Below, one piece after another: positions 1 to 36,904 of a DNA stretch of 36,904 nt; position 1 is the stretch's first letter, and every line of letters starts with the position of its first letter. This DNA is from a bacterium (lineage in GTDB: Bacteria; Verrucomicrobiota; Kiritimatiellia; CAIKKV01; CAITUY01). The stretch lies in the NCBI GenBank assembly GCA_037143175.1, contig JBAWZF010000028.1, forward strand, positions 1-36,904. The letters run 5' to 3'. The notes beneath the pieces are model-generated. The model did no database searches. It worked only from the letters and a program-made list of their open reading frames with translations, and was not told where the DNA came from. Position numbers and translations under genes: made by a program.

Positions 1-73
1 GGTGGCGGTTAAGAGTGCGTTTAAGTGTGAGTTCCACACTTCCTCGCCACCCTTAACCGGATACCCTTAACCG
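1..73. repeat. nested inverted and direct repeats at window start
   Basis: The first bases form a nested dyad. GGTGGCG (1-7) is complementary to CGCCACC (45-51), and inside it AAGTGTG (23-29) pairs with CACACTT (35-41) across a 5-nt loop. It is followed by a direct repeat, ACCCTTAACCG at 49-59 and again at 63-73. No coding frame is convincing here. The element may continue to the left of the window, so its true length is unknown. It could be an intergenic repeat or the end of a mobile or structured element. Confidence 0.5.
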
Positions 74-105
74 ACCCGCTTACACGATTCCTCCTGACAC
101 TCCAA

Positions 106-179
106 CTTCGTCGGTAACTTAGTCGCTAACTTCGTCGATGTCTTCCCCGACAAAGTTAGCGATTAAGTTAGCGACGAAG
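106..179. repeat. long 32-bp inverted repeat built from 12-mer units
   Basis: The left arm (106-137) and right arm (148-179) match as inverted repeats at 29 of 32 positions, with a 10-nt loop (138-147). The left arm lies in a run (104-139) of three near-identical 12-mers of the form AACTTCGTCGNT, so tandem and inverted repetition are combined. There is no T-run after the stem, so it does not look like an intrinsic terminator. No gene overlaps it. It may be an intergenic repeat, a structured RNA or a miniature mobile element; the sequence alone does not decide. Confidence 0.6.
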
Positions 180-304
180 GAGTTCGACCGGTAGAGGGGC
201 CAGGGCGAGGGGTTTCCGGAGATCAGGACAACTGCAGGGATTCCTGAATTTCAAGCCGGCATCTTTTCATCGCGGCAATAGCGGCGCTGGTTTTTTCACG
301 AGTA

Positions 305-376
305 GCGGTTTCGCCTGGGGATGATCCACAAAGCAGAGTTGACGCTCTTCCGAAACCGCATTACTGTTTGAGTAAT
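305..376. promoter_or_regulatory. two operator-like dyads before the ferritin gene
   Basis: A perfect 9-bp inverted repeat, GCGGTTTCG (305-313) with CGAAACCGC (351-359), is separated by 37 nt. Directly next to it ATTACT (360-365) and AGTAAT (371-376) form a second perfect dyad with a 5-nt centre. The second dyad covers the candidate -10 box of the ferritin gene. That is where a repressor operator, for example for an iron- or peroxide-responsive regulator, would sit. The regulator is not identifiable and the dyads do not match a Fur or PerR consensus well. Confidence 0.4.
339..367 (+). promoter_or_regulatory. candidate promoter of the ferritin operon
   Basis: TTGACG (339-344, 5 of 6 to the -35 consensus), a 17-nt spacer and TACTGT (362-367, 3 of 6 to the -10 consensus). 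A start near 374 would give a leader of about 50 nt before the ATG at 425, which carries a strong AGGAGG ribosome binding site. The weak -10 box fits a regulated promoter. This is inferred from sequence only. Confidence 0.35.
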
Positions 377-424
377 CGATAGGTAGGACGAGTCTCTCAA
401 ATCAATTCAACACAGGAGGACACC

Positions 425-928
425 ATGGGTACCGCAGGAAGACAGATCGTTGGCAAGGATGTGGATAAAATCATCGCCATGCTGAATAAGCTGTATTGCG
501 ATGAATGGCTGGCCTATTACCAGTATTGGCTTGGCGCAAAGGTTGTGAAGGGACCGATGAAGGATGCCGTGATGGCGGAACTGACCCAGCACGCCGCGGA
601 TGAACTCCGCCATGCCGGACTGGACGCTGACCGGATCATCCAACTCGGAGGAACACCGGCGCTCAGCCCTGAAGTCTGGCTAAAACTGACCAACTGCGGC
701 TATGATGCCCCCAAGGACCCCTACGTCAAGGTCATCCTCGACCAGAATATCAGCGGCGAACAATGCGCCATCAAGCATTACAATGAACTGCTCAAGTTCA
801 GCAGAGACAGGGATCCAGTGACCTATAATATGGTTCTTCAAATTCTTCAGGACGAGGTGACGCACGAGGAAGACTTGCAGAATCTCATGGAGGATATGGT
901 GATGATGGTTAAGCGGGGCCTGAAATAA
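425..928 (+). CDS. Dps-like ferritin (ferritin-like diiron protein)
   Basis: A 167-residue cytoplasmic four-helix ferritin-like protein. The ferroxidase ligands of a bacterioferritin-type diiron site can be read in order: E27 (DEWLAYYQYW), E60 and H63 (DELRHA), E112 (GEQCA), E144 and H147 (DEVTH). Cys91 and Cys114 lie near the site, which recalls the Dps-like (DPSL, 'thioferritin') proteins that store iron and consume peroxide; assignment to that subgroup is inference. The length fits this group. The start is firm: AGGAGG at 414-419, five nt before the ATG. The next gene begins 6 nt downstream and is probably co-transcribed, although its function is unrelated. Dyads in the promoter suggest regulation by iron or peroxide stress. 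A plain bacterioferritin is less likely because no haem-binding Met is evident. Confidence 0.85.
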   Translation: MGTAGRQIVGKDVDKIIAMLNKLYCDEWLAYYQYWLGAKVVKGPMKDAVMAELTQHAADELRHAGLDADRIIQLGGTPALSPEVWLKLTNCGYDAPKDPYVKVILDQNISGEQCAIKHYNELLKFSRDRDPVTYNMVLQILQDEVTHEEDLQNLMEDMVMMVKRGLK

Positions 929-934
929 GCGCTG

Positions 935-2512
935 ATGTTGACCATAGATCACCCTTTTTCACGATGGATCCGGGGCTGGGCGGGCATCCTGCTCGCCGCC
1001 CTGGCCATTTTAATCCTCCGTATCGCCTACCTCATCTGGATATGTCCTTACGACCTGGTTCCGGATGAGGCCCAGTACTGGGACTGGTCCCGCCGCCTCG
1101 ATTGGTCGTATTACAGCAAAGGCCCGACCGTGGCGTGGCTCATCGCACCCAGTGTGCATTTTTTTGGAAACATAGAATGGGCGGTACGGCTTCCGGCCGC
1201 CCTGGCGTCGTTTGCGGCCAGCCTGATATTGGCGCGCTTTGCCCTCTCGACCTCAGCGGGCAATATCCGGACAGCCTGGTACGTCTTTCTATTGTTCAAT
1301 CTCATTCCGGTGTATCAGGGGACTGCCCAATTCATGACCACAGACGGGCCTTACTATGTCTGCTGGATCACGGCGGCCTATGTCGGCTGGCTCATGGCGA
1401 AAAGGCGCACCCCCTCTACTGCCTGGTTTTTCCTGTTCGGGTCGATCATAGGCATTGGCATGCTATGTAAATACACCATGCTGCTGGCATTGCCCGGGGT
1501 CCTGTTCTACCTGTTCCGCCATGGGGTTCAATCCTGGAAGCTGCGACTTACCGCCCTGCTCGCCGTTCTCGCCGGAATCTTATTGTTCTCAATGCCCATC
1601 TACATCTGGAATGTCCAACGGGGCTGGCCCACTCTAGCCCATCTGATAGGAGCCACCCGACTGCCTGGTGGAGATGCCCCCGCCCATAGTGGCTGGCCCT
1701 ACAACCCGCTCTGGACGCTCTCTTATTTCATCTATCCCCTGGCGATCCTCGCCCCTCCTGCGGCCTTCCTTCTGTTCAGGGCCATGCGCGAAGCCTTCAA
1801 GCCGCAACATGTCCACTCGGAACTCCGGAACATCATGTCTTACGCACTGCATACTGCCGCCCCCATTCTGGCCTTCTACCTGCTGATTTCCTCACGCACC
1901 GATGTCAAATTGAACTGGCCGGCGGCAGGATTTACGATTTTCCTTATTCCCGTGGCCGGCTATCTGGCGGCTCATCGCGCCGGTGACGCCATCAACCGAA
2001 AGCTGTGGGGCTGGACCGTTGGGATCGGGCTCGTCAGCCTCCTGTTTATTGCACTGGGAAAATATCCCATAGCCGCCATCAACGGGTCTGAAATTCTGGG
2101 CATCAAAGTCAACACCCAGCCCATGCTTAAGCGCATCACGGGATTCAAGGCCATTGTAGAGAGCGCCGAACGCGCCGCCGCAGAACTGAAAAAGGACACA
2201 GGTCAGGAGCCGTTCTATATCGTGTCAACCTATGGGCGAGCCGCTTTGCTGGCATTCTATGCCAAAGGCCATCCCCGGGTTTGCAGTGCTGACAGTTATA
2301 TGGGCGGCAGGGAATCCTCGTACGATTACTTTCCAGACACGGATCTCGGTAATCCGCAGTTGCTGGGTCGCCCCGCCATCCTGCTGGATAACGAGAAGTG
2401 GGTTTGGGAGAAGGCGCTTTACTTTCAGCTGATTGAACGCTCCCGTTTTTACGGTCGAGTCTACTTTGCCTACGAGTATCGCGGCCCCTGGCGCGAACCC
2501 CATACAAAGTAA
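935..2512 (+). CDS. GT39/ArnT-like membrane glycosyltransferase
   Basis: A 525-residue polytopic membrane protein of the dolichyl-phosphate-mannose mannosyltransferase (PMT/ArnT, GT-C) type. After the first membrane helix (about residues 15-36) comes the family motif: D44-E45 in PDEAQYW, followed by YYSKGP (59-64), the extracytoplasmic loop carrying the catalytic acid. About ten hydrophobic segments follow up to residue 375, then a roughly 140-residue soluble tail. Such enzymes use polyprenyl-phosphate sugars to glycosylate lipid A, other glycolipids or proteins on the outer face of the inner membrane. The acceptor is unknown here. The neighbours, an LptF/LptG permease and a PAP2 phosphatase, favour a lipopolysaccharide-related substrate (inference). 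The ATG lies 6 nt after the ferritin stop with no clear ribosome binding site, which suggests translational coupling. Confidence 0.85.
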   Translation: MLTIDHPFSRWIRGWAGILLAALAILILRIAYLIWICPYDLVPDEAQYWDWSRRLDWSYYSKGPTVAWLIAPSVHFFGNIEWAVRLPAALASFAASLILARFALSTSAGNIRTAWYVFLLFNLIPVYQGTAQFMTTDGPYYVCWITAAYVGWLMAKRRTPSTAWFFLFGSIIGIGMLCKYTMLLALPGVLFYLFRHGVQSWKLRLTALLAVLAGILLFSMPIYIWNVQRGWPTLAHLIGATRLPGGDAPAHSGWPYNPLWTLSYFIYPLAILAPPAAFLLFRAMREAFKPQHVHSELRNIMSYALHTAAPILAFYLLISSRTDVKLNWPAAGFTIFLIPVAGYLAAHRAGDAINRKLWGWTVGIGLVSLLFIALGKYPIAAINGSEILGIKVNTQPMLKRITGFKAIVESAERAAAELKKDTGQEPFYIVSTYGRAALLAFYAKGHPRVCSADSYMGGRESSYDYFPDTDLGNPQLLGRPAILLDNEKWVWEKALYFQLIERSRFYGRVYFAYEYRGPWREPHTK

Positions 2513-2584
2513 CCCGCCTTCCGCGTTGACTTCGCCCCCTCTCCACCAGTATAAGAACGGAACCTTTTGAGGAGATTTCCCGAC

Positions 2585-3697
2585 TTGCGCATTGTTTCAC
2601 GATACGTTCGCGACAGTTATCTGGTCACCTTCGTGATGACCTTGCTCGTACTGACATTTGTCATGTGCGTCATGGTGCTTTTCCGCATTGCGGATGCCAT
2701 CGCCATGGGCGGCTCGATTTACCTGATCGGGAAGATTTTTCTCGCCGGGCTCCCCTCCGCCGTCGGCTTCTCCATTCCCTTCAGCATCATCACGGCAGCG
2801 CTTCTCACCTTCGGCAAACTATCGGCCAACGGCGAAATAACAGCCATGAAAAGCAGCGGCATCCGGATGTTGCAGATCATGAGACAACCCATTCTCTTTG
2901 CCGTCCTGATGTCGGCGGTATGCCTCTATCTCAATGCCGAATTGATCCCGGAAAGTTATCATATGCGCCGTGATGCCCTGAGGCAGTTGGGGCTGGAATC
3001 CCCCCTGCAATTGATTGAGGAAGGCCGCCCCATCCGTGATTTCCCGGGCATGACCTTCTATATCGGCAGCAAGCGTGACAATAAAATCGAAGACATCATC
3101 ATTTATCAGGCTCCGCAAAAAAATTCGCCTGCCCGCGAGATCCGTGCCCGCTCCGGCGTGGTCTCCACAGCAGAAGACAACAAGAGCATCCTGGTTGATC
3201 TGTATGATGTGCGGATTGACCCCTTTTACGAAGATCGACCGGGAGCAGGAACGGCCAGCCATTTCCCTTATTCCATTGATCTTTCTCGCCTGACGGGTGC
3301 TGATAACCCGAAAAAGGTGAAACGAAAAAGCGACATGTCCTTGCTGGAAATCACAGACATCCGTGGCAATCTTAAAAATTCCTATCCGGAAATGAATAAC
3401 GAAGCCCTGGCCAAACAAGACATGGCGCTCAAAGTGGAATTCAACAAACGGATCGTGATGGCCATTTCCTGCTTTGTTTTCGTCCTGCTCGGCGCTCCGC
3501 TTGCCACCAAAACCCATCGGCAGGAAACCACGATCGGTATCGGCATCAGTCTGGGCCTCATTTTCTCCTTCTATCTTTTCGTTATTGTAGCCGAAACTCT
3601 GACCAAGTATCCCTGGACCCAGCCTCATTTGATATTATGGATACCCGTAGTACTGGCCACCGGTCTTGGCCTATTCCTCATCAACCGCTGTGATTGA
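2585..3697 (+). CDS. LptF/LptG (YjgP/YjgQ) family permease
   Basis: A 370-residue inner-membrane protein of the LptF/LptG family, the transmembrane subunits that with LptB extract lipopolysaccharide and push it onto the Lpt bridge. N-terminal helices lie at about residues 10-95. A periplasmic beta-jettison-like domain follows, about residues 110-255. The C-terminal hydrophobic block starts with the family-typical FNKRIVMAISCFVFVLLGAPLA and runs to the end. I chose the TTG at 2585 because AGGAGA (2570-2575) lies 9 nt upstream; the more upstream in-frame TTG at 2567 would overlap that ribosome binding site. Only one LptF/G gene is present, so its partner must be elsewhere. Whether it is LptF or LptG cannot be told. 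The stop overlaps the start of the PAP2 gene. Confidence 0.88.
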   Translation: MRIVSRYVRDSYLVTFVMTLLVLTFVMCVMVLFRIADAIAMGGSIYLIGKIFLAGLPSAVGFSIPFSIITAALLTFGKLSANGEITAMKSSGIRMLQIMRQPILFAVLMSAVCLYLNAELIPESYHMRRDALRQLGLESPLQLIEEGRPIRDFPGMTFYIGSKRDNKIEDIIIYQAPQKNSPAREIRARSGVVSTAEDNKSILVDLYDVRIDPFYEDRPGAGTASHFPYSIDLSRLTGADNPKKVKRKSDMSLLEITDIRGNLKNSYPEMNNEALAKQDMALKVEFNKRIVMAISCFVFVLLGAPLATKTHRQETTIGIGISLGLIFSFYLFVIVAETLTKYPWTQPHLILWIPVVLATGLGLFLINRCD

Positions 3698-4838
3698 TAC
3701 TCCCTCATCCCGTTATCGCAGACTATGGATCCCCGATCTGGCGTGGATCCTTCTTCTTACCTTGCTTGCGGTAGTTCCATTTTTGACGCCCGGGACAGAC
3801 CTCAAAATATTGTCCTGGTTTTATCACCCGGGACTCCCTCATGCCTGGCCTCTTGAATTCAACGGTTTCTTCCGTTTTCTTTACACTTTCGGAACCCTCC
3901 CTGCCCTCATCACAGCACTGGCAGGTTTGGGATTTCTCGTCGTGGCCCGATATCGGCCCTCCTTAACACCCTGGCGTCGTCATGCGGTTTTCATCTTTCT
4001 GACACTGGTCATCGGCCCCGGGTTCCTTGTCAACACGGTCTTCAAGGATCATTGGGGGCGGCCCCGGCCCAAAATGGTTTCGGAATTCGGCGGACGGATG
4101 GAATACCAGTGTTTCCACGAAAAGGGCATGAGTGGTCGTGGCAAATCCTTCCCCTGCGGCCACAGTTCAATGGGATATTATTTCATCGTGCTCTATTTTC
4201 TAGCACGTCGCCGGAAAAAGCTCATCCGGTTCTCCCTTCTGGCCGGGATCATGATCTACGGCACTGTGATTGGAATAGCCCGTATGGCTGCGGGGGCACA
4301 TTTCGCCTCCGACGTACTCTGGTCAGCGGTCTTCCCCTGCCTTACCGCTTGGGCGCTCTATTACTTTGTCTTGAATATCCCTTTTCATGAAGATTACCCG
4401 GCAGTCACACGTGAAAAATCAATTTGGCGATCCAAATGGTTGCTTTGGTTGGCCCCACCACTTGGCCTTGCAACGATCGGGGCCGTCCTGCTTAGCACGC
4501 CCTCGTTTGCAGAGCTTGACTATAAGGAAGTGATTCCAAAAGGGAGTAATCCCATCGTGGAGTTGGTTGTCGCTAAACCCGGCCACCCCTATCCTGATTT
4601 TTGCATTATTGATCAGAAGACATCCGCAACTCATTCGGATCGTATTATCATAACGGGCGAAATACAGGGCTTTGGGTGGCCTTGGAATCACATTCGACAT
4701 AGCGCCATCTGGAGCCGAACCAACGGAGTGGATCTATTTCGTTTCACCTGCATCCCTAAAGGCCAGTTCTCAGAACTGGATGGCCGCCTCACGATTGAAG
4801 TCCCCTCCGGCACCCAAATCCATCTCATTCAGCCCTAG
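3690..4838 (+). CDS. PAP2-family membrane phosphatase with C-terminal extension
   Basis: About 382 residues. The three PAP2 motifs are present: KDHWGRPRP (K119, R124-P125), PCGH (155-158) and R198...H204...D208 (IARMAAGAHFASD). Around them are five or six membrane helices, so the active site should face the periplasm. The usual PSGH is PCGH here. A final hydrophobic stretch near 265-285 is followed by a roughly 95-residue, probably periplasmic tail that I do not recognise. PAP2 enzymes dephosphorylate lipid A (LpxE type), undecaprenyl pyrophosphate or phosphatidylglycerol phosphate; the LptF/G and ArnT-like neighbours favour lipid A or a carrier lipid. The GTG at 3690 overlaps the permease stop by 8 nt. 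A TTG at 3666 is an alternative start. The stop lies in a CTAG shared with the convergent bioD. Confidence 0.82.
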   Translation: MIDTPSSRYRRLWIPDLAWILLLTLLAVVPFLTPGTDLKILSWFYHPGLPHAWPLEFNGFFRFLYTFGTLPALITALAGLGFLVVARYRPSLTPWRRHAVFIFLTLVIGPGFLVNTVFKDHWGRPRPKMVSEFGGRMEYQCFHEKGMSGRGKSFPCGHSSMGYYFIVLYFLARRRKKLIRFSLLAGIMIYGTVIGIARMAAGAHFASDVLWSAVFPCLTAWALYYFVLNIPFHEDYPAVTREKSIWRSKWLLWLAPPLGLATIGAVLLSTPSFAELDYKEVIPKGSNPIVELVVAKPGHPYPDFCIIDQKTSATHSDRIIITGEIQGFGWPWNHIRHSAIWSRTNGVDLFRFTCIPKGQFSELDGRLTIEVPSGTQIHLIQP

Positions 4839-5482
4839 CGTTCATACCGGATAGAAGCCAAGACCTTTACGCTTCCCATCCGTTCAATCGCACGGAGGTT
4901 ATCATCCTCAATCTGGCCCCATCGCCCCGGGGCAGATTGATTCAAGACCACGCCTAAGACATGGAGACGGGCTTCTCTCAGGACTCTCAATGAAAGCAGC
5001 ACATGATTGATCGTACCTAACCCGGGACGGGCCACCAGCAAGACAGGGAGCTGCAGTCGCACCATGAGATCCAGCATGGTTTCCTTCTGATTCAAAGGAA
5101 CCAGTACTCCTCCTGCGCCCTCAATAATCACCCCATCATACTTGTGACTTAAACGGCGGAAGGCATTTTCAATACAACTGAGCGAAATACGCGTACCGGC
5201 CAGTTGGGCCGCCAAATGAGGGGAACAGGCAGGTTTGAAACAATAGGGAGCCATATCAGCCTGCTCGGCAGCAGAAATTCGCATTCCGCCAGCCTTAAGC
5301 GACGTCATCAAGTCCGGTGCCATCAAGGTGCCCTTCCGCAAATGACACCCAGTCTGAACCGGTTTCATCGGGGCCACATTCCTGCCCGCCGCCCTGAATC
5401 CAGCCAGAATACCTGCAGCCACAAAGGTCTTCCCCACCCCGGTATCCGTTCCTGTGATAAATATCCCTCGTTGCAAATTCAT
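4835..5482 (-). CDS. bioD: dethiobiotin synthetase
   Basis: A 215-residue ATP-dependent enzyme that closes the ureido ring of dethiobiotin from 7,8-diaminopelargonate and CO2, the penultimate step of biotin synthesis. Visible motifs are the P-loop GTDTGVGKT (residues 11-19), KPVQTG (the substrate lysine region) and EGAGGVLVPL. The length is near normal for the family. I chose the ATG at 5482, which puts the P-loop at the standard distance from the N terminus; a TTG at 5506 would add eight residues and overlap the promoter. No bioA, bioB or bioF lies nearby, so this is an orphan biotin gene. There is no ribosome binding site, and a good -10 box sits only 8 nt upstream of the ATG, which suggests a leaderless message. 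Confidence 0.92.
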   Translation of the reverse strand: MNLQRGIFITGTDTGVGKTFVAAGILAGFRAAGRNVAPMKPVQTGCHLRKGTLMAPDLMTSLKAGGMRISAAEQADMAPYCFKPACSPHLAAQLAGTRISLSCIENAFRRLSHKYDGVIIEGAGGVLVPLNQKETMLDLMVRLQLPVLLVARPGLGTINHVLLSLRVLREARLHVLGVVLNQSAPGRWGQIEDDNLRAIERMGSVKVLASIRYER

Positions 5483-5490
5483 GGCGTGAG

Positions 5491-5519
5491 AGTATAGGAG
5501 GGCCAAGCTGCGCTTTCAG
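5491..5519 (-). promoter_or_regulatory. candidate bioD promoter, leaderless start
   Basis: On the minus strand CTGAAA (5519-5514) and TATACT (5496-5491) are separated by 17 nt; the -10 box matches consensus at 5 of 6 positions. Only 8 nt separate the -10 box from the bioD ATG at 5482, so transcription should begin at or next to the A of the start codon. The lack of any Shine-Dalgarno sequence there agrees with this. Confidence 0.45.
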
Positions 5520-5612
5520 TAAAAAAGTTACTGAGCCATGACGAAGGGACTTGGATCCAGCCAAACGCCGCCGTTTGAGTATTCAATAATTACCAGGGGA
5601 TCCACGCGTGAA

Positions 5613-5888
5613 TTACCCTGCATACCGTGCGAATTCCCGCTTCTCCGGGGCGGTCATATGTTTGATCCGGTATTCCGCCTGTGAGGCGGCGGAGCGACTG
5701 GGAAATTCAATCACTGTGAGGATTTTTTCGGGGGGATGAGCACGCGTGTAACGGGCTCCTGTGCCTTTTTGGTGGGCGGCGAAACGGGCGGCGACATCCA
5801 CGGCAATACCGGTGTAAATACTCTTATCCTCACATTCAATGAGATAGAGGAACCAAGGCTTCCGTGCTTTTTTCAATACCTTCGCCAT
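5613..5888 (-). CDS. GIY-YIG domain protein (YhbQ/UPF0213-like)
   Basis: A 91-residue single-domain GIY-YIG nuclease-superfamily protein. The signature pair is YLI (15-17) and YTG (25-27), followed by R35 and the metal-binding glutamate near position 72 (SQAEYRIK), all in the normal order. The length matches the stand-alone YhbQ/UPF0213 group. Members have been linked to DNA damage tolerance, but the cellular substrate is poorly defined and I do not assign one. It is divergent from mfd across a 125-nt intergenic stretch. It may be co-transcribed with bioD, which lies about 130 nt downstream and also has its own promoter candidate. Confidence 0.85.
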   Translation of the reverse strand: MAKVLKKARKPWFLYLIECEDKSIYTGIAVDVAARFAAHQKGTGARYTRAHPPEKILTVIEFPSRSAASQAEYRIKHMTAPEKREFARYAG

Positions 5889-5938
5889 ATCGTAACTGTG
5901 CCTGATGCGCGCTCGAATGGCAAGCTATCCGGGGCGCA

Positions 5939-5957
5939 CAGCGGCGAGACGCCGCTG
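5939..5957. repeat. short perfect palindrome (REP-like)
   Basis: CAGCGGCG (5939-5946) and CGCCGCTG (5950-5957) form a perfect 8-bp G+C-rich stem with a 3-nt loop, between the divergent GIY-YIG gene and mfd. There is no T-run, so it is not an obvious terminator. It resembles repetitive extragenic palindromes. Only one copy lies in the window, so repetition across the genome is an assumption. Confidence 0.4.
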
Positions 5958-5978
5958 CCACTTTAGGCGGGACTTCTT

Positions 5979-6007
5979 TTGACCGCCCTATTCTCTTCCG
6001 GTATGAT
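5979..6007 (+). promoter_or_regulatory. mfd promoter, leaderless start
   Basis: TTGACC (5979-5984), a 17-nt spacer and TATGAT (6002-6007) make a strong sigma70-type promoter (5 of 6 matches in each box). Six nt separate the -10 box from the ATG at 6014, so the predicted start site coincides with the start codon. The upstream in-frame TTG at 6008 would lie before the transcription start and can be discounted. Confidence 0.55.
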
Positions 6008-6013
6008 TTGGGA

Positions 6014-9000
6014 ATGAGTATTTTTCTTTGGCACAAGGATATTGAAGCCCGCCTGCAATCGCGGTTGGCGGATGCCTTTGCCCAGGCTCACCTCATCCAC
6101 ATTCCCGATATCCCCGCCGCTGCCGAAGCCTGGATGGTGTGGGAACTCGCACGATGGTCCCATGCCACAGTCCTCTGGATCGCGGATGGGCCCCGCTCAC
6201 TGGAATGGATGGCACGCGACCTGCAATCCCTGACCCCTCCCGACACAGCCCCCCCGCTTGTCTTCCCGAGCTGGGAAGTACTCCCCACCAACACCGCCAC
6301 GATGCCGGATCTGGGCATCATGGGTGCCCGACTGGATACCCTGACCTCACTGGCCCCGGGTGAACCCCGCGTCATTGCCACCTGCGCCCAGGCCCTCATG
6401 GAACGTACCTTGTCACGAGAGGCATTCATGGCCCATACCCGAATCCTGAAAACAGGCGACGAAGTTGACCCCACGGAATTAACCACCCACCTGGAGCAAA
6501 GCGGGTATTCCTTCTCGGCTGAAGTCCAGTTCCAGGGAGATGCCGCGCTCCGCGGAGGCATCCTTGATATCTGGCCCCTGACCAGCCCCTGGCCAATCCG
6601 CATCGAGTTCTTTGGCTCGACCGTTGAGTCGCTCCGGACCTTTGATCCAGCTGAGCAACGGTCGCTGGCACCCGTGACGGAAGCCCTACTTCCTCCCGCC
6701 AGCGAATGGAAACTCCTGCGATCCAAGGCGGAGAATCGCGCTTTTCTTTTTGACCACCTTCGAGCCCGGCCTGGCTCCCTGTTGACAAACACGCCATCAC
6801 TCCAAGACGGCTCGGCAGGGACGCCTCGCCCTACCGACATCATCGTTATCTGGGCTGATAAGGATTCCATACTGGCTCACACAGCCACCTATGAGGAGGC
6901 TGTTCGTGAAGCCAAAGCCAGTGCCTTTGTTGAACGGCTCGCCGCCATGGAGGCCGCCCTGCTGGCGCGCTCCGCCTTACGGCAGGTCTTCATGGGCTCG
7001 CGACCGGATGAGCCCTGCCCCCTGCTCGCTCTTGATTTTCAACCCGTGGAGCCCATCCCCTCCATTACCGGGCGGCACGTCCTGCATCCGGACGCCATTG
7101 AGACCAGTCGTCGCAAGTTTCTCACAGCCACCGCCGCCAGCCTTGTCAACGGTACCCAAACGGCGTTCTTCTTTGACAGTGAAGGCACCCACACCCGTTT
7201 TGAAGACGTTTACGGAGCCATCTTCAAGGAGGCCAAGCCCGACATCATCATGGCGCCACTGACTGGTGGATTCGCCAGTACTGAGTTCAATCTGATGGTC
7301 GTGGCTGAACCGGATCTCTATGGCCGCAAAATTCAGCGGAAACGCCTTCCCTCCCGCAAGACACAGGCCGGTGGTGGCACCCGGATTACGGACTGGACGG
7401 ATATGGAGCCGGGCAATCTGGTGGTGCATATTGATCACGGGGTTGGCCGCTACCTCGGCTTGCACGAAATCACCATGGGCAATCAGCTTCAGGAAGCCTT
7501 GGCCATCGAGTATGCCGAGGGAGCCAAACTTTATGTCCCCGTTTCCCATGCCCATCTTCTGACCCGTTATGTGGGCGTGGGCAAACACACGACTCCGCTG
7601 CACCAACTTGGCGGCAAACGCTGGATCCATGAAAAACTTGCGGCTCAGCATGCCGTGCAGGATATGGCCTCATCCCTGCTCGAAATTCAGGCGGCGCGCG
7701 ATTCCCAGGAAGGCTTTGCCTTTCCCCCTGACAACCCCTGGCAACACGAACTGGAGGCCTCGTTCCCGTATCAGGAAACCGATGACCAGGAATCGGCCAT
7801 CCGCGAAGCAAAAAAAGATATGGAGTCCAAGCGCCCCATGGATCGACTCCTGTGCGGTGATGCCGGGTACGGCAAAACCGAAGTGGCCATACGCCTCGCC
7901 TTCAAAGCCGTTATGTCGGGCAAACAGGTTGCCGTCCTGGTCCCCACCACCATCCTGGCCCAGCAACATTTCCAGACCTTCTCGGAACGTATGGCACCCT
8001 TTCCCATCCGGATCGAAATGCTCAGTCGCTTCTGCACCCGCGGGGAATGCACCCGAGTGATTCAAGGTCTGGCTGAAGGCAAGGTAGATATTGTAATCGG
8101 CACCCACGCCCTGATACAGCCCACCATCGTGTTCAAGGATCTCGGACTGGTGGTTATTGATGAAGAACAAAAGTTCGGCGTCCTCCATAAGGAACGTTTC
8201 AAACACATCCGCCGGCTGGTGGATGTCCTGACCCTCACCGCCACTCCGATCCCCCGCACACTTTATATGAGCATGACGGGGGCCCGTGATTTGAGCACTA
8301 TCCAGACGCCGCCCCAGGAACGACTGGCCGTCGAAACCATCGTCACGCCTGACTCCGATGCGGTGATACGTGAGGCTATCCTGCGTGAGCTGAACCGGGA
8401 AGGCCAGGTCTTCTTCCTGCATAACCGGGTACACAGTATTGAACGACTGCGCGAGCGGATTCAGCACCTGGTGCCCGAGGCCCGGATCGGGGTCGGTCAC
8501 GGCCAGATGGCCGCGGGTGCCCTGGAGGAAGTGATGAGGGACTTCGCCCAGGGAGAATTTGACGTCCTCCTCTGCACCACCATTATTGAAAGCGGACTGG
8601 ATATTCCCAATGCCAACACCATTCTGATTGACCGCGCGGATCGTTTCGGACTGGCCGAACTCTATCAATTACGGGGCCGCGTGGGGCGATCCAAGCACAA
8701 AGCTTATGCCTATATGCTATTGCCGACGCAGGCCCATGTAGATCCCACCGCGCGGAAACGCATCCAAGCCATCAAGCAATACTCCGGCGCTGGCACGGGC
8801 TTCCGGCTGGCGATGCGTGATCTGGAGATCCGGGGCGCGGGAAATCTACTGGGGGCCAGTCAGAGCGGTCACATCGCCGCCGTCGGCTTCGGCCTCTATT
8901 GCCAACTCCTGCGCCATACCATCGCCCAGAAAAAAGGCGAGCCCCTGCCGCCTGTCATTGATGTCGATATCATCCTCGACTTTCTTAGCCTGTCTCCTTC

Positions 9001-9370
9001 TGACACCGGGGCCAACCACTCTGCCATCATCCCGGCCACTTATATTGAGGATGAACGCTTGCGGGTGGGCATGTACCGGCGTATTGCTGAAACGGGGTTT
9101 GTTAAGGAAGTACGTGCCTTGCGCAACAGCTTCCGCGATCGTTTTGGCCCGATCCCGGCTGAATGTGAGCGGCTTCTCAAACTCGCTGAAATCCGCATTC
9201 TGGCGGCAGGGAAAAAGATTAAATCCATCGAAGTCGAGGATGCCAAGATCATGCTCAAGCGCCATAACGACTACCTGATGCTGCCGGGTGGGCGATTCCC
9301 CCGCCTGAAATCAACCTCCCCGGATGACCGGCTGGATGAAATCCGCAGTTACATCAGGAAATTAGAGTGA
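6014..9370 (+). CDS. mfd: transcription-repair coupling factor
   Basis: An 1118-residue protein (E. coli Mfd has 1148) that removes RNA polymerase stalled at lesions and recruits UvrA for nucleotide excision repair. In order: a UvrB-homology N-terminal region (about 1-340), a CarD-like RNA polymerase interaction domain near 460-530 (VVHIDHGVGRYLGL), the RecG-like translocase with Walker A GDAGYGKTE (about 614-622), DEEQ (near 716), LTATPIPRTLYM, the RecA2 motifs GLDIPNANTIL and QLRGRVGRS, and the C-terminal TRCF domain. Length and motifs are intact, so it should be functional. Its own promoter appears leaderless. An imperfect palindrome at 6814-6835 lies inside the frame in a variable part of the UvrB-like region. 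The downstream porin gene overlaps or follows closely, an unusual partner. Confidence 0.97.
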   Translation: MSIFLWHKDIEARLQSRLADAFAQAHLIHIPDIPAAAEAWMVWELARWSHATVLWIADGPRSLEWMARDLQSLTPPDTAPPLVFPSWEVLPTNTATMPDLGIMGARLDTLTSLAPGEPRVIATCAQALMERTLSREAFMAHTRILKTGDEVDPTELTTHLEQSGYSFSAEVQFQGDAALRGGILDIWPLTSPWPIRIEFFGSTVESLRTFDPAEQRSLAPVTEALLPPASEWKLLRSKAENRAFLFDHLRARPGSLLTNTPSLQDGSAGTPRPTDIIVIWADKDSILAHTATYEEAVREAKASAFVERLAAMEAALLARSALRQVFMGSRPDEPCPLLALDFQPVEPIPSITGRHVLHPDAIETSRRKFLTATAASLVNGTQTAFFFDSEGTHTRFEDVYGAIFKEAKPDIIMAPLTGGFASTEFNLMVVAEPDLYGRKIQRKRLPSRKTQAGGGTRITDWTDMEPGNLVVHIDHGVGRYLGLHEITMGNQLQEALAIEYAEGAKLYVPVSHAHLLTRYVGVGKHTTPLHQLGGKRWIHEKLAAQHAVQDMASSLLEIQAARDSQEGFAFPPDNPWQHELEASFPYQETDDQESAIREAKKDMESKRPMDRLLCGDAGYGKTEVAIRLAFKAVMSGKQVAVLVPTTILAQQHFQTFSERMAPFPIRIEMLSRFCTRGECTRVIQGLAEGKVDIVIGTHALIQPTIVFKDLGLVVIDEEQKFGVLHKERFKHIRRLVDVLTLTATPIPRTLYMSMTGARDLSTIQTPPQERLAVETIVTPDSDAVIREAILRELNREGQVFFLHNRVHSIERLRERIQHLVPEARIGVGHGQMAAGALEEVMRDFAQGEFDVLLCTTIIESGLDIPNANTILIDRADRFGLAELYQLRGRVGRSKHKAYAYMLLPTQAHVDPTARKRIQAIKQYSGAGTGFRLAMRDLEIRGAGNLLGASQSGHIAAVGFGLYCQLLRHTIAQKKGEPLPPVIDVDIILDFLSLSPSDTGANHSAIIPATYIEDERLRVGMYRRIAETGFVKEVRALRNSFRDRFGPIPAECERLLKLAEIRILAAGKKIKSIEVEDAKIMLKRHNDYLMLPGGRFPRLKSTSPDDRLDEIRSYIRKLE
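6814..6835. repeat. imperfect palindrome inside the mfd frame
   Basis: GGCAGGG (6814-6820) and CCCTACC (6829-6835) pair at 6 of 7 positions around ACGCCTCG. The segment is G+C rich and encodes a short Ser/Gly/Pro-rich stretch between conserved parts of Mfd. It looks like a palindromic repeat element tolerated inside the coding sequence, but only one copy is visible here. Confidence 0.3.
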
Positions 9371-9435
9371 CTCTTCTTGTATCCGTGGCCAATTTTATGG
9401 CAAGCTTCAAACCCCATGCAAAACCATACGAAAGA

Positions 9436-10866
9436 ATGATGAATATGAACCACAGTATGCCTTTTCTGAGACTCTCCCTACTTACCCTCCTCCTAACCGC
9501 AGGTTCAGCCCGCGCTGAAAATATCACCGCCGTTCGTTATGGAGGCGATGAGCGGGCACGCTGGGAATATTTCGACCATATCCCGAGCAAGGTGGATGTG
9601 CCAGCCTACAGCCGTGGTGGCGAAAATGACTACTTCAGATTCCGAACCCGGCTCTGGACTGAACTCGACATTCTTCCCTCCGTCACAGCCAAAGCCAGGG
9701 TCGTGAATGAAGTCCGTTCATGGGTCTATCCCGACATGTCCCAGAAACCCCAACGCTCCTCGTCGGAGTGGCCGGACGAGTTTGTTTTCGATAATCTTTA
9801 CCTGGAAGCCCGGGATCTTCTCGACAAGACGGTGGATATTCGCGCCGGCCGCCAGGAACTCCAGTACGGGAATGGCCGGGTTATGCTTGACGGCACCCCT
9901 GGCGACGGATCTCGTACACTGTATTTCAATGCCGCCAAGGCGACGGTCAAATCGATTCCCGATTCCCAATTGGATCTCTTCGGCATCTATAATCCACCTG
10001 AAGACCAGTTAGCCATCAATGGCGCGCAGCGCGACTTATCGGCTTTTGCCAGGGCCCCGGAGGGCGTCACAGAAAGTGGTGCCGGAATGTATCTTAAAAA
10101 TTCCACCCTCAAGACCCTGCCCCTTGAGGCGTACTTGATTTTCAAGCGGGAAAGCGCCTATGACCAACCCGTAAAACCGGATGCTAGCGGAAAGTTTGCA
10201 ACCCCCACCTATGCGTGGCAAACCCTGGACACCTCTGCCAAAGTATTACGGAACCCTGACAATGACATCGAAACGGCGGGCTTCCGGTTGATGCCGGTGT
10301 TCAACGACACCCTGACCGGAAATCTGGAAGTTGCCGGTCAATATGGACAACATGGCGACACGGACATGCACGGTTATATGGTGGATGCCTACCTGGCGCA
10401 GAAGTTCGCCTCAGCTCCCGCCACGCCCGTTCTTAAAGGAGGTGTTTACCTACTCTCCGGCGACGACCCGAATACGGCCACAGATGAGGGATGGAATCCC
10501 CTTTGGGCGCGTTGTCCGCAAAGCAGCGAACTGCTCGTCTTCGCTTATGACGCAGAACAATCCGCGTTCCGGTGGTCGAACCTGATCAACCCCAATCTCA
10601 GCCTCTCCATCACCCCGACCAAACGGACAAAAACCACCGCCACAATCCATTATCTGGCAGCTATGGAGGCGGATGGAAACGGGGGCGGCCGTGAACGCGG
10701 ATGGATGGGTCAGTTAAGGCAGGACTTCACACTGGCCGAAAACGCCCTTCGTCCGAAGGACAAATTGACAACTTATTTTCTACTTGAATGCCTGGAGCCC
10801 GGAAACTACTACAAAAATACCGATACCGCTGTTTTCGCCCGGTGGGAAATTCTTTACGCATTCTAA
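9436..10866 (+). CDS. alginate-export-type outer-membrane beta-barrel protein
   Basis: About 476 residues starting with a signal peptide (hydrophobic core 10-22, cleavage predicted after ARA at 25-27). The mature part is rich in amphipathic beta strands and ends in a terminal Phe (WEILYAF), the usual C-terminal signature of outer-membrane barrels. Blocks such as FRFRTRLWTELD and DIRAGRQELQYGNGRVMLDG are typical of the alginate_exp family, whose founder AlgE lets alginate cross the outer membrane; other members are general anion or sugar porins. No alginate synthesis genes are nearby, so the substrate is unknown. The ATG at 9436 places the signal peptide correctly. A GTG at 9367 overlapping the mfd stop would add 23 unlikely residues. 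It is probably expressed with mfd by read-through. Confidence 0.78.
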   Translation: MMNMNHSMPFLRLSLLTLLLTAGSARAENITAVRYGGDERARWEYFDHIPSKVDVPAYSRGGENDYFRFRTRLWTELDILPSVTAKARVVNEVRSWVYPDMSQKPQRSSSEWPDEFVFDNLYLEARDLLDKTVDIRAGRQELQYGNGRVMLDGTPGDGSRTLYFNAAKATVKSIPDSQLDLFGIYNPPEDQLAINGAQRDLSAFARAPEGVTESGAGMYLKNSTLKTLPLEAYLIFKRESAYDQPVKPDASGKFATPTYAWQTLDTSAKVLRNPDNDIETAGFRLMPVFNDTLTGNLEVAGQYGQHGDTDMHGYMVDAYLAQKFASAPATPVLKGGVYLLSGDDPNTATDEGWNPLWARCPQSSELLVFAYDAEQSAFRWSNLINPNLSLSITPTKRTKTTATIHYLAAMEADGNGGGRERGWMGQLRQDFTLAENALRPKDKLTTYFLLECLEPGNYYKNTDTAVFARWEILYAF

Positions 10867-10869
10867 AAA

Positions 10870-11378
10870 CTAACCCTGTCTCCTTTTTTCAGTGTATTTT
10901 CCTCGCTTGATCGCGTCACTGCCAAAGGATTGGCGCAAGGCATCCACAACCTGATCCAGCTTCTTGTTCCGGCTATCCTGCGCCTTGCTGGCCAGATCGT
11001 CAAAAAGCTCCTGCTGGGCCGGGACGGCCTGATCCGGGGCCACCAGATTGGATACCCCGAAACCCACCAACCGGATAGGTCGCACGATATGTTCGTTCGA
11101 ATGGCCATAATTTGACTAGAAATTTCGGCATACCGATCCATCCGGGGTGGCACAAAGATGGCATGAGGACAGAGTTTGCCGGCCGTGCGCGATGGCATGG
11201 CGGAATGGATCCCAAACCGGCGGGCTTCATAGGAGCAGGTTGCAACCACCCCGCGCTGATCAGGTGGAGAGCCGACGACCAAGGGTAGCCCCCGCCACTC
11301 AGGATGATCCAGCGCCTCAATAGCCGCATAGAAAGCGTCCATATCCACATGCAGAATGGTTAGAAGTGGAGTGTTCAC
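10870..11378 (-). pseudogene. dinB: dinB (DNA polymerase IV) remnant with internal deletion
   Basis: The first ~93 codons from the GTG at 11378 read as the N-terminus of a Y-family polymerase: HVDMDAFYAAIE with the first catalytic Asp, then VVATCSYEARRFGIHSAMPS and the RYAEISSQIM block. Near 11080-11110 the homology jumps to another frame that reads RPIRLVGFGVSNL through QQELFDD and ends at 10870, the extreme C-terminus of DinB's little-finger domain. About 200 middle residues, including the SxDE catalytic motif, thumb and most of the little finger, are absent, so no polymerase can be made. The simplest reading is a deletion of about 0.6 kb that also shifted the frame; an assembly collapse is the alternative. 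The start overlaps the kinase stop as GTGA. Confidence 0.85.
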
Positions 11379-12505
11379 TTCACGATTTTCGTCAGGTAGG
11401 ACTCCAATTCACGCCCGTATTCCGAATCTTTGCCGGCATAAACCAATTGTTTGTGAACGTGCAGCAAGCCATCCGGGCCGGAATCCACTTCGCTAACGGA
11501 ACTGAACCGATCCGCCGGGTTGGGTGCCAGCATTTTGCGCAAGGTGTGAACAAAACGCTCATTCTGGCGAACATAGTCAGGAAGGAGGCCTGGCAACCTC
11601 TCTGCCAGTGTCCGTTTGAACCGCAATAATTCATCTTCATCCATCGCCGGATCACAAATGGATTCGCCCCGGAGCATTTCAAGACACACAAGTCCGGCAC
11701 TGAAAATATCCGATTGAACCTGGGGCGACTTCCGTTCATGAATCTCCGGGGCCATATAGATGGGGGTTCCCAACAACCAATTGGATTTTTCCCCGATCAG
11801 GACTGCCCGCCCGAAATCCACCAATTTCACATAGCCTAACCGGTCGATCATGACGTTGCCGGGCTTGATATCACAATGAACAAATCCCGCTGAATTCAAG
11901 GCTTCCATCCCGCGCAGCATCATCCGCATAATATAGATGGCAACCCCGGGCTGCACAAAAATCTTACGTCCACCAAGCCTGAAAATCACATCCGTAAAAC
12001 GAGCCCACTCATTAGGAGTACTTCGCAAACGTGCCGTCGAGAGGTGAGCCCCATCCAGAAACTGCTTCATATCCACGCCATCTATTCCATCCATCTGGAG
12101 GTAGCCGATCCCGCAGGTTTCCTCATAATTGTCGCGGGAGACAAGATTGGGGCTCTGCATGGCCTGAAGCCGCGAGGTTTGAACCGCGATACGGCCCATA
12201 TCAGTCCAATATAATTCAGGATTCGGATAATTACCCGGGTCGAATAATTTGATGGCATGCCGGGTCACACAGCCCCGGGCACCCTGCCGCAGAGCCAGGA
12301 ATACGATCCCCTGCCGTCCGCGCCCCAACTCCTTTATGAATTGATAGGAGGCGGGGTAGTAAATGGCTTTAGCCCGGATGATGGCTTCGTAGTTTTCCCG
12401 CAATTGCTCAAGCGTCATAGGGGAAAACGTTCCGGACACCTGCGGCAAATACATGGATTGCGCGGCAACATCCAAAACAGTATCCGACATTTCAGTATCA
12501 TTCAT
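11375..12505 (-). CDS. Hanks-type serine/threonine protein kinase
   Basis: A 376-residue eukaryotic-like protein kinase with no transmembrane segment or sensor domain, so probably cytoplasmic. Visible elements are the glycine loop ELGRGRQGIVF (59-69), the ATP lysine K86 (HAIKLF), the catalytic loop HCDIKPGNV (210-218; Cys replaces the usual Arg of HRD), DFG (230-232) and the APE region in GTPIYMAPEI. The key catalytic Lys and Asp residues are present, so activity is likely, and the missing HRD arginine suggests it does not need activation-loop phosphorylation (inference). About 50 residues precede the kinase domain. It lies between rlmB (2-nt gap) and dinB (4-nt overlap), in one operon. Its substrate is unknown. 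Confidence 0.9.
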   Translation of the reverse strand: MNDTEMSDTVLDVAAQSMYLPQVSGTFSPMTLEQLRENYEAIIRAKAIYYPASYQFIKELGRGRQGIVFLALRQGARGCVTRHAIKLFDPGNYPNPELYWTDMGRIAVQTSRLQAMQSPNLVSRDNYEETCGIGYLQMDGIDGVDMKQFLDGAHLSTARLRSTPNEWARFTDVIFRLGGRKIFVQPGVAIYIMRMMLRGMEALNSAGFVHCDIKPGNVMIDRLGYVKLVDFGRAVLIGEKSNWLLGTPIYMAPEIHERKSPQVQSDIFSAGLVCLEMLRGESICDPAMDEDELLRFKRTLAERLPGLLPDYVRQNERFVHTLRKMLAPNPADRFSSVSEVDSGPDGLLHVHKQLVYAGKDSEYGRELESYLTKIVK

Positions 12506-12507
12506 AA

Positions 12508-13272
12508 TTATATTGCGGCCTGCCCTTGCCGGCGGCGAACTTCAAACATCGCGATGGCGGCAGCCACGGCCGCATTGAGTGAGCCCACATGGCCCCGCAT
12601 CGGCAGCCGGATCACGACATCACAGGTTTCGCGGATCAATTTACCCAGGCCTTCCTCTTCACTCCCCACGACCACCCCGATGGGGCCCGTCAAATCGGCC
12701 TCCTCGTAGGACACGGCTTCACTGCTACCTTCAAGTCCCACCAGCCGCACCCCCTCCTCTTTGAGGGTCAACATCGCCTGGTGTAAATTCACCACCTGTG
12801 CCACCGGCACATACTCGGTGGCACCGGCCGAAGCCCGTACGACCGCCGGGGTCACTGAAACCGCCCGATGCCGCGCAATAACCACCCCATTCACACCGGC
12901 GGCATCCGCCGAACGGATCATGGAACCCAGATTCTGGGGATCCTGCACATGATCCACCAATAACATCAGCAACGGTAATTTGCGCAGTTTTGACTCTTCT
13001 ATCAAATCCGCAAGCTCAGCATAGGGATATTCCGCAACCATGGCGGCCACCCCCTGATGATTCCCTCCACGGCAAAGCCGATCCAACTCGAACAGTGCCA
13101 TCGACTGAATCTCCAAGGAGCGTTTTTCGGCCAGCTTGAGAAGTTGCACAATGGCGGCCGAGGATTGACGGACATTATTCGCCATCAATAGCCGCTTCAC
13201 GTCGCGACGCCCGGCTCTCAACAATTCACATACGGGCTGCCGCCCATAAACAATCTCTGGTTCATTTGACAT
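12508..13272 (-). CDS. rlmB: SpoU-family 23S rRNA 2'-O-methyltransferase
   Basis: A 254-residue SPOUT methyltransferase of the TrmH/RlmB group, which methylates the 2'-OH of G2251 in the 23S rRNA peptidyl-transferase loop. The N-terminal substrate-binding domain begins with YGRQPVCELL. The catalytic domain carries the three SpoU motifs: DHVQDPQNLGSMIRSADAAG, GVVVGSEEEGLG and LPMRGHVGSLNAAVAAAI, whose trefoil knot binds S-adenosylmethionine. I chose the ATG at 13272 (MSNEPEIVYG); an ATG at 13296 would add eight residues. No ribosome binding site is seen, and a weak promoter with a -10 box 6 nt upstream suggests a leaderless start. It heads the rlmB-kinase-dinB operon. TrmH or another SpoU paralogue is possible, but the N-terminal YGRxPV block favours RlmB. 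Confidence 0.9.
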   Translation of the reverse strand: MSNEPEIVYGRQPVCELLRAGRRDVKRLLMANNVRQSSAAIVQLLKLAEKRSLEIQSMALFELDRLCRGGNHQGVAAMVAEYPYAELADLIEESKLRKLPLLMLLVDHVQDPQNLGSMIRSADAAGVNGVVIARHRAVSVTPAVVRASAGATEYVPVAQVVNLHQAMLTLKEEGVRLVGLEGSSEAVSYEEADLTGPIGVVVGSEEEGLGKLIRETCDVVIRLPMRGHVGSLNAAVAAAIAMFEVRRRQGQAAI

Positions 13273-13278
13273 GGCGCA

Positions 13279-13307
13279 AGGATACACAGAGCCCATTCAG
13301 AAAACAA
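13279..13307 (-). promoter_or_regulatory. weak candidate rlmB promoter, leaderless start
   Basis: On the minus strand TTGTTT (13307-13302), a 17-nt spacer and TATCCT (13284-13279) are followed after 6 nt by the ATG at 13272. The boxes match consensus only moderately (3 and 4 of 6), but the spacing repeats that seen at mfd. Confidence 0.3.
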
Positions 13308-13363
13308 TAGCAAGCCCAGCAGACAGCAGGGCAGGATTCCGGAAAATTACTCCCCTACAAAGC

Positions 13364-13392
13364 TTGCTGATCTAATATATTTTTGATATACC
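13364..13392 (+). promoter_or_regulatory. candidate purA promoter
   Basis: TTGCTG (13364-13369), a 17-nt spacer and TATACC (13387-13392) precede purA by about 37 nt in an A+T-rich part of the divergent rlmB-purA interval. Unlike the neighbouring genes, purA has an AAAGGA ribosome binding site. An overlapping TAATAT at 13374-13379 is an alternative -10 box. Confidence 0.3.
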
Positions 13393-13417
13393 ACCGCCTT
13401 CATCCGCCGTGAACTGA

Positions 13418-14707
<1,290 letters not shown>

Positions 14708-14712
14708 CGGAT

Positions 14713-15450
14713 ATGGCAAACGCCTCAACACCAGCCCCCGCCGAGCCTGCCAAAAGTCCGACGCACGTTGCCATCATCATGGATGGCAACGGACGCTGGG
14801 CCAAGCAGCGGGGACTGATCCGGTCGAAGGGGCATGAAAAAGGCACCGAATCGGTTCGTGCCGCCATCCGGGCCTGCCGGAAGCTGGGCATCCGTTATCT
14901 CACCTTATATGCATTCAGCGTGGAAAACTGGAGCCGGCCCAAGGCGGAAATCGACGCCTTGATGGCCTTACTTAAGAAATTCCTGCGTGACGAGGTCAAG
15001 GAACTGCATGAGAACAAGGTTCGGCTCCGGGCCATCGGACGACTCAGCGATCTCCCCGAATCCGTCCGGCACGAACTCACCAAGGCCATGCAGGCTACGG
15101 AACATTACACGGAGGCTACCCTGGTGCTTGCCTTGAGTTATGGGGGGCGTACGGAAATTGCACATGCGGCCCAGGAGCTGGCCAGACAAGTCAAAGCCGG
15201 TACACTTGATCCCGAGGCGATTGACGAAGCCTCTATCGCCGCCCATCTTTATGCCCCGGACATACCGGATCCCGACCTGATGATTCGGACCAGCGGTGAA
15301 ATGCGAATCAGTAATTTCCTACTCTGGCAATTGTCTTATTCCGAACTTTATATCACCGACACTCTGTGGCCGGACTTCAGGGAAGAGCATATGGTGAAGG
15401 CCATTGAAGAATATTCCCGACGACACCGTCGGTTTGGAGGACTGGTATGA
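14713..15450 (+). CDS. uppS: undecaprenyl diphosphate synthase
   Basis: A 245-residue cis-prenyltransferase that condenses isopentenyl units onto farnesyl diphosphate to make the C55 carrier for peptidoglycan and O-antigen. Signatures include AIIMDGNGRWAKQRGL near residue 20 (catalytic Asp and diphosphate-binding residues), YLTLYAFSVENWSRP, and the C-terminal PDLMIRTSGE.RISNFLLWQ...YITDTLWPDF block. The length is normal. A short 15-residue Ala/Pro-rich lead precedes the conserved core. It overlaps cdsA by the four bases ATGA, implying translational coupling. Its substrate comes from the MEP pathway, two genes of which (dxr, ispG) follow in the same operon. Confidence 0.96.
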   Translation: MANASTPAPAEPAKSPTHVAIIMDGNGRWAKQRGLIRSKGHEKGTESVRAAIRACRKLGIRYLTLYAFSVENWSRPKAEIDALMALLKKFLRDEVKELHENKVRLRAIGRLSDLPESVRHELTKAMQATEHYTEATLVLALSYGGRTEIAHAAQELARQVKAGTLDPEAIDEASIAAHLYAPDIPDPDLMIRTSGEMRISNFLLWQLSYSELYITDTLWPDFREEHMVKAIEEYSRRHRRFGGLV

Positions 15451-16367
15451 CGTTGCTTCGCCGACTCTTCAGCGCCATCATTCTACTGGGCACTTCGGGC
15501 CTGCTCCTATTCAAGCTTCCCTCCATTCTGGGAGTCGTGGTGGTCATGGTGCTCGCGGTTCTGGCGCTTCTTGAGTTTTATAACATCCAGAAAAACAGCG
15601 GTATCCCCGCCTTCCGGAATATCGGGATTGTCTCCGGCGTCGCCATTTTAGCCTCAGCGTATGTGAGCCTGAATGTCAGTACGATTATCGGTCCCGCGGC
15701 CCCCGACGCCTGGCGTGAATTGCCCGGCCTCGTGGTTACCATGATTGTATTCATTATTTTCGTCAGGCAATTCCCCCAAAAGGAAAACCCTCAGCCGCTC
15801 CCAACCATCGCCTGCACCATGCTGGGACTCGTCTATCTCCCCCTCATGCTGATGTTCATGATGCATCTCTGCTTCCGCTGGACGCCCACCTCATGGAATA
15901 TGCCGTTTAGTCCAACGGCACGGGCCGTGATCCTTTACCTCATCGTCGTAGTCAAAGCCTCGGATGTTGGGGCATATCTGGTTGGAAGCACCTGTGGACG
16001 TCACAAAATGTTCCCGCGCATCTCGCCGGGTAAAACGTGGGAAGGTCTGGCGGGCGGATTTATCACGGGGATTTTAGCCAGCCTTGCGCTCTTCTGGCTG
16101 TGGCATAATCCAAGCCCGGAAAGTCATACGGCTGAATTGGGCCGTCTCACCATCACTTTTGGACACGCCTTGTTTCTGGGCGCATTTTTAGCCGCCATCG
16201 GCGTCATCGGGGATTTGGTTGAATCGTTATTAAAACGCAGTGCCGGGCTCAAAGATTCCGGCTGTATTTTCCCGGGTATGGGCGGAATTCTGGATGTTAT
16301 CGACAGTCTGTTGTTCGCGGCACCGGCCCTGTATTTCTATCTGCGCTGGTTTGCTCACGTCATCTAA
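15447..16367 (+). CDS. cdsA: phosphatidate cytidylyltransferase
   Basis: A 306-residue integral membrane enzyme converting phosphatidic acid and CTP to CDP-diacylglycerol, the branch point for phospholipid synthesis. About eight hydrophobic segments are visible. SPGKTWEGLAGG (near 192-203) and the C-terminal CdsA signature, GDLVESLLKRSAGLKDSG followed by PGMGGILDVIDSL, carry the metal-binding aspartates. The length is slightly above the typical bacterial 270-290. The ATG overlaps the uppS stop. It has the classical position between uppS and dxr found in many bacteria. Confidence 0.95.
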   Translation: MTLLRRLFSAIILLGTSGLLLFKLPSILGVVVVMVLAVLALLEFYNIQKNSGIPAFRNIGIVSGVAILASAYVSLNVSTIIGPAAPDAWRELPGLVVTMIVFIIFVRQFPQKENPQPLPTIACTMLGLVYLPLMLMFMMHLCFRWTPTSWNMPFSPTARAVILYLIVVVKASDVGAYLVGSTCGRHKMFPRISPGKTWEGLAGGFITGILASLALFWLWHNPSPESHTAELGRLTITFGHALFLGAFLAAIGVIGDLVESLLKRSAGLKDSGCIFPGMGGILDVIDSLLFAAPALYFYLRWFAHVI

Positions 16368-16372
16368 AACCC

Positions 16373-17545
16373 ATGAAAAAGAAAATTGTTATTCTGGGCA
16401 GTACGGGATCCATTGGTGAAAACGCCATTCGCGTTGCGGCAGTTTTGCCGTCCCGCCTCAAAATTATTGGTATCGCGTCGAACACCAGCGCGAGCCGGCT
16501 GCTGGAACAAGCCGCAGAGCTTCACATTAAACATGTGGCCATTGCCGATCCGGGGATCGCGGCAGCCACCCGGCAGAGCAGTCCGAAAAATATCCGTCTC
16601 TACAGCGGTGCCAGCGGGGTTGAAGAACTGGCGGCTCTTCCTGATGCAGACCTCGTGCTTTGCGCCATGGTGGGGATGGCTGGTTTGAAGCCGGTTCTCG
16701 CCGCGCTCCGACAGGGAACCGATGTGGCCATTGCCACCAAGGAGGTTCTGGTGGCCGCCGGGGGAATGGTTCTGGACTGTGCGCGCCAGAACAAGGCCCG
16801 GCTGCTCCCCGTCGACAGCGAGCACAGCGCTATTTTCCAGTGTTTGGAAGGCAAGCCGGCCTCCTCGATCCGTCGGCTGATTCTCACGGCCTCCGGGGGG
16901 CCGTTCGGCTCGAATCGTTCCATCGATTTCGACAAAGTCACCGTTGCCCAGGCACTTAAGCACCCCCGCTGGAACATGGGCCCCAAGGTGAGCATTGATT
17001 CGGCCACCCTCATGAACAAGGGATTGGAAATCATGGAAGCCCACTGGCTTTTCGGGATTCCCTATGATCGCATTGATGTCGTCATCCACCCGGAAAGCAT
17101 CATCCATTCGATGGTTGAGTTTGTGGATGGCAGTATCCTGGCGCAACTCAGTCCGCCGGACATGCGTTTTGCCATCCAGCATGCACTTACCTGGCCGGAT
17201 CGTGAGGATGGCGGGCTTCCAAGACTGGACTTCGCCACCCTGGGCGCCATGCATTTTGAAACGCCCGACTTGGATCGCTTCCCCTGCCTCGGGCTTGCCC
17301 GTAAGGCTGCCATCACGGGTGGCACCATGCCCTGCGTCTTAAACGCCGCCAATGAAATTGCCGTACAGGCATTTCTCGACAATCAAATTACATTCGCCGG
17401 CATCTGGCATGCCGTTGAAGCGGTTATGGCACACCATAACGTCATAGCCAAACCTACTCTTGACCAAATATACACAACAGATCACTGGAGCCGGCAGGAA
17501 GCTAAACGCGTCTGCCTGATTGCCGCCAAACGAAAGAAAGCCTGA
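16373..17545 (+). CDS. dxr: 1-deoxy-D-xylulose 5-phosphate reductoisomerase
   Basis: A 390-residue NADPH-dependent enzyme that turns DXP into 2-C-methyl-D-erythritol 4-phosphate, the committed step of the MEP isoprenoid pathway and the target of fosmidomycin. The NADPH-binding GSTGSIGENAIRV lies at 9-21. The metal and substrate site is marked by the DSEHSAIFQCL region, TASGGPF, and IDSATLMNKGLEIMEAHWLF. The flexible active-site loop and C-terminal helical domain follow (HPESIIHSMVEFVDGS). Length and motifs are complete. The ATG starts 5 nt after cdsA. The previous and next genes use or protect the membrane lipids whose precursors it makes. Confidence 0.97.
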   Translation: MKKKIVILGSTGSIGENAIRVAAVLPSRLKIIGIASNTSASRLLEQAAELHIKHVAIADPGIAAATRQSSPKNIRLYSGASGVEELAALPDADLVLCAMVGMAGLKPVLAALRQGTDVAIATKEVLVAAGGMVLDCARQNKARLLPVDSEHSAIFQCLEGKPASSIRRLILTASGGPFGSNRSIDFDKVTVAQALKHPRWNMGPKVSIDSATLMNKGLEIMEAHWLFGIPYDRIDVVIHPESIIHSMVEFVDGSILAQLSPPDMRFAIQHALTWPDREDGGLPRLDFATLGAMHFETPDLDRFPCLGLARKAAITGGTMPCVLNAANEIAVQAFLDNQITFAGIWHAVEAVMAHHNVIAKPTLDQIYTTDHWSRQEAKRVCLIAAKRKKA

Positions 17546-17549
17546 ACCT

Positions 17550-18998
17550 ATGCTAACTGCCATCGTCACCATCGCCATCGTCGCCATTTTATTCGGGATG
17601 ACTATTTTCGTTCACGAACTGGGCCACTTTCTGGCCGCCCGTTATTTCGGTTTCAAAGTGGATGTTTTTTCCATCGGGTTCGGCCCGGCCATATGGCAGC
17701 GCACCTACAATGGCGTGGCTTACAAAATCTGCATTATCCCGCTGGGCGGGTATGTTGCCCTGCCCCAACTGGACCCGACCGGGATGAGCCTGATTCAAGG
17801 CGAGACCGACAGTTCCACCAAGACGTCTGACGTTCCAGAATCAACGCCAACGGAACCCGCCCGTAATCTTCCAGCCATCGCCCCTTGGAAACGGATCATC
17901 GTCTCAATCGCCGGCGCGGCAGGCAATATGGTCTTCGCCATCTTCCTTGCCTGGGTGGTATATGTTGTTGGCAAACCGGCTTCAGTCGCGGAAGAGACCT
18001 CGATTGTCGGCTATGTGGCCACCTCCAGCGCGGCTTACACCAATGGCCTGCGCTGCGGCGATGAAATCCTGGCAGTCAATGGCCAGCCAGTTAAAAACTG
18101 GGTCGAATTTCTAATGACGTCCTCACGCCATACTCTGGCCACCGTTACCGTTCAGCGCGTGTCTGAGCAGCTCACACTCACCCTCCCCGGCGCGGAATCG
18201 ATTGGCCAGATCGACAGCAAAGGGCTGTGTATGGTTTTCAATATAGCGCCCGGCATGAGCGCCGAAAAAGCAGGCTTTCAGCGGGGTGACCTGCTCAGTG
18301 AATTCGATGGCCAGAAGATTTACAGCCCCGGCCACCTCGTCAGCATCATGCAGAACTACAAGGGGAAATCGGTTCCCATGGTTTATTATCGTGACGGGAA
18401 ACGCCTGACCACTCTGGTGACTCCCGACTACGACCCCGCCACGGAACGGATTCGTATCGGCATTGAATTCAATCCCAAGCAGGTTGATGTGGACTTCAAC
18501 AAGATCGTTCATCCCTCACCGTGGACGCAAATTCACTTTCATTCCACCGCCATCTTCCAGACCCTGCACGCCCTGACCGTCCCTGGGCAGGCCAGTAATA
18601 CCGCCAAGCAGATTGGCGGACCGCTGGCCATCCTGATCGCTTACTACTACGTGGTCAAACTGAGCCTGATGATCGCCGTCTTCTTCACCAGCTTCCTGAA
18701 TGTCAATCTGGCCATTATCAACCTGTTGCCCATTCCTGTGCTGGACGGGGGGCATATCGTCTTTTCCTTGTGGGAAATGATCTTCCGCCGGCCGCTTCAC
18801 TCAAAAATTATTGTGGGACTCACCAACCTTTTCGCCATATTGTTGATTGTCCTATTTGTGTTTCTCACCGGCCGTGACACCTATCGCTATACGGCCATAG
18901 GCGGCAAAATCAACAAATGGATGAACGGGAAAACAAACGTCACGACAGTTCTGTCTGAAGCAGCAACCAATGCGCCCCCCGCCGAACCCGGCAAGTAA
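17550..18998 (+). CDS. rseP: RseP-like site-2 intramembrane zinc metalloprotease
   Basis: A 482-residue S2P-family protease. The active site is H22-E23-H26 (HELGH) in the first membrane helix; the third zinc ligand is the Asp of NLLPIPVLDGGH near residue 399. Two PDZ domains lie between the catalytic helices: the first around SAAYTNGLRCGDEILAVNGQ, the second around MSAEKAGFQRGDLLSEFDG. The family cuts membrane-bound anti-sigma factors and leftover signal peptides. A low-complexity Ser/Thr/Pro linker near 85-112 precedes the second helix. I chose the ATG at 17550, since an earlier in-frame ATG (17520) lies within dxr and would displace the first helix. The anti-sigma target is not in the window. 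Confidence 0.93.
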   Translation: MLTAIVTIAIVAILFGMTIFVHELGHFLAARYFGFKVDVFSIGFGPAIWQRTYNGVAYKICIIPLGGYVALPQLDPTGMSLIQGETDSSTKTSDVPESTPTEPARNLPAIAPWKRIIVSIAGAAGNMVFAIFLAWVVYVVGKPASVAEETSIVGYVATSSAAYTNGLRCGDEILAVNGQPVKNWVEFLMTSSRHTLATVTVQRVSEQLTLTLPGAESIGQIDSKGLCMVFNIAPGMSAEKAGFQRGDLLSEFDGQKIYSPGHLVSIMQNYKGKSVPMVYYRDGKRLTTLVTPDYDPATERIRIGIEFNPKQVDVDFNKIVHPSPWTQIHFHSTAIFQTLHALTVPGQASNTAKQIGGPLAILIAYYYVVKLSLMIAVFFTSFLNVNLAIINLLPIPVLDGGHIVFSLWEMIFRRPLHSKIIVGLTNLFAILLIVLFVFLTGRDTYRYTAIGGKINKWMNGKTNVTTVLSEAATNAPPAEPGK

Positions 18999-18999
18999 T

Positions 19000-20091
19000 A
19001 TGCACCCCGCCATCGACATCCAGCGTCATCCCACCAGCCAGATTCAGGTCGGCTCGGTAATCGTTGGAGGGAACGCACCGATCAGCGTTCAGACCATGAC
19101 GAAAACGGACACCCGCAACGTTGCGGCCACCGTCATGCAGATTCAGGAAATTCAGGAAGCCGGCTGCGACATTGTCCGTCTCGCTGTCATCGATGAGGAA
19201 GCCGCACATGCACTGGCGGCCATCCGCAAGCAAGTAACCATCCCCCTGATCGCCGACATTCACTTCAACCATAAGCTCGCCCTGATTGCGCTTGAGGGCG
19301 GGATAGATGGCCTGAGAATCAATCCCGGCAACATTGGCAGCCTGGATCGTGTACGCGAGGTGGTCAGGGCCGCCGCTGGACGTCAGGTCCCCATCCGTAT
19401 TGGCGTCAATGGCGGCTCACTGGAAAAGGATTTACTGGAGAAATATGGGAGCGCCACAGCGGAAGCCCTGGTTGAAAGCGCCATGCGGCATGTTCGCATT
19501 CTCGAGGATGCCGGACATACCTGGATCAAGATTTCCGTCAAAGCGTCTGATGTGCCCCGTACACTGCAAGCCTACCGTCTGTTATCCAAAACGACTGACC
19601 ACCCGCTCCATCTCGGGGTCACCGAAGCGGGAACCCTCCTCAATGGAACGATTCGCTCCAGCGTGGCAATGGGTATGCTCATCGCCGAAGGTATTGGTGA
19701 TACCCTGCGCGTATCACTGACCGATTCCCCTATTCAAGAAGTCAAGGTCGGCCTCGAACTGTTGCGCTGCTTTGGCCTGAGGCCGCCGGGCGCCAGCGTT
19801 ATTTCATGTCCCACCTGCGGCAGAGTTCAGATCAATGTGGTGGCACTCGCCCAGCAGGTTGAAACGGAACTTGATAAATTCTATCGCACCAATCCATCGG
19901 CCCCCCACCCCACCGTGGCGGTCATGGGCTGCCTGGTCAATGGGCCGGGTGAAGCTCGTGAGGCCGATATCGCCATCGCCGGTGGACAAGGCAAAGCTGC
20001 CATTTATGTCAAAGGCGCATTTCTGGCCACGGTTCAGGAGGCTGACATTTTGAATCAGCTTATCGAACAGGTCAGAAACTGGAAGAGTTGA
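19000..20091 (+). CDS. ispG: 4-hydroxy-3-methylbut-2-enyl diphosphate synthase
   Basis: A 363-residue iron-sulfur enzyme (GcpE) that converts MEcPP to HMBPP, the penultimate MEP-pathway step. The N-terminal TIM-barrel begins with VGGNAPISVQTMTKTDT. The three 4Fe-4S cysteines are C270 and C273 (SCPTCGR) and C311 (GCLVNGPGE), with the conserved glutamate following. The length matches the short bacterial form without the inserted A* domain. The ATG at 19000 begins one base after the rseP stop; an ATG at 18970 inside rseP would add ten unlikely residues. Together with dxr, two of the pathway's seven steps are encoded in this operon. Confidence 0.96.
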   Translation: MHPAIDIQRHPTSQIQVGSVIVGGNAPISVQTMTKTDTRNVAATVMQIQEIQEAGCDIVRLAVIDEEAAHALAAIRKQVTIPLIADIHFNHKLALIALEGGIDGLRINPGNIGSLDRVREVVRAAAGRQVPIRIGVNGGSLEKDLLEKYGSATAEALVESAMRHVRILEDAGHTWIKISVKASDVPRTLQAYRLLSKTTDHPLHLGVTEAGTLLNGTIRSSVAMGMLIAEGIGDTLRVSLTDSPIQEVKVGLELLRCFGLRPPGASVISCPTCGRVQINVVALAQQVETELDKFYRTNPSAPHPTVAVMGCLVNGPGEAREADIAIAGGQGKAAIYVKGAFLATVQEADILNQLIEQVRNWKS

Positions 20092-20093
20092 TT

Positions 20094-20750
20094 ATGGTTT
20101 CATATAAACATATTATCTGGGACTGGAATGGGACCCTGTTGGATGATGCGCAGGCTTGCGTGGATGCCCTCAACATTCTCCTGAAAGATCGGAAATTACC
20201 CACTATCTCGCATGAGGATTATCTGGAGGTCTTTGATTTTCCCGTCCGCGATTACTACCTCAAACTGGGCTTTGATTTCTCGAAACATGACTGGGATGAG
20301 GTCTCCCATGATTACCATAAAGCCTACGCACGTACGTCCGCCTCGGTACTTCTCCGAGCGGGCGCTCAAGCCGCACTGACCACTATTCAGGCCAAAGGGC
20401 TCGGACTATCCATCCTCTCGGCCTGTGAACTTAAAATCCTTAAGCGTATGATCAATGAGCGGGGAATCCTTCCCTATTTTGAGCACATCTATGGGCTCAA
20501 TGATCTCTATGCAAGTTCCAAAATAGATCTTGGCCATGCCTTGTTTAACAACACGGGCATCAAAAAACAGGGTGCGTTGCTGATCGGCGATACCACCCAC
20601 GACTACGAGGTCGCACAAGCCATGGGCATCCCCTGCCTCCTGATGACCGGCGGCCATCAGTCCCGGCGCAAACTGGCAGCGCTCGGCTGCCCGGTAGTTC
20701 AGGATTTTTCAGGTGTTCTTGATTTTCTATTCTCCTTTAACCCGGCCTAG
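20094..20750 (+). CDS. HAD-superfamily phosphatase
   Basis: A 218-residue haloacid dehalogenase-like hydrolase. Motif I is WDWNGTLLDD (the nucleophile Asp, with the common D-W-N-G-T variant instead of D-L-D-G-T). Motif II is ILSA, Lys of motif III lies in the ASSKIDLG stretch, and motif IV is IGDTTHDYEVAQAMG. A helical cap of type C1 lies between motifs I and II, as in phosphoglycolate and related phosphatases. The substrate cannot be named; a second, more canonical Gph-like enzyme is encoded at 25281-25916. I prefer the ATG at 20094; a TTG at 20088 overlaps the ispG stop and would add two residues. It continues the ispG operon. Confidence 0.85.
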   Translation: MVSYKHIIWDWNGTLLDDAQACVDALNILLKDRKLPTISHEDYLEVFDFPVRDYYLKLGFDFSKHDWDEVSHDYHKAYARTSASVLLRAGAQAALTTIQAKGLGLSILSACELKILKRMINERGILPYFEHIYGLNDLYASSKIDLGHALFNNTGIKKQGALLIGDTTHDYEVAQAMGIPCLLMTGGHQSRRKLAALGCPVVQDFSGVLDFLFSFNPA

Positions 20751-20770
20751 CCGGAACCGAGAAAAAGAGT

Positions 20771-22282
20771 TTGAACAGAATCACGCAAAGATCACAACGA
20801 AGGTGGCTTGTCACCCTGATCCTGGGGCTCTGGCTGGCCGCCATGGGCTGGCTCATTTTCTACGAAGCTTACCCTGAACTGCGAACTCACTCTTCAGCCG
20901 GATATCGCACCTTTTTATCGCACGGCGTCATGATCATGGATCGCTGGATGAAAATTTCCTTTCAGGGAAAACCTATCGGCTACACACACACCTCGGTCGA
21001 TGTGGATGAAAAAGACGGTACCACCCAATACCGGATCAACAACCGCACCATCCTCTCCATCACCATTATGGGAAGCCGCCAACGTATAGCCGTCAACGCG
21101 GACGCGATTGTGGATGCCCTGTATAAACTGTCGTCGTTCTCTTTCTCGCTGACCTCTACTGGCTACGCGATCACCGTGGAAGGCATTCGGAAACGCGGGA
21201 ACCTTTTCAGTGTTTCCATCAAGGGGATGGGCTCAACCCAACACCTTGATATCACCATTCCTGAGGGAGCTGTAATTTATTCACCCATGACCGAAATGAC
21301 CTTGAAGTCACTCAGCCCTGGTAATTATGCCGTACTGCAAATTTTCAATCCCGTAACCATGACCGCCCAGAATGTTACCGTTCGTGCCCTGCGCCATGAA
21401 TCCCTGCTCCAAAAAAACAAAGCCATTACGACCACCGTGTTGGCGGCAAAGATTGATGGAATGGAGACTCTTTCCTGGATAGACAGTGATGGCCTTATGC
21501 TTAAACAGGAAACCCCTTTCGGCTGGACCATCGAAAGTTGTAGCACCAAGGAGGCCCTGTCGGCCGGGGCCCAAAAGGGAACAGACGACATGCTGACCTC
21601 ACTGGCTGTCCCGATTCACGGCTCAGTCGCCCGTCTTGCCTCAGAACCAGCAGTTACCCTGCGCCTCATAGGCCCTGCATTCTCACGTGACGATCTGCAA
21701 ACCCAGCGCCAAACGGTAATATCCCTCAACAGCAATACCGTCGAGGTCATCGTCCGTTCTGAAACCCTGCCCACCACCGGCTGCGCCAGAACCGAGATCC
21801 CTGCAGACATGAGTCCGTGGCTGGCCGCTACTCCCTTCATTCAGGCAAGCGACAAGCGGCTGATCAAAAAGGCGCTGGAGATCACCGGAGCTTGGACAAA
21901 TAGTCTGGAGGCTGCGATGGCGATCTATCAGTGGGTATTCACCCAAGTTGAGAAAAAGCCCACGGTCAGCCTGCCCTCAGCACTGGATGTGCTGGCTAAT
22001 CCCCAGGGTGATTGCAATGAGCACACCTATTTATTCACAGGACTGGCCAGAGCCGCCGGTCTTCCCTGTAAAGTCAGGGTAGGCCTCACGCTTCATGAAG
22101 GCCAATTTTACTATCACGCCTGGCCTTCAGTCTATGTTGGCCAGTGGCTGGACATGGATCCCACCCGAGGCCTCCCCATCGTCAATACCGGTTACCTCTC
22201 TCTCATCGAAGGCGAACTGGCCGAACAGATGAAATTAATGAGCGTGATTGGAAAACTGAAAGTGGAAATCAGAAGTCAGTAA
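20771..22282 (+). CDS. membrane-anchored transglutaminase-like protein
   Basis: A 503-residue protein with an N-terminal membrane anchor (about residues 12-31) and a large extracytoplasmic part. A transglutaminase-like domain lies at about 370-480, with the full Cys-His-Asp triad visible: C415 in GDCNEH, H449 in YHAW and D463 in DMDPT. The roughly 300 residues before it are beta-rich and unrecognised. Such domains act as cysteine peptidases or amide-forming enzymes on peptides or cell-wall material; no substrate is known here. It starts with TTG at 20771 after a purine-rich GAGAAAAAGAG. The next two genes encode an ABC exporter, which may supply or remove its substrate (inference). Confidence 0.82.
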   Translation: MNRITQRSQRRWLVTLILGLWLAAMGWLIFYEAYPELRTHSSAGYRTFLSHGVMIMDRWMKISFQGKPIGYTHTSVDVDEKDGTTQYRINNRTILSITIMGSRQRIAVNADAIVDALYKLSSFSFSLTSTGYAITVEGIRKRGNLFSVSIKGMGSTQHLDITIPEGAVIYSPMTEMTLKSLSPGNYAVLQIFNPVTMTAQNVTVRALRHESLLQKNKAITTTVLAAKIDGMETLSWIDSDGLMLKQETPFGWTIESCSTKEALSAGAQKGTDDMLTSLAVPIHGSVARLASEPAVTLRLIGPAFSRDDLQTQRQTVISLNSNTVEVIVRSETLPTTGCARTEIPADMSPWLAATPFIQASDKRLIKKALEITGAWTNSLEAAMAIYQWVFTQVEKKPTVSLPSALDVLANPQGDCNEHTYLFTGLARAAGLPCKVRVGLTLHEGQFYYHAWPSVYVGQWLDMDPTRGLPIVNTGYLSLIEGELAEQMKLMSVIGKLKVEIRSQ

Positions 22283-22283
22283 A

Positions 22284-22311
22284 CAGTGGGCAGAGGGCAG
22301 TAGGCAGAGGG
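22284..22311. repeat. heptamer tandem repeat, four copies
   Basis: Four consecutive 7-mers of the form CAGNNGG (CAGTGGG, CAGAGGG, CAGTAGG, CAGAGGG) fill most of the 37-nt gap between the transglutaminase-like gene and the ABC ATPase. The last GAGGG (22307-22311) lies 8 nt before the ATG at 22320 and can serve as its ribosome binding site. Confidence 0.65.
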
Positions 22312-22319
22312 TGTCCATT

Positions 22320-23039
22320 ATGATCAATATTCAGAATCTTAATAAACATTTCGGGGCGGTTCAGGCGGTCAAGGATTTGTCACTCAGCATCCCTGCCGGC
22401 GAACTATTTTGCTTCCTCGGGCCTAATGGTGCCGGCAAAACCACCACCATCAAGATGCTTACCGGTTTGATACGCCCGGATTCCGGCACTATTAAAATCG
22501 GAGAATTCAATATTCAGACCCAGTCCGTTGAGGCTAAGCGCATCATGGGTTACATCCCCGACATGCCCTTCCTCTATGAGAAACTCACGCCTGTCGAGTT
22601 TCTCAAATTTGTGGCCGGACTGTACAATATCACTCGCCCCGATTTAAATGATCATATCGAGGCGGCCCTCCAACAATTCGGGCTACAGGAGGCTAGGAAT
22701 GCCCTGATTGGAGAGTTGTCGCACGGCATGCGCCAACGCCTGCTTTATATGGGCACTTTTATCCATAACCCGAAGGTTATCCTGATTGATGAACCCCTGA
22801 TCGGGCTTGATCCCCATTCCATTCGCATGATCAAGGATCTCCTGCGCGCCAAGGTACGCGATGGTATGACCATTCTCCTGACTACCCATATTCTCGCCCT
22901 GGCCCAGGATATCGCCGACCGGATCGGCATTATCTCCGGTGGCAAACTCATCGCCCTTGGCACTTTCAGTGAACTGCAAATCCAATCCGGCAACAATGGC
23001 ACACTGGAAGAGATCTTCCTGAAACTTACCAGCATATGA
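22320..23039 (+). CDS. ABC transporter ATP-binding protein
   Basis: A 239-residue cytoplasmic ABC ATPase. The Walker A motif is GPNGAGKTT near residues 38-46, the ABC signature is the variant LSHGMRQR, Walker B is VILIDEPLIGLDP, and the switch His is in LLTTHIL. The subfamily resembles drug, lipid or antibiotic-peptide exporters of the CcmA/NatA type, which pair with ABC-2 permeases. That fits the next gene, which it overlaps by ATGA. The ATG at 22320 is preferred; a GTG at 22311 falls inside the heptamer repeat that provides the ribosome binding site. The cargo is unknown. Confidence 0.92.
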   Translation: MINIQNLNKHFGAVQAVKDLSLSIPAGELFCFLGPNGAGKTTTIKMLTGLIRPDSGTIKIGEFNIQTQSVEAKRIMGYIPDMPFLYEKLTPVEFLKFVAGLYNITRPDLNDHIEAALQQFGLQEARNALIGELSHGMRQRLLYMGTFIHNPKVILIDEPLIGLDPHSIRMIKDLLRAKVRDGMTILLTTHILALAQDIADRIGIISGGKLIALGTFSELQIQSGNNGTLEEIFLKLTSI

Positions 23040-24697
23040 CGCCGCTAACCGCCATCTGGATGAAGGATTATTTTGTGCTGCGCAATTTGCGGCGCATGCT
23101 ACAGCGCGAGTCGGTGTTTAAGGTGACCTTCATTCTCCTTTTTGCCACAGGGCTGATGGGAGGTTTCTTCGCCATGTTTATATCCGGCTTCCGGTTCCTC
23201 TCGGAAATGGGGGGAGGCGGCTTCATGATTACCCATCGCCTGTTCGCCCTTTTCTTCCTCGGGCTCGGCATCATGCTATTAATGTCCAACGTTATCACCT
23301 CCTATTCCACCATTTTTAAATCACGGGAAACCCTTTTTCTACTGACCACACCCCTCGATATACGCACCCTGGTGACCTATAAATTCATCGAGTCCAGCCT
23401 GCTCAGTTCCTGGGCCTTTTTCTTTCTGATGCTACCCTATACCGCCGCCTATGCCTGGCATGCCCGCCTTGGGCTACTGTTCCCTGTCTGGACGCTCCTT
23501 CTCGCCATCCCTTTTGTTCTCTTGTGTGGCGCCATCGGAACGCTGATTTCTCTGGCTGCCGTCCGGTGGTTTCCACGCAAAAGGATCTTCTGGGCCGTCA
23601 TCGCAGGCCTAGTATCGGTCGCAACGATTTATGGCATCATCCAAATCCGCCCGGTTCTAAACGAAGACGCCTCGTTCATCCTCAATCGCTTTCTGCCCGG
23701 CCTGCAACTCGCCTCCCACCCCCTCATGCCGAACAGCTGGGTTTCGGAGGGAATCATGGCACTGACCAGCGGCCAATGGACACGCGGACTCCTTTTATGG
23801 CTGGTCCTGATCACCAATACCGCGGTGCTGATGCTCCTCGTTCAATGGTTGGGGGAGCGAACCTTCTACAGTTCCTTCCAGAAGGAAGCGGGAGCGTCAG
23901 GACTTCGTCGCCGGTCCTCCGAACTGCTGGGCTGGCTGGACAAAAGCCTTGTGTTCCTTCCCTATGATATCCGGGGAATGGTCATGAAGGATATCCGCTC
24001 ATTCCTGCGTGATCCCATGCAATGGTCGCAGGCGCTGATCTTTTTTGGCTTACTAGCGATCTACTTCTCCAGTTTCCGATCCTTTCACTACAATCAAATG
24101 CCGGATCTCTGGCGAAACCTGATCGTGTTTCTAAACATCTTCAGTGTGTCATCGGTCATCTGCTCGCTGGCAGCCCGGTTTGTATATCCGCAATTAAGTT
24201 TGGAAGGTCACAGCTTCTGGATTCTGGGACTGGCACCAACAGGCATGCGTCGTATTTTGCTGACCAAGTTTTCCCTGGCGGCGTTGGCCATGGTCACCGT
24301 CAGTGCGGGCTTAATGGGGCTGGCGGCCTGGATGCTTCAGGCGGGATGGGCGTTAACTGTGCTCTCAGTGGGGCTGGCGATCGCGATATCGCTTTCCGCT
24401 GCGGCACTGGCCACCGGGCTGGGTGCCATATTCATTGACCTCAAACAACCCAATCCGGCGGCTATCATCTCGGGATTCGGGGGGACAATGAACCTCGTGT
24501 TCACCTTGGGGTATATGCTCAGTGTTATTCTACCATTCGGATTTATCTGGCACTGGCATGTTACCAGCGGATTTAGCGGCACTCCGTTCCATCAAGCCAA
24601 CATCGCCGCCACCCTCTGGGTTGTGATCCTCTCCCTCACAACGATCATCATTCCCCTCTGGCTCGGCATCCGCAGCCTTAAGCATCGGGAATATTAA
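23036..24697 (+). CDS. ABC-2-type exporter permease
   Basis: A 553-residue polytopic membrane protein with roughly 12 hydrophobic segments, arranged as two similar halves around a cytoplasmic region near 290-325 (KSLVFLPYDIRGMVMKDIRSFLRDPMQW). This is the layout of large putative ABC exporter permeases, where one chain supplies both membrane halves. There is no extracytoplasmic domain of any size. It overlaps the ATPase by four bases (ATGA) and ends the plus-strand run that began at purA; 26 nt then separate it from the converging mntP, with no clear terminator hairpin. The cargo is unknown. The adjacent transglutaminase-like protein makes a peptide or envelope substrate conceivable, but this is a guess. 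Confidence 0.82.
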   Translation: MTPLTAIWMKDYFVLRNLRRMLQRESVFKVTFILLFATGLMGGFFAMFISGFRFLSEMGGGGFMITHRLFALFFLGLGIMLLMSNVITSYSTIFKSRETLFLLTTPLDIRTLVTYKFIESSLLSSWAFFFLMLPYTAAYAWHARLGLLFPVWTLLLAIPFVLLCGAIGTLISLAAVRWFPRKRIFWAVIAGLVSVATIYGIIQIRPVLNEDASFILNRFLPGLQLASHPLMPNSWVSEGIMALTSGQWTRGLLLWLVLITNTAVLMLLVQWLGERTFYSSFQKEAGASGLRRRSSELLGWLDKSLVFLPYDIRGMVMKDIRSFLRDPMQWSQALIFFGLLAIYFSSFRSFHYNQMPDLWRNLIVFLNIFSVSSVICSLAARFVYPQLSLEGHSFWILGLAPTGMRRILLTKFSLAALAMVTVSAGLMGLAAWMLQAGWALTVLSVGLAIAISLSAAALATGLGAIFIDLKQPNPAAIISGFGGTMNLVFTLGYMLSVILPFGFIWHWHVTSGFSGTPFHQANIAATLWVVILSLTTIIIPLWLGIRSLKHREY

Positions 24698-24723
24698 CTT
24701 TTATAATTGCAGGATTGCGGGGA

Positions 24724-25284
24724 TTACATCATCAGATGCTGAATGAGGATCTTGAGGCCGATTCCGATTAAAACCAGCCCACCAAAAATCTCGATTTTCT
24801 TTTCGAAGAAATGACCGCAGGCATCTCCAATGTAGACGCCCGCCAGACAGAGGAGGAACGTCACGGACCCAATGAGAATGATCGGGGTGATAATCGCCAC
24901 CTTGATCATGGCAAAGGTGACCCCGACGGCCAGGGCGTCAATACTGGTGGCAATTCCCAACACCAGAAGCACACCCGCTTTGAGGGGATTGTCGGCCTTC
25001 TCGGCATCATCCAATTGAAACGCCTCATAGATCATTTTTCCACCAATGATGCTCAACAGCACGAAAGCAATCCAGTGATCCACATTGCACAGCAGTTGCT
25101 GGAGGCCAAGCCCCGCTAACCAGCCAATAACCGGCATGACGGCTTGAAACCCGCCAAAGGTCAGGGCAATCATAAGCGCATGCTTGAGCCGCAGGTTCTT
25201 AATGGCAATCCCACTGGTAACTGAAACAGCAAACGCATCCATAGCCAACCCGATAGACAATAGAAGGATTTCTATAAAACTCAT
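24724..25284 (-). CDS. mntP: putative manganese efflux pump MntP
   Basis: A 186-residue inner-membrane protein of the MntP (YebN) family with six hydrophobic helices. The family's internal duplication is visible as two Asp-containing helices: GLAMDAFAVSVTSG near 12-25 and GIATSIDALAVGVTFA near 109-124. Both aspartates are needed for Mn2+ export in E. coli MntP. The length is normal. Its ATG overlaps the stop of the phosphatase gene (ATGA), placing it last in the long minus-strand operon. No manganese riboswitch or MntR site is seen directly upstream, so regulation would come from the operon promoter. Confidence 0.92.
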   Translation of the reverse strand: MSFIEILLLSIGLAMDAFAVSVTSGIAIKNLRLKHALMIALTFGGFQAVMPVIGWLAGLGLQQLLCNVDHWIAFVLLSIIGGKMIYEAFQLDDAEKADNPLKAGVLLVLGIATSIDALAVGVTFAMIKVAIITPIILIGSVTFLLCLAGVYIGDACGHFFEKKIEIFGGLVLIGIGLKILIQHLMM

Positions 25285-25916
25285 ATCAACTCCAGTACGG
25301 CATCAAATGAATCACACTGGTAAGTGGGAACTTCGTTGCCAGGTGCTCCGTATCCATAGGTAACAAAAATGCTATTTGCCCCGGCCCGCCGGGCTGACTC
25401 CAAGTCGGTATAGTTATCCCCCACCACCCAGGTATTCCGGGGAGTTACTCCGGCAGTAGCCATGCAATTAGTGATCATATCAGGGGCAGGCTTTAACACC
25501 GGGAAACGATCTGCCGCCAGGACGGTTATGAACCAATCATAGATTCCCAGATGCCTCAGGATAAGATCACAGGATTCGGCTGGCTTATTCGTAGCCACTG
25601 CAAGGATGTGGCCCCGCTCCCGCAGACACTTAAGGCCCTCAAAGACCCCGGGATACAACCCCGTTTGATCCACAGCATGCGCCCGGTAGAGCGGCATCTG
25701 GACTTTCAAGGCTTCATCCACATCAATGCGGGTTCCCTGCAAGGCACGGGTCACCAGCATCCTCACCCCATTACCAACATAACCGCGGATGGACTCCGGG
25801 GCCAATGCCGGAAGGCCAAAATGCCTTCGCATCAGGTTAACGGCCGTAGCCAGATCCTGACAGGAGTCCACCAGGGTTCCATCAAGGTCAAAAATGATTA
25901 ATTTTCCAGGTTCCAC
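25281..25916 (-). CDS. gph: phosphoglycolate phosphatase-like HAD hydrolase
   Basis: A 211-residue HAD phosphatase, the group that removes 2-phosphoglycolate formed in DNA repair or by oxygenase reactions. Motif I is FDLDGTLVDS at 9-18, motif II is ATNKP, motif III is the Lys of KPAPD, and motif IV is VVGDNYTDLESARRAG. A C1 cap (about 18-85) lies between I and II. I chose the GTG at 25916, which puts motif I at the N terminus; the longest open frame starts at 26057 but would overlap the upstream gene by about 100 nt and lacks conserved residues. The exact substrate within the Gph/PpaX group is uncertain. Confidence 0.87.
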   Translation of the reverse strand: MEPGKLIIFDLDGTLVDSCQDLATAVNLMRRHFGLPALAPESIRGYVGNGVRMLVTRALQGTRIDVDEALKVQMPLYRAHAVDQTGLYPGVFEGLKCLRERGHILAVATNKPAESCDLILRHLGIYDWFITVLAADRFPVLKPAPDMITNCMATAGVTPRNTWVVGDNYTDLESARRAGANSIFVTYGYGAPGNEVPTYQCDSFDAVLELI

Positions 25917-25954
25917 ACCACTACCCCAGACGCAGCTTCTCAAATTGTGATTTA

Positions 25955-26512
25955 TTAAGTCACGCGAGCAAAGACCGTCAAGCCTAGCACCACCAAAACA
26001 AAGCCCAGCACAACTCCTGCGGCTCCAGCCAACCGGCAACTGCCATCTGTGGCACAAAACTTTTCAACCGCAAGCCGAAAGCGATAGGGCGACAGGACCA
26101 ATAGAGTTCCCGCAACCACCCAGCAATACGCCAGCCCGGCGATAAGCCAGGTAGCCTTGGACGCAGAAAGACATTGGATGCTCAGAACAGGATTAGCCAC
26201 CAGCAACAGCAGCCCGCCCAAGGCCCTGGCGGCAAGAAGTTCATTCATGAACACCAGAATCAGGCCCAGCACAACCGGAGTCAAAATCCAAAGCAACCAC
26301 TTATAGTCACCAATAAAGTTGCCCAGCGGCATGGCATTGACTTCAACCGCAGACCACCCTAATGCCATGGCGGACAGAACGGCACCCAGCCAAAAATTAC
26401 GAGGAAACAGCTTAAAAAGTTTCCGAACTGTTTGCGGGGCCAGCACTAGTGGCGCATGCAAAGCCACATAGACGCCCCCGATCCAAAGCGATAATTCTGC
26501 CAATGACATCAT
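25955..26512 (-). CDS. small polytopic membrane protein, function unknown
   Basis: A 185-residue hydrophobic protein with about six predicted membrane helices: roughly 5-25, 38-58, 70-90, 92-108, 120-140 and 160-180. Charged residues are few and lie in the short loops. I do not recognise a family and see no catalytic motif. Its ATG overlaps the miaB stop (ATGA) and 38 nt separate it from the phosphatase gene, so it belongs to the minus-strand operon. It could be an accessory to the ABC system encoded upstream, but nothing in the sequence proves this. Confidence 0.75.
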   Translation of the reverse strand: MMSLAELSLWIGGVYVALHAPLVLAPQTVRKLFKLFPRNFWLGAVLSAMALGWSAVEVNAMPLGNFIGDYKWLLWILTPVVLGLILVFMNELLAARALGGLLLLVANPVLSIQCLSASKATWLIAGLAYCWVVAGTLLVLSPYRFRLAVEKFCATDGSCRLAGAAGVVLGFVLVVLGLTVFARVT

Positions 26513-27891
26513 AACGACTTAACCTCTTTCAGTGTCCCATATAACGTTTGAGCTCCGACCTTTTCAACCAAGACATGAACTATATCACCAACCTTCACCT
26601 CTTCGCGAGGGTCAAAGATCGTGATTTTGTTGGTACTCGACCGGCCCGCCCACCGCGTTTTATTCCGCAGGCTTGGCCCCTCAACAAGCACCTCAACGGT
26701 CTTACCTATGCACGCCCGATTCAGGGCCTCACCCATCACATCCTGGTCAGCCAGAATCACGTGATTCCTCCGGAGTTTCTCTTCAGCAGAAATATCGTCT
26801 TCCAAGTCTGCGGCCGGAGTTCCCTCGCGGGGTGAATACTTGAAAATAAAAGCATTATCAAACTGGGCGGCGGCCATCAGCCAGCGCGTTGCCTCAAAAT
26901 CCTCCTCCGTTTCGCCAGGAAATCCAACGATCACATCGGAAGTTAGTGCCAATGTCGGCACAGATTCACGCAGGCGTCGCACGGCGGCAAGATAATCGTC
27001 CGCCGTATACCCGCGTCGCATCTTTTTCAGAATTCGATCAGAGCCCGATTGGACCGGAAGATGGAGGTGGTCACACACGCCCGGTATCTCCCCCATGGCA
27101 CGGGCAATTTCAGCACTGCAGCCTGTAGGATGTCCGGACGTGAATCGAATCCGCCTGATTCCGGGCACTTGACTCACGGCCTCCAATAAACGGGGAAGTG
27201 GCTCCACAAAACCCCTTGCCGAATGAAACGTTTCGGGCCAGACCTGATTTTTCATTCCATAGGACATCACACTCTGGCCCAGCAAGGTTATTTCGCGACA
27301 TCCATGCTCTGCCAGGGCACGGACTTCACGCAGCACACTTTCAGCCGGGCGGCTCCACTCCGCACCCCTCACCGTGGGAACAATGCAATAGGCACAATGC
27401 CGGTCACACCCCAGGAGAATATTCACATAGGCCGAGAGTGACCCGCCCAAATGTCCGACCAAGGCTTCAGCCTCCCGGTCGGCCTCTCCAGTGTCCACTA
27501 ATGGCCCCCGTCCTTCCGCCACCGCCTCCATCATGGCCGGCAACGCGCTTAACCGGTGGGTGCCCACCGCCAGATCCAACCCCTTGACCTTTTTAAATAT
27601 CTCCGTTCCCAGCCGTTGCACCATACAACCGACGGCCCCGACCATCAGACCGGGATGCTCCCGTTTAGCCGCGACGATCAAGCGTAGTTTGCCCAGCGCC
27701 TTATCTTCGGCTTTCCCACGAATACTACATGTGTTAACCAGAATGACGTCCGCTTCCGATTCATTCGCCGCCAACTGATATCCATGCCGGACCAGCAGAG
27801 CCCCCATCGCCTCACTGTCACGCTCATTCATCTGGCACCCGTAGGTTTTGATATGGACGTTTTTTATGATTTTATCGGATCGTGTCATCAT
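26509..27891 (-). CDS. miaB: tRNA-2-methylthio-N6-isopentenyladenosine37 synthase
   Basis: A 460-residue radical SAM methylthiotransferase that adds the 2-methylthio group to i6A37 of tRNAs reading UNN codons. Both iron-sulfur clusters are accounted for: N-terminal C19 (TYGCQMN), C55 (NTCSIRG) and C89 (GCMVQ), and the radical SAM cysteines C162, C166 and C169 (CDRHCAYC). The radical SAM barrel continues through LLGQSVMSYG and SDVIVGFPGETEEDF, and a TRAM domain ends the protein. The first motif favours MiaB over MtaB or RimO. The ATG directly abuts the stop of the AsmA-like gene, so expression is coupled to that operon. Confidence 0.95.
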   Translation of the reverse strand: MMTRSDKIIKNVHIKTYGCQMNERDSEAMGALLVRHGYQLAANESEADVILVNTCSIRGKAEDKALGKLRLIVAAKREHPGLMVGAVGCMVQRLGTEIFKKVKGLDLAVGTHRLSALPAMMEAVAEGRGPLVDTGEADREAEALVGHLGGSLSAYVNILLGCDRHCAYCIVPTVRGAEWSRPAESVLREVRALAEHGCREITLLGQSVMSYGMKNQVWPETFHSARGFVEPLPRLLEAVSQVPGIRRIRFTSGHPTGCSAEIARAMGEIPGVCDHLHLPVQSGSDRILKKMRRGYTADDYLAAVRRLRESVPTLALTSDVIVGFPGETEEDFEATRWLMAAAQFDNAFIFKYSPREGTPAADLEDDISAEEKLRRNHVILADQDVMGEALNRACIGKTVEVLVEGPSLRNKTRWAGRSSTNKITIFDPREEVKVGDIVHVLVEKVGAQTLYGTLKEVKSL

Positions 27892-29739
27892 TCACTCTTT
27901 CTTCAAATTGGGCAAAGGGCGCCACTCTGGCTTAGTAAAGGTTCCTGTCAGGGAATATCCCCCCTGCCGATTTTGGGAGAGCAAAGAAATGACGGCCCGC
28001 CCTGTGGCGTTTTTATTACTCCTCAACACAGGTTTCAAGAGCCAATCTAAAGAGCCATCCAAGCCACAACTCCCCCGCGCCAACAAACCCAGACTTCCAG
28101 CTTCAAAAACCAGATCCTTGCTGTTTATTTTATTATCTTTAAGTTCAAATGAGAAACGAGCCTCGGTAGGCAGATCCGGCAAATCCAGATCCCGAGACAA
28201 GCCCCCCCATTTCTCTAACAGACCGGCGGCAAGCGGGCTCTGGAATACCCGTGCATCCCGGATCGTTAATTGTCCCTGTCCCACAAGGTTTGCGCCAATC
28301 CCGCCCACTTCCAGGTTTCCGAAAATTTTACCACCCATCCGCCACCCAAGGTTGGTACTGACCAACTTCAATAACTCGTCGGTATCGGCATTGATAATCT
28401 CGGCTTTGACCTCTGCCGTCCAATTCGTTCCCGCCGGATCCGCCACGAATACGGCAGACCCACTGGCAAAGCCTCCCCCGATATTTCCCCGAAAGTCTGA
28501 AACCGAGTGGGTATATCCGTGATTATTATAGGTGAAGGAATAATTATTAAAAAAGAGGCCCTTATAACCGATTTTCGCACCTTCGACCACGGCCTCTACT
28601 TTCGAATTCTCGGGGTGAGAATACCCGATACGCCCCTTGGCGGCCAGCCGGGCGCCCTCCTCTAAATTCCAGGAGCTCATCAGGTATTCCTTCAGGCCGA
28701 TAAGTCGCAGAACGGCCGCCACGTTGACCTCCGAGTTAACCTGAAAATCCGCCATACCGGAAGCAAAGTCAAAATCCACCTGCCCCCTTGCATGACGCCC
28801 ACCCATGGTCAGACTGAACGGAGCCATGCTCAACCGGTTAGTCCCGTTACCCAAAACATACTCCAGATTCATGTTGGCAAAACCAATAACCGCACCAAGA
28901 TAGGCATAATTTGAAGCCTGAACACGGCCCTTGGCCGTTACTGAAAGCGCAGGCTTCGTTACTGCTTCAAAAGTAAAATCCATCCGGGGTGGGTTTGCAG
29001 GAAACGAAAATCGACCAAACACCCCAACCGCCTCAGGAAAATAAATGGCGCAAATTGGAATCAAGGCATGGGGGTCAAAAGTGGTGATAAGTCTACCGGT
29101 CAATTGACCTTCATTCCGCCATGCCAGCGTCCCTTCGAGCGCCCCAGAGTGCAACTCCTGCCCCACTTTCCCGGATACTCGTGACAGGAAGACTCCCTCA
29201 TGATCGACTCGCACTGCCGACTTAACCTGCTCCACCCAAACCCCCAGAACTTCAAAATTGAACAACGCCACATCCAAGTCGAATTCTCTTAACGTTTTGT
29301 TTTCGTGATTATCCAAGGAAAGCCCTGCGGTTATCGCCGGATTTCTGTTGGGTCCAAGACTAGTCGAACTCCACAATGGTCGTATTATGCCGTCATAGGC
29401 CCTGAGCTCTTTAATCCGCGTATGTCCTGATCTGGGCCGCTCAAAAAGATGATAGAGAAGGCGCAATTCACGGGTTTCAAGAAAGGGGGGGCCGGGCATC
29501 CCTTTACGATACACGCTGACATTTCGAGCCTTCAGCCCGCCGCCCAGATCCAGATAAACCTCGCGCGCCTGGACAAAATAGTCACCACTGTTTGCACTGG
29601 CCAAAATCCACCTGGTAAGAAAGGAAGGAAAACCGAGTACGGCCAACCCCAGTATAGCCGCCACCCCGCCCACAAGCAGGATCATGAGCACATGCCCCTG
29701 CCAGGCGAACCGTTTTAATCTGGGAATAAGCATGCTCAT
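27892..29739 (-). CDS. AsmA-like large periplasmic protein
   Basis: About 615 residues: one N-terminal membrane helix (roughly 17-38) and then a long, beta-rich extracytoplasmic body without obvious enzymatic motifs. The C-terminal 100 residues (KDNKINSKDLVFEAGSLG.. and GTFTKPEWRP) resemble the AsmA-like C-terminal region of bridge-like lipid transfer proteins, which carry phospholipids between inner and outer membrane. I give this at domain-family level only. The ATG at 29739 starts the protein just before the membrane helix and leaves a 22-nt gap to the upstream gene; the longer frame from 29802 would overlap that gene. Together with the ABC genes it may move lipids or polysaccharides through the envelope (inference). 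Confidence 0.65.
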   Translation of the reverse strand: MSMLIPRLKRFAWQGHVLMILLVGGVAAILGLAVLGFPSFLTRWILASANSGDYFVQAREVYLDLGGGLKARNVSVYRKGMPGPPFLETRELRLLYHLFERPRSGHTRIKELRAYDGIIRPLWSSTSLGPNRNPAITAGLSLDNHENKTLREFDLDVALFNFEVLGVWVEQVKSAVRVDHEGVFLSRVSGKVGQELHSGALEGTLAWRNEGQLTGRLITTFDPHALIPICAIYFPEAVGVFGRFSFPANPPRMDFTFEAVTKPALSVTAKGRVQASNYAYLGAVIGFANMNLEYVLGNGTNRLSMAPFSLTMGGRHARGQVDFDFASGMADFQVNSEVNVAAVLRLIGLKEYLMSSWNLEEGARLAAKGRIGYSHPENSKVEAVVEGAKIGYKGLFFNNYSFTYNNHGYTHSVSDFRGNIGGGFASGSAVFVADPAGTNWTAEVKAEIINADTDELLKLVSTNLGWRMGGKIFGNLEVGGIGANLVGQGQLTIRDARVFQSPLAAGLLEKWGGLSRDLDLPDLPTEARFSFELKDNKINSKDLVFEAGSLGLLARGSCGLDGSLDWLLKPVLRSNKNATGRAVISLLSQNRQGGYSLTGTFTKPEWRPLPNLKKE

Positions 29740-29761
29740 ACGTAAACCCGGGGACACAAAC

Positions 29762-31615
29762 TCAATGCGCTTCAACCAGAGGAAGCGACAGGGTCTGAGC
29801 AATTTCCTTCTTTAAAACAAACACCACATCCTGGCCCTGAATCATCGAGTAGACACCATTCGTATCACAGGCTCCGCCAATGATGACGGTCTTTTGGATA
29901 CCACTTGTACCAGTTAACCCGAAAGTGATCCGCGGCGAGGACTCTTCAATGCCATACGACAAGACATTGGTTACCGCATTCATGCTTTCAATCCGTTCCG
30001 CCCGTAACGAAGCGGCCAGGCTCAACAAGGCCGGGATGGTGCCCTTGACAATCCGTCCTTCCGGGGGTGAGTTTGCAATCCAAATCCCATCATTCCCAAG
30101 CGTCACGGTTTCCTCGCGACCATTTCGAGACAAAGTGATCCGTCGCACCTGATCGGAGGCGATTTCAAACATCCGGCAATCCATATAAGGACGCGGATCA
30201 GCCAGCGAAAGGGCCGGCCGGGACAGGGGCCAAACCGTATTTAACTCCTGGGGATGAACTTCCATTAAGGTTTTATTTTCCTCACAATAGACCTGATTAT
30301 TGGATCCCCCTGTAGCCGGAACAGAAAACCGATAACTCCAGCTGGTTCCCTCCGGCACCTGCGCGAGAGACTGATTAGTAGTCACGCCTAATGGCTGAAC
30401 AGTCGCAATAGCCAGGCGACAGGGAAATGCCGGCAAGACGCCCATGAGCGTATTGGTTGTGCCCCCACTCAAAGACTTCAACACCTTGAGATTGCAAATA
30501 GCTCTTAAAAGCCCTCCCACAGCCTGGGCATCCGCCTTGAACCGAAAAGGCTCCAGAATCAGCCATCCGTTTTTTTCGTTCTTTTCAAGCACCAGTTTAG
30601 AATCCCCTTCCCGTAACAGGATTGACACAATCTCTGCAGGATCAGCATTACAAAGACGGCGATCTCTTAATAACTCGAGCTTAATATTCTGCAATGAAAG
30701 GACATCACGGTTAATGGAACAGACGGACGCAACATCACTGATCTTGGCATAAACAAGATTCGGCATATCTTGCCGGGTCTTCCCCACGGTCAATACCAGG
30801 GGAGTTGCGCCTCCTTCATACGTCAGTGAAATTTGCATCATAGCCTCGTCGGCTGTGAATCCATAAACGGCAGGGTCAGCAGGAGCCTCAACGGCACCAA
30901 AAGCATCCACTTTCAAGGCCATAAGTGACTGTAGCAACTGCTCCACCCTCCGGTTATCGGCTCTGGCATCAATAGGTTGCTGGATGCTCCACTGTCCTTC
31001 CCGAAGTGCCAACTGCACAAACCCGCCCGTGTACTTCACTTCCAAACGAGTCACCCGCTTGAGGCCGGCAGGAAAAACGGAACGATCCCTGAAGCTATCG
31101 AGGTCCAGGGGGAGAATGTCGGACACCTTGCACGTTGTCCCCATTACGTCCACACCGTTTTTTGAGCGGAGATAGACCAGATCTCCCAGCGGGGATTCAT
31201 CACCCACCAGAATTTCGTCAACCCGGAATTCGTTCCCTACCAAAAGCTGGGCACGCGGAATTTCCAAGCCGAAACTGGCGGCGGACAGATGGCGTTGAAG
31301 AAGACGCTCAGGACTCAGGGTTTCCCGAATACGGGTATCGCCCAACGCCTCAATAATCCGATTGATCCGGGCTTCATCCGCCCGTGCTTCAACAGGTCGG
31401 ATTAAAAACCACTGGCCCTCACGCCGGGCACATTCAATGGAAATAGTCCCTGCCGTGATCGCAAGTTGCGTAATGGAGCTCGGGCTGAATTGCAGCAAGG
31501 GGGCCTCCAGCGGCAATGCCCTCGAAACGGAATCAACATTCCGTTCAAAAACAACAATAAACAAACTGATGATAACAACCAGAGCCAACAACCACAGAGT
31601 AGGTTTCCAACTCAT
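29762..31615 (-). CDS. DUF4340-domain protein
   Basis: A 617-residue protein with a single N-terminal membrane anchor (about residues 6-25) and a large, presumably periplasmic, region of repeated DUF4340-type modules. The recurring pattern is a Trp followed by I/L-x-x-P, as in GQWFLIRPVEARAD (68-81), GQWSIQQPIDARAD (about 208-221) and NGWLILEPFRFKAD (about 345-358), so at least three modules can be seen. DUF4340 genes are regularly found directly after GldG-type ABC genes, as here, where the ATG overlaps the permease stop by ATGA. The biochemical role is not known. It is likely a periplasmic partner of that transporter. Confidence 0.85.
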   Translation of the reverse strand: MSWKPTLWLLALVVIISLFIVVFERNVDSVSRALPLEAPLLQFSPSSITQLAITAGTISIECARREGQWFLIRPVEARADEARINRIIEALGDTRIRETLSPERLLQRHLSAASFGLEIPRAQLLVGNEFRVDEILVGDESPLGDLVYLRSKNGVDVMGTTCKVSDILPLDLDSFRDRSVFPAGLKRVTRLEVKYTGGFVQLALREGQWSIQQPIDARADNRRVEQLLQSLMALKVDAFGAVEAPADPAVYGFTADEAMMQISLTYEGGATPLVLTVGKTRQDMPNLVYAKISDVASVCSINRDVLSLQNIKLELLRDRRLCNADPAEIVSILLREGDSKLVLEKNEKNGWLILEPFRFKADAQAVGGLLRAICNLKVLKSLSGGTTNTLMGVLPAFPCRLAIATVQPLGVTTNQSLAQVPEGTSWSYRFSVPATGGSNNQVYCEENKTLMEVHPQELNTVWPLSRPALSLADPRPYMDCRMFEIASDQVRRITLSRNGREETVTLGNDGIWIANSPPEGRIVKGTIPALLSLAASLRAERIESMNAVTNVLSYGIEESSPRITFGLTGTSGIQKTVIIGGACDTNGVYSMIQGQDVVFVLKKEIAQTLSLPLVEAH

Positions 31616-33870
31616 TGCCGGGCAGTCTCCTTTCGGAAGGGTGAAAGGATTGCGCGCCGATCCCGCCGTGCCAATGCAACAAAAATACCGGTAAAAATCA
31701 AGAGAAGCGGCATGGCTACCACGGTCAGAATAAACGTCATGAACCGGTCACCAGACTCGATTCGTAAATTAAATATACCGCTCAAATCCTCAAACCCTAC
31801 AAGAGTCCCCCCGCGCTCTTGAAGCCATTCCAGGGCATTGACGAAAAACGACTCATTTCCACCCGCTAAACAGGTATTGGCGGCAAACTGGGAGTCCCCG
31901 AACACCACCAGACGCACAGGCTTGATATCCATTGCGATTTCTGATGAGAGACCTTTCTCCACACAAACGGCCAACGGCAACGGCCCCGAACGATCATACC
32001 CCTCATTGAATTGGGGTGGACTTTGGTCACGATCCCCCTCGGCCCAGCTTTTAGTTGAACTGAACGCCAATTCAATCACACGCGGCCGATCCGCATGATC
32101 GCTAAGACTGCCTCGCTGGGTATCCGGAAACAGAGGCTCCACTGACCGGGGCATGTAAAAAGTTGACACCAAGCCATCCAAGCCATCCGTAATGGGATGC
32201 CGGCCATACCGGATCACGGAAACTTCACCCAACCCGAAAGCCGGAGATCGCTCCCGACTGGACGTCAGTAAGGAAGCGCTCTTGGAATCAAGAATACGAT
32301 CCGTTCCCAACCGGATGCCCCATTCCGCAAGCAGCGACTCCAAACCGCTATGGGAACCAAAATCGAGCAATACCATCAGGCGCCCGCTTCGCGCCAGATA
32401 GTCTCGAATTTTCCCAACCTCCCACGAGGCTAATTGACGTGCCGGACCGGCAATCACGAGCACCGCACAATCATTCGGCACCGCCTCCACGGATCCCAGC
32501 AATAACGGACGCACCTCGGACTGCCGTTCGCGGATGATCCCGGCAATTTCGGAATAGCCACTGTAGCCCGTAAAATCAGAAATACTTCGCTCGTCGTGAC
32601 CGGTCAGGAAATAAACGACAGGGCCTTTTTCCTGAACAACGGATCGCAGAGCCATGATCAGCTCGGATTCCAAAACAGCGCCCAGGGAAGCCCCCCGTGG
32701 ATCAGGTCGTGCATCTCCGGACGCAACCCGATCCAGCCCCTTGATCGGCAACACCATGTAGCGGGTTCCACAATTCACGATCAGAACATTGGGCTGACGA
32801 ATTTTATACTGGCTCACAAGCTCACGCGTCCGGCTGAGCTCGGTGGATTGGTCAACCATTTCCACGCGAAGCAGGGCGTGGGCAAATTGATACTTCTCAA
32901 CAACCCGCCGCGCCAGAATGGCCTGGGGATCCCCCACCGGGGCGAGAAGAATAATTTGAACAGGCGTTTTGACATGATTCAACGTCTTCACAACTGCGGC
33001 AGGCAAAGGACTATTCCCCGCCGCACTGACATCCCTCCGTACTGGATGAAGTACGGACAGAAAATTCACAAGCCCCCCCAGCATCATCACCAGCAGAAAT
33101 GACACGGCCACATTCAACGCACCAGAAGTCCGCCGATAACGGGTCCACTGCAATAACCGAACATTTACAAACAGCAGAATAGCCATACCGCTCAGGTAGA
33201 ACGTCAACGCACGGCTATCGATCACGCCAGTCGAAAAACTTGAAATATGCGAAGCGACCGCCACCAATCCGGTTGAGGCCGCATCCGTGCCGCCCCCGAT
33301 CCAACTACGAAAGGAGCCCCTGAAAACAAGCATCGCCCCGGTTAGAAAGGTTGCCACAATGGCAGTGGTCTGCCGGCGGAAAAACAGCGACCAGAAGATC
33401 CCCGTCAAGGTCATCAACCCCGACAGCAGAATGAGAATCAACACTCCTGACAACCACATGCCGACATCGATTCCACGCCAACCGGGATAGAGCGCTTTCA
33501 GAATCCACGGATAGAGGACTGCCGGGAAAGCCAGAAGCAGAATCAAGACAAAGCCTGCCCCGGCTTTGGCGACCACCACCTCAACCTCGCTGACGGGAGC
33601 CGTCAACAAAAGTTCGAGGGTGCCCCGTTCCTGCTCATCCCCTAGAAGCTTCACAGAAACGGCCGAAGCCAATACAAGAAAGGCCATCCAGAACAACATT
33701 CCGTTGAAGGTGATTTCAGTTGTCAACAGTCCACGCCCGCCCATGGTCATGGCAAATACCCAGAACACCATCCCCGTCACAATAAGGTAGCCCGCTCCCA
33801 TCAAATAGAATGCAGGCAGCGACAGCCAGGATCGCAAATCACGCCGGGCGAGTATCCTGATCGCATGCAT
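31612..33870 (-). CDS. fused GldF-GldG-type ABC permease/auxiliary protein
   Basis: A 752-residue fusion. Residues 1-240 form an ABC-2 permease of the GldF type with about six helices and the conserved DEQERGTLELLLTAPVS segment. A seventh helix at about 250-270 leads into a large extracytoplasmic GldG-type auxiliary domain (about 285-700, with RELVSQYKIRQPNVLIVNCGTRYM and VYFLTGHDERS). A final membrane helix (about 725-747) anchors the C-terminus. In Bacteroidetes GldF and GldG are separate and needed for gliding; in other phyla such fusions exist without motility, so gliding should not be inferred. The ATG shares one base with the ATPase stop (TGATG) and its own stop overlaps the DUF4340 gene. 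Confidence 0.87.
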   Translation of the reverse strand: MHAIRILARRDLRSWLSLPAFYLMGAGYLIVTGMVFWVFAMTMGGRGLLTTEITFNGMLFWMAFLVLASAVSVKLLGDEQERGTLELLLTAPVSEVEVVVAKAGAGFVLILLLAFPAVLYPWILKALYPGWRGIDVGMWLSGVLILILLSGLMTLTGIFWSLFFRRQTTAIVATFLTGAMLVFRGSFRSWIGGGTDAASTGLVAVASHISSFSTGVIDSRALTFYLSGMAILLFVNVRLLQWTRYRRTSGALNVAVSFLLVMMLGGLVNFLSVLHPVRRDVSAAGNSPLPAAVVKTLNHVKTPVQIILLAPVGDPQAILARRVVEKYQFAHALLRVEMVDQSTELSRTRELVSQYKIRQPNVLIVNCGTRYMVLPIKGLDRVASGDARPDPRGASLGAVLESELIMALRSVVQEKGPVVYFLTGHDERSISDFTGYSGYSEIAGIIRERQSEVRPLLLGSVEAVPNDCAVLVIAGPARQLASWEVGKIRDYLARSGRLMVLLDFGSHSGLESLLAEWGIRLGTDRILDSKSASLLTSSRERSPAFGLGEVSVIRYGRHPITDGLDGLVSTFYMPRSVEPLFPDTQRGSLSDHADRPRVIELAFSSTKSWAEGDRDQSPPQFNEGYDRSGPLPLAVCVEKGLSSEIAMDIKPVRLVVFGDSQFAANTCLAGGNESFFVNALEWLQERGGTLVGFEDLSGIFNLRIESGDRFMTFILTVVAMPLLLIFTGIFVALARRDRRAILSPFRKETARQ

Positions 33871-34601
33871 CAGTGGCCGCCCCCTATTACAGACGCCTTA
33901 ACCACATCCGTCAACGTTCGAACCCCATACTGCATAATCAGTTCTGCCGGGGAGGCAAAGGCGACAAGCTGCCCTCTGCTGAGGATCATCACCCGGGAAC
34001 CAAGCAACTCGGCTTCCGCCATATCATGGGTTGAGAAAACCATCGTGCGTTCGCCTTTCAGCGGGGATAGCAAGGCATGAATCCGCTCAACATTCATCGG
34101 ATCCAGTCCCAGGGTGGGCTCATCGAGCAGAATCACTTCCGGTTCACCGGCAAGACTGTCGGCCAGCAAAACGCGACGGGTCTCCCCTTTCGAGAGATTG
34201 CCGATCAAGGCACGTTCCAGTCCGGCCAACCCGCAACGCCCGACCATTTCCCGGAGGCGCTTGACTCGCGTCCTCCCGTAAAGTCCACGCAACCGGGCAC
34301 GGAAAGTGAGATATTCCATGACGCGCATTTCGGGGTAGGTAGCATCTTTCTCGGGGAGATATCCGACTAGACGCCGAACACGCAAAGACTCGGTGACCCC
34401 GTCATGGCCATCAATCTGAGTTCTACCGGATGTGGGCGCCATATAAGTGGACAAAATGCGAAGTAATGTCGTCTTACCAGCCCCGCTCGAGCCCACAAGA
34501 GCGATGGATTCGCCCTTCTGAACCTGAAAAGAAAGCCCCTCAAGCGCCGTCACCGGACCAAATTTCTGCGTTACGTTTTCAACATCAATCATATCAACCA
34601 T
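33870..34601 (-). CDS. GldA-like ABC transporter ATP-binding protein
   Basis: A 243-residue ABC ATPase: Walker A GSSGAGKTT near 38-46, signature LSKGETRR (a degenerate LSGGQ), Walker B VILLDEPTLGLDP and switch His in STHDM. It supplies energy to the GldF-GldG-type permease encoded immediately downstream. The start is decided by the promoter: the longest frame would begin at 34655, inside the -35 box, so the ATG at 34601 (or 34592) must be used. It is the first gene of an eight-gene operon running to 24724. Cargo unknown. Confidence 0.9.
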   Translation of the reverse strand: MVDMIDVENVTQKFGPVTALEGLSFQVQKGESIALVGSSGAGKTTLLRILSTYMAPTSGRTQIDGHDGVTESLRVRRLVGYLPEKDATYPEMRVMEYLTFRARLRGLYGRTRVKRLREMVGRCGLAGLERALIGNLSKGETRRVLLADSLAGEPEVILLDEPTLGLDPMNVERIHALLSPLKGERTMVFSTHDMAEAELLGSRVMILSRGQLVAFASPAELIMQYGVRTLTDVVKASVIGGGH

Positions 34602-34631
34602 GCCGCCTGCCGTGAGATGAACAAAAACCCT

Positions 34632-34660
34632 ATTATCGCCACCTAATAAGCCCACGTCAA
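34632..34660 (-). promoter_or_regulatory. strong promoter of the gld-like operon
   Basis: On the minus strand TTGACG (34660-34655), a 17-nt spacer and GATAAT (34637-34632) match the sigma70 consensus at 5 of 6 positions in each box. Transcription would begin about 34625, giving a leader of roughly 25-35 nt. No other good promoter is apparent inside the following tightly packed genes. Confidence 0.6.
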
Positions 34661-34690
34661 GCCAGCAACAATCCCGACAACATCGGCCAT

Positions 34691-35440
34691 TTACCCTTTT
34701 TTCATACGATGATATTGAACCATCCTGATGTTTTTCGGGCAGGGTTTATCCTGAAAGGCAATTTCCCATCTCAAGTGGGGGTCTTGAAACCGAATCAGGC
34801 CCAAATCCAACCATTCAGGATCAAACCAGCCCCCAACCCAACTCAACGAGGCGTCATGATCCTCAGCATTATGATAGGCAATTGCCTTTTTGAACCGACG
34901 ATAACCTGATGACCCACCACAGTCCTCAGGAGGACATGCTTTTTCGCCCCCAATACAGCGGGGATACACTTCACCTATTTTGCGGGGCAAAATCACCTCC
35001 AACACTACCGAATGATGCCAACCGTCACCAAAATCATAGAGATAGTCAGCGTTAAGATTGTCGGGCTTGAGTGTAAAAAAACGGGAAATATTGGTCATCC
35101 AGCCCGGCAAAGTGGCATATCCCATGATGTCTTCATCAGCCCCGCCGTCATCAGGAATTCCAATATGGTCTTCTGCCGCGGTTTTAGGATTGCGAAGAGT
35201 AAAGAGATGGAGATGGTAGTCGAGCCACCCAAAAGCATCCGTTATGGCACAATGGAGATCCCAAAACGAATAGCACCCGGGCACCTGAATCCGTCTCCAA
35301 ACAGGTGGATCAGTCTCAAGTAAGGTCACTTTGAACTGATAAACCTTCAAGAATGGCTGCGGACAGGAATACACACCTGAGGATGTAGTCCGTTTTACAG
35401 ACTTACTTGACTTGGCTAAATTTGTAGGCTTGGTTGACAT
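34691..35440 (-). CDS. plasmid pRiA4b ORF-3-like protein
   Basis: A 249-residue protein of the pRiA4b ORF-3 family, a domain common on plasmids and transposons and scattered in chromosomes, with no settled biochemical function. Family blocks visible are FKVTLLETDPPVWRRIQVPG, FWDLHCAITDAFGWLDYHLHLF, YLYDFGDGWHHSVVLE and CIGGEKACPPEDCGG. About 30 Ser/Lys-rich residues precede the domain. The start is set by GAGGGAG four nt before the ATG at 35440; the open frame extends upstream but without conservation. It is encoded alone between the gld-like operon and a decayed region, which fits a recently acquired gene. It ends about 30 nt before the operon promoter. Confidence 0.9.
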   Translation of the reverse strand: MSTKPTNLAKSSKSVKRTTSSGVYSCPQPFLKVYQFKVTLLETDPPVWRRIQVPGCYSFWDLHCAITDAFGWLDYHLHLFTLRNPKTAAEDHIGIPDDGGADEDIMGYATLPGWMTNISRFFTLKPDNLNADYLYDFGDGWHHSVVLEVILPRKIGEVYPRCIGGEKACPPEDCGGSSGYRRFKKAIAYHNAEDHDASLSWVGGWFDPEWLDLGLIRFQDPHLRWEIAFQDKPCPKNIRMVQYHRMKKG

Positions 35441-35461
35441 AAACTCCCTCAACTCACGGTT

Positions 35462-35815
35462 TTGTCTTCTAAGGGATATTGTTATTCTTGCCGCCGAAAT
35501 TTCCAAGTTTATTCCAACGCCATCATTGGGTGGCAGGAACAAGACTCCTTCACACTCAACGACGGTGGCACAACCACTAGCGCCGCATCCCCGCCAACCA
35601 ACTCGGCGATAAAGACAAGCGATACTGTATCGAAGTTGCGATCCCATTCAAAGAACTGCCGACCTATACTCGTGGTAATGCGGCCCAAAAAGGAGATATG
35701 CTGAATTTCCTGATTACACGCATGTCTCTGGATGGCGATGCCTTCACGGCGATCGCGCCTTTTCCGGTACTTAGCTGGGGTCATAACATTTGGAATTATT
35801 CCCCGCTGGAATTAG
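35462..35815 (+). pseudogene. remnant of a CBM9-like carbohydrate-binding domain
   Basis: The frame open from 35581 reads GDKDKRYCIEVAIPFKELP, then GDMLNFLITRMSLDGD, and SWGHNIWNYSPLELG. This is the pattern of the C-terminal half of a family 9 carbohydrate-binding module (EVAIPF.EL ... G...NF...R ... W........LELG). Upstream, the frame 35462-35578 (NFQVYSNA..GWQEQDSFTLNDGG) could be an earlier part of the same domain, displaced by a frameshift near 35580-35600. No start codon, signal peptide or catalytic domain remains, so I call it a decayed fragment. It is divergent from the pRiA4b-like gene. The similarity is by pattern only. Confidence 0.45.
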
Positions 35816-35840
35816 GTAAGCAATTCGCGTACGTTATCCG

Positions 35841-35975
35841 TTACTTTAGAAATACGCCGATTAAGCATATCAGTCCCCCAATTACAAATAAAATGGGTCC
35901 AACAGCCGCCCTAATCATGGGAACTATTGTCAGAAACGAACCTACTATAAACAAACATCCGCCGACTATTATCAT
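35841..35975 (-). CDS. possible 44-residue double-membrane-helix protein
   Basis: An ATG at 35975 opens a short frame to TAA at 35841. The 44 residues are almost entirely hydrophobic, in two blocks (about 2-19 and 24-42) separated by MIRAAVG, and end in a Lys. This is the layout of a small two-helix membrane protein. The ribosome binding site is poor (GAG about 10 nt upstream) and no relatives are recognised. A random frame in A+T-rich sequence cannot be excluded. Confidence 0.3.
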   Translation of the reverse strand: MIIVGGCLFIVGSFLTIVPMIRAAVGPILFVIGGLICLIGVFLK

Positions 35976-36036
35976 TGTGTGTAATTTGCTCGTATCTATT
36001 AAAACTAAAAGTCAACGGTAAGTGGCGAGGATGCTA

Positions 36037-36110
36037 AGCCGTACATCTTGCGTAGGGGTACGGCTAACTTCATCTACCAAAGGTGGGTTCGGTATCGGGG
36101 GAGACCCACC
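36037..36110. repeat. two tandem hairpins in the decayed region
   Basis: AGCCGTAC (36037-36044) and GTACGGCT (36058-36065) form a perfect 8-bp stem with a 13-nt loop. Seventeen nt further, GGTGGGT (36082-36088) and ACCCACC (36104-36110) form a perfect 7-bp stem with a 15-nt loop. No gene is convincing across them. They may be a structured RNA, a recombination or insertion site, or a dispersed repeat. Confidence 0.45.
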
Positions 36111-36440
36111 ACCTACTTCGCTGATAGGGATACTATACTACACGCCCTCATTTTATATCAAGTTAGAATTTATTCAGGGTGAAAGCATGGAGGTAAGGCG
36201 GATAATCTTCTGCCGCCCTGTGGTGACGAGTCTGCCGACAGCATGAAGCAACAGGGGGCGGGAATTGGGAGGAAATTGGGCGTATCATCCACAAGGATAA
36301 TGCGCTCCGGCACGCTCAAACTTAATCAATCTGCTTTGGTTAATGTGCTCATAACGGGTGAACAATACCCATTTCAATCTTGCATCATAATCATTCATTA
36401 ATTCGTCAGCGACGTAAACTCCGAGGTGTGGTTCGCCGAA
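36111..36440. other. gene-free stretch before the toxin-antitoxin pair
   Basis: About 330 bases that hold no supported gene. A minus-strand frame follows the toxin stop in phase (it includes MNDYDARLKWVLFTRYEHIN and ends near 36292), but has no ribosome binding site or recognised family. No promoter or terminator stands out. Confidence 0.4.
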
Positions 36441-36704
36441 TTATTCGTAGTGCGTCCACAGTCGGATGATTTTAACCGTCTTGACGTCTTCCAGAACCTG
36501 ATACACCAGTCGATACTGTATATTGATGCGACGAGAACATGCGCCAGCCAGATCTCCAACTAGTTTCTCAAAGGGCGGAGGATGTTGATAAGGATTCAGT
36601 TCCAGAATCTCAAGTAATCGCTCGGCTTTTGGTTTCAATCCAGACGCCTTGAGCTTCTTGGCGTCCTTTTGGGCCTGTTTCGTGAAGACAAGCGTCCAGC
36701 TCAC
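36441..36704 (-). CDS. yoeB: YoeB-family mRNA interferase toxin
   Basis: An 87-residue RelE/ParE-superfamily toxin of the Txe/YoeB group, which cleaves mRNA on the ribosome. The sequence follows the family from WTLVFTKQAQKDAKKL through PPFEKLVGDLAGACSRRINIQYRLVYQV to the C-terminal THYE, with the catalytic Arg (SRRI) and the C-terminal His-Tyr present. Two GTG codons (36707 and 36704) could start it. The second lies 8 nt after AAGGAG and overlaps the antitoxin TGA as GTGA, so I prefer it. Toxin after antitoxin, with overlapping ends, is the classical order that lets the antitoxin be made first. Confidence 0.92.
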   Translation of the reverse strand: MSWTLVFTKQAQKDAKKLKASGLKPKAERLLEILELNPYQHPPPFEKLVGDLAGACSRRINIQYRLVYQVLEDVKTVKIIRLWTHYE

Positions 36705-36904
36705 CACTTAAGCTCCTTGCTGCATTTTCCAACAGGAGCCTTCATTCCCTCCAGAATGGACTCACGCATTCCTGGAATGGCTGTCAAGAATAATGTCTCC
36801 TGAATCGCACTCCAATCCTCACCCGAAACCAGGACGGCAGAATGCCGTTTTCCGGTAATCTGTATCGTCTTGTGGGATTCCGCCACATCATCCAGAAGAG
36901 AGTA
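36701..36904 (-). CDS. yefM: YefM/Phd-family antitoxin, cut by window end
   Basis: The visible 67 codons read into the window edge without a stop: YSLLDDVAESHKTIQITGKR, then HSAVLVSGEDWSAIQETLFL, PGMRESILEGMKAP and the terminal ELKW. This is the YefM pattern of DNA-binding N-terminus, VLVS.EDW..IQETL core and toxin-binding tail. A GTG at 36886 could be taken for a start, but the family sequence clearly continues upstream (YSLLDDV), so the true start lies beyond 36904; about 15-20 residues are missing. The protein neutralises YoeB and, with it, represses its own operon; that operator is outside the window. Confidence 0.9.
   Translation of the reverse strand, partial: YSLLDDVAESHKTIQITGKRHSAVLVSGEDWSAIQETLFLTAIPGMRESILEGMKAPVGKCSKELKW

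Follow-up and report, generated by a model that had tools for sequence, protein, structure and literature searches.

A GldA, GldF-GldG, DUF4340 and AsmA-like gene row of Kiritimatiellia as a candidate ABC-assisted lipid bridge

AsmA-family proteins have been implicated in outward phospholipid transport in the cited passages of two studies (PMC11784454, PMC10665443). The loading of such bridges is taken up in the cited part of a third, where LptBFG and LolCDE are argued to be unlikely feeders and passive flow is left as an alternative (PMC10900882). GldA, GldF and GldG are described, in the section cited here, as having no clear function, yet as critical for gliding (PMC10202324). We analysed a locus of a bacterium of the Kiritimatiellia (Verrucomicrobiota) in which genes resembling both kinds stand in one row. 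A literature search covering titles and the beginnings of abstracts, with most subscription journals outside it, found no description of a GldAFG-DUF4340/AsmA-like combination, and the cited passages name no energy-coupled entry gate for AsmA-family lipid transport. Judged by sequence, the combination is conserved enough to be functional and appears to be a new arrangement of known families.

The window (the whole stretch of DNA analysed, 36,904 nucleotides) is an entire contig, C28, of the source genome. Open reading frame calls place four envelope genes on its minus strand, in the order GldA-type ATPase, GldF-GldG fusion, DUF4340 protein and AsmA-like protein, joined in this order by a 1 nt overlap, a 4 nt overlap and a 22-nt gap, as the first-pass annotation of the sequence had described them. 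The GldA-type ABC ATPase (33870..34601, minus strand, 243 aa; ABC_tran E 2.8e-28; alternative GTG start at 34655) carries a Walker A motif (GSSGAGKT), the LSKG signature, a Walker B motif (VILLDEP) and the switch histidine (STH). The following gene (31612..33870, minus strand, 752 aa) is indeed a permease fused to its auxiliary domain: a single frame holds ABC2 permease domains and ABC_transp_aux (E 7.1e-28), laid out as an ABC-2 permease half, a helix, the ABC_transp_aux (GldG) domain (PF09822, 98.1 bits, above the gathering score of 34.7) and a C-terminal helix. The DUF4340 protein (29762..31615, minus strand, 617 aa; DUF4340 E 7.3e-37) matches PF14238 in 3 stretches with 127.8 bits, above the gathering score of 25, and the AsmA-like bridge candidate (27892..29739, minus strand) has 615 aa, or 636 aa from an alternative TTG start at 29802.

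The row does not stop at the AsmA-like gene. MiaB tRNA methylthiotransferase (26509..27891) begins one base past its end and is followed by a multi-helix membrane protein of 185 aa (25955..26512; a weak DUF2065 match under the cut-off; family present in 26 of 61 sources scanned, window included), a HAD-family hydrolase (25281..26057; longest frame, the real start possibly lying later) and the manganese efflux pump MntP (24724..25284, overlapping the preceding HAD gene), all on the minus strand; the three genes after MiaB overlap one another in turn. Because these four genes continue without a gap, on the same strand down to 24724, the unit is probably longer than the four genes first annotated: it probably comprises eight, the AsmA-like gene not being its end, and MiaB, the HAD hydrolase and MntP are probably merely co-transcribed with the envelope genes. 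A promoter-like element (TTGACG-17-GATAAT, 34632..34660, minus strand, 10/12 match) is well placed ahead of GldA, and it had been taken for one strong promoter. Between 24000 and 36904 there are nine such sites, where shuffled sequence gives 9.7 (sd 3.4), and since their number is at chance level the site gives no evidence of strength.

The AsmA-like protein of the window matched no Pfam family at E values up to 1; among its 38 aligned relatives, YhdP was matched by 5, AsmA by 3 and DUF748 by 2. In profile comparison with hhalign, the E. coli proteins AsmA (96.6%, E 6e-10, 355 columns) and YhdP (70.9%, E 4e-5, 219 columns) were matched, the controls TamA and CsrD reached 0.1% each, and E. coli TamB, at 0.4%, gave no profile match, a point against the ABC-assisted bridge. 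The homology to AsmA and YhdP places the protein in the AsmA-like/repeating beta-groove superfamily. The predicted model (pLDDT 81) is rich in beta structure, with an N-terminal helix and about 30 beta strands, and the sequence contains one hydrophobic segment (residues 38-56 in the 636-aa numbering); segment and model together display the superfamily trait of a single N-terminal membrane anchor with a long beta-sheet. The usual strand spacing is 0.48 nm, at which the predicted strands would reach roughly 14-15 nm, and the open frames of ~820-880 aa that are common in the class for this protein would reach further.

In structure searches with this model, the sole Foldseek match under E 0.001 was ApoB100 (E 1e-4), and the top VIA-align row was LPD-3 (Z 9.7, rmsd 4.9, 247 residues); a fragment of Vps13 scored Z 6.6. 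Both proteins are lipid carriers of the bridge-like type. The LPD-3 match rises just slightly over background, because ApoB100 (Z 9.6, rmsd 11.4) and VDAC (Z 9.1, rmsd 24.3) tie with it on Z and numerous beta-barrels score between 7 and 8.7. TamAB was seen in Foldseek at E 0.39 only and is not among the VIA-align rows shown. The hydropathy alternation along the strands of the AsmA-like protein was reached by 0 of 2000 permutations for the family mean and by 10 of 2000 for the window sequence; the same test on the DUF4340 strands gave 362 and 125 of 2000, that is, no alternation signal. Such alternation would fit a one-layered groove that is hydrophobic on one side, and other two-faced sheets would fit it too. 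Taken together, the AsmA/YhdP profile match, the LPD-3 top match of the model and the two-faced strands are why we read the protein as a candidate bridge: the structure predicted for it is consistent with a lipid bridge, and the outcome that the first-pass annotation had named as adverse, a structure that is not bridge-like, did not occur.

For the DUF4340 protein, the model (pLDDT 87) shows a single membrane helix at the N terminus and four alpha/beta modules arranged in tandem, which accounts for the repeated modules noticed earlier. Foldseek returned sliding clamps (E near 2e-4, TM near 0.1) and no solved structure above noise, and the best VIA-align values, Z 5.6 (thioesterase-like) and 4.8 (YycH), lie below the stated noise level; we therefore claim no fold for it. 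A DUF4340 domain (gene VSP_RS39600) is scored as essential in Verrucomicrobium spinosum in the cited part of PMC12283558, a score that concerns the domain and leaves the kind of operon aside.

We scored DUF4340 and AsmA-like genes as adjacent when the latter lay on the same strand with its start within 1000 nt of DUF4340. For the relatives' set, 55 of the 57 genomes supplied 60 regions; G021 and G046, which had no match to either query protein, were left out. Within the class, adjacency was found in 49 of the 54 relative genomes having a DUF4340 region (all but G013, G025, G040, G051 and G053), a count that leaves out 5 regions with no DUF4340 match and 1 cut region (G008, counted via its other region). 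A second set of 62 named loci came from Kiritimatiellae, Lentisphaerae, Verrucomicrobia and one Spartobacteria, Pontiella/Pontiellaceae strains lacking a MAG label included; a 24-protein GldG alignment held no sufficiently conserved stretch for its pattern, and a closer set of 8 GldG proteins was used. Here 48 adjacent loci and one single-ORF case (L136) make 49 of 52 testable loci, those with no AsmA-like gene next to DUF4340 being L152, L168 and L174; left out were 6 loci whose contig stops no more than 300 nt from DUF4340, as well as 4 that have no DUF4340 match. The two sets overlap in shared contigs and hence are not independent. Absence of the AsmA-like gene from this neighbourhood in relatives, the other adverse outcome named beforehand, thus did not occur in the class.

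Other features of the window are more local. The GldF-GldG fusion is a local trait: among the relatives' loci, 12 of 53 (13 of 54 when the window is counted) have a best GldG frame of at least 690 aa, as does 1 of 40 in the phylum set, whereas the 62 named loci have none. In the relatives' set, window included, 19 of 55 AsmA hits have MiaB as the very next gene; in the named set 4 of 50 do. The single-protein locus search with GldFG gave 12 pattern matches, of which 0 were confirmed, and a plasmid search with GldFG gave 2 records, too weak to serve as a comparison beyond the phylum. We weighed the joined DUF4340 and AsmA-like frame of L136 as proof of contact and rejected it for three reasons: it comes from one MAG; a hydrophobic segment lies at its junction, and insertion of both helices would leave the second half on the wrong side; and translation could begin anew at an in-frame ATG near 13288.

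We regard lipid export as the best reading of the row; of the lipid or polysaccharide export suggested at first, the polysaccharide half has no support of its own. More specifically, we favour, at a little under an even chance, an ABC-assisted bridge that moves phospholipid outward. GldA would hydrolyse ATP beneath the inner membrane, and at that membrane the GldF-GldG permease would use this energy for lifting or flipping a lipid, phospholipid being the likeliest. In the periplasm, the GldG domain and the four-module DUF4340 protein might serve as a stalk or gate. With its N-terminal helix as an anchor, the AsmA-like protein would provide a hydrophobic beta-groove along which the lipid travels to the outer membrane. 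Contact of the ABC part with the bridge, a lipid cargo, its outward direction and the use of ATP for loading are what we infer from this arrangement, as are the role of DUF4340 as the link of pump and bridge and phospholipid as the cargo, which we favour while lipoprotein stays a live rival. A bolder version, possible but doubtful, is that GldAFG-DUF4340 is a dedicated ATP-driven loader of AsmA-type bridges, encoded in a single operon by Kiritimatiellia and other members of the Verrucomicrobiota, and that in LolA-poor lineages it may carry lipoproteins too.

The strongest competitor, unlikely in our view though of real weight, holds the two halves to be uncoupled: the ABC part would be a signalling or mechanical complex gating envelope enzymes, and the AsmA-like protein an independent passive bridge that shares its operon. 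FtsEX is an ABC complex with such a signalling or mechanical role, not a transporter. The near-fixed DUF4340 and AsmA-like adjacency through the class speaks against this explanation, as does, weakly, the one-ORF join of L136. What speaks for it are loci in which the parts separate. In the f15 lineage GldG and DUF4340 stay together and the AsmA-like profile match lies elsewhere in the genome; in its genomes L087, L101 and L111, GldG-DUF4340 persists with neither GldA nor AsmA-like alongside, preceded by a gene that we take, from reading the sequence, to be YbbR-like, and L101 and L111 also have a presumably CdaA-like gene there. The genome of G013 contains the ABC-side genes but nothing that matches the AsmA-like profile, and in G053 the ABC-side genes and AsmA-like are present but apart. 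Single-module DUF4340 operons had an AsmA-like neighbour in none of 7 hand-picked regions (6 genomes outside the class or in the phylum sample, with G027 or G012 of the class among the regions). Outside the class, within the same phylum, we hand-picked 33 long-DUF4340 regions from the phylum matches, one per genome, and dropped 1 cut region; adjacency held in 18 of the 32 testable ones, so that the gene order proposed for checking is kept beyond the class in part. Every genome of the 14 misses matches the AsmA-like profile (13 below E 1e-30, G060 weakly at E 6e-5), two ORFs downstream in G173 and elsewhere in the rest, and such distant matches could belong to other members of the AsmA family rather than to the orthologue. 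Tight coupling of ABC transporter and bridge is opposed by G013, G053, f15, L152, L168 and L174, by the operons with single-module DUF4340 and by those cases outside the class in which the genes are unlinked.

At the level of genomes, the AsmA-like profile is matched in 54 of 57 class genomes (missing from G013, G046 and G176). In a phylum sample of 144 genomes, DUF4340 was found in 110 and the AsmA-like profile in 111: 102 genomes have both, 8 DUF4340 only, 9 the AsmA-like profile only and 25 neither (100, 10, 4 and 30 when strong profile matches alone are counted). This association is not strong independent evidence, because the negatives come mostly from one family (14 of the 20 DUF4340-negative genomes among those listed) and the table of the 41 families listed, outside which 13 to 14 genomes per search fall, reads 35 both, 4 DUF4340 only, 1 AsmA-like only and 1 neither; Fisher P values for such tables carry no correction for relatedness, and we place no weight on them. 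LptF/LptG occur in 57 of 57 class genomes (in the source genome at 2567-3697 of the window and on contig C1), which makes LPS an unlikely cargo; the operon permease itself is recognised by ABC2 and GldF models but not by PF03739, the LptF/LptG type. MCE proteins, found in 55 of 57 class genomes including the source genome, are another lipid route and count against the ABC-assisted bridge. TamB was detected in 19 of the 57, with no match in the source genome.

LolA (PF03548) was matched in 4 of 57 class genomes, the source genome not among them, and in 6 of 14 controls. This scarcity bears on a further reading, rather improbable by our estimate, in which the machine carries lipoproteins to the outer membrane in place of LolA. 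A divergent LolA may escape PF03548, however. The best NCBIfam match of the AsmA-like protein points the same way, being a GspN model (E 2e-4), but it scores 20.9 bits against a cut-off of 50 and is confined to residues 40-121. GldJ and GldK are outer-membrane lipoproteins. In Flavobacterium johnsoniae the stability of both needs GldA, and that of GldK needs GldF, according to the cited part of PMC9127263. The AsmA-like GspN brings lipoproteins to the surface in Acinetobacter, as stated in the cited portion of PMC12802150. The passages cited from PMC10260701 describe Methylacidiphilum as lacking LolA but report LolA in other Verrucomicrobiota.

Export of polysaccharide or another polymer we consider very unlikely. 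ABC-2-type permeases include polysaccharide exporters, and GldF carries domains of this type; however, no polymer-synthesis gene is found among the eight genes of the unit, and the candidate bridge shares homology with the AsmA family. A true gliding-motility module is scarcely credible, in line with what the first-pass annotation had suggested, because GldA and GldF, although the best NCBIfam matches, score far below the gliding equivalog cut-offs (198.3 against 402.6 bits for GldA, TIGR03522; 90.5 against 288.5 for GldF, TIGR03518). TIGR03518 matches in nine genomes are unspecific, such matches occurring below its cut-off also in 9 of 14 controls, and the T9SS marker SprA was found in 0 of 57 class genomes, yet also in 0 of the 14 controls.

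If the ABC-assisted bridge is true, GldAFG would gain a biochemical role, which could explain why GldJ and GldK drop upon loss of GldAFG. Whether ATP is spent in loading AsmA-family bridges with phospholipid is now a question with a concrete candidate, and a testable one, because the ABC transporter stays beside the AsmA-like gene through the class.

Among described systems, GldA-GldF-GldG of F. johnsoniae shares with the row the ATPase with an LSKG signature (LSKGYRQR there, in the cited part of PMC9127263), the ABC-2 permease and the GldG domain; here the equivalog scores are below cut-off, permease and GldG are fused, and DUF4340 and AsmA-like genes accompany them. E. coli AsmA and YhdP resemble the AsmA-like protein in the profile matches given above, in the N-terminal anchor and in being rich in beta structure, whereas no ABC transporter gene is among their annotated neighbours shown, and YhdP has 1266 aa against 615 here. 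In the Lpt system, ABC extraction is followed by a periplasmic groove. LptB2FG-LptC-LptA-LptD would in this outline be alike, but its permease belongs to another family and the source genome has LptF/LptG of its own. The mlaEFD-tolC-tamB locus of Veillonella, as presented in the cited part of PMC10665443, has an MCE-type ABC system with TamB, for which opposite directions are proposed, and shares with the row described here the placing of ABC transporter genes next to an AsmA-type gene.

At one of the loci compared with the operon in the window (L136), DUF4340 and the AsmA-like protein, the candidate lipid bridge protein, lie within a single uninterrupted ORF (11438-15802), and a hydrophobic segment is found where the two parts meet. 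A different arrangement was seen in genomes of f15, a lineage with GldG-DUF4340 in which the AsmA-like profile match lies elsewhere in the genome. Here, GldG-DUF4340 is preceded by a YbbR-like gene (L087, L101 and L111) and, in L101 and L111, also by a CdaA-like diadenylate cyclase gene (both genes named by eye), and no match to GldA or AsmA-like adjoins it at any of these loci. The GldF-type match in the same genomes lies at another place and is weak and unspecific. L218-L224 represent a second operon type, in which GldA and a permease-sized ORF are accompanied by a long GldG-like protein and by a DUF4340 protein with a single module; an AsmA-like neighbour was found in none of these seven operons.

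Downstream of the AsmA-like gene in the window, a 185-aa membrane protein (25955-26512) with a weak DUF2065 match showed five hydrophobic segments in a simple scan. A scan of 61 sources found its family in 26, frequently directly 3' of AsmA-like or MiaB. LolA (PF03548) was matched in only 4 of 57 genomes of the class, although 6 of 14 controls gave a match.

The contig that carries the GldA-AsmA-like operon also carries lipid-carrier and phospholipid precursor genes: an adenylosuccinate synthetase gene is followed by a plus-strand run (13430-20091) of the undecaprenyl-diphosphate-synthase, CdsA-type, Dxr, M50 protease and GcpE/IspG families. A second ABC pair, an ATPase and a PF16949 (ABC_tran_2) protein, lies at 22311-24697. 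The match of a 171-aa protein (10863-11378) to the Y-family polymerase IMS domain, which has 148 positions, runs from the start of the domain to position 86 and no further, and the gene is possibly truncated.

In L168, a locus without AsmA-like, DUF4340 is followed by a 368-aa membrane protein (13432-14538), which, judged by eye from its sequence, looks like a flippase of the lysylphosphatidylglycerol-synthase type.
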